Source: Terriglobia bacterium (GTDB lineage: Bacteria > Acidobacteriota > Terriglobia > Bryobacterales > Bryobacteraceae). Taken from it: 64,000 nucleotides of DNA. A program made the position numbers and the translations under genes. The DNA is taken from positions 1-64,000 of the forward strand of contig JAIQFI010000026.1 of NCBI GenBank assembly GCA_020073345.1. The letters run 5' to 3'. The notes beneath the pieces are model-generated. The model saw only the letters and a program-made list of their open reading frames with translations. It was not told the origin of the DNA and did no database searches. Positions 1 through 64,000 of this stretch are shown here, one piece after another (position 1 is the first letter of the stretch; each line of letters begins with the position of its first letter).

Positions 1-66
1 GCGCGAGTGAGCGCGGGACGGTCCGTTTGCTCTGTTTCAATCCACGCTGCCCGCGCGGGCAGCGAC
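1..66 (-). CRISPR. Edge of type I-C CRISPR array (one repeat, one spacer)
   Basis: Read on the minus strand, 66 to 34 is a 33-base unit that begins GTCGCTGCCCGC and ends GTGGATTGAAAC, the usual 3' end of type I-C repeats. Its centre is a perfect 18-base palindrome, so the crRNA handle would fold. Bases 33 to 1 would be the first spacer (33 bases or more). No second repeat is in view because the window ends, so the spacer length and array size are unknown. The array lies downstream of cas2 in the direction of cas transcription, the normal type I-C layout, which makes this the leader-proximal repeat. Confidence 0.85.
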
Positions 67-245
67 CGCCTGCGGCTAAGCCGCAGAAAACACGGCCCCT
101 CTTGGGCCGCTTCCGCGAACCGAGTTCGGGACCATCCTGCAAACTTCCCATATAAAGTAGATACACCCTCCATCTGGTCTGATTCCAATACTTAGCGCTC
201 TGCGCGAATCCATAAGCGAATCTGTGATCACTTCACGTCCGCGCC
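67..245 (-). promoter_or_regulatory. CRISPR leader between cas2 and first repeat
   Basis: This is the 179-base spacer between the cas2 stop and the first repeat. The part next to the repeat is GC-rich with two hairpins: CTGCGGC-TAA-GCCGCAG at 70-86 and a CGGCCC/GGGCCG pair at about 93-109. The part near cas2 is more A/T-rich, with a TATAAAG tract near 151-157 that could hold the array promoter. Leader function is inferred from position; no IHF-like site was verified. Confidence 0.55.
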
Positions 246-539
246 TCAAATCACCAGGGGTCCCTGCGGATCGTACGTGGTCTTAGTCCCAACATGTTCC
301 ACTCTATGATGCCAATTGTCCCCAAGGAAGTAGAACCTCAAACTGTCTTCTGACAGTTCAGCCTCTCGGACTAGACGCGCCCGCAGCTTGGTCCACTGCG
401 CCGCATCCACCAAACACTCGAACACTGAGTTCTGCACTCTCTGCCCTACATCTTCGCAGACTTTCGCCACGCGACGAAGCCGTTTCCGCCCGGCATTGCT
501 TTCCGTACTCACATCGTAGGCCACCACCACCAGCATCAT
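246..539 (-). CDS. cas2: CRISPR-associated endonuclease Cas2
   Basis: About 97 residues, the usual Cas2 length. The N-terminus MMLVVVAYDVST carries the beta-1 strand and the conserved Asp of the ferredoxin-like fold, and the NSVFECLVD segment is typical of the type I-C subfamily. Cas2 dimers bridge Cas1 dimers in the spacer-integration complex. I start at the first of two consecutive ATGs (539, or 536), four bases after the cas1 stop; the open frame extends further upstream but only inside cas1. A GGAG lies about 9 bases upstream, so translation is probably coupled to cas1. Confidence 0.92.
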   Translation of the reverse strand: MMLVVVAYDVSTESNAGRKRLRRVAKVCEDVGQRVQNSVFECLVDAAQWTKLRARLVREAELSEDSLRFYFLGDNWHHRVEHVGTKTTYDPQGPLVI

Positions 540-543
540 CGCT

Positions 544-1575
544 TCATCTCCAAAGGAAACTCGGATAGCCGTCCAGCTCGCCACGCAAATGCCGCGCTAA
601 CAACAGCGCCTGCACGTGTGGCACGATCCCGAAGGCCACGCGTTCTTTTAAGAAGGGATGAACGATTTCCTCCTGTTTCCTCTTCTGGTATGCCACGAGC
701 ACCTCCTTGCGGGTTGCCTCGTCCATCTCTACCGCGCCGTTTTCAGTCTTATGAAAACCCTCTGCTTTGATCTGCCGGCGGTTGATCAAAGACGCCGCTA
801 GACGGTCCGCGATTACCGGCCGGAGTTCCTCCACCAGATCGAGCGCCAGACTCGGGCGTCCCGGACGGTCGCGATGCAGGTATCCCACAGCGGGGTCCAA
901 TCCAACTCCCTCAAGTGCCGCAGCAACATCGTGCGTCAAGAGCGTGTACAAAAACGACAGCAGCGCGTTCAGATTATCAAGCGGAGGCCTACGGGAACGC
1001 GTCCGGAAGAAGAACCCCTCCTTCGATTCTGTAATCAGATGATCGAAGACCTCGAAATACACACGCGCTCCGTCTCCCTCGTGCCCGCGCACAGTGTCAA
1101 GCGCTTTCGGTTTCTGTAACTCTTCTACCAGACGACCCAAACGCAGCGCTGCTGTGTCCAGGTCAGCACTTCTTACACCATCCGGTTTCTCGCGCGCTGC
1201 TCGAAGAAGAACGGTCCGGCAGTTGGCGACCTTCGCAATCACAATCGACCTGGCGATCTCCGTCGCACGGCTTTCGTCTTCCGACCGCCGGTACTGCTCT
1301 CTTCGCAACAGCACGTTCCCCGAAACGGGTCCTTGCACGCGCGCCAGGAATCGGCCATTCATGGTAAAAAACGCCAGCGCAACACCTCGCTCCGCGCATA
1401 GACCCATGAGCGGCGGGCTCGACGATACCCGCCCAAAACACACGACGCTGGCCAACGTGTGGATGGGAATCCGTAGCGCGACCTCCTGCTCAACCCGTAC
1501 CAAGAGGGTCTCGCCCTCGCGTGCGAGATACGCCCCCTGGGTCGTCACATACAACGTGTTTAGCAACTGCTTCAC
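544..1575 (-). CDS. cas1: CRISPR-associated integrase Cas1 (type I-C)
   Basis: 343 residues, the normal size. Cas1 is the metal-dependent integrase that inserts spacers at the leader-repeat junction. The N-terminal beta domain begins KQLLNTLYVTTQGAYLAREG. The C-terminal helical domain has LDNLNALLSFLYTLL, then GYLHRDRPGRPSLALDLVEE, which contains the conserved His and the Asp/Glu metal ligands. The start is GTG, one base after the cas4 TGA, so cas4, cas1 and cas2 are tightly coupled. No frameshift or missing active-site segment is seen. Confidence 0.95.
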   Translation of the reverse strand: MKQLLNTLYVTTQGAYLAREGETLLVRVEQEVALRIPIHTLASVVCFGRVSSSPPLMGLCAERGVALAFFTMNGRFLARVQGPVSGNVLLRREQYRRSEDESRATEIARSIVIAKVANCRTVLLRAAREKPDGVRSADLDTAALRLGRLVEELQKPKALDTVRGHEGDGARVYFEVFDHLITESKEGFFFRTRSRRPPLDNLNALLSFLYTLLTHDVAAALEGVGLDPAVGYLHRDRPGRPSLALDLVEELRPVIADRLAASLINRRQIKAEGFHKTENGAVEMDEATRKEVLVAYQKRKQEEIVHPFLKERVAFGIVPHVQALLLARHLRGELDGYPSFLWR

Positions 1576-1576
1576 T

Positions 1577-2239
1577 TCATTCCTCGCCCACGGCCAGTGC
1601 CCGCGCCAAGTATCGGGCCACGCCCGGAGGTTTCGCCAGAAGTCGCGGCAAGCACCTCGCCATCAATGAACAGCCGTCGCATTTGGGTTCGTACGCCGCG
1701 AGCGGTGTCGTCCCGGCGCGGTACAGTTCGTGCATTCGCGCTGCGAGAGCTTCCGTCCGCGCACGAAGTGTGCTGTCGAAAACCACCTGGGTGCGCCTCC
1801 GCGGCTCCCCGTAATAGAGCGCACCTTCGGAGATCTGACGGTCAAACATCTCCTCCAGACACAACGCCTGCGCGCAGAGTTGGACTTCGTCGCAAGCGTT
1901 CTTCTTAGGTCGGCCACGCTTGTACTCCACTGGGAACGGACGCCACAAGCCTTCCAGTTCAGGAAGCGCGACGCCGTCTCCGGAGGGGTGAAACTCCACA
2001 ACGTCAGCTTGGCCGACTAATCCGAGTTGCAACGAGTGCAGCCGCAACCCCCGCGAAGTGCGAACCTTGGGCCGGCTCTCGGACCCAGCCTGATGTGCCC
2101 GCTCGTGGAGCACTCGCCCCTCCGCTGTCAACCGGTTCTCTTCCCAGATCTGCTCGATGTGGATGAGCCCCCACTGCCGCTCGCAGAACATCAGGTGTTG
2201 GAGCCCGGAGAGGGGCAGGAGATCATCTTCTGAATACAT
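1577..2239 (-). CDS. cas4: CRISPR-associated exonuclease Cas4
   Basis: 220 residues. A RecB-like PD-(D/E)xK nuclease that trims prespacers and selects PAM-bearing ends in type I-C systems. The four iron-sulphur cysteines are visible: one near residue 19 (FCERQW) and three in the C-terminal CDGCSLMARC. The nuclease core appears as VEYKRGRPK (ExK) followed by DEVQLCAQALCLEE. It sits between cas7 (22-base gap) and cas1 (1-base gap). Confidence 0.93.
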   Translation of the reverse strand: MYSEDDLLPLSGLQHLMFCERQWGLIHIEQIWEENRLTAEGRVLHERAHQAGSESRPKVRTSRGLRLHSLQLGLVGQADVVEFHPSGDGVALPELEGLWRPFPVEYKRGRPKKNACDEVQLCAQALCLEEMFDRQISEGALYYGEPRRRTQVVFDSTLRARTEALAARMHELYRAGTTPLAAYEPKCDGCSLMARCLPRLLAKPPGVARYLARALAVGEE

Positions 2240-2261
2240 ACAGATCTTTCGACTCTATCGG

Positions 2262-3107
2262 TCAGAACCCGTCGATTCTTTCGGGGTCCAATCCTGGCAA
2301 TGGGTCCACGTCGATCTGGCCATCGGGCTTCACCAACAACGTACGGTGGACCTTGGCTGAAGAATATTGGCCCGATTTGCAGTTGTGCTTCCACCAAATC
2401 ACCGTGAGCACTTCCATGCTGCCTTCGGGTCTGGCCGACGAGGCATCATTCTCGAACAGCTTTGGCAGAACTTTCTTGATGGCTTCAGCATCCTCGCCGC
2501 TGAAGCCGGTTCGTTCGGCGAGTTGGGGATTCATGCTGCCGTAGAAGACGTAGACACCTTCATCGACCCTGTGCTTCATCCCCATGGTGTCAGATCCCCG
2601 CTTGGTTCCATCCCCATCGCCGCTGACGCTCTTTGTGATTTGGGTGCTGGTAACCTCCACGGGTTGAATGCTAAACGCGGATTGCAGAGTGACGGGGCCG
2701 CGGATAGGAATCGAGAGGCCTGTGTCGCCTTCGTCTTCTGCCGCCTTGGCCTTCCCCTTCTTCTTCGGGAGCGCGAATAACTGGCCGAACGCCCGCACGT
2801 CCAGCCACTTTTCACAGGCCAGTTTTGCCGTTTCGGCGGAGCCGAATGTGCTGCCGAGATTCTTCTCGGCCCGATCTCGTAGGCTCTTTGCATCATCTTT
2901 TTTGCGATCATCGGACTGCACAAAAATGTCAAAGGCCGCATCCTGAAGCCTGTCACGAATCTTGCGCTTCAGGCATACGTCCGATATTTCTCCAAAGCCG
3001 TTGTAGTCCGTACGCGGCCGATTTCCATTCAAGGGATCGCCGTTTGGATTGGCGTGCTTGACGCGAAGTACGACCGCGAAGTCAATCTTGTTCTGAAGTA
3101 CGCTCAT
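2262..3107 (-). CDS. cas7: Type I-C Cascade backbone Cas7 (Csd2)
   Basis: 281 residues, matching the Csd2 family. Several copies line the crRNA and form the backbone of Cascade. The N-terminus LQNKIDFAVVLRVKHANPNGDP with NRPRTD is the typical Cas7/Csd2 opening, and the mid-protein GLSIPIRGPVTLQSAFSI and C-terminal ARPEGSMEVLTVIWWKH segments fit the family. It overlaps the cas8c stop by 4 bases (ATGA). Confidence 0.94.
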   Translation of the reverse strand: MSVLQNKIDFAVVLRVKHANPNGDPLNGNRPRTDYNGFGEISDVCLKRKIRDRLQDAAFDIFVQSDDRKKDDAKSLRDRAEKNLGSTFGSAETAKLACEKWLDVRAFGQLFALPKKKGKAKAAEDEGDTGLSIPIRGPVTLQSAFSIQPVEVTSTQITKSVSGDGDGTKRGSDTMGMKHRVDEGVYVFYGSMNPQLAERTGFSGEDAEAIKKVLPKLFENDASSARPEGSMEVLTVIWWKHNCKSGQYSSAKVHRTLLVKPDGQIDVDPLPGLDPERIDGF

Positions 3108-4987
3108 TCCATTTCTCCCTCTGTTGCCGTTTCATCGACAGACTCCTCTTTGTTGTCTTTGTTGGCCTTCGCCCATAGAGCCGCACGCTGGCAGTGATAG
3201 CCGAGCAGAAACTCGCCGGAAAGCTTGGTGTCATTCGTGAAGTCTTCCGGGCGGAACATGCACTGGACGGCGTCCAGTAGTTTCTCTCGTTCAAGAAGAA
3301 TCGCCGGTCGATTGGCCCGTAACCGTGTCCTGTAGGGGCCAAGCGCAATCTCGATATTCCTCCACGTTGAGTAGGGGTGACTGGCGAACCGCTGCATGAG
3401 CTTCGCGGCCGTGGTGTCCCGCGTCTCCTTCGCCACGTATAGAGCCCGATCCTCGATGTTCTCAGCGATCGCCAGGAGGCGTCCGTAGAGGTAATCTCTG
3501 GTGGTTCGATCTTTTTCCAATGACATTCGATAGTTCTCCTCGCTGCTCCCCCGCACGAGCGCGCAGGCGATGCCCAGGCACTTCTCCCATTCCCACTCCT
3601 GCTTCGACTTCGACTTCTCGAATCCGGCGCGGTTAGACGCCCGCCGCATGGCCACCTCGACAAGGTCGCGTGGCAGCGGACGACCGTCGACAATACAGGG
3701 CAACAGCCGCTCGACGGTTGCCTTACGAAGTTCCTGTTTCTTGCCGATTCGCTTGCCGTAGGCAGCCTCCGCGATTTCATTCGGCGCGGGTGCTCCCATG
3801 AAGCGATTGTCCTTGGAGTACTTCTGGAACCAGGCACACCGGTCATGCCAGCTGGTGATCCGGTCCAGAAACTCCGAGCCGGTGAGCTCTCTGTAGTACG
3901 TGATTGCCATGCGCCCGGGCGTGGCAGAATCGAGGCCCATAACAACGACTTCGTCGAAATCGGAGAGATTCGCTCGATATCCGGCAATCGCTTTCTTCAG
4001 GCGCAGTGCGTAGAGTTGTCCAGCGTCGCCGCCGTATTGATCGTCCGGTTGAATGTGAACGTCCCCAGGCGCTCCGAAAAGCCGCCCTGTGTCCCAGCAC
4101 GGGTCCGGCACATCCCCGCCGCCCACAGCCCACGCGACAAAGATCTGGTCACCAGCCCTGTAGCCCCGACGCTTAATCAACCACCTGAGAGCGTTGTGGG
4201 CTTTTTGTGTGACCTCGTACCCAACAGTAACTGCTTGGTCCGGGTTGCCAAATCTTCCTCGATACGTAAAACCGGAGTCATCGTTAGAGGTGACCAGCTT
4301 GGCACCGTCGCTATTGCTTCGTATGGCCCTTGGGTGAAGCCGCGCAATCCGAACATTTTCTCCAGTAACCGCGCAGGTCCCGTTGGCTCTGTTCAGTGAC
4401 CCCTCAAAGCTAGCCCATTTGCGAAATAACCCTTCGTCTTCCCAAGTGTTGGCGGCGGGGTCTCCGGCAAGCTCGACTCTCCACCTGACCCATGCATCTT
4501 TCGCTTCAACGGCCATCCTGCCAGGGATCTTGAGGCTTGACAATTTTCCGTTCTCGCACTTGAGAACTCCTTCTCTGATGAGATCTCCGATCAGCATTTT
4601 CTTTTCGAGATACCGGAGCACCGCGGAGGCTTTCGGATCTGAGAATTCGGAGTTACACCACTGCCGCAGTTGCCGTTCATATCCCTCGTACCGCTGTCCG
4701 TTCCCGCCAAAGTCACCGATATCGGCGGCACAGTAGGCCAGTTTGTCAGTCAGCGGGTTGGGCTCGGGATTCTTACCGCTTCTGGTGGCGGATTCTTCAG
4801 ATACAGGAATCACCGTATCCTGCAGCTCAAGCTGCGCAGCTCGACGGAAGTTGCCATCGGCATCGATCGTGACCTGTATCTGGGTATGCTGGTACAGTGA
4901 AGAAACTGGATTGAGCGGCTTCGCCTTAAATTGAGGCGCACCGTTACACCGTTCGTAGGTCTCGTACAGCTTTTGCATCCAGCCCAT
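3104..4987 (-). CDS. cas8c: Type I-C Cascade large subunit Cas8c (Csd1)
   Basis: About 627 residues, in the family range. Cas8c recognises the PAM and recruits Cas3; in type I-C an internal start inside this gene usually also yields the Cas11c small subunit. The N-terminus MGWMQKLYETYERC is typical. The ATG at 4987 is preferred because it lies one base after the cas5 TGA; the frame is open to 5020 inside cas5. The SNRAGFEKSK and LGYHCQRAALW segments match the Csd1 C-terminal half. I did not locate the Cas11c internal start with confidence. Confidence 0.93.
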   Translation of the reverse strand: MGWMQKLYETYERCNGAPQFKAKPLNPVSSLYQHTQIQVTIDADGNFRRAAQLELQDTVIPVSEESATRSGKNPEPNPLTDKLAYCAADIGDFGGNGQRYEGYERQLRQWCNSEFSDPKASAVLRYLEKKMLIGDLIREGVLKCENGKLSSLKIPGRMAVEAKDAWVRWRVELAGDPAANTWEDEGLFRKWASFEGSLNRANGTCAVTGENVRIARLHPRAIRSNSDGAKLVTSNDDSGFTYRGRFGNPDQAVTVGYEVTQKAHNALRWLIKRRGYRAGDQIFVAWAVGGGDVPDPCWDTGRLFGAPGDVHIQPDDQYGGDAGQLYALRLKKAIAGYRANLSDFDEVVVMGLDSATPGRMAITYYRELTGSEFLDRITSWHDRCAWFQKYSKDNRFMGAPAPNEIAEAAYGKRIGKKQELRKATVERLLPCIVDGRPLPRDLVEVAMRRASNRAGFEKSKSKQEWEWEKCLGIACALVRGSSEENYRMSLEKDRTTRDYLYGRLLAIAENIEDRALYVAKETRDTTAAKLMQRFASHPYSTWRNIEIALGPYRTRLRANRPAILLEREKLLDAVQCMFRPEDFTNDTKLSGEFLLGYHCQRAALWAKANKDNKEESVDETATEGEME

Positions 4988-4988
4988 C

Positions 4989-5726
4989 TCACACACCCAA
5001 TACTTCCGCGTCCACGTCACGAAGATCGTGACCGATACCGAAGCGCTTCGGCGTCATTTCCCTAATTTCCTTATTGACGGGACACTGGTCGGGCCTCGGG
5101 AAGTGGATCATGCCGTCCACCATCGTGGGACGCCAGAAATTCGCAGTCAGCTTGTTCACTCCTGTTTCATCGGGGTAGTCAAAACCGTGAAACATCAGCC
5201 CGTAATCAAACTTCCCGTCGCCGTCATAGGCTCCGGCCCCAGAGCCAAAGGTGCAGGGCTCCACGTAGCCTTGACAATCGCGTGTGCCAAGAAAAATGTC
5301 CTGGCGTCCGCCGCGTTCCAGGCTGCGGACCGCGATCTGGTAGTGCTTGCCGTCGATCCGATCGCGCGCCAATTCCGGACGATGCTCGTTCCATTCGAAG
5401 TGAGCCCGTACCTGATACTCGACTCCCGGAAGAGGTGTGGGATCGCCGGTGAGAAATGTGTAGATCGCCAAGCTGTTGCCCCCACCAAAATCGAGCGGCT
5501 TCGTTCCTTTGGTCTGGGTTCGGATGCGCTTCATCACCCGGACGGCATCAATCACCCAGACGAACGTCGGCTTCCAGTAGATCGATTTCGCGACCCCTTT
5601 TAGGGCTTCATAGGTCGGGATGTGATAGGAGCATTTCTCGCCCCCAACCCGCGTCAGCGGGTCTGTGAACATGGCAAAGCGGCCCCACGCGCGGAACTCG
5701 ATTGTATTCTTCGGTGTGTTATCCAA
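4989..5726 (-). CDS. cas5: Type I-C pre-crRNA endonuclease Cas5 (Cas5d)
   Basis: 245 residues. In type I-C there is no Cas6: Cas5d cuts pre-crRNA within the repeat and stays bound to the 5' handle. The N-terminus (IEFRAWGRFAMFTDP, then the SYHIPTYEALKGVAKSIYWKP segment) is the RAMP fold typical of Cas5d. A Lys-His pair in DGKHYQIAV corresponds to the catalytic Lys/His described for the family; the Tyr of the triad is plausibly in the SIYW segment, by inference. It overlaps the end of cas3 by 8 bases. Confidence 0.93.
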   Translation of the reverse strand: MDNTPKNTIEFRAWGRFAMFTDPLTRVGGEKCSYHIPTYEALKGVAKSIYWKPTFVWVIDAVRVMKRIRTQTKGTKPLDFGGGNSLAIYTFLTGDPTPLPGVEYQVRAHFEWNEHRPELARDRIDGKHYQIAVRSLERGGRQDIFLGTRDCQGYVEPCTFGSGAGAYDGDGKFDYGLMFHGFDYPDETGVNKLTANFWRPTMVDGMIHFPRPDQCPVNKEIREMTPKRFGIGHDLRDVDAEVLGV

Positions 5727-8169
5727 ACGCTACCTCCATTTCTTCCGTACCCTCTTCGTTTAATCCGAACTCGTTGTTATAGTACGCTTTCTCCAGGTAA
5801 AGAATCCCAGCGCCCTCTTGAACCTCGTGCAGCGCGCCATCTGTTTGCAGTTTCCGGAGCACGTTAGGGAAGAGATTGACCGTGAAACGCTGTGCTCGTC
5901 TCAATAGCTCGAACTGTTTTTCAGGCTCGTGCGCCGCACACAGATCGCTGATCACAGCCTCTCCTGCGGACGTGTAGGGCACGATCACACCCTGAGCCAC
6001 TCTGTCGATCGTCTGGAACGCATTCGCCGCTGTCATGAAGGCCTGATGCATATAGATCTGGGGGTGGGGCTTGCAGCTGAAGACGGCCGTCTGGTTCTCT
6101 CCCAGCATGTTCAATAGGGTGTCATCCCGCTCTGCTTTGTCGGGCCCGACAGGATAGTCCATCTCTTGCCGGTGCTCAAAGAAGGAGTAGCGGAAGTATT
6201 GCTCGATCAATTTGTGGTCGTCCAGATCGATGGTCCGGTCTCCCGTTACGTTCTCATCCAACACCCGTTGGGCAGCCTCTTGCGCGATTCGAATGTCCGT
6301 TAGAGTCTTCGGGAGGTCCCCCTTTAGATTGACCACATGCACATGCCCGAGGGTGGGGCCGCCGTGGCGGTTGCACCGGCCTGCCGTCTGGGCAATGGAG
6401 TCCAATCCAGCCAGAGCGCGAATGGCAGAACCAAAGCTGATATCGACTCCCGCCTCAATCAATTGAGTGCTAACGCAGATGACCGGCGCGCGCCGACGCA
6501 GGCGCGACTTCATCGTCTTCAGCCTGCGTAGCCGGTGCGCCGGACACATATTCGTACTGAGGTGAACTGCCGGAAAACGGCCCAGCGCCTTGCACTCTCG
6601 GAAGATAGACCTCGCCTCGCGTTTCGTGTTCACAACGACCAGGCAACTCCCGGCGCGCTCTGTCTCCGAGGTTGCCAGCGCTGCCGCCTCGCCGTGTTCC
6701 CATCCACCCGCCTTGCGCCGGTCGTATGTTATATGACGCCGGAGCGTGGAGAACAGGCCCGAAACATCCGGCATGATTTCCGAATCGTCACTCAGTTGGA
6801 TCGCACCCTTACTTTCATCCACGAGGTGCAGCAACGGCTGGGTCGCAGTGCAAAGGACCACACTGCTTCCGCACTGCTCACCGAGAAAGTTTATTGCGTT
6901 GTTGAAGATATGTACGCAGCGGACGGGAAGGGTCTGAATCTCATCGCAAATCAAAACAGCGTTGGCCATCTGATGCATACGCCGGACGGCGCGTGTTCGT
7001 GACCCGAAGAGTGCCTCCAGCAGTTGGACGGCGGTGGTAAATACAACGGGAGAATCCCAGTTGTCGGAAAGAATCTTGCTCCTCCAGGTCTGTTCCACCG
7101 GCGTCAAATTCGAATGATGCTCCAGAACGACGCTGGCGAACGTGGTTCCGACCGGTTCGAGAATCTGGCGCACAACCTCAGCATTTTGATCGATGATGGA
7201 CGTGTAGGGACTGATATAGATCACCCGGTCCATACCCCATTTTGTGGCGTGATTCAAAGCAAACCTGAGGCTGGCCAGCGTCTTCCCCCCGCCTGTGGGA
7301 ACGGTCAGAGTGTATATGCCTTTCGGACGACCAGAAGCTGACAGGCACTCGTCGGAAACCTGTTTCCGCAACAAGTCCACGGCGGAACTGTGCGAAAAGC
7401 GTTCCAGCTCTCGCTCCAAGAGATCGGCGAGCACAGACCACTGGACGTACTGTCCATGCTGGCGGAGGGCAGCCGAAGCCGGTTTTGCGGAATCGGCCGT
7501 ATCGGTTCGGTCGGCATCGATCAGGCAACTGAAGAGGAACCGGACCAGCAGGCCCACCTTGAATCGCCGGAGATTCTCGTTCTTATCCGTCTGGCAGATT
7601 CTTGTGATGATGTCGCTGATCCCCTTTACCAGTTGCGGATCTTGCAGGAGTTGCTCACTCCGTTCCCTCACGCTCGCCTCAGCGTTCGCCCAGACCTCGT
7701 CATAGTGTGACTCGGACACCGCTTTCCTCATACGTTTTGAGAGGTTATCGGCACCGTTGGGTGTGATGCAGTCGATCAGGCCGGAATGATGAGAAGCCAC
7801 ACACAGGGCCAGGATTTCGCCCACAACTGCCTCCCGCGGGCCTTGGAGTCTCAATCGTCGCCAAATGGTCTGCGCGCCAGCGGTGGAGTGGTCGACCGTC
7901 CCACGGCCCGGGGCCAGTTGCTCCGTATCTTGAGTAGGCGCAAGCTGCTCCAAATAGTGCTGAAAAGCGCCGGAATATTTTCCAATATCGTGCAATAACC
8001 CTATTGCGGCACCCGCTACGTCAGCCCCGACCTTGCCAGAATGGGTGCGCGCAATCTGCGCAACTGAGAGTAGATGATCTTTGACAAGCTGATGCCGGCC
8101 GTTGTCCTCCAGATGGGCAAGAAACGAAGGCGGCTGTGAGGAAGGACCGTTCATTTTCCCTGTGAGCAT
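5719..8169 (-). CDS. cas3: CRISPR-associated helicase-nuclease Cas3
   Basis: 816 residues with an N-terminal HD nuclease fused to an SF2 helicase. The HD motif is LLHDIGK (His60-Asp61). Walker A is PTGGGKT near residue 290 and the DExx box is CDEIQ near 405, followed by STQLIEAGVDI and QTAGRCNRHG (motifs V and VI). It is the effector that nicks and degrades DNA bound by Cascade. It is the first gene of the cas operon. The ATG at 8154 has a better AGGG just upstream and could be the true start. The operon promoter should lie in 8170-8441. Confidence 0.95.
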   Translation of the reverse strand: MLTGKMNGPSSQPPSFLAHLEDNGRHQLVKDHLLSVAQIARTHSGKVGADVAGAAIGLLHDIGKYSGAFQHYLEQLAPTQDTEQLAPGRGTVDHSTAGAQTIWRRLRLQGPREAVVGEILALCVASHHSGLIDCITPNGADNLSKRMRKAVSESHYDEVWANAEASVRERSEQLLQDPQLVKGISDIITRICQTDKNENLRRFKVGLLVRFLFSCLIDADRTDTADSAKPASAALRQHGQYVQWSVLADLLERELERFSHSSAVDLLRKQVSDECLSASGRPKGIYTLTVPTGGGKTLASLRFALNHATKWGMDRVIYISPYTSIIDQNAEVVRQILEPVGTTFASVVLEHHSNLTPVEQTWRSKILSDNWDSPVVFTTAVQLLEALFGSRTRAVRRMHQMANAVLICDEIQTLPVRCVHIFNNAINFLGEQCGSSVVLCTATQPLLHLVDESKGAIQLSDDSEIMPDVSGLFSTLRRHITYDRRKAGGWEHGEAAALATSETERAGSCLVVVNTKREARSIFRECKALGRFPAVHLSTNMCPAHRLRRLKTMKSRLRRRAPVICVSTQLIEAGVDISFGSAIRALAGLDSIAQTAGRCNRHGGPTLGHVHVVNLKGDLPKTLTDIRIAQEAAQRVLDENVTGDRTIDLDDHKLIEQYFRYSFFEHRQEMDYPVGPDKAERDDTLLNMLGENQTAVFSCKPHPQIYMHQAFMTAANAFQTIDRVAQGVIVPYTSAGEAVISDLCAAHEPEKQFELLRRAQRFTVNLFPNVLRKLQTDGALHEVQEGAGILYLEKAYYNNEFGLNEEGTEEMEVAFG

Positions 8170-8441
8170 GATACCGCTGCGTCGAGACGCCCTGCCCCGA
8201 AACGAGCCACAAAGAATGGCTCTCCTCGATCAATGCAGGCCAATGAGAGTCAGAAAGGCGCGCGACCGAGCTTGTGAATACCTTGCACAGAATCCTATCC
8301 ACATCGATCTCTTGCGACCTGGATTTGTTCAAGACGGCGTTACGTTTAGCCGATGAGAAATAGGGCGGGCGGCGTCAGGAACCTTCGAGGGGCGCCGCGT
8401 TGTCGAGCGTCTCCGAACCGGCCGCGCTCCCGGCTCCACAA
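8170..8441 (-). other. Intergenic region upstream of the cas operon
   Basis: 272 bases between cas3 and the next minus-strand gene. Open frames here are short and lack family features. By position it should hold the cas promoter, but I do not see a convincing -35/-10 pair. Confidence 0.4.
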
Positions 8442-8708
8442 TTACTTTGCTTCAGTTTCTTTCTTCTTGGCCCACCGTTTCCGTTGCGATGCGGCCATCT
8501 TCGCTCGCGTGGCCGCGCCGAAGGACCGACGTTTTCGAGTCGCCTGTCCATCTTCGCTGGCGATAGCAGACGTTTTCGCCGTCATCCAACTGGGAGGCCT
8601 TCCGCGCCGTCGGCCTCGGCCCGATGCGAGCCTCTGAAGGGCGAGAATTGCCTCCTCGATTTGCACCCGCTCGTTGCGAAGCTCCGCAAGCATTCCGTTG
8701 ATGTCCAT
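8442..8708 (-). CDS. Small basic hypothetical protein with a GRRRGRPP segment
   Basis: 88 residues. The N-terminal half (MDINGMLAELRNERVQIEEA and onward) is a predicted amphipathic helix. The rest is basic: GRGRRRGRPPSW, then RRSFGAATRAKMAASQRKRWAKKK. The AT-hook-like GRP and Arg/Lys-rich tail suggest nucleic-acid binding, though this is inference. I recall similar small proteins as common unknowns in acidobacterial genomes. It stands alone, with no partner in the same direction upstream. Confidence 0.65.
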   Translation of the reverse strand: MDINGMLAELRNERVQIEEAILALQRLASGRGRRRGRPPSWMTAKTSAIASEDGQATRKRRSFGAATRAKMAASQRKRWAKKKETEAK

Positions 8709-9027
8709 GTTCTCTTAGTATCGCGTCATTGAACTCCCCCTCTGAGAGGCGTTCGATTTTTTCATGGTTCTCTTCGTTCGTCCCTCGTCTCTCGGGCACG
8801 GCTTCGCTTAACGAACGCAATCGCGTTCTAGCCGCGCCCGGCGCTTGCCTCCGTTCTGCTTTGTCGGCTCCCCCAGTCCGGATTCTGCCCTGTGGGTTCG
8901 CTCGCTGACGCTCGCCAGAATTCGGCCCGGTTCCCCCAACAAAGCACTCCGGCTCCCTTGGGAGCGGCTCCGCTCGCTTTCCGGGGTGCCCCGCGAGACA
9001 GCGGGGCAAAAAAAGGAGAACCGCACT

Positions 9028-9405
9028 ATGTACCAGAATCGAGCCACTCTCATTGGATTTCTCGGCAAAGACGCCGAAGTCAAGACGACCCGCAACAACG
9101 CATCCTTCACGGTGCTGTCGCTTGCCACCAAGCGCACCTGGAAGGACCGCGAGTCGGGCGACTACATGTCCGAGACGACCTGGCACCGCTGCATCGTCTG
9201 GGGCAAGGTCGGAGAGTTCGCCGCCACGCTCACCAAGGGCTCGCACGTTCAAATCGAAGGCGATATCCGCACGCGCGAGTACACGCCCAAAGCCACTGGC
9301 AAGAAAACGGATCAAGCGAAGAAGTCGATCACCGAGATCCATGTATTCACCATCAACAAGCTCGACCGGCCTGCAAAGGGCGAGTCCGAAGGAGCGGCGG
9401 CCTAA
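9028..9405 (+). CDS. ssb: Single-stranded DNA-binding protein (accessory SSB)
   Basis: 125 residues. An OB-fold protein with the hallmark segments NRATLIGFLGKDAEVKTT, WHRCIVWGKVGEFAATLTKGSHVQIEGDIRTREY and ITEIHVFTINKLDR. The short tail lacks the usual acidic C-terminal hexapeptide (it ends EGAAA), so contacts with housekeeping SSB partners may be lost, as in many plasmid or ICE SSBs. The ATG at 9028 follows AAAAGGAG with good spacing. Directly upstream of the ArdC gene; both would protect and coat incoming single-stranded DNA. Confidence 0.93.
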   Translation: MYQNRATLIGFLGKDAEVKTTRNNASFTVLSLATKRTWKDRESGDYMSETTWHRCIVWGKVGEFAATLTKGSHVQIEGDIRTREYTPKATGKKTDQAKKSITEIHVFTINKLDRPAKGESEGAAA

Positions 9406-9446
9406 GGGCCGCCTTTCTCCACAGGAAGGCACAGGAGGCCAGAGAG

Positions 9447-10259
9447 ATGACTACCGAACAAGCCAAGACGCTCAGCGAGAAGGCCATTACCCGGCTCATG
9501 GAGGCGCTCGAACGCGGCCAGAGCGACGCGCTCAAGTCGTACTTGAGCGCGATGTCCCGATTCCATCGCTATTCGTGGGGGAATGTCCTCATGATTTGCA
9601 GCCAGAGGCCGGATGCCACGCACGTTGCAGGGTTTCATACTTGGTTGAAAATGCGCCGCTACGTCCGCAAGGGCGAGAAGGGCATCGTGATTCTTGCGCC
9701 GATGGTAGGGCGCAAGAAGACGGACGATACGTTGACCGAAGACGCCCAGACAAGGCTCTACGGGTTCCGAGCTGCACACGTGTTCGATGTCAGCCAGACT
9801 GACGGCGACGCCTTGCCGGAATTCGCGACGATCAAGGGCGATCCGAAGGACTATGCCGAGCGGCTTGAGGATTTCGTCACCAGTCAGGGCATCGCGCTTG
9901 AATACGACTCCGGAATCGCGCCGGCCAAGGGACTCTCGTCGGGCGGGAAGATCACGCTTCTGCCCGATCTCTCGGCCGCCGAGCGTTTCGCGACGCTCAT
10001 CCACGAAACCGCCCACGAGCTCCTGCATCGCGGCGACCGCCGGATGCAAACAACGCGTACCGTCCGGGAGACTGAGTCCGAAGCGGTGGCTTTCGTTATC
10101 TGTGAAGCTGTGGGCCTCGATACGAACACAGCCAGCGCGGACTACATTCGTTTGTATTCGGGCGACAAGGTCACGCTGGCCGAGTCGCTTCACTTCATTC
10201 AATCCACAGCCGCGGTGATCTTGACGGCTATCACCGCGGAAGGCGACGCTGCATCCTAG
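9447..10259 (+). CDS. ArdC-family antirestriction protein
   Basis: 270 residues. The N-terminal ArdC single-stranded-DNA-binding domain is recognisable in AITRLMEALERGQS, FHRYSWGNVLMI and GFHTWLKMRRYVRKGEKGI. A zincin-like C-terminal domain carries HETAHELLH (HExxH, about residues 186-190) and a downstream ETESEAVAFVICEA helix that supplies the third ligand. ArdC proteins protect plasmid DNA from restriction after conjugation. The ATG at 9447 is 41 bases after ssb and follows an AGGAGG; the open frame extends further upstream but only as a shadow of ssb. Confidence 0.9.
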   Translation: MTTEQAKTLSEKAITRLMEALERGQSDALKSYLSAMSRFHRYSWGNVLMICSQRPDATHVAGFHTWLKMRRYVRKGEKGIVILAPMVGRKKTDDTLTEDAQTRLYGFRAAHVFDVSQTDGDALPEFATIKGDPKDYAERLEDFVTSQGIALEYDSGIAPAKGLSSGGKITLLPDLSAAERFATLIHETAHELLHRGDRRMQTTRTVRETESEAVAFVICEAVGLDTNTASADYIRLYSGDKVTLAESLHFIQSTAAVILTAITAEGDAAS

Positions 10260-10694
10260 TCGAAGGGCGGGGGGAACCCAGGTTCCCCTCGACTTTCCCG
10301 AGCAGTTGACGGCCCTGTCTGCGTTGATTCGCTTTTCTTGTCGAGCACTCTCCATGGTAAGGGTTGCCTGAGGGAGGCACTCCGGCCTGGCGAAACAAAA
10401 TGCTGTCCCCTGGTCATCCGGGGGCCCACCATTTTGCTCCGCCATGTCGCGTCCTCCGCGCCGGCCCCTTCAGGGCTGCGGCGTTTCGGCCTCCAGAGTG
10501 CCAGCGAGCCACTCGCCGCGGCGAGGGCGCGGGCCTCGGGACCGAAATTAACCCTTCTTCAGGCCGTCCCTGCCCGGCTTTCCGTCGACGATGCGGCCGT
10601 CTCCTCCAAGGACGCCGGCCAGTCACTAACCCTTAACCCGTCGAGCGGCTCGCCAGACGCTTGGCGAGACTATCAACGACGGAGGAACACAACA
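10260..10694 (+). other. Structured non-coding stretch between ArdC and sigma gene
   Basis: 435 bases with no supported gene. A terminator-like inverted repeat GGGGAACC-CA-GGTTCCCC lies at 10271-10288, without a T-run. A second nested structure pairs CAAAATG (10396-10402) with CATTTTG (10430-10436) around a CCCC/GGGG stem. The long leader suggests post-transcriptional control of the sigma gene, but this is inference. Confidence 0.4.
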
Positions 10695-11234
10695 ATGTCA
10701 CACCAAACAGAATTAAAGCTTCAAAACGGAACGGCCACAATCAGTTCGGAGGCTTTCGCCGAATTGCACGACCGGTATCGGGGGCGCCTGTTGAACAGCA
10801 TGATCACGGTCGCCCGGAACCGCGAAGAAGCAGAAGACATTACAGCCACCGCGTTTACCGCAGCATTCGAGAACCGGAGCCGGTTTCGCGGCGATGCACT
10901 GCCTCAGACTTGGCTCCACGCGATCGCGATGAACGAGGCGCGGAGCCGACGGCGCGAGCGCGCCGTACCGCTCGAATCCATCGAAGACTCGGATGCGCTG
11001 AGAATCGTGGAGGCGGATGAGACGGAAAGGCTATTCGAACAGCGGGAGTGTTGTCCGCGGGTTTGGAAAGCCCTCCGCCAAGTTCCGCGCCTCTATCGGC
11101 GGGTACTCATTGACCGCTTTGTTCGCGGCTATTCAGTCAAACAAATCGCCAAGCGCCAGCGGATTCCGCTGGGCACCGTGCTCAGCCGTATCTTCAAGGC
11201 GAAGCAGCTCCTCCGCGCGGCGTGGAAGGCCTAA
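10695..11234 (+). CDS. ECF-like sigma-70 family RNA polymerase sigma factor
   Basis: 179 residues. Region 2 is in FAELHDRYRGRLLNSMI through EEAEDITATAFTAAFENRSRFRG and TWLHAIAMNEARSRRR. Region 4 is in LRQVPRLYRRVLIDRFV, with the helix-turn-helix GYSVKQIAKRQRIPLGTVLSRIFKAKQLL. No anti-sigma gene is adjacent, and the next gene (Fic) has its own promoter. GGAGG sits about 9 bases upstream of the chosen ATG. The neighbouring ssb and ardC suggest it regulates the mobile element's own genes. Confidence 0.88.
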   Translation: MSHQTELKLQNGTATISSEAFAELHDRYRGRLLNSMITVARNREEAEDITATAFTAAFENRSRFRGDALPQTWLHAIAMNEARSRRRERAVPLESIEDSDALRIVEADETERLFEQRECCPRVWKALRQVPRLYRRVLIDRFVRGYSVKQIAKRQRIPLGTVLSRIFKAKQLLRAAWKA

Positions 11235-11305
11235 AATGAGATGCCAGAATCGCTCGCCGCCAGATGCGGACTTATAAGCGGACTAACTATAGGCATTTGT
11301 GGGTG

Positions 11306-11344
11306 TTGACATCCACATAACACACTGTTATAACAGATGTTATG
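11306..11344 (+). promoter_or_regulatory. Promoter with palindromic operator at the Fic start codon
   Basis: TTGACA (11306-11311), a 17-base spacer and TATAAC (11329-11334) form a near-consensus sigma-70 promoter. The -10 lies inside a perfect 10-base palindrome TGTTATAACA (11326-11335), flanked by CATAACA (11316-11322) and TGTTATG (11338-11344), which are reverse complements of each other. The start codon is inside the right arm. Confidence 0.75.
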
Positions 11345-12577
11345 GGAGCAGGAGGAGAGGATATAAAAGCGGACATTTCTTCGGTCCTAGATCGGGGAGA
11401 AGCGGTTTCCCTTATGGAGCCTCTCTCGATCGGTGAAGGCTCTAGATACCGCAGCAGGCTGACCGACCTCGCTCTCGAACTTGCCCAGAAATCTGCCGGA
11501 TTTCGCCGAAGCCTTCCCCCCAGCCTGTTAAGCTCGCTCGCAGATCTCGTGCGGGCTATGAACTGTTATTACAGTAATCTGATCGAAGGGCACGACACAC
11601 ACCCTGTCGATATCGAACGGGCTCTGAAGAACGACTACAGCAAGGATACTCGAAAGCGGGATCTCCAGCTCGAAGCCAAGGCCCACATCGCTGTGCAGAA
11701 ATGGATTGACGGCGGCGGCCTCACCGGCCGCGCCGTCACCAGCGACGGTATTCGCGAAGTCCACCGCCGCTTCGGTGAGCTGCTGCCTGACGATCTGCTC
11801 CAGGTGGAAGATCCAACAACGAAAGAACGCATCCGCATGGCGCCCGGAGAGCTGAGAGGGCGCGATGTTAAAGTAGGGCGCCATCTGGCGATAAGTCCCG
11901 GCGCCGTGCCGCGCTTCTTAGAACGCTTTGGTCGGGTCTACGGAGCGCTTGGCAAGACCGATGCGATTCTCTCGTCCGCCGCCGCGCATCATCGCCTTGT
12001 ATGGATTCATCCCTTTCTCGATGGCAATGGCCGCGTCGCCCGGCTCATGTCCCATGCGATGTTACTGGAAACGCTGGACACCGGCGCCGTCTGGTCCATC
12101 GCCCGCGGCCTCGCCCGCAACGTGGAAGCATATAAAGCGCATCTGGCCGCTTGTGATCTTCCCCGACGCAGTGATCTAGACGGCCGCGGGAATTTGAGCG
12201 AAGAAGCACTCGCGGAGTTCACCCAGTTTTTCCTGACGACCTGTATCGATCAGGTGAGTTTCATGGAAGGCCTGGTCCAGCCGGACCACCTCCGCACACG
12301 CATCCTTCTTTGGGCGGAGGAAGAGATCCGACTCGGTAATCTGCCTCCGAAATCGAGTCACATCCTCGAAGCGGTTCTTTATCGAGGTGAACTCCCGCGT
12401 GGCGATGCCGCAAACGTTATTGGCGTCGGAGAACGACACGCGCGCCGTATCGTTTCGAGCCTGGTTGACCGCGGCGTACTAACATCAGAAACCCCGCGAG
12501 CGCCACTCCGCCTAATATTCCCAGCCGCTCTTGCGTCCCGTTGGATGCCGGGCCTGTTTCCGGATGCGCGCGGCTAA
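11342..12577 (+). CDS. Fic-domain AMP-transferase-like protein
   Basis: 411 residues. The Fic active-site loop HPFLDGNGRVARL is intact (about residues 223-235), with the catalytic His and the anion-binding GNGR. An N-terminal SNLIEG near residue 77 fits the inhibitory (S/T)xxxE(G/N) helix of class II Fic proteins, so activity should be self-restrained. The C-terminal third (GERHARRIVSSLVDRGVLTSETPRAPLRLIFP) looks like a winged helix. Such proteins AMPylate target proteins. The first ATG has no Shine-Dalgarno and sits at the predicted transcription start; an ATG at 11414 is an alternative. Confidence 0.9.
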   Translation: MGAGGEDIKADISSVLDRGEAVSLMEPLSIGEGSRYRSRLTDLALELAQKSAGFRRSLPPSLLSSLADLVRAMNCYYSNLIEGHDTHPVDIERALKNDYSKDTRKRDLQLEAKAHIAVQKWIDGGGLTGRAVTSDGIREVHRRFGELLPDDLLQVEDPTTKERIRMAPGELRGRDVKVGRHLAISPGAVPRFLERFGRVYGALGKTDAILSSAAAHHRLVWIHPFLDGNGRVARLMSHAMLLETLDTGAVWSIARGLARNVEAYKAHLAACDLPRRSDLDGRGNLSEEALAEFTQFFLTTCIDQVSFMEGLVQPDHLRTRILLWAEEEIRLGNLPPKSSHILEAVLYRGELPRGDAANVIGVGERHARRIVSSLVDRGVLTSETPRAPLRLIFPAALASRWMPGLFPDARG

Positions 12578-12600
12578 AGCATGCTGACGGTTTACATGCC

Positions 12601-12632
12601 CGTCCAGAAAGCTCCGACTTGCTATCATTTGG
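12601..12632 (+). promoter_or_regulatory. 5' box, copy 1 (extended -10 promoter-like)
   Basis: This 32-base block recurs at 12929-12960 with four mismatches. Its core GACTTGCTAT is followed by C/T-ATTTGG; TG-C-TATCAT resembles an extended -10 element. It ends 11 bases before the first antitoxin-like gene. Confidence 0.55.
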
Positions 12633-12643
12633 TCGCAGTCGAC

Positions 12644-12898
12644 ATGAGCATCACACTCCACATCCCGGATTCGGTTGCCCGCAGCCTTCGTATTCCAGAA
12701 GGCGAGGCTGAGCAGCGCTTACTGCAGGAATTGGCGGTTGCGCTCTATGCGCAGAGCCTTCTATCTCTGGGCAAAGCGTCAGAACTCGCAGGAACCAGCC
12801 GATTTCTTTTCGCGGATATTCTGACTCAGCGGAACGTTGCCCGCCACTATGGAAAAGAGGAACTAAGCGAAGACCTCACGTATGCCGGCGGTGAGTAA
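12644..12898 (+). CDS. UPF0175-like small protein (orphan antitoxin candidate)
   Basis: 84 residues, the usual UPF0175 length. It opens MSITLHIPDSVARSLRIP, then EAEQRLLQELAVALYAQSLLSLGKASELAGTSRFLFADILTQRNV, the HTH-like core typical of UPF0175. Members often pair with PIN-domain proteins as antitoxins, but no PIN gene follows here. The frame is open upstream to 12581; the ATG at 12644 is preferred because it fits the family N-terminus and lies just after the promoter-like box. Its stop lies inside the 3' box. Confidence 0.72.
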   Translation: MSITLHIPDSVARSLRIPEGEAEQRLLQELAVALYAQSLLSLGKASELAGTSRFLFADILTQRNVARHYGKEELSEDLTYAGGE

Positions 12899-12907
12899 CA
12901 CCTCACC
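12889..12907 (+). repeat. 3' box, copy 1 (small hairpin at the stop codon)
   Basis: CGGTGAGTAACACCTCACC: GGTGAG pairs with CTCACC. It matches 13225-13242 at 16 of 18 positions. In copy 1 the box supplies the TAA stop; in copy 2 the stop uses another frame, so the similarity is not from coding. Confidence 0.55.
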
Positions 12908-12928
12908 AAATTCCCATCGAAAGAGAGA

Positions 12929-12960
12929 CGTCCGCAAAGCTCAGACTTGCTATTATTTGG
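12929..12960 (+). promoter_or_regulatory. 5' box, copy 2 (extended -10 promoter-like)
   Basis: 28 of 32 bases match the block at 12601-12632, with the core GACTTGCTAT and TG-C-TATTAT as an extended -10. It lies 36 bases before the second antitoxin-like gene. Confidence 0.55.
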
Positions 12961-12996
12961 GTGCCCAGACCAAAAGACTGTAATGGAAACTACGCC

Positions 12997-13230
12997 ATGA
13001 AGGCCATCGAACTAATTGGTGACATAGATGAACAGCATCGACTGCGTGCCCAAGTGCCTGACGAGCTACCTGCCGGGCCCGTCCGCCTGATCGTTCTATT
13101 GCCGGATGAGGATGATGCAGGAATCGCTTGGCCGCATGGGGTTGCCAAAGAATGGTCGGACGAACTGCGCGACTCGCGGCAAGACATCTACACGCTTGAA
13201 GACGGACAACCGGTGAACGCGCCCCGGTGA
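12997..13230 (+). CDS. Small antitoxin-like hypothetical protein
   Basis: 77 residues. It opens MKAIELIGDIDEQHRLRAQVP, continues GPVRLIVLLPDEDDAG, then WPHGVAKEWSDELRDSRQDIYTLEDGQPVN. The short beta-rich N-terminus with an acidic, probably flexible C-terminus resembles type II antitoxins, but I cannot name a family with certainty. No toxin gene follows. It is unrelated in sequence to the UPF0175-like neighbour yet is framed by the same boxes. The ATG at 12997 fits better than the in-frame upstream alternative at 12961, which starts within the promoter box boundary. Confidence 0.62.
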   Translation: MKAIELIGDIDEQHRLRAQVPDELPAGPVRLIVLLPDEDDAGIAWPHGVAKEWSDELRDSRQDIYTLEDGQPVNAPR

Positions 13231-13242
13231 GTAGCGCCTCAC
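13225..13242 (+). repeat. 3' box, copy 2
   Basis: CGGTGAGTAGCGCCTCAC, 16 of 18 bases identical to the box at 12889, again overlapping the stop codon region but in another reading frame. Confidence 0.55.
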
Positions 13243-13334
13243 GGATTTACCGCTAAGCATCACTTGGAGCGGAGTGTGTATTGTTCGTGAAATCTACCTG
13301 TCCGTTGACGGTGGATTTGCCTGAAGCGGCGAGG

Positions 13335-13370
13335 TACGCATTATGCGTACTATCATACGCATAATGCGTA
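13335..13370. repeat. Perfect 15-bp inverted repeat with 6-base spacer
   Basis: TACGCATTATGCGTA (13335-13349), ctatca, then its exact reverse complement (13356-13370). Each arm is itself nearly palindromic, giving four TACGCA/TGCGTA half-sites, as expected for a doubled dimeric-repressor site. No T-run follows, so a terminator is unlikely. It lies 70 bases upstream of the promoter of the AbiE-like pair. Confidence 0.7.
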
Positions 13371-13439
13371 TATTGTCTTGGCTCGCCGCGTGCGCGGCCT
13401 GTCGCGCGGACTGTTGTTAACGGACCGTTGTTAGCGGGC

Positions 13440-13488
13440 TTGACAGCTCTTGTTGCCCAGAATATACTGTTGTCCATAGTGGGCAACA
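13440..13488 (+). promoter_or_regulatory. Promoter and operator of the AbiE-like pair
   Basis: TTGACA (13440-13445), a 17-base spacer and TATACT (13463-13468) form a near-consensus promoter. A perfect 9-base inverted repeat TGTTGCCCA (13451-13459) / TGGGCAACA (13480-13488) brackets the -10 and the expected transcription start. A protein bound to both arms would block initiation, as described for AbiEi autoregulation. Confidence 0.75.
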
Positions 13489-13505
13489 GACTATTATCAG
13501 GCAAC

Positions 13506-14537
13506 ATGCTAGTTCAGGCTGCCGTAGAACAGCTGGCAGGCAAACTACCGCCAGGCTGGCGAATCACCTCGGCCACTCCGCGAAGCCAGGGACGTGTCGC
13601 CGTCGACGCAGTTCTGCGCATCCGGGGGCCCGGTTCGAACTCTGCCTCAATCCAAGTAGAGGCCAAGCAACGCCTCGAACCCAAAGACCTTGACTACATG
13701 GTCACTACCCTGCGCCCGGTCCGTGAGCGACCCGTCATGGTCGTAGCGCCTTTCCTCAGCCTAAGGGCTCAGGAGCGCCTTAGAACGCTTGGGTTCGACT
13801 ATGCTGATTTGACCGGCAACATCCGGCTCAGTCTTTCGAAGCCTGGTTTGTACATTGAGACCCGCGGAGCTGACAAGAATCCCGAACCCACTGTCCGGGA
13901 CCGTCGGTCACTCAAAGGGGCCAAGGCCGGCCGGTTGATTCGGGCGCTGTGTGATTTTCGTCCGCCGCTGGGTCTCAGAGACTTGGCGAAACGAGCTGTA
14001 GTTGATGCAGGGTATACTTCACGGATCATCAGCTTCCTAGATCGGGAAGCCCTCGTCGTTCGGAAACCGCGAGGACCGATCACCAACACCGACTGGGCTG
14101 CCCTGCTGCGGCGCTGGTCACAGGAATACTCACCGCTGCAGCGCGGACGCGCGAGATGGTTCCTCGCAGCACGGGGTCTCGCGCAGCTCACGGACAAGCT
14201 TCGGACACTCTCAGCGCGTTACGCGGTGAGTGGATCTTGGGCGGCCGCGCAATTCGCGCCCGTCGCTCCGTCGCGACTGCTCTTGTGCTACGCCGATGAT
14301 ATCTCCCAACTCGCCCAGGCTCTGGACCTGAGGCCCGCCGAAGCTGGCTCGAATGTGGCACTGGTTACACCCTTCGATCCCGTCGTGTACGAGCGCACGA
14401 CGAAGCAGAAAGGGACCACGGTGGCAGCAGCGAGTCAGATAGCGGCCGACCTTTTGACCGGTCCGGGGCGCAGTCCGAATGAGGCCGAAGCCTTAATGGA
14501 ATGGATGCGCGAGAATGAGAATGCCTGGCGAGCTTGA
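13506..14537 (+). CDS. AbiEi-like antitoxin/autorepressor (type IV TA candidate)
   Basis: 343 residues. The N-terminal part has VAVDAVLRIRG then SIQVEAKQRL, a D...ExK arrangement like a restriction-endonuclease fold. The middle (AGRLIRALCDFRPPLGLRDLAKRAVVDAGYTSRIISFLDREALVVRKPRGPI) is a clear winged helix. The C-terminal part resembles the dimer region of AbiEi-type proteins. It overlaps the nucleotidyltransferase gene by 23 bases. In type IV systems the AbiEi partner represses the operon and neutralises the enzyme without stable binding. The frame is open upstream from a TTG at 13428, but that would start before the promoter, so the ATG at 13506 is chosen. Confidence 0.68.
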   Translation: MLVQAAVEQLAGKLPPGWRITSATPRSQGRVAVDAVLRIRGPGSNSASIQVEAKQRLEPKDLDYMVTTLRPVRERPVMVVAPFLSLRAQERLRTLGFDYADLTGNIRLSLSKPGLYIETRGADKNPEPTVRDRRSLKGAKAGRLIRALCDFRPPLGLRDLAKRAVVDAGYTSRIISFLDREALVVRKPRGPITNTDWAALLRRWSQEYSPLQRGRARWFLAARGLAQLTDKLRTLSARYAVSGSWAAAQFAPVAPSRLLLCYADDISQLAQALDLRPAEAGSNVALVTPFDPVVYERTTKQKGTTVAAASQIAADLLTGPGRSPNEAEALMEWMRENENAWRA

Positions 14538-15363
14538 CCCGCTATATGTCGCCGCCAGGGGTGTGCTCTTGGATGCGCTTGAAGCTCTTGGCCCGCAGCG
14601 CGATGCGGTCATTCTCGTGGGCGCACAGGCGATCTACCTATACACCGGGGCCATCGAGCTCCCGATCGCGGAGCACACGATTGACGCCGATGTTACCCTC
14701 GATCCTGGCCTTTTAAAACAAACCCCTGAAATCGAGTCCGCTCTGACGACCGCAGGATTCCGTCGTGGGTGTCGCGTCGGCGCGTGGGTGACGACCAGAC
14801 AGGTCAGCGGCGTTGCGGTCAATATCGATCTCGATTTGATGGTGCCCGAAGCAGCGGCTGGCCCTGGCAGGAGGGCGGCCCGACTCGCTGGCCACGCAAA
14901 AGAGATCGCCCGCAAGGCGCGAGGCCTTGAGGCCGCACTCGTCGACAAGAACGTCATGACCCTCAGCGCGCTCGATACCTCGGACCGCCGCACATTCGCG
15001 GTGGCAGTCGCAGGCCCAGCCGCCTTGCTCGTGTCAAAGCTCCACAAAATTGGCGAACGGCTCGCTGAACGCGAGCACCGCCGTCTCGACGATAAGGATG
15101 CGCTGGACCTGCTGCGACTGCTTCAGGCGATACCGACATCCGATCTTGTACGGTCGTTTCGGCAACTTTCGGAACATGCGGTTGCGAGGGACGTGACGCG
15201 CGAAGCACTCAAGGCGTTGGACGACCTGTTCGCTAACGCCCAACGCCCCGGTGCCCAGATGGCGGAACGCGCGGCGGGTCCTTTTTCGCCCCCTACGCAA
15301 ATTGCGGAATCATGCGCGATCCTGACGGCAGACCTCCTCCGAGCGCTAGAAGGCGCGGCTTAG
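14515..15363 (+). CDS. AbiEii-like nucleotidyltransferase toxin candidate
   Basis: 282 residues, near the AbiEii range. LVGAQAIYLYTG followed by EHTIDADVTLD gives the G(S/A)...TxDxD nucleotidyltransferase pattern. SKLHKIGERLAEREHRRLDDKDALDLLRLL is the C-terminal K...DxxD helix seen in AbiEii and DUF1814 enzymes. Such toxins modify tRNA acceptor ends or other RNAs; the target here is unknown. Another ATG lies two codons downstream. It is the last gene of the pair; nothing coding is evident for about 1 kb after it. Confidence 0.72.
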   Translation: MRMPGELDPLYVAARGVLLDALEALGPQRDAVILVGAQAIYLYTGAIELPIAEHTIDADVTLDPGLLKQTPEIESALTTAGFRRGCRVGAWVTTRQVSGVAVNIDLDLMVPEAAAGPGRRAARLAGHAKEIARKARGLEAALVDKNVMTLSALDTSDRRTFAVAVAGPAALLVSKLHKIGERLAEREHRRLDDKDALDLLRLLQAIPTSDLVRSFRQLSEHAVARDVTREALKALDDLFANAQRPGAQMAERAAGPFSPPTQIAESCAILTADLLRALEGAA

Positions 15364-16375
15364 AGGATTTGTGCCGCTCAGCGGGACACGCATCGCGTTC
15401 CAGTGCACGCGCGTCTTAAAGTTCGAAATCTCCGCTGCAAATCCGCTGCAAATGGGAGATGGAAATTGGTAGGATCTGGTGGCAACTGGTGGGAGTTGCT
15501 CCGTCTGAAAAGTGCAATGGACCTGAGCAACCGCTGGGATTAGCAAACCGCTGCCCTCAACCTACGCGTCTCTCGGGACCGCGCATCACAACGCCACTTA
15601 TCAACGTTTTGCGGACGGTTCCAAGTCCGATTCCCGTCGCGCAACTGCAAGTCTAATGCGACGGAATGCTTTGAGTTATGCAGCGCAATATGGAACTGTT
15701 GTGAATCCTCTAGCTGCAGTGTGCGCTACAGCTGAAGGCAATGCGCCTTCCTTTCGCCGCGATTACTTAATGTTAAGGATCACTGCGGGGTATATCTTCT
15801 GTAGCCATGATAGGCCGTTCCCGGGATTTGCCTATAGCCTACTCAAGGACTTAAGGAGATGCCCTGGTCACAAGAGGGCGCTCCCGAAGCGAGTCCCACT
15901 AAGTGCCAATTCCGCGAACGAACCGAGGCGCCCGCAATCGAGGAACCCGACGCCCGACCTTGCGTCCGCGCTAGGGAGTTCACTAGGGTTTGCACCTTCT
16001 GTCGCCTTTTTACGCTTTCTATTTCGGAGGCTGTCCCGCAGAGAAGCAGTTGCACGCCCCGGGCGCTGGCGGCGGGTTTTATCATTATCGGCGCTGTCAT
16101 TAGCAGGACGCTAATCAGGCTCCGTAACCCATGCTTTCCTTCTTGGTAGACAGATTTCCACAAACCATCCCCTCATTTAAAAGTCAGCGCCACTGCCTTC
16201 GACCCAACGATAGTTCTGTTTGTGTCGTATCAAAGTCAATTTACTCTTAAGTGTTTAATAATCTGCGCCAGAAAACTCTTGCGGTGTGTTAAGACCTGTG
16301 GCATAGTGATCGTTCGCAACTTTTCCTAAATTCGGGCGGAGGTCGCGTCCAAGCCCGCTCGAAGGAGGTCGAACG
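15364..16375. other. Gene-poor stretch
   Basis: About 1 kb with only short, low-quality open frames on both strands. A tandem 11-base repeat (TCCGCTGCAAA twice) lies at 15431-15452. A possible ribosome-binding sequence at 15850 abuts a 96-codon frame, but its product shows no domain. The last 200 bases are A/T-richer and probably hold the promoter of the next gene. Confidence 0.4.
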
Positions 16376-19300
16376 ATGGGGCTTCTTCCTTTGCGCGCCA
16401 CCTTATTGCTTGTCTTGCTGGGCACCCTCGCGCCGGTCGTCAGCGCCCAGGCGGATTTCTCCATAGGCGTTTCTCCATCCTCTCAGACCGTATGGCAGGC
16501 TTGGACCGTTAACTCGCTGGTAACGATTACCCCGCTGAACGGGTTCTCAGGTACAGTCGGATTTACAACATCCGGCCTGCCTGCAGGTGCAACTGCGAGC
16601 TTCAATCCGGCCACTGTTTCCAGTTCGGGCGTGACCACGATGACGATTTCTGCCGGCCCGGGCGTTCCAACTGGCTCTTATGGCATCACAGTGACCGGCA
16701 CGAGCGGATCACTTTCCCACAACGCCGGGGTTTCCCTTTCCGTAGTAGTGCCGCCGCCCATCTCATACACCTATGACGCCGCTGGTCGTTTAACGTCGGT
16801 TACCGACCAGTTGGGCAGTTCGGCGGTTTACAACTACGATGCGGTTGGTAACGTTCTGTCGATTAGCCGCCAAAATGCCGGAACGGTGACGATTTCCGCA
16901 TTTTCGCCAGCCAGCGGACCTGTAGGCACTGTAGTCACGATTTTGGGGTCCGGCTTTAGTGCGACGCTGAACCAAAATTCAGTTCAGTTTAATGGTGTTG
17001 CGGCAACGGTTACGGCAGCGTCGAATGCGCTGTTAACCGCCATAGTTCCCTCAGGTGCCACGACAGGACTCATCACGGTTTCTGTCTCGGGGGGCATGCC
17101 CGCCACAAGCAGTTCGTCGTTTACGGTAACCTCCACGCCGGGTGCTCCAACCATTACCTCCGTCACGCCTTCGATCGTGACGCAGGGAGTCGGAATCACT
17201 GTCGCTGGCACGAACTTCAGCACAAATTTGGCCAGCAACACAGTTACCGTGGCGGCCACCCCGCTTCCGGTACAGGGGGCCACGACGAGCTCGATTTCGA
17301 CCAGTGCCCCGGTAGTCTCCGGTTCGGGGCACGTTTCAGTCCAGACACCATACGGTACAGCCACAAGCACTGATGATTTGTTCTTCGTTCCGTCCCCCTA
17401 TACGGAGGCGAGCGTCGCACTGGCAGCAAGGGCCACATTGGGAACGCCTGTAACAACAACGTTCTCGAGCACTAAGACGCTGGCGATCCTTATCTTCGAT
17501 GCCACACAGGGACAAAAAGCCCGTTTATTATTCAACGCATCGCAGAACCCGACTGCGGCGGTGTATGACCCAACTGGGGCGGTCCTGTTGCCCGACACAT
17601 TCGTGGCCAATCACGGAAGTGCGGCTATCGACACTCCAACTTTCGGTAGCAACGGAACGTATACCGTTTACATCAAAGGCACCACCAGCGCTCAAGGGAA
17701 GGTCAGCTTCACACTAGTCAATCCAGCCCCGGCGGGTGACTTTAGCCTCTCTGCAGTTCCGGAGTTCTATCAGAATTACCCCACTGGGCCGGCGTTCACC
17801 GTTTTTGTGAATGCCGGAACCGGGCTTTCTGGCAGCGTGCAACTCTCTGCTTCAGGATTGCCGGGATGCGCGACGCCGGCGTTTAATCCAACCTCGCGAA
17901 GCACGAGCGGAGGGTCTCGATTGAGCTTCACGCTGACCGGCTGCGCAGCTGGTAGCTATACATTTACAGTGACAGGAACAGTTGGTGCGCTGTCACGGTC
18001 CATCAATGTCACGCTCAACGTGAATCCTCTTCCTGCCGGCTGGAGCGAAGGCAACATCAACAACACTGGTTATGCCGAGTATTCTGGCGGAACATTCACA
18101 GTCAACGGAGGGCCCGGCCCATACAATCCTAATGACGTCTCTCATTTCGTCTACCAGACTCTGAATGGCGATGGGAGCATCGTGGCACGGATCGTGAGCA
18201 ACTATACTGCTCCCGACAATCCGCAGCAGGCCTTTGGTGGGGTGATGATCCGCGAGAATCTGACCACCGGCAGCAGTGCGAAGTTGATGAATCTGAGGCT
18301 TGCCAGCCAGGCGGGCGCTCAACTTCTGTGGGAGCCACCCACGGGCAATGGTGGTACCAGCAGCCTCATTCTTCCTGGCATAAGCGCCCCCTATTGGCTG
18401 AAAATCAGCCGTCAAGGAAACACATTCCTCGCATTCATGGCGCCGGACGGCTCGAACTGGACTCAGGTGAGTTCAGCTACGACGATTAGCATGGCGAGTT
18501 CCGTGCTGATCGGGCTCACAGCGGCCAATACGAATCAGGGTACCGTCGCTCAGGTGGTTTTCGATAACGTAACGATTACAAGTTCGCCCGATTTCAGTAA
18601 CACTGTTACGCCTTCGAGTCAGTCGGTGGTTCCGGGCGGCACCGCAAACTACACAGAGTCAATTGGCGCCCTCAGCGGATTCACTGGCACCGTAACTTTC
18701 GCCGCTTCTGGGCTTCCTAGCGGGACGACTGCGACGTTTACACCGTCTTCGGTCTCAGGCAGCGGCACTTCGACTCTGGCCGTCGTCACGACGGGATCCA
18801 CTCCGTTTGGGTCTTATCCGCTAATTATCACAGCGACGAGCGGTTCCCTCGCCCATGTGACCAATGTGACGCTCACGGTGGCTAGTGCCGACTTCTCGAT
18901 TTCAGCGAGCCCCAGTTCGCGAACGATCAATGTGAATGGAAACACCACATATACATTGACCGTTAGCGCTCTCAACGGCTTCGCTAATACCGTCAATCTG
19001 AGTATCGCGGGCGTTCCTACGGGTGCTTCAGCGACTGTCAATCCGACTTCCGTGACCGGCAGCGGTACCGCGACGGTGAGTGTAACGGCGGGGGCGGATA
19101 CGCCCCAACGAACATATCAATTGACTTTTGTAGGCACCAGCGGCTCTTTAATCCACTTGGCCAATGCCAACCTGGTCGTAACGCCCGCCGATTTTTCGAT
19201 GTCGCTCAATACCGGGTGGATGCTATTCCCAGCCGCAGGGGGTCAAGCCAGCCGGACCCTCACCCTTACGCCGGCGAACGCGTTTACCAAGACCGTCACA

Positions 19301-20338
19301 TTGAGCGCGACCGGATTGCCGCCGGGAACAACCGCCGCGTTCAATCCTCCCACTGTTACAACCTCGGGAACTTCGACCGTGACGATCACGACGCCGGCGG
19401 GACTCGCCCCGGGTCTTCTGACGGCAAATATCGTCGGAACGGTGATTGATACCCAGCTAGGTAACCCCAGTCACTTTATTCCCATCTCCCTCATCACGCA
19501 ACCGGACGGCACCCTGCCTTCGCCGTGGGTTAATCAGGACATCGGTAGTGTCGGCATAACGGGCTCTTCCGGCTATTCAAATGGAGCCTTCACGGTGCAA
19601 GCGTCCGGACTCGGGATTACTGGCACCTCTGACCAATTCCAGTTTCTTAACCAGCCCTTCACGGGCGACGGAACGATCATTGCGCGCTTGGTGAGCTTGC
19701 AAAACCCCACGGGCAATTCAAGGGTGGGTGTGATGATTCGCGAAACACTTGCAGCAAACTCGGCCCATGCGCTAATGGGCTTCCAGGGCTTGCCTGACAG
19801 TGGCAACAACCGAGCGACCAACTTCTTCACGCGGCCCTCGACTGGCGCCACCACCACCTCGTCAAATGGAACGAATAACCCGACCACGCCAGTTTGGTTC
19901 AAGCTAACGCGCCAGGGCTCGACATTCACGGGTTGGTATTCGACGGATGGATTCAGCTGGACCCAACAGTCCGCGGGCTGGACAGCCACGATTCCCATGG
20001 CCTCCGCGGTCTATATTGGGATCGCCGTTGGCGACGATAACAATAACGCGGTTAAGACAGCGGTCTTCGACAACGTAACCGTCACCGGGGCAGCCGTCAT
20101 GCCCACGTTCAACCCAGCACCTGGGAGCTATAGCTCTTCGGTGACGATCTCGATCAGTACCGTGACACCCGGCGCTTCGATTCGCTACACGCTTGATGGC
20201 AGCACGCCGACTTCGTCCTCCGGAACGCTCTACAGCGGATCCATTACAGTCAATACGACCACCACAATCAAGGCCATCGCCTACAAGACGGGGATGACGG
20301 ACAGCGGTGTGGCTTCGGCTACCTACACGATTCCATGA
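16376..20338 (+). CDS. Very large secreted Ig/IPT-domain protein
   Basis: 1320 residues with a signal peptide (LLLVLLGTLAPVVSAQA). In order: an Ig-like repeat (DFSIGVSPSSQTV), two YD repeats near residues 130-165, two IPT/TIG domains (FSPASGPVGTVVTILGSGF), a pre-peptidase-like beta domain, further Ig-like repeats (DFSNTVTP, DFSISASP, DFSMSLNT), two concanavalin-like segments (DGSIVARIVS..., DGTIIARLVS...), and a C-terminal chitobiase-type domain (YTLDGSTPT through TTTIKAIAY). Probably an extracellular adhesin or carbohydrate-binding protein. GAAGGAGG precedes the ATG. No anchor is visible, so it may be released. Confidence 0.82.
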   Translation: MGLLPLRATLLLVLLGTLAPVVSAQADFSIGVSPSSQTVWQAWTVNSLVTITPLNGFSGTVGFTTSGLPAGATASFNPATVSSSGVTTMTISAGPGVPTGSYGITVTGTSGSLSHNAGVSLSVVVPPPISYTYDAAGRLTSVTDQLGSSAVYNYDAVGNVLSISRQNAGTVTISAFSPASGPVGTVVTILGSGFSATLNQNSVQFNGVAATVTAASNALLTAIVPSGATTGLITVSVSGGMPATSSSSFTVTSTPGAPTITSVTPSIVTQGVGITVAGTNFSTNLASNTVTVAATPLPVQGATTSSISTSAPVVSGSGHVSVQTPYGTATSTDDLFFVPSPYTEASVALAARATLGTPVTTTFSSTKTLAILIFDATQGQKARLLFNASQNPTAAVYDPTGAVLLPDTFVANHGSAAIDTPTFGSNGTYTVYIKGTTSAQGKVSFTLVNPAPAGDFSLSAVPEFYQNYPTGPAFTVFVNAGTGLSGSVQLSASGLPGCATPAFNPTSRSTSGGSRLSFTLTGCAAGSYTFTVTGTVGALSRSINVTLNVNPLPAGWSEGNINNTGYAEYSGGTFTVNGGPGPYNPNDVSHFVYQTLNGDGSIVARIVSNYTAPDNPQQAFGGVMIRENLTTGSSAKLMNLRLASQAGAQLLWEPPTGNGGTSSLILPGISAPYWLKISRQGNTFLAFMAPDGSNWTQVSSATTISMASSVLIGLTAANTNQGTVAQVVFDNVTITSSPDFSNTVTPSSQSVVPGGTANYTESIGALSGFTGTVTFAASGLPSGTTATFTPSSVSGSGTSTLAVVTTGSTPFGSYPLIITATSGSLAHVTNVTLTVASADFSISASPSSRTINVNGNTTYTLTVSALNGFANTVNLSIAGVPTGASATVNPTSVTGSGTATVSVTAGADTPQRTYQLTFVGTSGSLIHLANANLVVTPADFSMSLNTGWMLFPAAGGQASRTLTLTPANAFTKTVTLSATGLPPGTTAAFNPPTVTTSGTSTVTITTPAGLAPGLLTANIVGTVIDTQLGNPSHFIPISLITQPDGTLPSPWVNQDIGSVGITGSSGYSNGAFTVQASGLGITGTSDQFQFLNQPFTGDGTIIARLVSLQNPTGNSRVGVMIRETLAANSAHALMGFQGLPDSGNNRATNFFTRPSTGATTTSSNGTNNPTTPVWFKLTRQGSTFTGWYSTDGFSWTQQSAGWTATIPMASAVYIGIAVGDDNNNAVKTAVFDNVTVTGAAVMPTFNPAPGSYSSSVTISISTVTPGASIRYTLDGSTPTSSSGTLYSGSITVNTTTTIKAIAYKTGMTDSGVASATYTIP

Positions 20339-20665
20339 TGGTGGGCACCACGACAACGATCAAAGCGATCGCATATAGCACGTCGGCGTCATATGCCCAT
20401 GCCGCCGGCCAACCATTCTGTATCCGGAGTGCGAGTTGTGACACTTCATTCATTGAATGGAACGATCGCGAACTTGGCAGTCTACAGAGGTCGGACTCTG
20501 ACATCGAGCGAGATGCGCCAACTCGATACCCACCCTCCTGTCAGGATAATGATCCACATGATCACTCCGATCACTCCGAATGGCAGTTCAGCAGACCTGC
20601 TGGATTCTCGACGCCAAGGAGAACAGGCAACCTGAATCTGACACTGTAGACGAGGAACAATCACC
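20339..20665 (+). pseudogene. Spacer with a fragment of a chitobiase-like repeat
   Basis: Right after the stop at 20338, a frame encodes VGTTTTIKAIAYSTSASYA, nearly the same as NTTTTIKAIAYKTG in the last domain of the upstream gene. It looks like the tail of a lost repeat copy. Past about 20400 I recognise nothing. The downstream end holds the ribosome-binding region of the RHS gene. Confidence 0.45.
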
Positions 20666-23600
20666 ATGCGCATAAACAAGATGAACGGTCTTCGATTGAC
20701 AAGTTTGACGATGGCCCTGGTGATGCTTGCGCCGGCCCAACAGCCTTTACCGACAGCCCCGCCGTCCCCGGTAATCATCGCCCAGCGGACGCAACCACGG
20801 ACTCCACTCGCCCAGGCGCCAGCCGGTGTCGCATTACAGGTCGCCACTCCGCTTCCCGGTCAAAGCACGACGCTGCTTCCGGACGGGTCTAGCTTGATGC
20901 TCGGAGGAACTCTGGTTTCAAACGCGGTAGCCAACGCGCGAGTAGGAAACGGGGTTCTCTCGTCCTCACTTCTCCACGCACGCGCTTGGCATACGTCGAC
21001 TGTTCTCCCCGACGGCAATGTATTTATTTTTGGAGGCTTGGACGGCCAGGCGCTGGTCCCGGAGAGCGAGATATTCAGCCCGGCAACGCGAACGTTTTCT
21101 CCACTGACTTCGACCAGTCTCGCGCCGCGCGCCTTCCACACTGCCACGCTCCTAACCGATGGACAGGTGCTCATTGCAGGCGGCACCGGCACCACCGGGC
21201 AGCCTTTCGGCGCGCTCGATTTGTGGGACCCAAAGACCAAAACGGCTCAGCGTGTTCCGATGCAGCTGGCACAGCCGCGACTGCGCCACACAGCTACGCT
21301 ACAGCCTGACGGCACGGTCCGGATCGAAGGCGGCGTGCGCGCCGACGGAGCAATTGCTACGCAGATCGAAATATTCGATCCCAATGCACTAACAGTGACT
21401 CCGATCGAAGCTCCTCCGCCTTCTCCGGCCGATCTAAGCCTGGCCGCCTCGATTCCCGCGGATGGAGGAAAAAGCGTCAGTCTCGACAGTTTGATCGCGC
21501 TACGCTTCTCGCGAGCGCTGGCCGCCAAATCTGTGAACGCCGCCACCTTAACGATCCGGGATCAAAACGGACCTGTAGCCGCCGTAGGGGTATCCGCGGA
21601 AGCCGGAATGCTTGCATTCGTGAACGTAGCGGGTGGCCTGCAGAACGACACACACTACACAGTTTCCGTAAATGGAGCTTCCGATAAGAGCGGATTTCCG
21701 CTGCCTCCCTCCGAGTTCAGTTTCTCAACGAAATCGACACCAGCGACTGATTCCACAAAGTCGAACACGCCCGCCAACCAGGAAGATCCTCCGGTGCCGC
21801 CACTGCAAGCCGGGCCGAACGTCACAGCGCTCTCTGGGTTTGTGCGCACCGTCAGTGGAAAGTATTTGCCTCAAGTCACGCTGGAGTTGAACTGCGGCGA
21901 AGAAACGCGTCGTCGGCTGCGAGCCGTATCGGATGGCACCGGCCGCTTCCTGATCGCCAATACCCCTTCAGGACATTGCAAACTTGAAATCGACGGTACT
22001 ACGGTCAAACGCGGGTCGGAAGTCTACGGAATCTTCACACCAGGCGTCGACATAACAAAAAACACGACCAACGTGCTGCCGTACACCATCTGGATGACGC
22101 CGCTGGACGTGGCGCACAGCGTTACGATTCCGTCTCCGACGACGAGCGAATTCGTGTTAACGAACCCAACGATTCAGGACCTGGAACTACACTTGCCGTC
22201 CGGAGCGGTTGTGAAGGACTACGACGGGAACGTGATCAATCAACTGAGCATCACGCGAATTCCAATTGCGCGGCCTCCGTTTCCCCTTCCAGGCGGTGTG
22301 GCGGTGAATTTTTATTTCACAATTCAACCCGGAGGGGCGTACGTTGAGGTCAACGGAGTACCAGCGGGTGCGCAGTTGTACTACCCAAATCAGAATCGGG
22401 CGCCGGCTGGATACAAGATGAATTTTTGGAACTACGATCCCGAGGGGAAAGGTTGGTACGTATATGGCTCGGGTGCAATCGATGCTAATCGGCGCTATGC
22501 GATACCAGATCCCGGAACAAGAGTCTACAGCTTTACAGGCGCTATGGTGGCGGGACCCGATAAAGGACCGCCAGGACCCGGGCCCGAACCCGACGGACCT
22601 ACTGCGGGCGATCCAGTTGACCTGGCCACCGGATTGTTCACTTATCACCGTACTGACTTCTACATCCCCGATATTCTGCCACTCGCATTAGTTCGAGTGT
22701 ATCGACAGCGAGACCCACTCTCGCATGCTTTCGGGATCGGGATGACTCATAATCTGGATATTTTTTTAGTTGGTGATACTAATCCATATACCTATATCGA
22801 CCTCATCGAAGGGGACGGCAGCAGAGTCCACTTTAAGCGTACGTCGCCAGGTACTAGCTTCAGCGACGCCGTTTATCAAACAACTTCGGATCCTGGTTTC
22901 TTGGGGGCCCAGATCTCATGGAACGGAAACGGATGGACGCTGACCCACAAGAACGGTGTTACCTGGACCTTCCCAGATGGATACGGCGTTACTTTGCCGG
23001 CCCGGGCAGCCGTTCTCTCGATGAAAGACCGGTATGGTAATACGATTACGATGACGCGGGATGCTACTACGGGCAGGCTGCTCAAAGTCACATCCCCCAA
23101 CGCCCGATTTATCACCTTCGCGTATGATGCGGCCAACCGGGTCACGCAGGCTACCGACAACGCCGGCCGATCCGTTTCCTACCAGTACGACGCCGCAGGT
23201 CGTCTGATCGACGTGACAGACCCGAACGGAGGTCACTTCCACTACACTTATGACGCCAACAATCAGATGCTGACGCTCCAGGATGCTCGAGGAATCGTTT
23301 TTATCACGAATCAATACGACACGTCTGGCAGAGTTGTTCAACAAACATTGGCGAACAGCGGCACTCACCAGTTTTCATACACCCAGGATGGGAACGGTAA
23401 CATTACGCAAACGGATGTGACCGATCCCCGGGGTAAGGTGCGCCGAACAACATTCAATACCAACGGATACTTCAGCGGGGGCAAGATGACAGGTCAAACG
23501 TTTGCGCTCGGGACGTCAGAACACCAGACGTTTTCCTATCAGCGGGACAGCCAGACCAACTTGCTCCAAAGCGTTACTGATCCTCTAAGCCGCGTCACTG

Positions 23601-25945
23601 CGTTCACGTACGACGGGAAAGGGAACGTGCTAACGGTGACGGCAAACTCGGGTACGGCGAACGCCGTCACCAGTACCTACACTTACGACTCGACCTTCAG
23701 TCAGCTCACGAGTAGCACTGACCCTTTGAATCACACCTCAACTCTAGCGGTTGATAGCGCGGGAAAAACGACGTCTATCACTGATCCGCTCAGTCACCAA
23801 ATCACGTTTACCTACAACACGGCGGGTGAAGTGTTGACCACGACCAGCACGGCTGGAACGACGACGTTGGGTTACTTGTCTGGCAACCTAGTCTCGGTTA
23901 CAGACCCACTCGGGAATACCTTGTCGGCGACATTTGATTCCCTGGGCCGCGTGCTCAGATCTACGGACGCCGCTGGAGGCACCCGAACATCCACTCGCGA
24001 TCCCTATAACCAGCTATTGCAAACGATCGATCCAGGAGGGGCTTCCACCACCTTTAGCTATGACGCGAATGGGAACCTGCTTACGCTCACGGACGCGCGT
24101 GGGAACGCGACAACATACACTTACAACTCGATGGATCTGGTGGCTACGCGTACCGACCCACTCTCGCACGGCGACAGCCGAACTTATGACCTAAACGGGA
24201 ATCTGAGCACGTTTACCGATCGAAAAAGTCAAGCCACAACGTATACATACGACGCTCTCAACCGGCTCACTCAAGTCCTTTTTGCCGACGCCTCAACCAT
24301 CGCCTACACCTATGACGCCGGGAATCGTGTCACGCAGATCGTCGATTCAATTTCAGGGACCATCACTCGCACCTACGACACCTTCGACCGGCTCACGAAT
24401 GAAACCGCCCCGCAAGGATCGGTCTCGTACACGTACGACGCCGCGGGCCGGCGAACCAGCTTGACCGTTGCCGGACAGTCCGCTGTGAATTATTCATACG
24501 ACAATGCGAATCGTTTGACGCAAATCACGCAGGGAAGCTCGACAGTGGGCTTCGGATACGATTCGGCCAATCGCCGGACGTCTCTGACTCTGCCTAACGG
24601 AGTCGTGGCTACCTACGGATACGACGCGGCCTCCCACGTTACTAGTATTAGCTACGCGTTGAGCGGAACATCTTTGGGCAATCTCCTCTATTCTTTCGAT
24701 GCAGCGGGCCGCGTCACAAGTGTGGGCGGTTCTCTTGCGCGAACGAGTTTGCCCGCGGTCCTCAGTTCTGCCACCTACAATGCCAACAATCAACTTACCC
24801 AGTGGGGAACTGCGAATCTGACATACGATCTGAATGGCAGCCTAACGAGTGACGGAACAACGACGCATACGTGGAACGCACGGAATCGGCTTTCCGCGTT
24901 TGGCAGCACGGGCTTCGCCTACGACGCCTTCGGCCGCCGCATTCAGAACGCGAGTGGGAAGGCGTTGCTATACGATGGGCCCAATCAGGTGCAGGAGCTT
25001 TCTGGTAGCTCAGTCACAGCAAACATGCTCACAGGGCTGAGTGTCGACGAGGTGTTCACAAGAACCGATTCGGCGGGATCAAGAAATGTGCTGCAGGACG
25101 GGTTGGGATCCACAGTCGCTCTGTTGGATTCCTCAGGCACCGTCCAGACACAATACACCTATGAGCCGTTCGGTAACACCACATCAACGGGCGCGACAAG
25201 TGCCAATAGTTCCCAGTTTACAGGGCGAGAGAACGACGGAACGGGCTTGTATTACTACCGAGCGCGCTACTACAACCCGACCTTAGGTCGTTTTATTAGC
25301 GAAGATCCAATCGGGTTTGCTGGAGGGGTGAACGTCTACGCTTATGCTTTAAATTCCCCGGTGGGACTTTCGGATCCATCAGGTCTATATACCTTTCAGT
25401 TCGGCGGGACTGTGAATTTCAACTGGGGAATTATCGCCGGTACGGGTTCTTTCGGCTATGTTATTGATGGCACAGGAACGATTGGGGTTTACCTCACGTT
25501 AGGCGGCGGATTAGGGTTCGGAGCTGACGTTACTGGAGGCGTCAGCACAGCCCTATCAAATGGACAAAGCATAACCGATCTTCAAAAATGGTTCGCTAAC
25601 CAAAGCGTTGGAGGGGCGTATGGACCTGGTGCTTCGGTCGACACCTTTCAGGGCACGACTGCCGACGGCCGAAGAATCGAAGGGGTCGGAGCAACAGTTG
25701 GTGGAGGGGTAGGCGGGGGTGGGAGCTCTACTATGACCTATACTTGGATTTGGCCATTTCCCGGTGGAACAGATCCTTCAACGGGACCGGCCGGACCGGC
25801 TGGACCAACTGCGTGCCCAGTAGACTTCTGCCTTCCCCCCCTCGTTTATCCAGATCCAGATTATCCCGATCCGCCAGGACCTGGGGGGCCGAGAGGACCT
25901 GGCTCGCCGCGAGGACCTGGGCCAATGGGCCCTGGGCGTAAGTGA
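20666..25945 (+). CDS. Secreted Kelch/RHS repeat protein with variable C-terminus
   Basis: 1759 residues with a signal-like N-terminus (LTSLTMALVMLAPAQQ). Residues about 65-220 are Kelch-like repeats (RAWHTSTVLPDGNVFIFGG, RAFHTATLLTDGQVLIAGG). Next come a Big_5-type Ig domain, a carboxypeptidase-regulatory-like domain and an RHS entry domain (GDPVDLATGLFTYHRTDF). Many YD repeats run from about 790 to 1500, then the RHS core YYYRARYYNPTLGRFISEDP. After the core about 200 residues are Gly-rich and end in a Pro/Gly tail. RHS shells enclose a C-terminal toxin; this tail is not a toxin family I recognise. Confidence 0.85.
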   Translation: MRINKMNGLRLTSLTMALVMLAPAQQPLPTAPPSPVIIAQRTQPRTPLAQAPAGVALQVATPLPGQSTTLLPDGSSLMLGGTLVSNAVANARVGNGVLSSSLLHARAWHTSTVLPDGNVFIFGGLDGQALVPESEIFSPATRTFSPLTSTSLAPRAFHTATLLTDGQVLIAGGTGTTGQPFGALDLWDPKTKTAQRVPMQLAQPRLRHTATLQPDGTVRIEGGVRADGAIATQIEIFDPNALTVTPIEAPPPSPADLSLAASIPADGGKSVSLDSLIALRFSRALAAKSVNAATLTIRDQNGPVAAVGVSAEAGMLAFVNVAGGLQNDTHYTVSVNGASDKSGFPLPPSEFSFSTKSTPATDSTKSNTPANQEDPPVPPLQAGPNVTALSGFVRTVSGKYLPQVTLELNCGEETRRRLRAVSDGTGRFLIANTPSGHCKLEIDGTTVKRGSEVYGIFTPGVDITKNTTNVLPYTIWMTPLDVAHSVTIPSPTTSEFVLTNPTIQDLELHLPSGAVVKDYDGNVINQLSITRIPIARPPFPLPGGVAVNFYFTIQPGGAYVEVNGVPAGAQLYYPNQNRAPAGYKMNFWNYDPEGKGWYVYGSGAIDANRRYAIPDPGTRVYSFTGAMVAGPDKGPPGPGPEPDGPTAGDPVDLATGLFTYHRTDFYIPDILPLALVRVYRQRDPLSHAFGIGMTHNLDIFLVGDTNPYTYIDLIEGDGSRVHFKRTSPGTSFSDAVYQTTSDPGFLGAQISWNGNGWTLTHKNGVTWTFPDGYGVTLPARAAVLSMKDRYGNTITMTRDATTGRLLKVTSPNARFITFAYDAANRVTQATDNAGRSVSYQYDAAGRLIDVTDPNGGHFHYTYDANNQMLTLQDARGIVFITNQYDTSGRVVQQTLANSGTHQFSYTQDGNGNITQTDVTDPRGKVRRTTFNTNGYFSGGKMTGQTFALGTSEHQTFSYQRDSQTNLLQSVTDPLSRVTAFTYDGKGNVLTVTANSGTANAVTSTYTYDSTFSQLTSSTDPLNHTSTLAVDSAGKTTSITDPLSHQITFTYNTAGEVLTTTSTAGTTTLGYLSGNLVSVTDPLGNTLSATFDSLGRVLRSTDAAGGTRTSTRDPYNQLLQTIDPGGASTTFSYDANGNLLTLTDARGNATTYTYNSMDLVATRTDPLSHGDSRTYDLNGNLSTFTDRKSQATTYTYDALNRLTQVLFADASTIAYTYDAGNRVTQIVDSISGTITRTYDTFDRLTNETAPQGSVSYTYDAAGRRTSLTVAGQSAVNYSYDNANRLTQITQGSSTVGFGYDSANRRTSLTLPNGVVATYGYDAASHVTSISYALSGTSLGNLLYSFDAAGRVTSVGGSLARTSLPAVLSSATYNANNQLTQWGTANLTYDLNGSLTSDGTTTHTWNARNRLSAFGSTGFAYDAFGRRIQNASGKALLYDGPNQVQELSGSSVTANMLTGLSVDEVFTRTDSAGSRNVLQDGLGSTVALLDSSGTVQTQYTYEPFGNTTSTGATSANSSQFTGRENDGTGLYYYRARYYNPTLGRFISEDPIGFAGGVNVYAYALNSPVGLSDPSGLYTFQFGGTVNFNWGIIAGTGSFGYVIDGTGTIGVYLTLGGGLGFGADVTGGVSTALSNGQSITDLQKWFANQSVGGAYGPGASVDTFQGTTADGRRIEGVGATVGGGVGGGGSSTMTYTWIWPFPGGTDPSTGPAGPAGPTACPVDFCLPPLVYPDPDYPDPPGPGGPRGPGSPRGPGPMGPGRK

Positions 25946-26038
25946 ATTGGGAAAGCCTTACGGCGTCATGAGTACAAACCGCGAAACTCAACGCAGGAGA
26001 GGGTATAAGCTCCGCGCCGCGAGTGTCGAAAAGCGTCT

Positions 26039-26536
26039 ATGAGTAAGGCTCTCCGCAACTACATAACCGCAGCATGTATTGGGGTTTTCATAACGAGCTT
26101 CTTTTCTTTTATGTGGCTGTTTTTTGCCTATCAATCAAGTCAGCCTCACCAACCGCAGCCTGACATCGGGAGAGTGTACCCTTTGAGAAATGATCGGGCC
26201 ATTGTGTATCTAAACGATGCAGAAGCTACGGGCTTGGCTTCTTTGGCGGGGGCAGCGCTTACTGGATTCATATTAACGGTGCTAATCCTCTCTATAAGGA
26301 CTCATATGCCGGGCCGAGAGATTCCAGCGGGCCTCGACAATCCAACTCGGAATCAGTATTTTGTCGTGCTTGCAGTGGGCGCGTGCGAGCTGGCCATTGT
26401 AGGGATCTGGGGGCATCAGATCATAGCCTTTGCGGTATCGCATGGAATCCGCTTTTTCTGGGAAACCCCGATCATGGTGCATCGTGCAGCTACTTCGGTG
26501 CACCTAACTGTTCCACTGTCCCGAATTTGCGGTTAG
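26039..26536 (+). CDS. Small membrane protein downstream of RHS gene (immunity candidate)
   Basis: 165 residues with three predicted membrane helices: about 8-30 (ITAACIGVFITSFFSFMWLFFAY), 66-88 (SLAGAALTGFILTVLIL) and 108-135 (FVVLAVGACELAIVGIWGHQIIAF). It starts 93 bases after the RHS stop, on the same strand. That position and size fit an immunity protein for an RHS toxin, but there is no family match to support it. Its last 15 codons overlap the convergent minus-strand gene by 47 bases, which may mean the original C-terminus was lost. Confidence 0.55.
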   Translation: MSKALRNYITAACIGVFITSFFSFMWLFFAYQSSQPHQPQPDIGRVYPLRNDRAIVYLNDAEATGLASLAGAALTGFILTVLILSIRTHMPGREIPAGLDNPTRNQYFVVLAVGACELAIVGIWGHQIIAFAVSHGIRFFWETPIMVHRAATSVHLTVPLSRICG

Positions 26537-27473
26537 TACCGCGCTCGTGAGCACGAATCACCACTCCTGCAAACACATCCGAGTATTCTGGGAAGCGGTT
26601 CTTGAAGTAGGTGAGGAGCTCCTTATTCCATCCATCCACTTCGGAGTCCGTCTGAATTTCGGGCACCTCATGGGAGATCGCGACGTAGACTTTGCCGCCA
26701 ACGGCCATGGGTCCCACGCTGAGAATCTTCCAGCTCTTGTCGCCGTCTCGCCATGAGAAAGGCGGTGGCCCCTGGAGCTCCGGTGGCGCTACCGTGTGAT
26801 TCATATCTTCCGTGATAATCTGGGCGATTCCCATCTGAAGATCGGGGCCGCGATTGACCAGCTGCAAAGCCGCAACGTACAATAGCGCCGCGTTGAAGCT
26901 GTGCATACGTTGCTTCTGCTGGCGAGCGTTTTCCCAAAGTTTGGCCGAATCTTGACCCGCTAACGCCGCAACGTTAACCCAAAACCCACGCACCTTCCAC
27001 TCGTTATTTTCGCGAAGGATCCAAACGGTGACGGCCAGCCGGTTGTTGGGGGCATCAGCTGACATGAGGACGTGGGCCTGTTCCGGCACATTCGTAATAT
27101 TAAGCGAGACCCATTGGCTCGGCGCTAGCAGTTTGCTCGCACAAACAACGTGATCGACTGGGTGTTCGCCAACCCGAATGAGGTAAGTGTGCTGGACCGT
27201 TGCGTTCGTTGGCTCGAACTGTTGGATGGTACGGATCTTTTCTGCTAGCCCTTCACTTCCGAGTTTCAGCCGCAGGTCCCGTGACAAATCTGAGAAGGCG
27301 CTGGCTGAGTCTCCCCGGAACAGAGCGTCCACGAAGTTCATGGCCGCCGAATTGATACGTGGTTCGAGTTCGCCGATGTCGCCGTCTTGAATACAGGGGG
27401 TTCGTCCAAGGTCCTGCGCCCAAGAAGAAGCGGCGAGCAGACCGAACAAGACACAAAGGCTCCGAGTTATCAT
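26490..27473 (-). CDS. Exported hypothetical protein
   Basis: 327 residues from the ATG at 27473. The open frame extends upstream to 27683, but MITRSLCVLFGLLAASSWAQDLG is a clear signal peptide, so the shorter start is preferred. The mature part is a mixed alpha/beta sequence (INSAAMNFVDALFRGDSASAFSDLSRDLRLKLG, then NEWKVRGFWVNVAALAGQDSAKLWENARQQK). This resembles DUF-type lipoproteins that carry an NTF2-like segment, but I do not recognise the family. Its 3' end overlaps the convergent membrane-protein gene. Confidence 0.6.
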   Translation of the reverse strand: MITRSLCVLFGLLAASSWAQDLGRTPCIQDGDIGELEPRINSAAMNFVDALFRGDSASAFSDLSRDLRLKLGSEGLAEKIRTIQQFEPTNATVQHTYLIRVGEHPVDHVVCASKLLAPSQWVSLNITNVPEQAHVLMSADAPNNRLAVTVWILRENNEWKVRGFWVNVAALAGQDSAKLWENARQQKQRMHSFNAALLYVAALQLVNRGPDLQMGIAQIITEDMNHTVAPPELQGPPPFSWRDGDKSWKILSVGPMAVGGKVYVAISHEVPEIQTDSEVDGWNKELLTYFKNRFPEYSDVFAGVVIRAHERGTNRKFGTVEQLGAPK

Positions 27474-27993
27474 CGGTGTAACGACGTTGAACTGGCAATT
27501 TGCAAGCCAGAATCGATCAGTTTTAGATCGACAGGCATGGCCCAGAAGATTACTGTGTTGACCGCTCTCTGATAGCGTAAAAGGCGTCCGTACGCCCAAT
27601 GGTTCAGACGAAATCGTAGCCGTGCGGCCTCCGCATTCAGCACACCGCAATACGGCGCCGATATCTATCTGAAACAGAAACACTTGAAAACGTGCGGTTC
27701 TGCCAGATTGTCATAGATCTGCCTTGAGCACAGAGGCTCGGCGAGTTCAGGTCTGGCCGGCCCGACATCGACATGAACCTGACCGGACAGTCGCTGGCAC
27801 GGGCACTTGGCCTTCACCTCCGTCAACCCACCCTGCTTGGGTAATGGAGATAGGGCCGCTTTAGTCTTAAGATTCTGCGCCGCAACAATGCTAGAAGTTC
27901 GGGCCGGGGGGGGGCCCCGAGAGCATTCTTCTCTAAGGTAAGATTCCGGCCCCCGCAACTGACCCTAGAGATGGGCATCGGCAATATCAGGGC
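27474..27993 (-). other. Intergenic region between two minus-strand genes
   Basis: 520 bases with no supported gene. A G/C homopolymer run lies near 27904-27915. One short minus-strand frame has a Cys-rich patch but no start signal or domain. Confidence 0.35.
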
Positions 27994-29592
27994 TCACGCC
28001 GAGGAACAAGACATTCTCTTCGAGAGTCGATTCCATGGCCACCGCCAGTGCGCGCTCCTGGCAAGGCGTGATCGGACATATCTTAGAGTCGGATTTGGGC
28101 CGCCCCCAATATCTTCCCTCGGCCAAGAAGGGAGATTCTGTGGCAACACGAGTTGAACGCTGTAGATCCCAGGCGCCAAGTCCAAAAACAGCGCCATGTC
28201 GTGTATGTCCTCATTGCTCTCATCCTCCTCGCGTCGGAGCCGCCGGAGAAATCGGCGCCCGCTGATCCTGTCGACGATGGCGACCGGCAAGCCCGTGACG
28301 ACAACGATCTTATCTCGCTCGTGAGCTCCGATCTTCTGAAGAACCGAGAACTGGACGCCATAGAGCCACGGCGCCTGGGTTGGCTCCCGGTCTTCAGGTC
28401 CTATGTCCAAGGCGATCACTTCGAGTGCGCCAGTGGGCGATACAGCGCTGACGCCTTTGCCGGGAACTTTGATCGTTAGGCCAGCTCCGATCGTCTTCTT
28501 TAAGAGACCGTAGCCCGCCGGGCTGGCTTGTTGCCATGTTGCGCCGCGCTCACGGGCGACAAAGGCGGCGGCAGCCATAGTCAGATCCTGACTCAATTGA
28601 CGTGCTCGCAGTAACAAGCGAAGGTATCTTTCTTTCTCCTGGGGATCGGCCACGCTCGTCACCTTCCGCTCCGAGAAACGGCAAGCCTCTTCAAGCAACC
28701 GGAGGGCCGCTGGAATATCTCCGTCCCAAACAGCCAAATCCACGGCTTGCCCTAAGGTGTCCTCGATCATCCTGAAGCCTTTCATGCTGTAATCCGTGCT
28801 CGGTTCGGCGATTTGTTCTTCGTCTGCATCCTCTGAGCCCGCCAGAATCGCCAGAGATGGGTCAATTTCCTGGAATAGGCGAAAGGTTTCCGCGAAGGCG
28901 AGTAATTCACCAGCCGCCCGCTGAATTCCCTGGGGCGGGGGTACGTTGGGTTCGGCTGTCATTACCCAAATCATTGCCGCATCGCGAAGCTGCCTTCGCA
29001 CGTATCTCATCTGATCAGATTGCCGCAGCGGCAGAACATTCCCCATGATCTTGTGCAGCAGCCGGGCTTCCAGGGGAGCTTCCGGCGGCCGCCAGCGGAG
29101 CAGAACCAGCGCATCGGGGGTTTGTCGAAGAAAAGCAACGACCTCCGCCACGCTCGGATTAGTCCCTAATTGGCCGGTCAAGTCCTTGATCCAGGGCGGC
29201 TGCGCGGCCCCGAATTCCACCAGCAGTCTGAGGTGCTGCATGCCCTCCAACGACGCCGCATGGAGGCGCGGCAGGTCCCACTGCAAATCATCGGGCTTGA
29301 TCGCCTCTCTGAGGTTGTCGTGCGAATCTTGGGACCGGGCTAGTGGCTTTACACACCAGCAATTTACAAGGGAACGAAGTCGTTTGGAGAACGGTAGGAC
29401 GTACTGGAGGGCCCGGCTCGCCAGCGCTTCGGTCTCGAAAGGCTGGGCGTCTGACTTGAAATCGTGGGCGGCCAGATCGCCACTTGCGCGCACATGCCTG
29501 GTGGCTGGCAGGGGTCCCCAAGCCACGAGAACGGCAATGGCTGAAGAAAGAGCGAGCCAACCCTTGTCGTACCAGCGAGTTCCGCCGTACAT
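27994..29592 (-). CDS. Hypothetical protein with one N-terminal membrane segment
   Basis: 532 residues from the ATG at 29592; a TTG start at 29706 would add 38 residues with no clear benefit. One hydrophobic segment (WLALSSAIAVLVAWGPL) near residues 11-27 suggests a membrane anchor or uncleaved signal. The rest is mostly helical and soluble (ALRLLEEACRFSERKV, YLRLLLRARQLSQDLTMAAAAFVARERGATW), then a beta-rich C-terminus (VIALDIGPEDREPTQAPWLYGVQFSVLQ). No family recognised. It is divergent from the HTH/kinase pair at 29829, which shares a 236-base gap with it, so the two could be co-regulated. Confidence 0.6.
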   Translation of the reverse strand: MYGGTRWYDKGWLALSSAIAVLVAWGPLPATRHVRASGDLAAHDFKSDAQPFETEALASRALQYVLPFSKRLRSLVNCWCVKPLARSQDSHDNLREAIKPDDLQWDLPRLHAASLEGMQHLRLLVEFGAAQPPWIKDLTGQLGTNPSVAEVVAFLRQTPDALVLLRWRPPEAPLEARLLHKIMGNVLPLRQSDQMRYVRRQLRDAAMIWVMTAEPNVPPPQGIQRAAGELLAFAETFRLFQEIDPSLAILAGSEDADEEQIAEPSTDYSMKGFRMIEDTLGQAVDLAVWDGDIPAALRLLEEACRFSERKVTSVADPQEKERYLRLLLRARQLSQDLTMAAAAFVARERGATWQQASPAGYGLLKKTIGAGLTIKVPGKGVSAVSPTGALEVIALDIGPEDREPTQAPWLYGVQFSVLQKIGAHERDKIVVVTGLPVAIVDRISGRRFLRRLRREEDESNEDIHDMALFLDLAPGIYSVQLVLPQNLPSWPREDIGGGPNPTLRYVRSRLARSAHWRWPWNRLSKRMSCSSA

Positions 29593-29828
29593 GCGAAGAG
29601 AGTAGCTGTTGCTGCGGGGTCCAAGCAATAGGCCTAAAGGCCAAGAATGCGGGTCCGATGGACCCAATTTCGGTTCGTTGGCGAGTTCTAGCGAAAATCG
29701 GGCCAAACGGTTTACAGGGGTAACGTCTTGGGACAGGAGCCGCGCCTACCACGCAGAGGTACTCGTCAATGTAACGCGGCGTCCCCAGTAGTGAGATAGG
29801 ACGCCTAAGCGTAGGGAGGAGGGTCCCG

Positions 29829-30293
29829 ATGCGAGCCACGGTCAAATTGATGTCGATGGACTTAATGGATCGGCTTCTTGCACATCCTGGTCCGAGCCCA
29901 GAAGAGTCGGCGATGCAGACTGAAGATACGGAGGAGAATCAGCAGGCCGAGGCGCTGGCTGACGAGTGGAACGCCCGCGAGGAAAAAATCAGACGGCTTC
30001 TTGACCGGGAGTATGCCCTCCTGGAACCTCACGAACGGGTAGCCCTAGCAGTTTACCTCGAGCATGAGGGATGCGCGCGGGATTTCCTCGCCGACCGGCT
30101 GGAGGTGAAGAGCGGCACGCTTCGGACGGCGATTTGGCGCGCGCGCGGCAAGAAGAGGTCGGGTGATAGGCATAGCGCAAGCGAAAAGGAGCCGCGTTGT
30201 GTGCATGGGCCCGGTAAAGATCTGTGGGACGCCATCGCCATGAAAGTCGCATTGAAACTCAAGGACGGGGAGGAGAAGCACCATGATGAGTAA
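29829..30293 (+). CDS. Sigma-region-4-like helix-turn-helix protein
   Basis: 154 residues. The middle part, LEPHERVALAVYLEHEGCARDFLADRLEVKSGTLRTAIWRARGKK, has the layout of a sigma-70 region 4 helix-turn-helix. No region 2 is present, so by itself it should not act as a full sigma factor. Its stop overlaps the start of the zinc-finger/kinase gene by 11 bases, so the two are translated as a unit. By analogy with sigma/anti-sigma pairs, the partner may control this protein; this is inference. Confidence 0.6.
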   Translation: MRATVKLMSMDLMDRLLAHPGPSPEESAMQTEDTEENQQAEALADEWNAREEKIRRLLDREYALLEPHERVALAVYLEHEGCARDFLADRLEVKSGTLRTAIWRARGKKRSGDRHSASEKEPRCVHGPGKDLWDAIAMKVALKLKDGEEKHHDE

Positions 30294-32403
30294 GCTTGCG
30301 AGAATCACCAAGTCGGAGCAGTTCGACGCCCGCACTAGCGATGCAAATCATGTCCGGGGGGACGATCAGCTGTGCGGCTGCAATTCGGCCAAACATGACC
30401 TGGAATTTCTAGGAACGCCGGGAGCGCCGCAGGATTCGGTAGCGGCGCTGAACTGTTCGATAGTTCAGGGTATGTTTGCACTAGGTCCAGAGCGCCTGAC
30501 CGAGGCGGCTCTGGAGGAACTAGCCGATCATCTTGACGACTGTGCCGCTTGTTGCGCAATGTTCGATAGGATTTGTCCCGTCGCAGTTTCCTGCGATGAA
30601 ACAACGGATTCGGCGGCCCCGGCTCGCTCAGAGGATCGCGAGGCACAGCTTGTCAGAAATGTTCTTGATGATCTGGCCGCGTCGCGGCTGCAGTCGAAAA
30701 CCGTGAAGTTGCTCCCCTATCCGCCTCTGGCCGCCCGGCATCGATTCCCAAGCGACAGCGATGGGCAATTGGCTCGCGGCCAAGTGCTGCAAGGAGGTAC
30801 CTGCCGGTTTGTCGTGGAACAGCGAATTGGTTTCGGTGATTTCACGGAAACCTATGCTGCGAAAAGAGTCTCCGAAGCGGACGGCGGCCAAGTAAAGCGG
30901 CGGATGCGGGCGGTCATCAAAATTCCCCGGATTGCCTATGACATGTCTTCAGACGCAGCGGCGGATCGGTTTCGGCTGCTTCGATCGCTTATTCGGGTCC
31001 ACGCTCAGGAACTTCAGAATCTCACAGGCCTGCGAGAGGTCGCCGGATTCCTCGATTGCGGTCAATATGTTCACCGGTTGCGGGATCGCCCGACAGACTC
31101 CACCTTTGTTGCATACGAGTTCATCGACGGCGTGGATCTGGCGTCGTACATGGCGCTACACTATTCGGTCGGCGGACAGTTTTGCGGACTTGCTACAGCG
31201 GTGGCGTTCGCCCGTTGGGCTCGTATGCTCACCCAGGGCCTGCTGGAAATCCACAACCGCTTGGCCCTGCACGGAGATGTTTGCCCGCGAAATGTCTTAG
31301 TAACGCCCGAAGGCCACCCTGTTTTCGTGGATGTGGGCCAATCGCTGTTCCGGGAGGTAATGAACGGCGCCAAAGCCTTTGGCCGTAATTTCTATCGGGC
31401 GCCCGAAGGTATCGGCACGCCGAGCAGCGACCTCTTTTCGCTAGGCGGTCTCCTGTATTTTCTTGCGACCGGCCAAGAACCCATTGGTTTGGCTCACGCG
31501 GACAAAGAGGCTCTCAAGCAGCAGATCGTGCTCAAGATCAAAGAGGCTAACCCCCGGCTTTATCAAGATGATGCGGGTGTTGCCGACGTCATCGCTATGT
31601 GTCTTCGCAAAGAGGACCGTGTCCAGCACGCAGGCCAGCTGCTTCGAGATATCGATGCGTTCTGGCCGGAGGCCCCGACCGCCAACGTTCTCGATGAGCT
31701 GAAACTGCTTGCCGAACCAGCGGCCGCATTTGCTGCCGACAACAACACCGTCTTCGCAGGTGTCGCTGGATCTCACATTCGATCTTTGCATCGCTTGCTG
31801 GTTGGTATGAACAAAGGGGTATTCGATGCTAGTGGTAGCGCGACCGATATTCGCTCTGCCGCCTCCGCCTTACTGGCCGCGTTAGGTGCGGGGGACGAAT
31901 TCCTGACCGTATCGCTCCCTGCTTTTTGGCATCCGGACAATATCGGCATCAATGGCCGGTTTTTAAGCCGGTGCCGCAAGGCGGCGGCTGACGGTGCATA
32001 CATCAGACGAGTGTTCCTTATCGATGAAAAGGACCTGTCCAATCCGTACATCCAGAAGATCGTGGCGGCGCATCTCGACGCTGTCGCTGATATCGACCCC
32101 TCTCTGAGGCCAAATTTTTCCATCCGTTATGTTCTGATGAGCGCCGAGGAACGCCGGCGCTACGTCGCCAACGGGAAGCATTTTGGCCTACTGGTCAAGG
32201 GGAACGATCGGATCGCGATGTGGCCCGTCTATGACGCCAATGACGCGCTTGTTTCGCTCCGCTTCAGGTCGGGGCCCCGGCAGGTTGAAGGTTTGCGGGA
32301 GGCGTTTGACGAGATTTGGTCGGATGCCCGTGCACGGCCGCTTGTGGATCTACGCCTCTCGTCAGAAAGCCTCGATCTCGACCTTCTCGAAGAAGCGGGC
32401 TAG
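30283..32403 (+). CDS. Zinc-finger (ZAS-like)/protein kinase fusion with unknown C-terminus
   Basis: 706 residues. H83-LDD-C87-AA-C90 matches the HxxxCxxC zinc motif of anti-sigma factors. From about 165 to 455 there is a Ser/Thr-kinase-like domain: glycine loop IGFGDFTETY, lysine in MRAVIKIP, catalytic loop HGDVCPRNVLV, and DVG where DFG is usual. The catalytic Asp and Asn remain, so weak activity or a pseudokinase are both possible. The last 220 residues (FLTVSLPAFWHPDN, then IRRVFLIDEKDL, then FDEIW) resemble PLD-like sensor domains only loosely. No membrane helix is seen, so it should be cytoplasmic. Confidence 0.72.
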   Translation: MMSKLARITKSEQFDARTSDANHVRGDDQLCGCNSAKHDLEFLGTPGAPQDSVAALNCSIVQGMFALGPERLTEAALEELADHLDDCAACCAMFDRICPVAVSCDETTDSAAPARSEDREAQLVRNVLDDLAASRLQSKTVKLLPYPPLAARHRFPSDSDGQLARGQVLQGGTCRFVVEQRIGFGDFTETYAAKRVSEADGGQVKRRMRAVIKIPRIAYDMSSDAAADRFRLLRSLIRVHAQELQNLTGLREVAGFLDCGQYVHRLRDRPTDSTFVAYEFIDGVDLASYMALHYSVGGQFCGLATAVAFARWARMLTQGLLEIHNRLALHGDVCPRNVLVTPEGHPVFVDVGQSLFREVMNGAKAFGRNFYRAPEGIGTPSSDLFSLGGLLYFLATGQEPIGLAHADKEALKQQIVLKIKEANPRLYQDDAGVADVIAMCLRKEDRVQHAGQLLRDIDAFWPEAPTANVLDELKLLAEPAAAFAADNNTVFAGVAGSHIRSLHRLLVGMNKGVFDASGSATDIRSAASALLAALGAGDEFLTVSLPAFWHPDNIGINGRFLSRCRKAAADGAYIRRVFLIDEKDLSNPYIQKIVAAHLDAVADIDPSLRPNFSIRYVLMSAEERRRYVANGKHFGLLVKGNDRIAMWPVYDANDALVSLRFRSGPRQVEGLREAFDEIWSDARARPLVDLRLSSESLDLDLLEEAG

Positions 32404-32459
32404 GCTGCATTCGAGCACGTCTGTAACGCTCCGTGCCTAGTAGTGGGAGGAGAATTCTC

Positions 32460-32699
32460 ATGACGAACATCGAGGTCTACAACAAACCCGAGGCGTTCAA
32501 ATACGGCTGGGCAGCTGGCTTCTATGACGCGCGATCAGACGACGGGTTGCACTACCTGAGCAACATTCTACGTTTCGGCCCGCACGCGACCGATCACGAG
32601 TTGTTTATTGAGGGCTACCGCGCTGGTCGACAGGCGCGCCTTGGGCATGGCACGTCTTACCTGGAACCAGCGGCGAGGCAATTCACGGCCGCCGCCTGA
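32460..32699 (+). CDS. Small hypothetical protein
   Basis: 79 residues from the ATG at 32460, preceded by GGGAGGAG. An earlier start at 32433 would lack that site. The sequence is TNIEVYNKPEAFKYGWAAGFYDARSDDG, then HELFIEGYRAGRQARLGHG. The repeated G-x-GY/GF-x-A pattern looks like a short alpha-hairpin protein. No family recognised. It follows the kinase fusion by 56 bases on the same strand and may be its last operon member. Confidence 0.55.
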   Translation: MTNIEVYNKPEAFKYGWAAGFYDARSDDGLHYLSNILRFGPHATDHELFIEGYRAGRQARLGHGTSYLEPAARQFTAAA

Positions 32700-32895
32700 T
32701 CTCGACTCCCAGCTTGTGAACACGGGGTGCTCTTTGCGGCAAGGGATGCACGTCTAGGCCGGTGTCCGCTCTGGCCTGCGCTAGATGTCGCGGTTTCTCG
32801 TCCGCCTTCGGTAATTGAACAAATGTGTTCGACTCCCTCCGTTGGGGGCGGGTGGATCGGGCAGATTGATGGTTGGAAGGAAGGAGCTCATTGTG

Positions 32896-33771
32896 ATGGA
32901 CTCTAAGTTGGGACCTTACACGTTAGTCGCCAAAATCGGCGCGGGCGCGATGGGTGAGGTGTATCGTGCTCGCGATACCCGGTTAGGCAATCGCGAGGTC
33001 GCCATTAAGGTAATCCACAAGGACTCCGCCGAGTCTCCTAGTCGCATCAAGCTCTTCGAAAGGGAAGCCCGGGCGATTTCTAGCCTCGGCCATCCCAATA
33101 TCTGCGCGCTATATGACTTCGGCGAGCAGGAGGGGACTCCGTATATGGTAATGGAGCTCTTGCAGGGTGAAACGCTTTCGAAGCGACTGAACCGAGGTGT
33201 GATGGAGGTCAACGACGTCCTCGAATATGGGATACAGATTGCCAGCGCGCTGGAGCACGCCCACGGCAAAGGCATCATCCATCGCGACCTGAAACCCGCT
33301 AACATTTTCCTTACTAAGTGTGGGGCTAAGGTGCTCGACTTTGGCTTGGCGAAAGAGCACTCCGCTACGCGCCGGGACGACACCATTACGATTCTCACCT
33401 CGAAGGGGTTAGAGGCAGGCACCCCCCCTTACATGAGCCCTGAGCGTTGGGAAGGCAAAGAAGCCGACGAGCGATCAGACCTTTTCTCCTTTGGTGCGAT
33501 TCTGTATGAGATGCTCACCGGGCGCAAAGCCTTTGAAGGGCAGGACGAAGATGGCCTCCGAACCGCGATCCTCAATCCGAGGCCTCAACCAATTGCGAGT
33601 TACCGCCGAGTTCCAGTCTTTCTCGACAGAGTTGTTAAGGCGTGTCTGGAGAAGGACCCAGATGACCGCTGGCAGAAGGCGCATGACATTATTCTGTGCC
33701 TCCGAGGCTTCGCAGATACGCGGAGAAGTAGCCAAGGATTCGGTGGAATGCATCGAGGGGGTTCCCTCTGA
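32896..33771 (+). CDS. Serine/threonine protein kinase, catalytic domain only
   Basis: 291 residues. A complete Hanks-type kinase domain: IGAGAMGEVY, VAIK, HRDLKPAN near residue 128, DFGLAKEH, GTPPYMSPE, then DDRWQKAHDII at the end. Acidobacterial relatives usually continue with a membrane helix and sensor repeats; this protein stops about 20 residues past the domain with GFGGMHRGGSL. The tRNA-Tyr gene begins 90 bases later, so the kinase may have been truncated by a recombination event. AAGGAG precedes the ATG at 32896. Confidence 0.85.
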   Translation: MDSKLGPYTLVAKIGAGAMGEVYRARDTRLGNREVAIKVIHKDSAESPSRIKLFEREARAISSLGHPNICALYDFGEQEGTPYMVMELLQGETLSKRLNRGVMEVNDVLEYGIQIASALEHAHGKGIIHRDLKPANIFLTKCGAKVLDFGLAKEHSATRRDDTITILTSKGLEAGTPPYMSPERWEGKEADERSDLFSFGAILYEMLTGRKAFEGQDEDGLRTAILNPRPQPIASYRRVPVFLDRVVKACLEKDPDDRWQKAHDIILCLRGFADTRRSSQGFGGMHRGGSL

Positions 33772-33861
33772 ATGCGCAGGACTGTTCGAGCGCCGGTCCG
33801 GCCTCGACGAAACTGACGTCTCGACACCACGAAGCCGCGCGCTGTGGTTGGTGAAGGAGCT

Positions 33862-33945
33862 TGCAGGGGGTAGGATTCGAACCTACGAAGGGCAAAGCCC
33901 GCCTGATTTACAGTCAGGTCCGTTAGACCACTCCGGCACCCCTGC
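33862..33945 (-). tRNA. tRNA-Tyr (GTA anticodon)
   Basis: On the minus strand the acceptor stem GCAGGGG pairs with CCCCTGC and is followed by discriminator A at 33862. The anticodon arm is CCTGA-CTGTAAA-TCAGG (anticodon GTA). The variable arm is long (GGGC-TTT-GCCC), as expected for bacterial tRNA-Tyr, and the T arm is GTAGG-TTCGAAT-CCTAC. CCA is not encoded. Confidence 0.92.
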
Positions 33946-33994
33946 GAAAATCGTCCCGTCGTGTCGTGCGCCTGGATTGTACTAACTTGGCGAC

Positions 33995-34015
33995 TGTGAA
34001 GTAATTGTGAAGTGA
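33995..34015. repeat. Direct repeat copy 1 near integrase (arm-site candidate)
   Basis: 21 bases identical to 34226-34246. Each copy holds two TGTGAAGT units separated by AAT, so four units lie within about 250 bases beside the integrase 3' end. Confidence 0.6.
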
Positions 34016-34080
34016 AACCCGCGAAACCTGCTTACTCCCGCTCACACCTGCGTATAGGTGTTCCGTCGGAGAATCGCAAT

Positions 34081-35280
34081 TTAGGATTCCTCCGACAGTG
34101 GCGTTAGAGGTTTTACAGTCTGCTCCGATTCGCCCGCCTGCAAAAGCCCACGTAACATTTCGGGTTGTGATTCCGACCTGATTTGTTGAGCAGTCGCATT
34201 CGGTGCGGCGGCGCCATTGCCCGATTGTGAAGTAATTGTGAAGTGATCTGCGCCCCTCGGAAGAAGCTTTTCACCCAGCTTGCCCATCGCGTCTCGCAGC
34301 TCCGTGGGATGGACGTGCGCATAACGCAGCGTGGTGCGGATCGTTCGGTGCCCTAACAGCTGCTGGATCACCGGCAAATCGCATCCGAGGCGGCGCAACT
34401 GCGTCGCCGCCGTATGGCGGAGGTCGTGCATTCGTGTCCCTCCCAACCCGGCCGCCTTGATTGCCTTCTGGAAATCCGTCCGTGCCCAGCCAAATCGTCG
34501 CAACCTCTCGCCATCCTCGTGGAACACGTACGGAGAGTCGCTGAATTGCGGGATACGCCGGAGCACATCTTCGAGCACCTCGCTCATCGGCAATACCAGC
34601 GGGGTACCGGTTTTGCTCTGCACGATCTGAATCACATGCTGGTTGAAATCAATCCGATCCCACGTTAAACGTAGAATGTCCCCGCGCCGTAGACCGGTAA
34701 GAACCGCGATCTGGATGATCGGCCGCAGGCGATCGGAGCAGGAGTCCAGCAAGGCATCAAGCTGGCCCTTCTCAAGCCAGTGCGTCCGCGCGGTTTCAGG
34801 ATAGAGCCGGATGCCCCGGCAAGGATTGGATTTCAGTTTGCCCCAGTCCACGAACCGGTTGAAGAAGCATTTGAGAATAGCGGTGTAGCGGTTGACGCGC
34901 GCTTTGGAGGCTCCACGATCCAGAATACGAAGTTGAAACTGCTCCACCGTATGGCGGTCGATGTCCTGAAGGTAGCCATTGGGTCCAATGAACGCTTGCA
35001 GGCGGTTCAAAATAATCTGATCGTCCCGCGAAGAAGCCTTACGCGGTTTCGAATACACGGTCATGAACTCTTGGATCGCCTCCGAAAGCGGCGTCCTGAC
35101 ATCCCGAGCTCTGCCGACCCACCGTCCTTCGAATACCTCCGCACGGCGCTTGTCTAACGCGCCGATGGCCAGCTTCCGGTCTGAGCTTCCGGTCGACTCC
35201 CGAATCAAGCGGTGGCCAGCCTTGTAGACGATCCAAAAGATGTTGCCGCGCCTGTAGATCCCACGCATGTGTGGGATCAT
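34081..35280 (-). CDS. int: Tyrosine recombinase (phage/ICE integrase)
   Basis: 399 residues. The catalytic residues are in place: GLRRGD (Arg, about 195), HDLRHT (about 283-288), LLGHRTIRTT (about 307-316) and the nucleophile Tyr in LRYAHV (about 319). The N-terminal half has a SAM-like core-binding domain (FMTVYSKPRKASSRD through YTAILKCFFNRF). The C-terminus is a long tail after the Tyr; part of its coding is a 21-base direct repeat. I start at the ATG at 35280, one base after the excisionase stop; ATG 35268 (MRGIYRRGN) is also typical. The gene points toward the tRNA-Tyr. Confidence 0.93.
   Translation of the reverse strand: MIPHMRGIYRRGNIFWIVYKAGHRLIRESTGSSDRKLAIGALDKRRAEVFEGRWVGRARDVRTPLSEAIQEFMTVYSKPRKASSRDDQIILNRLQAFIGPNGYLQDIDRHTVEQFQLRILDRGASKARVNRYTAILKCFFNRFVDWGKLKSNPCRGIRLYPETARTHWLEKGQLDALLDSCSDRLRPIIQIAVLTGLRRGDILRLTWDRIDFNQHVIQIVQSKTGTPLVLPMSEVLEDVLRRIPQFSDSPYVFHEDGERLRRFGWARTDFQKAIKAAGLGGTRMHDLRHTAATQLRRLGCDLPVIQQLLGHRTIRTTLRYAHVHPTELRDAMGKLGEKLLPRGADHFTITSQSGNGAAAPNATAQQIRSESQPEMLRGLLQAGESEQTVKPLTPLSEES
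34226..34246. repeat. Direct repeat copy 2, inside the integrase 3' coding end
   Basis: Identical to 33995-34015. It encodes the TITSQ region of the integrase tail, so the repeat is shared between coding and non-coding DNA. Confidence 0.6.
35257..35278. promoter_or_regulatory. Near-perfect palindrome at the integrase start
   Basis: GATCCCAC...GTGGGATC, 10 of 11 paired positions across 22 bases, overlapping the first codons of the integrase. It could be an operator or an mRNA hairpin that occludes the start. It is also coding sequence, so chance cannot be excluded. Confidence 0.4.
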
Positions 35281-35281
35281 C

Positions 35282-35533
35282 CTATTTTTGTGGGCGTAGT
35301 TCGTCAATGAAATTCGCAAGGGGCTTCACCGTTTGCTTCTGCATCCAGTTATCCAGGGCGTGCAGATCGAACCGAACCGAGGCGCGGCCAGTCTCCTGTG
35401 CCCCGGAAGGACGCAGCGGGATGAAGGGGATCGCGCGCCGCTCGACCAGTCGGTAGACCGAAAACACGCTTATCCCCAAATAAGCAGCGGCTTGTTTGGC
35501 GCTGATGTATCGAGACTGAACGGAAGAATCCAC
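35282..35533 (-). CDS. Excisionase-like helix-turn-helix protein
   Basis: 83 residues. RYISAKQAAAYLGISVFSVYRLVERRAIPFIPL is a MerR/excisionase-type (HTH_17) helix-turn-helix. The chosen GTG follows GGAGGA closely; a TTG four codons upstream (35545) is an alternative. The stop is one base before the integrase start, so the pair is coupled, as expected for a recombination directionality factor. It may instead repress integration. Confidence 0.8.
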   Translation of the reverse strand: MDSSVQSRYISAKQAAAYLGISVFSVYRLVERRAIPFIPLRPSGAQETGRASVRFDLHALDNWMQKQTVKPLANFIDELRPQK

Positions 35534-35545
35534 TGTTCCTCCCAA

Positions 35546-35901
35546 ACGAATCGATCGAGTTGGACTTCACCTATGTATGCGAACTCCAGCACGTATCGTG
35601 GCCAACCGCCCACAGCTCCGGAGGCGTTTACATTCTGTTTCTTTGACGGCGGGACCATGCGGCGACTACAATAGCCTTCGATAGCGGTACACGTTGTTCA
35701 CCAGCGCTGATCGACCGAACGGCCAGCCGAACTTCCAAAACGTACCCGCCGAGGTGTACATCCCGCACGTTGCCGTGCCGGTCCGCTTTGCCCGGCTACC
35801 AGTACGACCGGCGAAAATGGATTGGCCCTAACTGCGGAAAATTGCGCATATCATTTAAGAGACGGAACCGTCTCTGACTTCATTGGCGAAGGGGACATCC
35901 A
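35546..35901 (+). promoter_or_regulatory. Intergenic region with inverted repeat upstream of ECF sigma gene
   Basis: 356 bases between divergent transcription units. AGAGACGG-AA-CCGTCTCT at 35858-35875 is an 8-base inverted repeat located 26 bases before the sigma start codon, in the 5' leader or promoter. An AAGGGG near 35888 is the likely ribosome-binding site. Nothing else recognised. Confidence 0.5.
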
Positions 35902-36495
35902 ATGACAGATTCCGACAACGTTACGGAACTTCTATCGTTGCTGCACGCCGGGGACGGGGATGTTGTTTCTCAATTGCTGCCCATGATCCGTGACGAGCTG
36001 CGGCGGATCGCTAACATCTACTTCAGCAGGGATTGGGCGGCCCATAACTTCGATCCGAGCGATCTTGTCCAAGAAGCCTCTTTGCGGCTTTTGATTCCAG
36101 GGAAAGGTCCCTGGAACGATCGGGAACACTTCTTTGCGATTGCGGCCCTCAATATCCACCAGCGGCTGGTCGATCACGGCAGAAAGCTTCGCGCCGAGAG
36201 GCGCGGCGGTGGCAAGTGGAAGCGCGTGGAATTGGATGACGCCTTGCCTGCTGAACCTGAGCACTGGAGCGAACTTCTTGACGTGGACGAGGCCCTGCGC
36301 CGCTTGGAAGCTCTGAATGAACGGCAGAGCCGCGTCGTGAAATACCGATTCTTTGGAGGAATGACAATCGAAGAAACGGCGACGGCGCTCGGTGTCTGCC
36401 CCAATACCGTCAAGACAGACTGGGCTGTGGCCGCGGCGTTTCTGCGGCGGGAGTTAATAGCCTACAGTGACGCCCGAGCGGTGGGATCGAATTAG
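35902..36495 (+). CDS. ECF sigma factor of the acidobacterial type
   Basis: 197 residues. It matches the ECF family seen with kinases in Acidobacteria: VTELLSLLHAGDGDVVSQLLPMIRDELRRIA, then FDPSDLVQEASLRLL (region 2), NDREHFFAIAALNIHQRLVDHGRKLRAERRGGG, and region 4 LNERQSRVVKYRFFGGMTIEETATALGVCPNTVKTDW. Its end overlaps the kinase start by 29 bases. No classical anti-sigma gene is present; in such pairs the kinase is thought to control sigma activity. Confidence 0.9.
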   Translation: MTDSDNVTELLSLLHAGDGDVVSQLLPMIRDELRRIANIYFSRDWAAHNFDPSDLVQEASLRLLIPGKGPWNDREHFFAIAALNIHQRLVDHGRKLRAERRGGGKWKRVELDDALPAEPEHWSELLDVDEALRRLEALNERQSRVVKYRFFGGMTIEETATALGVCPNTVKTDWAVAAAFLRRELIAYSDARAVGSN

Positions 36496-38209
36496 CGAGT
36501 TTTTCGCCGCGGCATCCGAGCTTCCTCCGGAGCAACGGGATGCCTATCTCGTACACGTGTGTCCGGATGAGGCAATACGCGGCGAGGTCCGGTCCTTGCT
36601 GGCCAATATCCCTCCAGAGAGCTTCCTCAACCCCGATCCCGTGTTCACCGGTAAGATGCTGCGCCAGTATAAGGTTATTGAAGAAATCGGGCGCGGCAGT
36701 ATGGGTCGCGTGTACAAGGCACATGACACAAAGCTAGACCGTACGGTAGCGCTAAAGCTTCTTCCGCCCCGCCTGGAAAACGACGTACGGGGTCCTCATC
36801 GATTATTGCGGGAAGCCAAAAGCGCCTCGGCGCTGAACCATCCCAATATTGTGACTGTCCACGAGATTGCCCGCGACGAAGTGGAAGGTATTGACTTCAT
36901 TGTGATGGAGTACATCAGCGGGGAGACGCTCGGTCGAGCGATTCCTATCGACGGCCTGCCGATCGATCGGGCCCTTGATTACGCAATTCAGATCGCGGAT
37001 GCCCTTGCTACGGCTCACGGTAAGGACATTGTCCACGGAGATCTGAAGCCCGCAAACATCATGGTGACTGAGCAGGGCCGGGTGAAGCTCCTGGACTTCG
37101 GCTTGGCCAGGGCACGCACTCGCGAAATCGGCAATCCGGCGGAATCGGAGTTGTTCGGCACCACGGCTTACATGGCACCGGAACGGTTGGGCACACCTCT
37201 GACCGACCCGCGTTCAGAGGTTTTCAGCTTTGGGGTAATCCTGTACCAGATGTTTAGCGGAGAGCATCCCTTCGGAACAGGCTCGCGCGAAGAAGTGGCA
37301 GCAGCGATTCACCATGAAATCCCAAAACCGCTCCGTTCCACAGTCCCTGTTTGGCTCGCCGACATCGTGCAGCGCTGTCTCGAAAAGAGAGCCATCGATC
37401 GCTTCCAGACCATGCAGGACGTGCTCTCTGCGTTAAAGCAAGAAGGGAAAGGGCGCGATCCTATGGGGTCTCTTGCGCCAACTTCGCCCATTCTCGTCAG
37501 TTCCGAAGTCGACAGCGTCCGTGCCCTCGCCGCACAAATCACCTACAGCAACGTCGCACGGAGCCGCCAAGCATTGAGCGAACTAGCGGATCTCGTCGGG
37601 CGCAACGCTTCCCAGGACGTACGTGATGCCGTGATTTCAGCCTTGCGGGATATCATTTTGACCCTCGACCTTGACGGGAACGTGGTGGCGGGCACGGTGC
37701 GAAAAGTGCGGAAGCTGACGCTCGATACACTCAAGGTGGCCACAGCAGGCGACCTGGGTGCTTGCTTCAAGGACGGCGAGCTCGAAGAGCTGGACCTCTT
37801 TATGATGGACTTCGCCGGCACCCAGTTAGTGGGTACCAATTTCAAAGGCTGCTTCCTTGCAGGGGCTGACTTCCGCGGGAGTAATCTAGCCGGAGCGTGT
37901 TTTGAGATAGCCAAGATCAGGAACGTTGATTTCACTGAAGCAGACCTCTTAGACGCCAACTTCACCGACGCCGACTGGTTTAACGCGCTCGGCTTGACGG
38001 AGCACCAAATGACGCTAGTCCGGCGGGATTCGCTGCCGGCTTGTCCGGCCGATGAACAAGCGATGCACCGCTATCTTTCGGATCACTACGTGCTGCCCTA
38101 TGGATCGTGGCCCTCACGTCAGCAGGAGCAGTTGAAGGCAGCCTGGCATGAATACCTTCGGCCCGCCGGCCTCCGGGATGTGGTCGCCAAATGGCGTCGC
38201 GACACCTGA
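36467..38209 (+). CDS. Ser/Thr protein kinase with pentapeptide-repeat C-terminus
   Basis: 580 residues from a GTG inside the sigma gene. A short N-terminal helical part (ERWDRISEFFAAASELPPEQRDAYL) is typical of kinases coupled to ECF factors. The kinase domain (about 68-325) has IGRGSMGRVY, VALK, HGDLKPANI (HGD in place of HRD), DFGLARA and GTTAYMAPE. After a linker, residues about 430-510 are pentapeptide repeats (TNFKGCFLAGADFRGSNLAGACF), which form a right-handed helix used for protein contacts. No membrane helix is seen, so it is probably cytoplasmic and acts on the sigma partner. Confidence 0.88.
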   Translation: MTPERWDRISEFFAAASELPPEQRDAYLVHVCPDEAIRGEVRSLLANIPPESFLNPDPVFTGKMLRQYKVIEEIGRGSMGRVYKAHDTKLDRTVALKLLPPRLENDVRGPHRLLREAKSASALNHPNIVTVHEIARDEVEGIDFIVMEYISGETLGRAIPIDGLPIDRALDYAIQIADALATAHGKDIVHGDLKPANIMVTEQGRVKLLDFGLARARTREIGNPAESELFGTTAYMAPERLGTPLTDPRSEVFSFGVILYQMFSGEHPFGTGSREEVAAAIHHEIPKPLRSTVPVWLADIVQRCLEKRAIDRFQTMQDVLSALKQEGKGRDPMGSLAPTSPILVSSEVDSVRALAAQITYSNVARSRQALSELADLVGRNASQDVRDAVISALRDIILTLDLDGNVVAGTVRKVRKLTLDTLKVATAGDLGACFKDGELEELDLFMMDFAGTQLVGTNFKGCFLAGADFRGSNLAGACFEIAKIRNVDFTEADLLDANFTDADWFNALGLTEHQMTLVRRDSLPACPADEQAMHRYLSDHYVLPYGSWPSRQQEQLKAAWHEYLRPAGLRDVVAKWRRDT

Positions 38210-38323
38210 CAGCCACAGCCAGTCTTCGGCTCTGAGCATCAGCCACTTTTCATATCTTTTGCGCATTCTTTCTTGAAGGGCCCATTGTTGACGGGCCTGC
38301 CAAACCCAAGAAGGAGGCGCCAC

Positions 38324-38638
38324 GTGACACATTGGACCACCAAGACCACCATTCGCCGTTCCTGGGCGGCGCTCAGGATGGGAGCCTACATTTCTATCTT
38401 GAGCGCCGCAACGCCGCTTGCAGTCCGCGCCGCATCGCCATGGGAAAATGCCGTGGATGTGTTGCAAACCGCGTTCACCGGGCCGATCGCGCGGGGCTTG
38501 AGCCTGGTTGCGATTGTCGTCGGAGGGCTGATGTTCGCTTTCGGCGAGGGCGAATCCAAGCGTATGCTGGCCGGCATCGTGTTCGGTATCGGAATGGCCA
38601 TCGGCGCGGTGAATTTCATGGCCTGGCTCTTTCCATAA
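38324..38638 (+). CDS. VirB2/TrbC-like conjugative pilin
   Basis: 104 residues. A long signal-like N-terminus (ALRMGAYISILSAATPLAVRAA) leads to a mature part with two hydrophobic helices (ARGLSLVAIVVGGLMFAF and MLAGIVFGIGMAIGAVNFMAW), the VirB2 pattern. The start is a GTG with AAGGAGG seven bases upstream; the frame is open earlier but without a site. First gene of the T4SS operon. Confidence 0.85.
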   Translation: MTHWTTKTTIRRSWAALRMGAYISILSAATPLAVRAASPWENAVDVLQTAFTGPIARGLSLVAIVVGGLMFAFGEGESKRMLAGIVFGIGMAIGAVNFMAWLFP

Positions 38639-38641
38639 TTC

Positions 38642-38941
38642 ATGCCGAGCGCGCCGAGTCTCCACCCCGTCTACCGATCTTTGAATAAGCCACTCACCAT
38701 CGCCGGTGCCGAACGTCGGTTGTTCTTCCTGGCTTTGGTCATGGGCGCCGCCACCTTCAACCTCTTCGGGAGCCTCTTTAGCGGCCTTCTGATGTTTGTC
38801 GCCCTCTACATATTGGCCCGCTGGGCCACAGTGACAGACCCGCAGATCTTGCGAATTCTTCTAAACTCCTCCAAGTTCAAAGCCCACTACGATCCGGGGA
38901 AGCGCGACACCAGCTTCGAAAGGAGGCGCCGCCGTGGTTAA
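38642..38941 (+). CDS. VirB3/TrbD-like T4SS inner-membrane protein
   Basis: 99 residues with a VirB3 layout: HPVYRSLNKPLTIAGAERRLFFLALVMGAATFNLF, a second hydrophobic stretch GLLMFVALYILARWATVTDP, and a basic C-terminus. VirB3 helps VirB4 engage the inner membrane. It overlaps the VirB4 GTG by 8 bases. Confidence 0.85.
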   Translation: MPSAPSLHPVYRSLNKPLTIAGAERRLFFLALVMGAATFNLFGSLFSGLLMFVALYILARWATVTDPQILRILLNSSKFKAHYDPGKRDTSFERRRRRG

Positions 38942-41264
38942 GGTGTCGCGCATTCTGAAGGACTATCGCGACGCAGGCGCGCTGAACGCGCTCGTCAACA
39001 TCCACGCCGCCATCGACGATTTTACATTCCTCACCAAAGGCGGGGACCTCGTCACTCTTCTGAAAGTCCAGGGCGTGGACACCGAGTGCATGGAACCCTT
39101 GGAGATAGATCAGATCGTCCGGCGCTTCGGCTCGGCGATACGTACTTTCAACGAGCAGTTCCGAATCTACCAGTACCTGGTCAAACGCGATTACGGACCG
39201 ATTCCTCACGGCCACTACGACGATCCCGTGATTCGAGAGGTGATCCGCAGCCGGACCGCGTATCTGGAGGCCAAAGGCCTCTATAACCTTGAAATCTACT
39301 TTGCCGTCGTCCACGAAGGATTGCGGCGGAATTCGAGTTTGCGGACCCGCCTGGCTGCCTTTGCCGCCAATCCCGCCGCGAGTGTCCGGGCGGCTTTGTC
39401 TACCGAGAAAACCATCGGCGTTCTCGAAGCGGATCTGGACCGCGGTCGGCACGAGTTGGCGAACAAAGTCAACAGCTTCGCAGTCCAGCTCCGCGACTTC
39501 GTCAAAATCGAAGTGCTCGACAAAAAGCGAGCGTTCGGATTCTTGCGACACCTGCTTAACTATGCGCCACACAAGGGGGAGGCGGCGAGCCTCGCCTTTG
39601 ACCAATTCGTTGATTTTCAGATGGTCGGCTCTTCTCTGGAGTGCCACCGGGACCATTTGCGGCTCGATAACCATTACGTCCAGGCACTGACCTTGAAGGA
39701 GCCTCCCGCGCAGACTTGGGCGAATCTGCTCAAAGGGCTGCAAGAGATCCCGGCTCAGTTTGTGATCGCCACCGAATGGAAGCGCATGGACAACCACGCG
39801 ATGCGCAAGCTCATTCAGTCCAAGCGGCGGCACTTCTACAACTCGAAAGCCTCCTTTATGAATTACTTGGGCCAGTCCGGAAATGCTCCCAGGGACATCC
39901 TGATCGATGACTCCGCGGCGGCGCTCGTGAATGATCTGGGCTCCTGCCTTGAACAAATGGAAGTGAACGGCAGCTTCTTCGGCGAGTTCTCGCTCACGGT
40001 GATCCTTTATGACGAGGACCTCACACGCCTGAAGGGTTCTGTGGCCGAGTGCTTCAAGGCGTTCTCGTCCATCGACGCGCAGCTCACCGAGGAGCGCTAC
40101 AACCTCTTGAACGCGTTTCTGGCCGTTCTGCCTGCGAATCACGCATTCAATCTACGGAAGATGTTTCTCTCCAACGCCAACTACGCCGATTTGTCGTTTC
40201 TCTTTGGGCCGAACACGGGCGACGTGCGAAACGCGCATCTCGGGACCGAGTATCTGACGGTGCTCGAAACGGACCGCCGGACGCCCTATTTCTTCAACTT
40301 CCACCATGGAGACATCGCCCACACCTTCATGCTGGGGATGACCGGAAGCGGGAAGAGCTTCACGCTCTCCCACCTGCTTACTCATGCGCAGAAATACAAC
40401 CCTCTGACCTATATCTTCGACTTGGGCGGCAGTTACCGGGAACTGACCGGTCGTTTCGACGGGACATATGTCCGGGTGGGCGCTGAAGAACGATCTTTCA
40501 CCATCAACCCGTTCAGTTTGCCGCCCACGCCGGAGCATCACCAATTCCAGTGTTTGCTTGTGCGGGTGCTCGCCGCGTCGAGCGGATATGAACTGACCGG
40601 CGCGGACGAGCGCGATCTTTTCGAGCAGATCCAGAACCTGTATTCCGTTGATCCGGGGCAGCGGCGTCTTCTGACGCTGGCTAACATTCTCGGCCGCAAT
40701 GTGCGCCAGGCGCTTGGGAAGTGGGTCCAGGGCGGCCAGTATGGAACGCTCTTTGACAACGTGCAGGACAACCTTACCTTTGCCCGGTTCCAGACGTTCG
40801 ACTTTGAAGGCATGGACAAAGTCCCGCAAGTCCTGGAGCCGCTTCTGTTCTACATCCTCCACCGGGCGCAGGCGGCCATTTATGATGCTGGCCTGGCCGC
40901 CACTTTCAAACTCTTCGTCATCGATGAAGCCTGGCGGTTTTTGCGCAATCCCTCGATCAAGCTTTACGTCCAGGAGGCCCTGAAAACCTGGCGTAAAAAG
41001 AACGCCGCCATGATTCTGGCTACCCAGTCTGGCGATGATCTTTTCCGCTCCGAGATGCTTCCGGTAATCGTCGAAAGCTGCGCCACGCAGATCTTCCTGG
41101 CCAACCCCGGCATGGATCAGGCGGCCTACTGCGAAGCGTTCCATCTGAGCGAAACCGAAGCCGCGGCCATCGCCGGGCTCGTCCCCAAGCGGCAGCTTCT
41201 CGTCAAGCGGCCGGATTTGACCAAGATTTTAAACCTAAACGTCGAAAGGAGCCGTCCATCATGA
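38934..41264 (+). CDS. VirB4/TrbE conjugal transfer ATPase
   Basis: 776 residues, starting at GTG. Walker A is GMTGSGKSF near residue 468, and Walker B is LFVIDEAWRFL near 658. The N-terminal half fits CagE/TrbE (RFGSAIRTFNEQFRIYQYLV). It energises pilus assembly and substrate transfer at the inner membrane. Complete, with no frameshift. Confidence 0.95.
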   Translation: MVKVSRILKDYRDAGALNALVNIHAAIDDFTFLTKGGDLVTLLKVQGVDTECMEPLEIDQIVRRFGSAIRTFNEQFRIYQYLVKRDYGPIPHGHYDDPVIREVIRSRTAYLEAKGLYNLEIYFAVVHEGLRRNSSLRTRLAAFAANPAASVRAALSTEKTIGVLEADLDRGRHELANKVNSFAVQLRDFVKIEVLDKKRAFGFLRHLLNYAPHKGEAASLAFDQFVDFQMVGSSLECHRDHLRLDNHYVQALTLKEPPAQTWANLLKGLQEIPAQFVIATEWKRMDNHAMRKLIQSKRRHFYNSKASFMNYLGQSGNAPRDILIDDSAAALVNDLGSCLEQMEVNGSFFGEFSLTVILYDEDLTRLKGSVAECFKAFSSIDAQLTEERYNLLNAFLAVLPANHAFNLRKMFLSNANYADLSFLFGPNTGDVRNAHLGTEYLTVLETDRRTPYFFNFHHGDIAHTFMLGMTGSGKSFTLSHLLTHAQKYNPLTYIFDLGGSYRELTGRFDGTYVRVGAEERSFTINPFSLPPTPEHHQFQCLLVRVLAASSGYELTGADERDLFEQIQNLYSVDPGQRRLLTLANILGRNVRQALGKWVQGGQYGTLFDNVQDNLTFARFQTFDFEGMDKVPQVLEPLLFYILHRAQAAIYDAGLAATFKLFVIDEAWRFLRNPSIKLYVQEALKTWRKKNAAMILATQSGDDLFRSEMLPVIVESCATQIFLANPGMDQAAYCEAFHLSETEAAAIAGLVPKRQLLVKRPDLTKILNLNVERSRPS

Positions 41265-42151
41265 AACCCGTCATACGCTGTCTTCTGTCTGTACAACTTG
41301 TCCTGTGCAGTGTTCTCATCGCCGGTCCGGGAGTGGAAGCCAAATCCCGCGCGGCCAAGAAGGCGCCGGACTCCGAGCCCGCCAAGCTTGCCGCGGCGCC
41401 CGAGCCGATCGTTCCGCCTCCGCCCGAATTTCAACTGGCCGGCACGGTGGTTCGCTATAGCGACAAGGACGTCGTCAAGGTCAAGACCAAACTGCGCTAC
41501 ACCACGCTCATTGTCCTGCCCAAAGGGGAACAGATCCTCGACTTCACGTGCGGCGACAAGGAGTTCTGGGTCGTAAACGGGACTCAGAACTTCGCCTACG
41601 TCAAGCCCGCCAAGGCCGGGGCTGAGACGAACCTGAACTTGATTACCGCCATCGGCAACATCTACTCGTTCGTGTTGAACGAAGTGTCCGACGTTCCGAA
41701 TACCCAGCCAGACCTAAAAGTCTTTATCGAACTCGAAGACGAATCCATGGCTTCCGTCGCGGGCGGCGCGCCCAGGTTTGTCTCGCATGAGGTCGTCGAA
41801 GACTACCGCCACCAGGCCGAGATCGCCAAGGAAGAGACCCAACAGGTGAAGCAGTCGGCGCAGGCCGCGATTGACAGCGGCATCAGTAAGTTTCTCTCAA
41901 ACGTCCGGTTCCCGTACCGTTTTGAGGCTGGAAAGAAACCCTTCTTCGTACGCGCCATGTATCACGACGACAAGTTCACCTACATTCAGGCGCGGCCGGA
42001 GGAGACGCCCACGCTTTATGAGGTCAAGGACGGCAAGCCCAACCTTGTGAACTTCACTTATAAGGATGGCGTCTATGCCATCGACAAGATCCTCGACGAA
42101 GGGTATTTGGCCATCGGTAAGCAAAAGCTTAGCTTTGAGCGCCAGGAGTAG
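41261..42151 (+). CDS. VirB9/TrbG T4SS outer-membrane core protein
   Basis: 296 residues with a signal peptide (LLSVQLVLCSVLIAGPGVEAK). TTLIVLPKGEQILDFTCGDKEFWVV and YVKPAKAGAETNLNLITAIGNIYSFVL are the N-terminal VirB9 strands. VRFPYRFEAGKKPFFVRAMYHDDKFTYIQARPEE is the C-terminal VirB9/CagX domain. It overlaps virB4 by 4 bases. Confidence 0.9.
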   Translation: MKPVIRCLLSVQLVLCSVLIAGPGVEAKSRAAKKAPDSEPAKLAAAPEPIVPPPPEFQLAGTVVRYSDKDVVKVKTKLRYTTLIVLPKGEQILDFTCGDKEFWVVNGTQNFAYVKPAKAGAETNLNLITAIGNIYSFVLNEVSDVPNTQPDLKVFIELEDESMASVAGGAPRFVSHEVVEDYRHQAEIAKEETQQVKQSAQAAIDSGISKFLSNVRFPYRFEAGKKPFFVRAMYHDDKFTYIQARPEETPTLYEVKDGKPNLVNFTYKDGVYAIDKILDEGYLAIGKQKLSFERQE

Positions 42152-42155
42152 TGTC

Positions 42156-43430
42156 ATGACTGATTCCGAGATACCCGGCGCACCGATAGTTCAAAAGAAG
42201 GCCGCGAACCCGCCCGGCATCCTGCCGCGCAATGCGCAAGCCTGGTTCATTGGCGGCATTTCGATTCTGATGGTGCTCGTGATCGCACTTTCGGGCGGCA
42301 AGGAATCGAAGGCGCGCGACGCGTCAGGAAAAGTGCAGACACCGCAAACCCAGGACCCGAACCAGCAGCGCATCGAAGAGTATCGGACACGCATAGACGA
42401 GCAGGCGCGCAAGCTGGCCGCGGAACAGGCCCAGCTTGCGCAGACCAAAGAGGTTCTTGGAATCACGCCCAACGCGACGGGGATGCGACCGGAGTCGCGC
42501 TACGCTGTTGCGGCGAGTCAGACGCCCCTCGCCTATGAGCGTCCTTCTGCTACCGAGAAAAACTGGATCGAAACCGATAGGGAAAAGCGCGAGTATCAGT
42601 CGCTGTTCGCGTCCAACGTCGCCTTGAGTTACCGGCCCGAAGCCAAACCGGGCGAACATGAAACAAAACTTTCGCCTGATGCGTCATTACTCAATAATGG
42701 TCGCGCGGACTCGGAGATTCGTGTGGAACGGGCGCAGCCGGAACCGGTTTCATCGGGAATCCCATCGGCTCCGGACATGCACGCCGCAGACATGCGCGGC
42801 GCAGTCGCTCACGAGCGCGATGCGGAGATCGACCGCGCGCAAGGCAAGAAGTACCGGCTCTTCGAAGGCACGGTAATCGAGACGGTTCTCACGAACCGTC
42901 TGGACGGATCGTTTTCGGGGCCTGTGAACTGCATGGTAACCACCAACGTCTATTCCCACGACCGGCAGCGGCTCCTCGTCCCGCAAGGTACGCGCGTCTT
43001 GGGCGAAGTAAAGCGCCTGGAGACTTTTGGCCAGGAGCGACTGGCCGTGGCGTTTCACCGGCTCATCATGCCGGACGGCTATTCGGTGAGCTTAGACCAA
43101 TTCCAAGGCCTGAACCAGATCGGCGAAACCGGGCTGCGCGATCAGGTCAATCATCATTATTTGCAGGTCTTTGGCGTCTCGCTTGCGATCGGTGCGATCG
43201 CGGGCTTGAGCCAGGTAAATACCCGCTCGGGGTTGGACGCCTCGGCGGAAGACGCCTACCGGCAGGGTGTGGCATCGAGCCTTTCGCAGTCTTCTCTGCG
43301 AATCCTGGACCGATACCTGAACGTCCTGCCGACGTTCACGATCCGGGAAGGCCACCGCATTAAAGTGTATTTGGCCGGGGACCTGCTTCTTCCGGCCTAT
43401 GAAAACCATCAGATGCCTGGCGATCTATAG
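42156..43430 (+). CDS. VirB10/TrbI T4SS core protein
   Basis: 424 residues. One membrane helix (AWFIGGISILMVLVIALSGG) near residues 30-48, then a proline- and charge-rich linker. The C-terminal TrbI/VirB10 beta-barrel includes FEGTVIETVLTNRLDGSFSGPVNCMVT, GTRVLGEVK and DYLPTF-like LNVLPTFTIREGHRIKVYLAGDL. It spans the envelope and links VirB4/VirD4 energy to the outer-membrane pore. The chosen ATG at 42156 is five bases after virB9; the frame is open earlier but only within virB9. Confidence 0.92.
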   Translation: MTDSEIPGAPIVQKKAANPPGILPRNAQAWFIGGISILMVLVIALSGGKESKARDASGKVQTPQTQDPNQQRIEEYRTRIDEQARKLAAEQAQLAQTKEVLGITPNATGMRPESRYAVAASQTPLAYERPSATEKNWIETDREKREYQSLFASNVALSYRPEAKPGEHETKLSPDASLLNNGRADSEIRVERAQPEPVSSGIPSAPDMHAADMRGAVAHERDAEIDRAQGKKYRLFEGTVIETVLTNRLDGSFSGPVNCMVTTNVYSHDRQRLLVPQGTRVLGEVKRLETFGQERLAVAFHRLIMPDGYSVSLDQFQGLNQIGETGLRDQVNHHYLQVFGVSLAIGAIAGLSQVNTRSGLDASAEDAYRQGVASSLSQSSLRILDRYLNVLPTFTIREGHRIKVYLAGDLLLPAYENHQMPGDL

Positions 43431-43438
43431 GAGGATTC

Positions 43439-43540
43439 ATGATCCAGTGGCTCCATCGTCACATTTTTCGAGGACTCGGAATCCTCATGCTGATCGGTAT
43501 TCTCACCATCTTGGTGCTCGCCTTTAGCTCGCACCAATAG
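43439..43540 (+). CDS. 33-residue single-helix membrane peptide in T4SS operon
   Basis: MIQWLHRHIFRGLGILMLIG then ILTILVLAFSSHQ. A basic N-terminus and one hydrophobic helix. It begins 8 bases after the virB10 stop, with TAGGAGGA immediately upstream at good spacing, and ends 26 bases before virB5. It lies where a VirB7-like or TrbK-like gene might be, but has no lipobox Cys, so it is not a typical VirB7. It may stabilise the inner-membrane complex. Confidence 0.65.
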   Translation: MIQWLHRHIFRGLGILMLIGILTILVLAFSSHQ

Positions 43541-43566
43541 GTTCAACAACAAGCACGGGAGGTCGT

Positions 43567-44385
43567 ATGAAACGAAAACTGACACTCGTAGTGTGCTCGC
43601 TCGCCGTTCTGGCCGGTCCAGCGTTCGCCATTTTCGGCCTGGGCGACATCGTCTTTGATCCTTCGAATCTCGAAGAGAACATCCAGCAACTCCTCCAGAT
43701 GGAACAGCAGTACACGCAGATGGCGGAGACCTATGAAGTAGCCCTCGGCCAGTACCAGCACATGATCCAGATGGCCAGGACCGTGCCGGTCAATATGGTG
43801 GCCCGCTACCGCGCTCTGGCGACGCCGTGGCGGTTTTCCTCCGCGACAGATACTTACGGAACGACTGGGGGCTGGATCAACGGCATCAATACCGGCGCGG
43901 GCGTCGCGTCCGGTTATTTGCGGGCGACTCAGAGCCTAATCGACTACGGAGCCGCCCTCAGCAACATCCCCGCCGATCAATTGGAGCGTGTCAAAACAGG
44001 ATACGCGACGGTCGAGTTGACCGATGGGGCGAATCGCGACGGGATCGAAACGATTGGCCGTCTCCGAGCGAACGCTCCGTCGGTAGCCACCGCCATTCAG
44101 GGCCTCGAAGACGATTCCCTTTCATCCGCCCCAAACATGAATACTGAGATCGCCGTCTTAAACAAGATCAACGCGGCGAACGTGATCTCGCTGCACGGGT
44201 CCCAAGACACCAATCAGCTCCTGGTAGCGCTTGCGGAGCAGCAGATCATCGACGCGAAACGCAAACGCGACGCCGAGGCCCAGGCCATCAACGACCACGT
44301 GCGCTTTGTTTCTGAGGGAAAGGCGGTGATGGCCGCCCAAGCCGCCAACGCCAGTTCCGCCATGCTGGCCTGGCGCATGCCGTAA
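43567..44385 (+). CDS. VirB5/TrbJ-like T4SS protein
   Basis: 272 residues with a signal peptide (LTLVVCSLAVLAGPAFA). FGLGDIVFDPSNLEENIQQLLQMEQQYTQM followed by a long helical region is the TrbJ/VirB5 opening. The C-terminal coiled region (LLVALAEQQIIDAKRKRDAEAQAINDHV) fits the family. VirB5-type proteins sit at the pilus tip or in the periplasm. Confidence 0.87.
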   Translation: MKRKLTLVVCSLAVLAGPAFAIFGLGDIVFDPSNLEENIQQLLQMEQQYTQMAETYEVALGQYQHMIQMARTVPVNMVARYRALATPWRFSSATDTYGTTGGWINGINTGAGVASGYLRATQSLIDYGAALSNIPADQLERVKTGYATVELTDGANRDGIETIGRLRANAPSVATAIQGLEDDSLSSAPNMNTEIAVLNKINAANVISLHGSQDTNQLLVALAEQQIIDAKRKRDAEAQAINDHVRFVSEGKAVMAAQAANASSAMLAWRMP

Positions 44386-44411
44386 CAGCTGATTGCCTTA
44401 AGGAGATCCCC

Positions 44412-45245
44412 ATGCCTCCCAGTACGATGAACGACCTTTTTGCGTTCCTGTCCCAGTTGATGACGGAGCACGCCGCCCTGTTCGAGACGATGGGCAGCCA
44501 TATGTTCAAGGCGTTTGCGGTCATCCTGATCAGTTGGTTCGGCGTGAAGAGCGCGCTCGCCTCCGCCTCGGGCGGCATGGTGCCGGCCCTTCATTACGAC
44601 CAGCTCGCGGGCCTCTTGATGACGATTGCCTTCGGGTTCGGGATGATTACCTACTATTCTCATCCTATCCCCGGCTTCGGTGTGAGTTTCTACCATCTTG
44701 TCATCGACCAGGGTCTCGATCTTTCAAACCAACTCAACCACTCCATCGTTCAGGACTTGTGGGACCGCCTGACCAATCTGTATTGGGGCATGGAGACGCC
44801 GGGCTTGACGATTGCGCTGAACATCCTTGAAATCCTCCGCTACGCCATCACGATCCTTTGCATCGTGGCGGCCCAAGCGGCTGTATTTGCGGTGATCGCG
44901 TTCGGGTACGTAGCCGCGGCCATCGCCGTCATGCTCGGCCCAATCTTCATTCCCTTCTTTATCGTGCCGCACATGGAATGGCTTTTCTGGGGATGGCTCA
45001 AGTCGCTGATCCAATACGCCTTCTATCCCGTAGTCGCGAACGCCTACGTGTTTGTCTTCGGCAACCTTCTGATCCACTTCATAGACGCCCACCAGCCGCC
45101 TTATGACGGCGCGACGATCCTGTTGCTGTTCTTTCCGCTGGTCCTCCTGCTGATCGCCTTCACGTTCGGGATTCTGAAGATCCCGTCGCTCGTGAATTCA
45201 CTATTTACCGGCCGCTCCGGGGAATCCGCGATCCCGCTCCTGTGA
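44412..45245 (+). CDS. VirB6/TrbL-like T4SS membrane protein
   Basis: 277 residues with six or more hydrophobic segments, including FKAFAVILISWFGVKSAL, LLMTIAFGFGMITYYSH, ILRYAITILCIVAAQAAVFAVIAFGYVAAAIAVMLGPIFIPFFI and LLFFPLVLLLIAFTFGIL. The central LGPIFIPFFIVPHMEWLFWGWLKSLIQYAFYPV is the conserved TrbL/VirB6 core. It forms part of the inner-membrane channel. AAGGAG precedes the ATG. Confidence 0.88.
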   Translation: MPPSTMNDLFAFLSQLMTEHAALFETMGSHMFKAFAVILISWFGVKSALASASGGMVPALHYDQLAGLLMTIAFGFGMITYYSHPIPGFGVSFYHLVIDQGLDLSNQLNHSIVQDLWDRLTNLYWGMETPGLTIALNILEILRYAITILCIVAAQAAVFAVIAFGYVAAAIAVMLGPIFIPFFIVPHMEWLFWGWLKSLIQYAFYPVVANAYVFVFGNLLIHFIDAHQPPYDGATILLLFFPLVLLLIAFTFGILKIPSLVNSLFTGRSGESAIPLL

Positions 45246-45251
45246 GGCGAC

Positions 45252-45938
45252 ATGTCTGATCTCATTCCACCGCCCGGCAAGGATTTCAACGCCGCCAAGC
45301 AGCAGTACATGGAACTCTACGGCTCGCTTGCCGTGATGAACACGTACCTGAAGATCGCGGTGCTGTGTCTGTCCCTGGTGTGTCTTGGGCTGATCTACGC
45401 CAACGTCAAAACCTACCAGCTCTTTCGCAATTTCAGGCCCCTGGTGATCCGGATCAACGACCTCGGCCGGGCCGAGGCCGTAAATTACACGAGCCTGGAA
45501 TACCAGCCCCGAGAGCCCGAGATTAAGTACTTTTTGATGCAGTTTGTGCAACAGCACTACGCGCGCACAAGAGCCACGGTGCGCGAAGACTACGCCCGCT
45601 CGCTCTACTTCCTGGACGGTCGGCTTGCCGACACGGTGATCGAGGCCAACAAGAAGACCAAAGCCATCGAAAGCTTCCTCACGGACCAGTCGGATGAGGT
45701 TGAGATCCGCGTGAATGGCGTCTCGATTGAAGACCTGCGCACGCCGCCGTACCGGGCGACCGTGGATTACGAAAAAGTGTATCTGGGCTCGGTGGATCAC
45801 GCCGAGAAGAAGCGCGAGAAGTACATCGGTAACTTCGTCTTCGAATTCCGCGAGCGCGTCCCCAACGCCATGATTCCGGTGAACCCCTTGGGTCTCACGA
45901 TCACCTATTTCCGAGCCGACCAGGCCTTCCAGCCATGA
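45252..45938 (+). CDS. VirB8/TrbF-like T4SS protein
   Basis: 228 residues. One N-terminal membrane helix (YLKIAVLCLSLVCLGLIYANV), then a periplasmic NTF2-like domain with VINDLGRAE-like IRINDLGRAEAVNYTSLEYQP, VRVNGVSIEDL-like segment and YIGNFVFEFRERVPN. VirB8 nucleates inner-membrane assembly. It starts 6 bases after virB6 and overlaps the next gene by 4 bases. Confidence 0.87.
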   Translation: MSDLIPPPGKDFNAAKQQYMELYGSLAVMNTYLKIAVLCLSLVCLGLIYANVKTYQLFRNFRPLVIRINDLGRAEAVNYTSLEYQPREPEIKYFLMQFVQQHYARTRATVREDYARSLYFLDGRLADTVIEANKKTKAIESFLTDQSDEVEIRVNGVSIEDLRTPPYRATVDYEKVYLGSVDHAEKKREKYIGNFVFEFRERVPNAMIPVNPLGLTITYFRADQAFQP

Positions 45939-46225
45939 TACGAAGCGCCCTCTTCGTGACTGCCGTGATCTTCCTCGCTCTGGGGTTGTTCCTCATGGGT
46001 GAGTGCCGATTCCTGATCCCGTACCGGGCGCTCCTGCTGCACGAGTACGGCGAGACCATTCTTCTCTTCTCGGTGGCCCTTTTCGTAAATGTGTTCACCG
46101 CTATCTACCTTATCTGCCGCGAGCTTTTCCTCAAGGACACGGGTCGTAAGCTTGCCCACGTCGATAAACAGCTCCGCAGTGGGCAGAGCATTTCTGAGGA
46201 GCTGTCGCGGTATCTGGAGGACTGA
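45935..46225 (+). CDS. Small two-helix membrane protein in T4SS operon
   Basis: 96 residues. Two hydrophobic segments: ALFVTAVIFLALGLFLMGECRFLI and ILLFSVALFVNVFTAIYLICREL. A charged C-terminal tail ends SISEELSRYLED. No family recognised. Its ATG overlaps the virB8 TGA (ATGA), so it is co-translated. It may be an accessory of the inner-membrane complex. Confidence 0.72.
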   Translation: MIRSALFVTAVIFLALGLFLMGECRFLIPYRALLLHEYGETILLFSVALFVNVFTAIYLICRELFLKDTGRKLAHVDKQLRSGQSISEELSRYLED

Positions 46226-46226
46226 C

Positions 46227-47060
46227 ATGGACAGGGACATGGACCGAGAGCCGATTCAGAGCCCTCAACAGCGTGACCCTGCGGATCGGGACGGCGGGCG
46301 CCGGCTGCATGAGCGCGTACGCGAAGGGCGGCATTTCTACCGCCTAAGTCCTGATGAGCGCACGACCATGTACGACGTGGGACGCTTCCGCATCGCCACG
46401 GCAAAGGACCTTTGCGAACTCCGCTACAAGGGAAACGAGTCCCAAATGGGGGCGGATCTCCGATCCTTGTCGGCCCAGGGGCTAGTCGCGGAGAAGACCG
46501 TTTGGACGGGCCGCGACCGCGAAACCGACACGTTCTTCACGCTCACCAAACCGGGCAAGAAGCTGCTTAAAAGCCTGCATCTTGGCCCTTCAGACCAGGC
46601 GATCTACGCCGGATTTGTGAAACCTGCCGAGCTGCGCCACGATGCGGCGATCTACCGGATGTTTCACCTGGAAGCCGCCAAAATCGAGCAGGAAGGTGGG
46701 CGCATCCGACGGGTCGTTCTGGACTTTGAGCTCAAGAAAAAGGCGTACTCGCCGCTGGCCAAAGCCAAGGCTCTGGCGCCCGCTGAATACGTCCGCCGCC
46801 AAGAAGAAATCGCGCGCGACCACGGTCTCAGAGTCGTTAACGGCCACATTACTTTGCCGGATCTGCGGATTGAATACGAGGACCGTCACGGCGTGGCCGC
46901 GCAGATCGATTTGGAGGTGGCCACCGACAGTTACCACGGCTCACATGCCGCCGGCAAGGCCGCCGCAGGATTCAAGATTTACGCTTCCTCAGAGACAGCG
47001 GCGCGCCTCAGCCGGGCTCTGGAAGAGCGCGAAATCACAGCCGACATTCTTTCCTTATAA
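46227..47060 (+). CDS. Replic_Relax-like protein (candidate DNA-processing factor)
   Basis: 277 residues. Residues about 40-110 form a winged helix (DVGRFRIATAKDLCELRYKGNESQMGADLRSLSAQGLVAEKTVW). The C-terminal half has HDAAIYRMFHLEAAKI, then LPDLRIEYEDRHGVAAQIDLEVATDSYHG, like the Replic_Relax family (wHTH plus a nuclease-like fold). Such proteins occur beside VirD4-type genes in conjugative elements. The metal-binding pattern is not fully the PD-(D/E)xK type because Lys is missing. An ATG at 46227 follows CTGGAGG and is one base after the previous stop. Confidence 0.72.
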   Translation: MDRDMDREPIQSPQQRDPADRDGGRRLHERVREGRHFYRLSPDERTTMYDVGRFRIATAKDLCELRYKGNESQMGADLRSLSAQGLVAEKTVWTGRDRETDTFFTLTKPGKKLLKSLHLGPSDQAIYAGFVKPAELRHDAAIYRMFHLEAAKIEQEGGRIRRVVLDFELKKKAYSPLAKAKALAPAEYVRRQEEIARDHGLRVVNGHITLPDLRIEYEDRHGVAAQIDLEVATDSYHGSHAAGKAAAGFKIYASSETAARLSRALEEREITADILSL

Positions 47061-47070
47061 GGAGGACGAC

Positions 47071-48084
47071 GTGACTAACACCGAACGGATTCAAGCCCTG
47101 ATGCGCTTCGGATACACCGAACGAGAGGCGGCATTCATCTGTCTTGTCGCTCTCAGCGGAGGCTTCTTCTTACGCCGTCAATACTGCGAGTTTGCCAAGG
47201 CCGGGGACGGCGGCACAGTAACCGCGTTCATCGAAAAGCTTCTCCGAAATGAGCATGGACGGATGGTCACGGGTTTTGGCAATCTTCGCGTCCACCACAT
47301 CTTTGCCAGGCCCATTTACAACGCCATCGGCCAGGAAAACAGCCGCAACCGGCGCGAGCGGGCGACGGTGGCCATGAAGAACAAATTAATGGGCCTTGAC
47401 TTCGTTTTAGGGCACCCCGGCAACACATATCTGATGACCGAGCAGGAGAAGTTTTGCTACTTCACCTCGACGCTTGGCATCGCGATCACCGACCTGCCTG
47501 TGAAGGAATTCCGCTCACCCACTGCTGAGGATTCGACCAGCAGGTATTTCATCGACAAGTATCCGATCTTCCTTCCCCTCACCGCCGGAGAGATCCCCTC
47601 AGTCTCGTTCACCTTCATTGATGAAGGCATCGTGACCAGCTCGCGCTTTGAGACTTATTTGCGTCAATACGAGCGGCTCTTTGCGCGCCTGGCTCGCTTC
47701 GCGATCGTCTACGTCGCGACCTCAGACCAGCCGTTTGGCTCCGCCGAAAAGGCCTTTGAAAGCTTCCTTTCCGGGGGCGGGCGGCACTATCTCGACCGCC
47801 TGAGAGTGGCCGATCCGAAGCGTCTAGCCGAATATTTTGCGCGCCAGCACCTGTCGGAAACAAAGCAATTCGACTCGTGGAAGACAGCCGACTTTATTCA
47901 ACTGCGGAACTACCGTGAAGAGTTTTCGGGGCCGTTCTACAAGGCTCTTTACAACCGCTGGAAAGTTCTCGGTGATCAGGCGTTTCAAGATGTCTTCGGA
48001 AACCGCCAACCGGTGATTGACCCTTCACATGCTTGCTTTACGACCTGCCTCTTGCCGCACAACTATGACATTTTCGGGAAGTAA
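47071..48084 (+). CDS. Hypothetical protein of conjugative element
   Basis: 337 residues from a GTG preceded by AAGGAGG. The N-terminus (TERIQALMRFGYTEREAAFICLVALSGGFFLRRQYCEFA) resembles a winged helix like the preceding gene's. The rest includes RRERATVAMKNKLMGLDFVLGHPG and SFTFIDEGIVTSSRFETYLRQYERLFARLARFAIVYVAT. It may be a partner of the Replic_Relax-like protein: the gap is 10 bases and both open with wHTH-like domains. I do not recognise a family beyond that. Confidence 0.65.
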   Translation: MTNTERIQALMRFGYTEREAAFICLVALSGGFFLRRQYCEFAKAGDGGTVTAFIEKLLRNEHGRMVTGFGNLRVHHIFARPIYNAIGQENSRNRRERATVAMKNKLMGLDFVLGHPGNTYLMTEQEKFCYFTSTLGIAITDLPVKEFRSPTAEDSTSRYFIDKYPIFLPLTAGEIPSVSFTFIDEGIVTSSRFETYLRQYERLFARLARFAIVYVATSDQPFGSAEKAFESFLSGGGRHYLDRLRVADPKRLAEYFARQHLSETKQFDSWKTADFIQLRNYREEFSGPFYKALYNRWKVLGDQAFQDVFGNRQPVIDPSHACFTTCLLPHNYDIFGK

Positions 48085-48390
48085 TCCATGCCAAATGAGA
48101 ACCCCTGGGCCGAGCGCATTTCCCAAAAGGACGCAGCATGAGCCTCTGCACGGTCTCTGCCACTGTCTCAATATCCCCGTGTTCAAACCGCTTGAAAATA
48201 CACCAAAACCGAGAAAACAACCGCGGGGAAAGTGTCCGAGGAAAAATTCGCGGCGTGGGCCGGAGCGACCCCGGATTGGGCGTTCTTCGCCCGCCCAATC
48301 CTTCCAGCGCCCGAAGTCTGGCGCCTGAATCGCTCCGGCCCACGCTCTTGTAGTTAGCGGGCAATTGCCCGGCGGAAATAGGAGGAGTTA
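48085..48390 (+). other. Non-coding region with large nested inverted repeat (oriT candidate)
   Basis: 306 bases before the RHH/VirD4/VirB11 block. A perfect 16-base inverted repeat (48253-48268 and 48330-48345) encloses a hairpin GGATTGGGCG/CGCCCAATCC (48273-48282 and 48292-48301) and a weaker GCGCC/GGCGC stem (about 48307-48324). Two short open frames here have no features. Position next to relaxosome-type genes suggests an origin of transfer; a structured RNA or a MITE-like repeat are alternatives. Confidence 0.6.
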
Positions 48391-48600
48391 ATGTCCTACA
48401 TGCCAAAGCAGGTGAAGCCAGCCAGGGAGCGCGTTGAGGCCAAACTCGAACGCGAACTGATCCGGCAATTGGAACTGTACTGCGAGTACCTGGAGAGTGA
48501 TCGGGATTATGTCGTCAGCCAGGCGCTTGAGATCGCGTTTCAGAAGGACAAAAGTTTCGCCGAGTGGCGGAAATCACATCCGGGAGCGCAGAGGCAGTGA
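48391..48600 (+). CDS. Small ribbon-helix-helix-like protein
   Basis: 69 residues: VEAKLERELIRQLELYCEYLESDRDYVVSQALEIAFQKDKSF is a strand-helix-helix layout like CopG/Arc proteins. RHH proteins often bind oriT as relaxosome accessories or repress transfer. AGGAGG precedes the ATG. Its stop overlaps the VirD4 start by one base. Confidence 0.65.
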   Translation: MSYMPKQVKPARERVEAKLERELIRQLELYCEYLESDRDYVVSQALEIAFQKDKSFAEWRKSHPGAQRQ

Positions 48601-50603
48601 TGCGAACTGTGCCTGATAGCAGAATCGTTCTGGTGATCGGCTTGAGCGCTGCGCTCGGCGTGGCCGCTCTCTACCGCTGGCCATTCCCGGAAGATAACGA
48701 CCTACTGCAGCTCATCGAATCCCAGAAGCCCTGGCTCTTCGATGGGATCAAGTATGCCTATCAAGCGATGCTCTTCACGACGCCTTGCATTGCGCTTTCG
48801 GTAGCCTCCTCGCTCGCCTACATCTTCGCCAGGCGACCCGGAAGAACTACCGGATTTCCCAAACTCCCGGCGTACCCTAATCCAGCCGGACGGAAGGATC
48901 TCTTCGTTGTCATCGGGGAGCTGCATCATCCGAAGCGTCCCGAACCGGTGGAGGGGCCGCGTTGGCTGGTACTGCCGAGTCGGGGACTTTTCACGGGCAT
49001 CGCGGTCTTTGGCGCGATCGGCACCGGCAAGACCAGCGGCTGTATGTACCCGTTTGCCGAGCAGTTGCTGACCTACCAGGCTTCCGATCCTATGCGCCGG
49101 ATCGGAGGGCTGGTGCTAGAGGTGAAAGGCGACTTCTGCCGCAAGGTTCGGGAAATCCTCAAACGAGACGGACGTGAAGCCGATTACGTGGAGGTCAGCT
49201 TGGAGTCGCCTTACCGGTACAATCCGCTCTATAACGACCTAGACGCATACGCCCTCGCTTACGGGATTGCGTCTCTCCTGAACAACCTCTATGGAAAGGG
49301 CAAGGAGCCGTTCTGGCAGCAAGCGTACACGAACCTGGTGAAGTTCATCATCTTGCTTCACAAGGTTCTCTACGACTACGTGACCCTCTTTGACGTTTAC
49401 GAGTGCGCGATCAATCCGCAGCTTATCGAGCAAAAGATCGCCGAAGGCGACCGGCTCTTTGAGCGACGTTCGCTCTTGGTCACGCTCGACGATTTCATGG
49501 CCGACAAGCGCCTGGAGAATTACCCATTCGAACGCGACTCCGACGCGAACCGCATGAAGGCTCCTTATTCGGGCGAATTGGAGGCGACTCTTAAGGAACG
49601 GAACATCGGCTACGAGCTACAGACCGAGTTGGACCAAACCGAGAGATCTGGCAGCGTAGCGACGGATCACAAGCGCCAGCAGTTCGAGGCCGTCAAACGC
49701 TGGTTTGTTCACGACTGGTCTCAGATCGATCCCCGGCTCCGAACCTCGATTGTGGAGGGCATCGCTGTCTTTCTGTCGCTCTTTGACGATAACCCCGCGG
49801 TGAAGCGCATCTTCTGCCCACCGAAAGAGGCATACGACCCGGTTGCGAACGCCGATGGCAGATTTGGGAAGCCGCTTCCTCCTTTCAGCGAACTGATCGA
49901 AACGGGAGCCGTGTGCGCGCTCGATTTTCCCGTAGCCGCGAATCCGGGTCTTGCCAAGATCATCGGCACGCTGATGAAGCAAGATTTCCAGCGGGCGGTC
50001 TTGACTCGGATTCCACGGATTGAAAGGGAGCCCGACCGGCACTTTCGGGAAGTGCTTTTCCTTTGCGACGAATACCAAGGCTTCGCCACAGTGGGGGAGA
50101 ACGATCCCTCCGGCGATGAGAAGTTCTTCGCGCTTTCGCGCCAAGCCAAATGCATTCCGATTGTGGCCACGCAGAGCATTAGCTCGCTGCGGTCCACCTT
50201 GCCCGGCGAATCCTGGCGGACGCTTCTTCAAACCTTTCGGACCAAAATCTTTCTGACGTTGTCGGATGACTTCAGCGCCAGGACCGCGAGCGATCTCTGC
50301 GGCAAGGAGGAGCAACTGAAGCCCAGCTATACTATCTCTGAAAACGGCCAAGATGCCGGCGTGAGCGTTCTCACCGGGCGGGCGACGGCGCAGAAGGCGA
50401 CACTGAGCGCGAGCAAGGCATACCATCTTCAACGGGACTTCACGTTCGAACCGAAGATATTTGCGGAACTGAAGAACGCCCAGGCGATCGTGCTCGCCTA
50501 CGACGGTACCAACCCGCACCCGCCTACCTACTGTTATCTGAAACCGTACTACCTGGACCGGAACCGGTCTTATTTCGAGCAACTCGCCGGAGGTGACCTA
50601 TGA
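48600..50603 (+). CDS. VirD4/TraG coupling protein
   Basis: 667 residues. Two N-terminal membrane helices (IVLVIGLSAALGVAALY and AMLFTTPCIALSVASSLAYIFA). Walker A is GAIGTGKTSG near residue 140, with the neighbouring LVLEVKGDF; Walker B is VLFLCDEYQGF near 485. Motif AKCIPIVATQSISSLRSTL follows. It recruits DNA-relaxase substrate to the channel. Preferred ATG at 48600 gives the overlap with the RHH-like gene; the frame is open from 48564 only through that gene. Confidence 0.93.
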   Translation: MRTVPDSRIVLVIGLSAALGVAALYRWPFPEDNDLLQLIESQKPWLFDGIKYAYQAMLFTTPCIALSVASSLAYIFARRPGRTTGFPKLPAYPNPAGRKDLFVVIGELHHPKRPEPVEGPRWLVLPSRGLFTGIAVFGAIGTGKTSGCMYPFAEQLLTYQASDPMRRIGGLVLEVKGDFCRKVREILKRDGREADYVEVSLESPYRYNPLYNDLDAYALAYGIASLLNNLYGKGKEPFWQQAYTNLVKFIILLHKVLYDYVTLFDVYECAINPQLIEQKIAEGDRLFERRSLLVTLDDFMADKRLENYPFERDSDANRMKAPYSGELEATLKERNIGYELQTELDQTERSGSVATDHKRQQFEAVKRWFVHDWSQIDPRLRTSIVEGIAVFLSLFDDNPAVKRIFCPPKEAYDPVANADGRFGKPLPPFSELIETGAVCALDFPVAANPGLAKIIGTLMKQDFQRAVLTRIPRIEREPDRHFREVLFLCDEYQGFATVGENDPSGDEKFFALSRQAKCIPIVATQSISSLRSTLPGESWRTLLQTFRTKIFLTLSDDFSARTASDLCGKEEQLKPSYTISENGQDAGVSVLTGRATAQKATLSASKAYHLQRDFTFEPKIFAELKNAQAIVLAYDGTNPHPPTYCYLKPYYLDRNRSYFEQLAGGDL

Positions 50604-51568
50604 GTTGGGATGTTATCATTCCGTTCTTGCGACCCATCGAAGCCCTGATCCGGGACCCGGAGATCTCCGACATCATGGTCAACGGCTCCTCCCAGGTATT
50701 CATTGAGAAGCACGGAGAGCTCATGCCCGTGCCGAGTGTCGCGATCTCAGAGAAGTCCTTGCAGGTTGCAGTTCGCAATATAGCCCGTGTCTTGGGCGAT
50801 GAAATCAGCGAAGAGAAGCCGCTCCTTGACTCTCGACTGCCGGACGGATCGCGGGTGGCAGCGGTGTTCCCGCCCTGTTCAGTCAGCGGTACTATCCTGG
50901 CCATCCGGAAATTCCACAGCAAGCGGTACACGGCTGATGAGCTAACCCGGATCGGAACGCTAACGCTCCCTCTACTAAACGACCTCCGGGACGCCATCGA
51001 AAAGCGCCAGAACATCCTGATTTCAGGCGGTACTGGGACCGGCAAGACTACGCTCTTGAACGCGCTAGCCTCCTCCATCCCGGACGGCGAGCGGGTAGTC
51101 GTGATTGAGGATACCTCCGAGCTTCAGCTCCAGAAGCCCAACCTCGTTCGCCTAGAGTCCCGGCGGGAGCATCCGGGACTTCCGGCGGTGACGATTAGGG
51201 ATCTCTTGCGAGCCACCCTCCGGCTTCGACCAGACCGGATCTTATTGGGTGAGGTGAGGGGCGGGGAAGCGTTTGACCTGCTGCAGGCTCTTAATACTGG
51301 CCATGCTGGGTCGCTCTGCACGATCCACGCGAACTCCGCGGAGTTGGCCCTGTCCCGCTTCACGAGTTGCGTCCTCATGTCCGGGATTGAACTGCCGTAC
51401 GCCGCGATTCGGGCGAACATCGCCGACGCGCTCGATCTGGTCGTGCACATCGAGCGTCGGCACGGGAAGCGGTTTGTCGCCGAGGTCCTTCAGGTCGAAC
51501 GCTATGTGCCTGCCACTGACAATTTTGAGTTCGTCCACAAGTTCCAGCGCTCGGAGGCATCATCATGA
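50600..51568 (+). CDS. VirB11/TrbB secretion ATPase
   Basis: 322 residues. Walker A is GGTGTGKTTLL near residue 143, the Asp box is VVVIEDTSELQL, Walker B is ILLGEVRGGEA, and the His box is HAGSLCTIHAN. A hexameric ATPase that powers pilus assembly and substrate transfer with VirB4. It overlaps the VirD4 stop by 4 bases. Confidence 0.94.
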   Translation: MSWDVIIPFLRPIEALIRDPEISDIMVNGSSQVFIEKHGELMPVPSVAISEKSLQVAVRNIARVLGDEISEEKPLLDSRLPDGSRVAAVFPPCSVSGTILAIRKFHSKRYTADELTRIGTLTLPLLNDLRDAIEKRQNILISGGTGTGKTTLLNALASSIPDGERVVVIEDTSELQLQKPNLVRLESRREHPGLPAVTIRDLLRATLRLRPDRILLGEVRGGEAFDLLQALNTGHAGSLCTIHANSAELALSRFTSCVLMSGIELPYAAIRANIADALDLVVHIERRHGKRFVAEVLQVERYVPATDNFEFVHKFQRSEASS

Positions 51569-52428
51569 ATCGGGGCATCGCGGCCAATTTTGTTCACGGC
51601 CTATTCCAACCTTCGGACCGGCTGGCGGTCGTCCTAGTGAATAAGCGTACGGGAGTCGTGACACAGCGGATCGCCTCCGCCGAGCGGATCGCCGCGCCGG
51701 GGATTCAGGGCTGGCTCCGCTACCAGAATGCCCAGAAACACGAAGTCTATATCTCAATGAACCCCCTGAAGACCGATGCCCACGGTCGCACCAAGGACGA
51801 CGTGGCGACGATACGTCACATTTACCTTGATTTCGACCATAACGGGTCGGCAGCGCTTCACGCGCTTTTCAGGCGAGAAGATACTCCGATGCCGAGCCTA
51901 ATCGTAAATACGTCGCCGGACAAGTGGCAGGTCATTTGGCAGGCTGAGGGCTTCAGCAAAGAACAGGCGGAGAGCCTCCAAAGACACCTTTCGCGTGATA
52001 CGGGCGCAGATCCGGCTGCAACTGATTGCTCTCGCGTCCTTAGGCTGCCGGGTTTCTACAACCATAAGTATGATCGGCCTTACCTGGTTCGGGCCGAACC
52101 GCACGCGGCCTTAGCCGGGACCATCTACCGGCTTGAAGATTTCCCAAGATTTCCGGAGGCTCTCCCGAAGTTACGACCGCACCGAACTGGGACTACGTCG
52201 AGAATCAGCAGTTCTTCCCAGTCGGAATACGATTGGGCGTATGCCAAACGAGCTCTTGCGAGAGGAGAACCGGAAGAGTTGGTGGTTGCCGCGATCGCTA
52301 TGCATCGCCGAAACGACAAACATGACCCAATGTACTACGCTGGTCTCACGGTCAAGAACGCCAAAGCCTCTCTCAACGCTGACAAAGATCTCTCGCGATC
52401 TTTAGCCGACCCCCCGCTGGAACGGTGA
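51565..52428 (+). CDS. RepB-type DNA primase-like protein
   Basis: 287 residues. IRHIYLDFDHNG carries the Asp-x-Asp of the archaeo-eukaryotic primase-like fold, IVNTSPDKWQVIWQAEGF follows, and TDCSRVLRLPGFYNHKYDRPYLV is the RepB_primase signature. Such primases restart synthesis on the transferred single strand. It overlaps virB11 by 4 bases and ends the operon; the next gene has its own spacer. Confidence 0.85.
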   Translation: MNRGIAANFVHGLFQPSDRLAVVLVNKRTGVVTQRIASAERIAAPGIQGWLRYQNAQKHEVYISMNPLKTDAHGRTKDDVATIRHIYLDFDHNGSAALHALFRREDTPMPSLIVNTSPDKWQVIWQAEGFSKEQAESLQRHLSRDTGADPAATDCSRVLRLPGFYNHKYDRPYLVRAEPHAALAGTIYRLEDFPRFPEALPKLRPHRTGTTSRISSSSQSEYDWAYAKRALARGEPEELVVAAIAMHRRNDKHDPMYYAGLTVKNAKASLNADKDLSRSLADPPLER

Positions 52429-52488
52429 CAGGAAAACCGAAATTCCCAGCAACCAGCTAACTCTGCGACTCTTCGCGCATGAGAGGAT

Positions 52489-53172
52489 ATGAAAGCCAAC
52501 CTCATCTTCATTGCGTTACTAGTCGGATCGTCGGCCACAGCGCAAGCTTCGACGATCGTTTTTTCGAATCTCCAAACAGGCGATGCTCGGCAGTGCGGGT
52601 GCGCCATCGAGTGGGGCCGCCAACTGGGAACTCAGCCCGGCGATCCGCTGGAATCCCTCTCGGCGGGCGACGCCTTTACGGTTCTCTCCGGAACTGACTT
52701 CACGCTCGATAGCATCGAACTTGCGGCAGGGATTATCTCGGGCGACAACCGTCTCAGCATCTCTCTTAACTCGGATAAGAACGGTATGCCCGGATCGATT
52801 CTGGAGTCTTTCGAGCTTGACAATCAAATGGGACGATTTGGGAAGGACCATCCGCCTCTGGTGGCCGAGTCCGTCTTTCACCCGGTGCTAATGGCTGGCG
52901 TGACCTACTGGGTCCTGGCCACAACGACCGATCCTCTTGCCGAGGCAGGATGGTTTGCCAACAACACCCTCGATACAGGACCGATCTTCACGCGAGACTC
53001 TTACTTCTATGCTTTCGATCCGTCCTGTTGCGTTCGCACGGATTTGAGGGACGCTTTCTCCGTGCTGGGGATACCCGTGCATGCCATCCCGGAAGCATCG
53101 ACGGCGGGGACTGCGGCGGTGGGACTGGCGTTCATCATTGCCGGTCTGATCCCACGCCGGAGCGCCGGGTGA
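52489..53172 (+). CDS. Exported PEP-CTERM-like protein (choice-of-anchor type)
   Basis: 227 residues with a signal peptide (LIFIALLVGSSATAQAS). STIVFSNLQTGD and FTLDSIELAAGIISGDNRLSISLNSDKNGMPGSILESF, then GVTYWVLATT, match the choice-of-anchor R beta-sandwich. The C-terminus PEASTAGTAAVGLAFIIAGLIPRR is a PEP-CTERM-like sorting tail with A in place of the second P. Such proteins are processed by an exosortase and retained on the surface or in biofilm matrix. No exosortase gene is visible here. Confidence 0.75.
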   Translation: MKANLIFIALLVGSSATAQASTIVFSNLQTGDARQCGCAIEWGRQLGTQPGDPLESLSAGDAFTVLSGTDFTLDSIELAAGIISGDNRLSISLNSDKNGMPGSILESFELDNQMGRFGKDHPPLVAESVFHPVLMAGVTYWVLATTTDPLAEAGWFANNTLDTGPIFTRDSYFYAFDPSCCVRTDLRDAFSVLGIPVHAIPEASTAGTAAVGLAFIIAGLIPRRSAG

Positions 53173-53415
53173 AGTCCTGCTCTCTCGCTCGCCAGCAAGT
53201 GCGCTTACTTAGTTGGGATGCCCCTACGGTTTCGAAAGCCGCAGCGGCAACCCACGGAATCAGCAGGTACCCATACGCGAACCAGACGCCGGCCCGCCGG
53301 ACGCAAAAACAGCGCGAGCCCCTGCGAACGTCGAGTTCCCGTACGCCAACCCTGGCAGGGGTGACGTGTCACCCTCCTGCCGGCGCGCCAGCGCCGCTCC
53401 GCCACGCCCCGGCCG
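53173..53415. other. Short gene-free region
   Basis: 243 bases. Two segments near 53267 and 53336 share a GTxCCCxTACGCxAACC pattern about 70 bases apart. One open frame gives a GCPYGFESRSG translation with no RBS or domain. Nothing else recognised. Confidence 0.35.
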
Positions 53416-53787
53416 TTAGAGACCCTTAAGGGTCTCAGTCACAGCGGAGCTTTTTAGCTTCCAGTGGTCGTCAAATTTAAAGAGTATTTGAATGTCACGC
53501 CGGACTACGACCGGCCAATTGTGTGACGCATTACGAATGACGGCGATCTCGGCGTTGCCGTAGTCCGGTGAGTCCTTCAGCTCATCCAAATAGCGGTGCT
53601 CAATTCCCTTCCGTTCCAGATACGCATCCACCACTGTTCTCGGTGTACCAGGAGGCAGACTTTGACGGATTTCGTTTTCAACGCTTGTGACATCGATCGT
53701 AGCTTGCAATTTTGTTTTTCGGGCTATGCGAATTGCCACAATGGTCAAGCCCACCAAGACAATGCCAAGGTACAGCCATTTAGCCAT
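53416..53787 (-). CDS. Small anchored hypothetical protein (immunity candidate)
   Basis: 123 residues. An N-terminal membrane helix (WLYLGIVLVGLTIVAIRIA), then a small alpha/beta domain (VENEIRQSLPPGTPRTVVDAYLERKGIEHRYLDE). It lies 63 bases downstream of the giant RHS gene on the same strand, the usual place for an RHS immunity gene. No family recognised; immunity is inferred only from position. The stop codon is next to an 18-base palindrome. Confidence 0.6.
   Translation of the reverse strand: MAKWLYLGIVLVGLTIVAIRIARKTKLQATIDVTSVENEIRQSLPPGTPRTVVDAYLERKGIEHRYLDELKDSPDYGNAEIAVIRNASHNWPVVVRRDIQILFKFDDHWKLKSSAVTETLKGL
53420..53437. terminator. Perfect 18-base palindrome at the 3' end of the small gene
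   Basis: GAGACCCTTAAGGGTCTC spans the last codons of the gene at 53416-53787. It could form a loop-less hairpin or serve as a terminator or binding site; no U-run follows on either strand. Confidence 0.35.
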
Positions 53788-53850
53788 AGGCGCAGGGAAC
53801 CTCCCCGGATGCGAACCAAACGATCCTTCCGATTTTACCCATACGCAAAA

Positions 53851-56800
53851 TCAATAGAGGATGTGGTCCCAACCTGGCGCCCAAACAGGCGTTGGTGGAG
53901 AAACCAGACCACTCTTTTCTAATATCGTGTGGGCGAAAGAGTTACTGTTCTGCCGAATGGGAAGGTATGGCAAATGAAGATTCTCAATCGTGCTCGCGGC
54001 AGCGTTGAAATTATTGATCGCCGCGTCGTAGGAGAGGGTCCCGCTAGGAACCTGCATGCTGGCCACGTCATCGGACGGACCCTTCGGGTAATCCTTGAAG
54101 TTGGTATCGAATGTCGTCCCACTTCCGGCTTTAGTCAGGTAGCCAAATCCGGGTGGAGTCAATGGGAGGCCAAGCACATCCCTGAGAAGATCCGAACTCT
54201 GATTCGGATCGGAGAGAGTAGGGCCGCCGCGGAAACCAATAGTGGCGCGGTGCGGCTGCTTCACCAGAACGTACGCATGATGATAGGGTGTGTTCGTAAT
54301 CGGTATCGTCCCCAACAGGTCAAAGTGTACTTCTATTCTTGTTTGACTTACAACCGGGGCCTCCACAAGATCTGGAATTGTCAAGATGATGGACGCAATC
54401 GCCAATTCCAGCGAAACCGACGCTATGTCGAATTGATTGCCGCTGGGGTCCAGCCGCAGCACCGGCTCATTACCGGCGTATGTGTACTTGTGCAGGGAAA
54501 CCGGCGAGTCTGCGTCGCCTTCAACGTTATCAATCGTCCAGAATCGCCCTGTGGACTGGCTCAGGTATCGTGCGCGCAAGTAATAGAGGCCCAGATTCGG
54601 GTCATTCTGCTCGCCGGAATACAGATACACGTTTGGCGTCGTGCCGGCCTGGCTGATGATGTTCCCGAATGCGTCGTAATCGTAACGGTCGGTCACCGTT
54701 CCGGTGGCATCGGTTAGCAGCCGCACGCTGCCATGTCCGTCATACCCATAGAAGCTGGTCCCGGACGCCTGGCTCTGGCTGATGCGATTGAGACCGTAGG
54801 TATAGACTCGTTGAACCGCGCCACCACTGATCTCCTCCAGCACCTGCGCGTAGCCGGTCAAGTTGCGGTCATCCACGAGGTACTTGGTTGTGACGCCCCC
54901 AACCGTCTTTGCGATGCGATTACCGTCGCCGTCATAAACGATATTGACGGCGGTGCTTCCAGTCTGAGTCGTCAAGTGGTTCTCGAAATCGTAGGCGAAC
55001 GTGTTTCCGCCCGAGGCGATGGTATTGCCGTTGTTGTCGTAAGCGTCACTCGTCAACCGGTCGTTGGCATCGTAGCTGTAGCTAGCTGCAGGAACGGGAG
55101 CAACGGTCGAGGTGCGCTGCTGCCGGTTGCCTACAGGATCATATTGATAGCCGATGGCGCCGTTGATCGAGCCGCCTGAAATCGTCTCCGCCTTCAGCCG
55201 GTACAGGGCGTCATAGGTATAGCCCACCTGGCGGCCACCCAATTCGGTTACCTGCGTTCGGTTGCCCGCTGCGCCGAGCGTGTAAGCGAAGCTCGCCAGC
55301 GTGCCGCTCTTCGTGATCGCCATGTTGGTGAGGCGGTTGAGCGCATTGTAAGAGTAGCCGGTCTGCACTCCGTTGGGGTAGAGATAGCTCTGCAGATTTC
55401 CGGCGTTGTCATAGCTGTACGTCGTGATCCCGGCAGCCAGGCGGTTGTCCTTCGCGGTTGAGAGCCGGTTGAGCGAATCGTAGGCGTAATCAACGGAAGT
55501 TCCCCCGATGTTCGAGGAACGCACCGTAGCCAAATCCCCGGCGAGGTCATAAGTGTAAGTGAGCGTTCCTTCGGGCGTTGCCTTCTGAGTGAGCCGGTCC
55601 CGCTGGTCATAGGTGTACGACGTGGTTCCGCTGGCATCGACCATATTCTGGCGCTGGCTGGTCGCGGTGTAGGTGAAGCTCACCGCAGGCTCGCCGAAAC
55701 TTGCGTCCGGTGCTTTGCTGGCCAACCTGTTCACACTGTCGTAGTTGTAGGTTGTAGTCTTCCCGTTGAAATCTGTCTTGGCCTTAAGATTGCCCGCCGC
55801 GTCGTAAGTCATCGTTTCAAACATGCCGAGCGGGAGAGTGCGCTTGGTGCGCCGCCCCAGCTTGTCATAGGCGAAAGTGGTTGTATCGCTATTCGCGTCG
55901 ATTTGCGACAGGCGGTTGCCTAGCTCGTCGTAGGTGTACCGGGTAAGCTGACTGAGAGCATCCGTGACCTTCGTGAGTCGGCCCAACTTGTCATACTCGA
56001 ATTGCGTTGTCTGGCCGGCTTGGTCCGTCTTTGCAGTCGTGCGGCCCAAGGCGTCGTAGCCGGTGGAATCGAAGGTGGTGTCGGGGTAGGTTACCTTCGT
56101 CCGGCGGTTGAGAGCATCGTACTGATACTGCGTCGTGTTGCCATTGGCATCCTTCATCGACGCCTGGTTTCCGGCCGCGTCATAAGTGAACGAAGTCGTA
56201 CGAGTCAACGCGTCTGTCACGCTGGCCCGGCGCCCGGCGTCGTCGTAGTCATAGGTCGTCGCGTTCCCTCGCGGATCGGTCACCTGCGTGACCTGTCCCG
56301 CCGCATCATAGGTAGTTTGGGTCACGGCGGCGTCCGCGTAGGTCGTTTTCTTCAGCCGTTTGAGTGGATCGTATTCATAGGAGGTCGTGCGGCCTCCCCG
56401 GTCGGTGGAAGACGTGCGGTCGCCTTCAGCATCGTAACCAGCTCCTTCGTGCGTGCCGTCAGGATAGTTCGTCTGGGTCAACCGGCCCATGAGATCGTAC
56501 TGATAACTCGTCTGATGACCGAGTTGGTCAAACGTGACGCTCTGTTTGCCAATCTCGTTGTACTGAGTCTGCGTGGTCGATCCATCCGGATAGATGGTCT
56601 TGGTCAGGCGGCTTAGCTTGTCATATTGATAGTTCGTCACCAGGGTTTCCGGCCCGGAGGTCGTGGTCCGCGACTTGGTTTCCGTCAGCCGGTCGCCATT
56701 CCCGTCATAGGTGTAGGTCGTGATATTTCCGAGTGCATCGGTCTGCTGGGTCAGGTTCCCAGAGGCGTCGTATTGGTAACTTGTAATGCCACCCAGCGGA

Positions 56801-59800
56801 TCGGTCATGGAAGTGCGCAGACCGCTCGCGTTGTATGTGTAGCTCGTCACACTGTTAGTGGCGTCTTTTGTGGACAGCAGATTCCCGCCCGCATCGTAAA
56901 TGTTTGTGGTCACGCCGAGGCGCGGGTCTGTAATCGTCAACACCTGGGCGTGGCTGTTGTAGGTGTAGATCGTGGTGTTGGCCAGCGGATCGGTTTCAGA
57001 AAGCCGGTTGTTCTGGCTGTCGTAAGTGTACGTTCGCTGCTTGCCGAGCGGATTGATCTCCGTGAGCACGTTGTCTTGGCTGTCGTACGTCCGCGTCGTG
57101 ACGCCGCCCAGGGCATCGGTCACCTTGACCACGTTGCCGTCGGCGTCGTACTGGTTTACGGTGATGTTCCCGAGCCGGTCGGTGACGATCTCCTCATGGG
57201 TGTTTAGGCTGTGGGTGTAGTTGATGACGTTCCCGAATGCGTCTATGTGCTGGATCAGACGGCCGCTGTTGTCGTATACATTGCGGATCGGTTGGATTCC
57301 GCGCGGATCGATGATGCTCAGCAGGCCGTGATTGCCGTCATAGGTAAAGGTGGTGACGTTGTTTTCGCGGTCTGTGACGCTAAGGAGATCTCCGCCTAAA
57401 TAGCTGTAAAAGATTGAGTTTCCGGCGGGGTCGGTGATCTGAGTGATTCGTCCGACGTTATCGCGCGTGAAAAGAACGCTCTTGCCGCCGGAGTGAATTA
57501 TTCCGCCGGGCGTGATGGTGAGCGTGTTTCCATTTAGATCAGTCATCTTCTCCAACCCGCCAGTGGTCTGGTTGATGTCAAGCATGCGGCCGTCAGGAAG
57601 CGTGAGGCGGTATTGGTTGGGATCGAACAATTGGACGTTGTCCAAATCCAAGAGCTGCGCGGGACCGGGGAAGGAGGCGGAAACCTCCGCCACGTTATTT
57701 CCGATAATGCTGAGCGACGCGACAGTGCCGGGCCTAGCCGCGAAACCGACGGTCACCTCAGACGGCGGCGCACCTAGCTGGCACCCCCCGGTGAGACTCA
57801 AATCGAACGTGTAAGTCGTACCGTCGGGCAGGCTGACGGTGACCACGTGAGGCTTCACCGCTACGATGCAATAGTTGGGGATGATCCCGCCGCTCTTGGT
57901 AGCGATCCAGTGGTCGCCTGCGACGGTGCTTTCGCTGAGGCGAACCGTCCTCAAATCGAGTGTCCAGCCCGCGCCGAAATCGCCCATAATTCGGGACCGG
58001 CTGTCGTAGGTCCGAACGACTTGAATCGGCAAACCGGCGACTGGGACGGAGAGGTCGTTGAAGGATACCGTGAAATTTCCGATCTTTTGGTTCTTCGTCA
58101 GCTCCACGCTGATCTCGGTTGTAGTCGTTTGACCGAAGGTATCGGTAGCGCTTAGGCGTATCTGAACGATCCCATTGAGCAGGATCGTCGGATCGAACGT
58201 GCCCAGGACGCCATTAGTCACCGGTGCCGTGCCCGTCGCTAGTTGGCGATAAACGGTTTCCTCAATGGGTTTGAATTCGAGGGTCCAGCTCGCAAGATTG
58301 GGACTATCGGCCGTCCCTACGACGCTTGACGGCGCCGTGATTTCCGCCCCGTCGATGGGGCTGGTCAGACTCACGGTGGGCGGGTCGATTGGATTACCAG
58401 TTACCGTGACCGTCACATCCTGTGACACAGTGAACTGGGTATCAGTAGACGTGATGCGGAGCGTATAGCTGCCCGGATCGCTAAAGCCGGCCGAGATCGA
58501 TGTGAGCGTCTGGTTCAGGTATCCGACAGTTGCGCCTGCCGGCGTCGCGATCGTGTCCCACGACGTGGTAAGGGTTCCTCCGAACGGTAGCCCATCGTCG
58601 GTGACCGTATAGGTGAGCGTCAGACGATCTGGCAAGGTGACCGACCACGTAGGGGCGATGGTGATCACCGGCGGCTGGTTCGTTCCAGGCGTAACCGTAA
58701 AACCGTTCGGTAGCGTCGCAATTTCTGCTCCCGTAGTAACAACGATTGTTCGAGCGACGGGCGCCGCGTTGACGGCAATTGAAATGTTCGCGGTGAGGTG
58801 GGTGGCGTCCGTAACTGTGACGCTATTTACCACCACCGCCGTGCTTCCGAATGTGATCTGGCTAGTCCCCTGAACGAAGTGCGTATTGAGACCTGTGATT
58901 GCAACGGAGAGATTCGACTGTCCCTCCTTGCCGGAGTTCGGGCTCGCGCTTACAAGACGAGGACCGGCGGCGACAACATCGAAGGCATTCGGCGCCGAAT
59001 CGACTTCCGTGCCGGTAGTTACGGTGGCTGTGCGCGACCCGAGGGCGGCGCTTGCGGCAATGCTCACCTGGGCGGTGAGGTGCGTGGGATCGGTGACCGT
59101 GACCGTGCCTACCGTTATGTCCGCACCCAGGCTCACGGTTGTCGTGCCTTGGACCCAATTCGTGAATTGGCCGGTCAGCGCGACGGGAAGTGACTGCCCC
59201 TGCTGGCCTGAAGCCGGGTCGATGAACGTGAGGATCGGCGTCCCCGATTGAACGGTGAATCCATTTGTCAGGGAAGCGACTTCGCTCCCCGTGGTGACCG
59301 TCACCGTGCGCCCGCCAACAGCGGCGTCGGCTGCAATCGTGATTTGTGCCGTTAGCGTGGTGGGACTCGTCACCGTCACGGTGCCTACCGTGATACCCGC
59401 GCCGAAGCTCACCTGGCTAGTCCCTTGAATGAAATTCGTTGACTGACCGGTGATCGTCACCGGACCGCTCTGCCCCGGTTGGCCCGTATTGGGGCTCACG
59501 CTCACGAGAACCGGTCCCGTCGGAAACACAGCAAAGCCGTTGGTCAGCGACGCAACTTCGGCACCGGTCGTGACCGCGACCGTGCGCGGTCCGGCCGCCG
59601 CGTTAGCCGCGATCGAGATGTTGGCTGTGAGACTGGTCAAAGACGCCACGGTCACCGAGTTCACGGTGATCCCGGCACCAAAACTCACCTGGGTCGTTCC
59701 TTGCGTGAAGCTCGTGAACTGACCAGTAATTGCGACGGATAGGTTGGTCTGGCCCTGCTGACCGGTGTTCGGATTTACCTGCGTGACCACCGGTAATCCT

Positions 59801-62800
59801 GCGAGCACATTAAATACGTTCGTCGCCGAAACGACTTCCGTGCCCGTGGTCACAGTGAGATTTCGAACGCCCAAAGCCGCGTTGGCGGCAATGGTCAATT
59901 GGACGGTCAGCAAGGCCGGATTGGTCACCGTGACGCTGTTGACTGTAATGCCAGCCCCGAGACTTACGCTAGTCGTGCCCTGGACCCAGTTCGTAAACTG
60001 GCCAGTTATTGTGGAAGTGATAGTCTGCCCTTGTCGCCCGGACGCGGGCACCATCGACGTGAGAATCGGCGTCCCCGCGAGGACCGTGAATCCGTTGACA
60101 AGCTGAGCGATCTCAGTGCCCGTCGTTGCCGTGACCGTGCGCGGACCCAACGCGGCATTGGCAGCGATACTGACTTGGGCCGTGAGGCAGGTTGCACAGG
60201 TCACAGTGACAGAACTTACAGTAATACCGGGACCGAGATCGAGCGCCGTGACGCCCTGGACAAAATGAGTATTCAGACCGACCACGCCGAGCGGTCCGCT
60301 TTGTCCCTGTTGGCCGGAGTTGGGGCTCACCTGCGTCAACACGGGCGTCGCCGATACGGCGCTGACCGAGAAGCCACTAGCAAGCGCGGCGACTTCACTA
60401 CCAGTAGTGAGTGTTACCGCTCGCGCGCCCACCGCCGCGGCGGGATCGATGTTGAGCACCGCAGTGGCGGTCGTCGCTGAACTGACGGTTAGAATTGAAA
60501 CCGTAATCCCCGCACCAAAGCTCGCCGTCGTCGTCCCCTGTACCCAATGCGTGAGCAGGCCCGTGATCGCCACCGAAAGATTCTGCTGCCCCTGCTGGCC
60601 CGCGTTCGGACTCACCGAGACTATCGTGGGGACGGATGGCGGTGGATTGACTGTAATCGTGACGCTTGAGCTACTGCTTAGCTGGGAATCACTGCCCGTG
60701 AGGCTGAGGATGTACGTACCAGGAACGCTAAAAGTGGCCGACGTTACAACCGGATTCGCCTGGTTTGCAACATCCGGGAACGTCGCCGTCGGATTGCCAA
60801 ACGAAACGTGACAGCCTCCGCTGATTCTGTTCCATACGGTAGTGAGTGTGGCACCGACGGGTAATCCGTCGTCCGTTACGCTGCCAGTCAAGGCGGCGGT
60901 TACCGGAGTGTATGGGAAATTGGCCTTGCCAATCTTGTTCGCGTTTGTTTCGGTGAACCACAAATTGCAATCTGGCCCGGTAGTAATCCCGTACGGCTGG
61001 CTGCCGATGGTGGGCACCGGGAACTCCGTGATGACTCCGGTGGTTGTAATGCTCCCGATCTCGCTCCCAATTTGCTCCGCAAACCACAGATCACCGTCTG
61101 GTCCCGCCGTGATCTCGACCGGATGGCCGGCGGAGGGGACCGGGAACTCGGTGAACACTCCGGCAGCGGTGATTCTCCCGATCTTGTTCCCAATGTTCTC
61201 TGTGAACCATAGATTGCCGTCCGGCCCCGCGGTGATCCAGAATGGCACGCTACCGCTAGTGGGTACTGAGAACTCTGTAATGACTCCGGCAGTTGTGATT
61301 TTCCCGATCTTATTTCCGCCTTGTTCCGCAAACCACAGATTGCCGTCTGGCCCCGTGGTGATCCCAATCGGCTGGCTACCGCTGGTGGGAATCGGGAACT
61401 CGGTGATTACACCTGCCGTAGTGATTCTGCCGATATTGTTTCCAAACCTCTCAGTGAACCACAGATTGCCGTCCGGTCCAGCTGTGATTCCCCACGGAGT
61501 GCTACCGGTCGAAAACGGCGTGAATACTCCTGCGGTAGTGATTTTCCAAATCCTGTTTCCGAAGTACTCGGTGAACCAAAGGTTGCCGTCCGGTCCTGCC
61601 ACGATATGCACGATGCCGCCACTTCCGGAGCAGCAACCTCCTGTGGGGACCTGAAACTCCGTGATGACTCCGGCGGTCGTGATCCTTCCGATCTTATTTG
61701 CACTATTCTCTGTAAACCACAGATTGCCGTCCGGCCCAGTGGTGATTCCCAGCGCTTCATTAATCGGTAGGGTCGGGACCTGATACTCGGTGATTGTGAC
61801 CGGGGCTGACGGAATAGTAATTGTCTGATTGGACCCGGCGGTGACCTGCGGTGGCTGATTCGTAGTTGTCTGGACGGTGAAAGCGTTGCCCAGCGTCGCC
61901 ATTTCGGTGGCAGTCGTCAGTGTCACGCGGCGTGGACCTACCGTTGCCGTTGGACCGATGTTCAGGACTGCCGTGGCCGCCGTTGCGCTATTCACCGTTA
62001 AGGAGGCCACCGTGATGCCCGCCCCGAAGTCCGCTGTGGACGTTCCTTGCACGAAATGGGTGAACTGCCCGGTGATGTTGACTGAGAGGCTTTGTTGGCC
62101 CCTCAGACCGGTGTTCGGAGCCACGGAGAGGATGGTCGGGACTTGGGGAGGGTTGACTGTGATCGTGACGCTTGAGGTGCCGGTCAGCAGAGAATCGCTT
62201 CCGGTCAGGCCGAGCGTATACGTGCCCGGCGCAGTGAAGGTGACCGACGTCATCACGGGATTCAACTGTCCTGCAACGTCAGGGAACGTCGCCGTCGGAG
62301 TCCCAAACGAGACGGGACTAGGTCCGCTAGTCTCGCTCCACGTGGTACTCAGTGTTGCACCGCTGGGCATTCCGTCGTCGGTCACGCTGCCAGTCAATGT
62401 GGCAGTCGCCGAATTATAGAAAACTCCGAAGTTGACCTTGCCAATTTTGTTTCCAGTCCCCTCTGTGAACCACAGATTACCGTCCGGCCCGGCCGTGATC
62501 CCGTCCGGCCGACTGGCGGCCGTCGGGATCGGAAACTCTGTGATCACTCCGGCGGTGGTGATCCTCCCGATCTGGCTCCCTGGATCCTCGGTAAACCACA
62601 GATTGCCATCAGGCCCTGCCGTGATCCATTCCGGACCCCTAGCGGCGGTTGGGACTACAAATTCCGTAATCACTCCGGCCAGAGTGATTCTCGCGATCTT
62701 GTTCCCCGACAACTCCGTGAACCACAGATTGCCGTCAGATCCTGCGGTAATCGCTTCCGGACTGCTGGAGACAGGAAACTCGGTGATCACTCCTCCGGTC

Positions 62801-64000
62801 GTGATTCTCCCGATCTGGTTTCCCACGATTTCTGTGAACCAGAGATTGCCGTCCGGCCCCACAGCGATTCCGTGAGGCTGGCTACCACTTGTGGGGACCG
62901 GAAACTCTGTGATCACTCCGCCGGTGGTGATCCTCCCGATCAGGTTCCCGAAGCGCTCCGTGAACCACAAGTTGCCATCTGGCCCTACGGTGATCCCATA
63001 CGGATAGCCGCTGCTGGGGACCGGAAACTCTGAGATCACACCGGCGAGCGTGATTCTCCCAATTTTTTGCCCAAAATACTCTGCGAACCACAGATTACCG
63101 TCCGGTCCTGACGTGATCCAGTCCGGACCGCTCGCGGCGGTTGGGACTACAAATTCAGTGATCACACCGGCAGTAGTGATTCTCCCGATCTGGTTCGCCA
63201 TGTTCTCTACAAACCACAGATTACCGTCCGATCCTGTGACGATCTGCCTCGGGAAGCTACCGGCGGTGGGTACCGGATACTCGGTTAACGTGACTTCAGC
63301 CAACGGAAGGGTAATTGTCTGATTGGACCCGGCAGTGACCTGCGGTGGCTGGTTTGTTGGGGCCGTGACTGTGAAGCCGCCTAGCATCGCGACAACTTCG
63401 TTCCCTGTCGTCACCGTAACGGTTCGCGCGCCCACCGCCGCGGCGGGATCGATGTTTAGCACCGCAGTGACGGTCGTTGCCGAATTGACGGTTAGACTTG
63501 AAATCGTAATCCCCGAACCAAAGCTCGCCGCCGTCGTCCCCTGCACGAAATGCGTGAATTGTCCCGTTAGATTAACCGACAGGTTCTGCTGACCCTGCTG
63601 GCCATTACCGGGGATTACAGTTAACAGTGTTGGTGTGGCGGTCGACGGAATGATCCCAACTTTGGAAACTGTATTGCTGAAACCGTTCCCGACCCAAATA
63701 TTGGCACCATCGAAGGCCAGTCCTTCAGGGTGCGTGCCCACGCTGGTAGCTCCGAGGATCACGCCATCGCAGGCCTGCACCTTGGTCACGGTGTTGTCGC
63801 TTCCGTTTGCGACCCAAATGTTAGCCCCGTCGAAGACCAAAGCATTGGGTTTGGCGCCTACCGGAAGATTTCGCAGATGAACGCCATCGCTGGCGCGAAG
63901 CTCATCTACCGTACTGCTGAAGTTGTTGCTCACCCAGATGTTGGCCCCGTCAAACGCAATGCCAAAAGGCCCGGAACCCACATCAAAGGTACCCAGGACT
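53851..64000 (-). CDS. Giant secreted propeller/IPT/RHS protein (5' end outside window)
   Basis: At least 3376 residues; the frame stays open to the right edge with the same repeat pattern ([21 protein letters not shown]), so the true start is outside. In order: YVTN-like repeats, then two beta-propellers of virginiamycin-lyase-like repeats ([10 protein letters not shown] about every 41 residues), nine IPT-like domains ([10 protein letters not shown]), an Ig-like domain, an RHS entry region, about 100 YD repeats and the core [17 protein letters not shown]. The last 196 residues have YHHAYVLV and [10 protein letters not shown], resembling papain-like or LRAT-like toxins, but with Ser where Cys is usual. 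The lack of an N-terminus prevents a signal call. Confidence 0.82.
58680..60640 (-). repeat. Tandem IPT-like domain repeats, about 270 bp each
   Basis: Seven consecutive units inside the giant protein share TGQFTxxVQGTT, [13 protein letters not shown] and TVTTGxEVxxLxNGFTV. Nucleotide similarity is high enough that recombination between units is plausible. Two more copies lie nearer the N-terminus. Confidence 0.7.
61000..63300 (-). repeat. Two blocks of virginiamycin-lyase-like propeller repeats
   Basis: About 15 units of roughly 123-126 bp encode [10 protein letters not shown][20 protein letters not shown]. The blocks at about 61000-61800 and 62440-63300 are separated by Ig- and IPT-like domains. 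They would form blades of beta-propellers. Confidence 0.75.

Follow-up and report, generated by a model that had tools for sequence, protein, structure and literature searches.

A nested inverted repeat in a secretion operon

The window, by which we mean the whole 64,000-nucleotide stretch analyzed here, carries a secretion operon interrupted by a single folded element. On the plus strand, virB2, virB3, virB4, virB9, virB10, a virB5/trbJ-like gene, virB6, virB8 and a gene for a 96-aa protein (38273–46225) are followed by wh (46227–47060), which encodes a candidate relaxase, and u (47071–48084), whose product is a conserved and probable relaxosome partner. Beyond the gap that holds the element lie genes for a small RHH-like protein of 69 aa (48391–48600), probably an accessory DNA-binding protein, the VirD4/TraG coupling protein (48600–50603), the VirB11 ATPase (50600–51568; T2SSE) and a RepB-type primase (51565–52428; PF16793), all on the same strand. 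An earlier note on this DNA had placed RHH and VirD4 genes downstream of the repeat. The VirD4 assignment holds, with TraG-D_C and TrwB_AAD_bind domains, whereas the RHH assignment is weak: the protein has no Pfam or NCBIfam RHH match, and it matches a PHROG repressor at E 0.0037 and CopG in the PDB at E 0.35, where bacterioferritin is the best row (0.09).

A tyrosine recombinase gene, possibly that of the integrase of an integrative conjugative element (ICE), lies to the left of the operon on the minus strand (34081–35319; PF00589). By eye, a second integrase-like gene directed at a tRNA-Ser is present at locus L086 (6409–7449 and 7492–7581, or 70409–71449 and 71492–71581 of contig C70), an arrangement that mirrors the integrase and tRNA-Tyr at 33.9–35.3 kb; the two are possibly nested elements. 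Searches for attachment repeats defined no ICE ends, returning one 15-mer for the left integrase, taken as chance, and none of length at least 14 for the right one. Just upstream of the virB operon, at 35902–38209, an ECF sigma factor gene precedes one for a Ser/Thr kinase with pentapeptide repeats, both possible regulators of the secretion cluster. Elsewhere in the window, minus-strand genes at 246–8169 resemble, by eye, a type I-C CRISPR-Cas set (Cas2, Cas1, Cas4, Cas7, Cas8c, Cas5, Cas3), and a 3376-aa open frame at 53851–63981, also on the minus strand, has YD/RHS-like and beta-propeller-like repeats by eye.

The element itself spans 48253–48345 and is assigned to neither strand. Its outer arms, 48253–48268 and 48330–48345, are complementary at 16 of 16 positions across 61 intervening nucleotides. 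Enclosed by them are an inner hairpin (48273–48301), whose arms 48273–48282 and 48292–48301 pair 10/10 around a 9-nt loop, and a third, shorter hairpin (48302–48329) made of 5 bp (48307–48311 with 48320–48324) plus 48302–48304 with 48327–48329; a three-way junction fold is possible. The 93-base nested repeat of the earlier note, with its 10-base inner hairpin and third short stem, thus lies exactly where that note had put it, and the gap of some 300 bases described there measures 306 bp (48085–48390), from the gene end at 48084 to the RHH-like gene at 48391. Folded as DNA, 48233–48365 reaches −42.4 kcal/mol (z −6.47), a depth that none of 200 dinucleotide shuffles attained, and its RNA fold has a z of −5.87, again attained by none of 200 shuffles. 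In a scan of all starts before the last 120 bases of the window, the outer stem was the only perfect one to reach 12 bp at a span of 41–120 nt.

Many dispersed copies would have pointed to a MITE and away from an origin of transfer (oriT), as the earlier note had argued. The window genome (97.5% complete, 98 contigs) holds a single full copy, and nothing else in it matches beyond a 16-mer. On this result the MITE alternative is rejected and the oriT inference withstands the copy search.

The site upstream of virD4 in related bacteria

A nested repeat with the core AGCGACC...GGTCGCT recurs upstream of virD4 across Acidobacteriota. VirD4 relatives occur in 13 of 150 family genomes (E up to 0.001) and, at E up to 1e-100, in 30 of 257 order genomes and 18 of 396 phylum genomes, the window genome being counted each time. 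The survey set comprised 52 virD4 loci, with related species counted separately; L032–L034, L036–L038 and L063 (weak or partial matches) were left out, as were eight matches without a locus. A site was called when the core motif pair (one mismatch allowed per motif) and at least 13 of 19 pairs were found within 1.5 kb upstream of virD4. This rule was satisfied at 36 of 52 loci. Among 2600 dinucleotide shuffles it was satisfied by 24, and among the 52 downstream flanks by none; the contrast is somewhat inflated because the core and the rule were derived from the counted loci. Two further sites were recognized by eye, at the window locus (L022) and L035, bringing the count to 38 of 48 assessable loci. 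L049, L056, L078 and L079 were not assessable, virD4 being partial there or the upstream sequence short or missing. The element was not found by virD4 at L050, L076 (runs of N) or eight loci of genus g84 (L051–L055, L057–L059).

Gene order and spacing vary within limits. Most of the 16 larger clusters examined have the order wh, u, element, virD4. At L060 and L061, which pass the rule, about 1.4 kb separates the site from the downstream virD4, and in genus g81 (L182) the site is about 1.4 kb from virD4, yet 7.5 kb from u. Two g84 clusters, L179 and L186, carry repeats between u and virD4 whose cores are altered but compensated (TGCGACC, AGCAACC); these were not counted. The strict form of a pattern scan found the site in 5 of 150 family genomes, each time adjoining wh/u or virD4 genes. 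When a genome contig collection was searched with the RHH-like protein, a single relative came up, in a MAG of Acidobacteria; it is surrounded by the same genes and accompanied by an inverted repeat with the same core and a partly different outer stem.

Many loci also have a second inverted repeat, which stands at most 230 bp upstream of the element at 21 of 34 loci, compared with 47 of 680 mononucleotide shuffles. In f4 genomes (L071 at about 689–768, L073 at 656–737, L074 at 658–735), a second strong inverted repeat lies about 155–160 bp upstream of the element, and these sequences are alike. No second repeat was found upstream of the window element. The left outer arm there holds the AGCGA of the conserved core (AGCGACC, 48264–48270), and on the right the window reads AATCGCT (48328–48334) instead of the GGTCGCT of its relatives, which breaks two core pairs. 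With two broken core pairs and no second repeat, the window copy may be an atypical one, decayed or diverged, and its ICE is therefore possibly less active or equipped with a diverged partner.

Outside the core the letters of the repeat vary while pairing is maintained. We aligned 39 rows on the core, of which 32 were kept once near-identical ones were removed. L049–L059, L076, L078 and L079 had been skipped beforehand; L074 (a duplicate), the window copy (too many core mismatches) and L035 (the only row under the pairing score limit) were dropped; and copies from G120, the G244 island, G066 and L182 were added. At L073 and L074, the automatic choice of the stem survey was a different repeat. 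Positions −3, −2, +1, +4 and +5 are paired in 39 of 39 rows. Across positions −10 to −1, the 32 non-redundant rows are 89.7% Watson-Crick paired against a shuffled mean of 54.6% (maximum 60.6% in 1000 right-arm shuffles), again a somewhat inflated contrast because rows were chosen by best pairing. The same rows hold 81 two-sided changes, where the shuffled mean is 17.

Conservation of this kind could reflect either DNA or RNA structure. Mismatches at helix positions −6 to +6 comprise 3 G.T, 5 A.C and 4 others, and all 39 rows together contain 10 G.T and 11 A.C mismatches. A minus-strand wobble bias suggested by the first loci was gone with all rows included. Because pairing is kept without a wobble excess on either strand, DNA is favored over RNA. 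Rfam gave nothing above the gathering threshold (two sub-threshold matches, E 1.7 and 4.9), and on both counts the structured RNA that the earlier note had entertained is disfavored. The inner hairpins keep their place while their sequence changes, pointing to a structural role in the single-stranded state.

A candidate relaxase and copies away from secretion genes

Neither wh nor u has a Pfam or NCBIfam assignment. The wh protein is modeled (pLDDT 89) with a winged helix at its N-terminus and an alpha/beta part (helix, strands, helix, strand) at its C-terminus; residues 31–119 align with MarR 3vod_A (Z 10.9, rmsd 1.7, 77 aligned). P211, D212, E230, T233, Y236 and K244 are invariant in the family and D228 is present in 90% or more, and in the model the motif order of the C-terminal part resembles that of PD-(D/E)XK enzymes. 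The PDB matches listed were filled by winged-helix rows and included no restriction-endonuclease chain, which does not speak against such a fold.

A possible relation of wh to known relaxases was sought through PF13814 (Replic_Relax), a family equated with MobC in streptococcal IMEs (PMC5357655). PF13814 matches 2 of 22 wh family members (best E 1.3e-4), and the window member is not one of them. Its cut-off is reached by no wh place in 18 genomes, with sub-threshold matches at the wh of G255 and G058 (E 0.02–0.03), and hhalign of wh against nine true PF13814 members (E 5.7e-5, probability 66%) covers the winged helix only. Because these matches are weak and the profile similarity is limited to the winged helix, we do not file wh as a MOBC member; in the oriT reading it is a candidate that would act like a MOBC relaxase.

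The u protein combines an N-terminal winged helix with an alpha/beta part and belongs to no known family. Foldseek ranked FokI second (E 0.10, probability 0.35) and also listed MspJI (E 0.51), and the u profile touches the catalytic stretch of PF13814 members (E 0.0031, probability 10%); all three are leads only. A kinship between wh and u was considered, and profile comparison shows no relation. No plasmid in PLSDB encodes a relative of either protein.

Copies of the site also occur beside integrases and apart from secretion genes. An 11.7-kb contig of G120 bears an integrase, wh, u and the element, with the integrase 2.5 kb from the site, and secretion genes were not found on it. In G110, an integrase, the element, u and a wh fragment lie within 15 kb of the start of a 32-kb contig (C73), the complete cluster being on another contig; the two copies are 82.5% identical over 782 bp, part of u included. 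G244 has a second site (C7:172114) 62 kb from the cluster's own and about 0.7 kb from an integrase, within a 19.9-kb stretch where no secretion, wh or u gene was found. This island copy and the cluster copy are alike only over 165 bp around the element (90.9%) and over a 36-bp repeat (97.2%), and the sequence between is unrelated. The G244 integrase is related to those of G120 and G110 (41–42% identity); of 16 other stretches searched, two contained further relatives of the three, namely G583 (29%) and the window (25%, weak). By eye, the G244 island (L173, 5000–15000) has ArsR, arsenate reductase, methyltransferase, MerR and mercury transporter genes beside the oriT-like site and integrase.

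Genus g84 carries 66-nt relatives of the element with the same arms, dispersed and numbering up to four per genome. These repeats (L175, L176, L177, L178, L190, L191, L204, L207, L210, L213, L214) have arms like CGGGAGCGACC, and the flank TTGCAGGAAGGC is common to at least two of them. Integrase-related sequence lies within about 1.5 kb at 7 of 11 such repeats and at 0 of 25 pattern-scan control places (p 4e-5). Including G249:C34, a longer variant with a 27-residue integrase match, the count is 8 of 12; leaving out the two loci that supplied queries, it is 5 of 9 (p 0.0005 against 0 of 25). With g84-only controls (0 of 8) p is 0.013, or 0.029 without those two loci, making the integrase link a modest one, and several of the integrase matches are incomplete or run off the end of the locus. 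The g84 count accordingly weighs little in the case for oriT. Two further g84 pattern matches, G248:C48 and G251:C46, were judged unrelated, and G248:C48 was used as a control. Sites carried near integrases in stretches of 11.7 to 19.9 kb where secretion genes were not found are what a shared oriT would leave. Judged from sequence, the cluster and integrase-side copies together present the pattern of a predicted oriT common to an ICE and hitchhiking islands.

A predicted origin of transfer

We conclude that the 93-base element is likely the oriT core of an ICE, of a type that we found undescribed. Inverted repeats near putative relaxosome genes in a conjugative cluster are what an oriT should look like. 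The same folded site, at the same spot in many relatives and on islands where no secretion machine was found, favors this reading. The oriT inference of the earlier note thereby gains support, both from the conserved place beside MOB-like genes and from the integrase-side copies without secretion genes.

Judged by the gene set and by what is known of conjugation, transfer could then proceed as follows. The wh protein, with its PD-(D/E)XK-like motif, would be the relaxase; wh and u, perhaps together with the RHH-like protein, would bind the repeat, and one strand would be nicked at or near it. VirD4 would deliver the relaxase with its bound strand to the VirB channel. In the single-stranded DNA, hairpins would form and help in recognition or in re-joining after transfer, and islands bearing only the site would be mobilized in trans.

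Other functions account for parts of these observations. The element occupies the gap directly upstream of rhh-virD4-virB11, and winged-helix and RHH-like proteins are commonly repressors, so that the repeat might be an operator or promoter element through which such proteins control this transcript. We consider this unlikely, as the element also occurs at places whose surroundings showed neither rhh nor virD4, and its two internal hairpins and stems of mostly 15–26 bp go beyond what an operator requires. It is kept, moreover, at L062, L075 and L077, three of 18 loci examined, where the interval from element to virD4 showed no RHH-like gene; these loci weaken the idea of an RHH operator only. 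The element may additionally be an operator, and oriTs can overlap promoters, for example in IncA/C (PMC5587640).

The tyrosine integrases near island copies raise the question of a site-specific recombinase site, for attachment or resolution of the islands, and an IncA/C repeat first taken for oriT2 did prove to be a recombination site (PMC5587640). Such a role is improbable here: the same core is found with two kinds of integrase (int_G244-like and g84 type), and in the window and G583, the sole clusters where three integrase queries (none of the g84 type) had relatives, these are at least 13 kb from the element. Hairpins are typical of single-strand initiation or replication sites, and the RepB-type primase gene (51565–52428) belongs to the same operon, yet the elements persist in the G212, G583, G395, G609, G310 and G322 stretches (the last two about 16 kb), where tblastn finds no primase relative, and a site for this primase is very improbable. 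We give next to no weight to a structured RNA leader of the rhh-virD4 transcript, which would explain the strong RNA fold but is at odds with the −6 to +6 mismatch counts and the lack of an Rfam match over threshold. As little goes to insertion of a MITE or REP-like repeat in front of the operon, because the nested inverted repeats and the multi-copy 66-nt relatives in g84 that would suit it are set against a single copy in the window genome, a position that recurs across the phylum, and a G244 island copy that shares a separate 36-bp repeat too, with unrelated sequence between.

The oriT reading invites a broader proposal, which we put forward tentatively and with real doubt. It is that the relaxase of an Acidobacteriota-wide conjugation family may be of a new type, formed by two neighboring winged-helix proteins of which only one has an intact PD-(D/E)XK-like motif, that this relaxase may recognize a three-way-junction oriT, and that many chromosomal islands, some with metal-resistance genes, have captured the same site.

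As a predicted oriT system, the cluster has parallels in several known ones. MOBC relaxases are described as related to the PD-(D/E)XK superfamily, with a winged helix at the TraX N-terminus, and wh, as modeled, resembles in architecture the MOBC type, to which pAD1 TraX and CloDF13 MobC belong (PMC12857230); pAD1 is also named among plasmids with inverted repeats in oriT (PMC5587640). In contrast to MOBC systems, wh falls below the PF13814 cut-off, two winged-helix genes are consecutive, and an AGCGACC/GGTCGCT-type core is absent from the descriptions of pAD1 and CloDF13 on which the comparison is based. Like iMOB and iOriT elements, integrated islands that exploit another element's machinery, G120 and G110:C73 would combine relaxase and oriT (iMOB), while G244 and g84 would carry oriT only (iOriT) (PMC11389934). 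They differ in belonging to Acidobacteriota and in being islands predicted from sequence, with ends not delimited. The oriT mimics of staphylococcal pWBG749 (PMC8136818) are similarly common to conjugative and non-conjugative elements, a likeness of description rather than of sequence or protein; the mimics are on plasmids, whereas the islands here are chromosomal or contig-borne. In pLS20, too, the oriT region lies inside the conjugation operon with RHH auxiliary genes (PMC5675868). That system has a MOBL relaxase and is from Firmicutes, and the RHH assignment here is weak, the gene being sometimes absent.

Among the matches listed for Acidobacteria or Acidobacteriota oriT, relaxase or ICE, none describes, by its title or opening lines, this element, an acidobacterial oriT or a tested relaxase. 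Acidobacteria are abundant soil bacteria. That they carry ICEs has been reported, in an account that for most MOBless T4SS favors protein secretion over unknown relaxases (PMC3158045). The Acidobacteriota family described here may be a case of an unknown relaxase in a MOBless T4SS, and its element is a short DNA substrate on which a distant MOBC-like enzyme could be tested. Clusters that are relaxase-less by standard profiles could be recast as conjugative, and an oriT sequence signature would allow conjugative and hitchhiking islands to be found in acidobacterial genomes.
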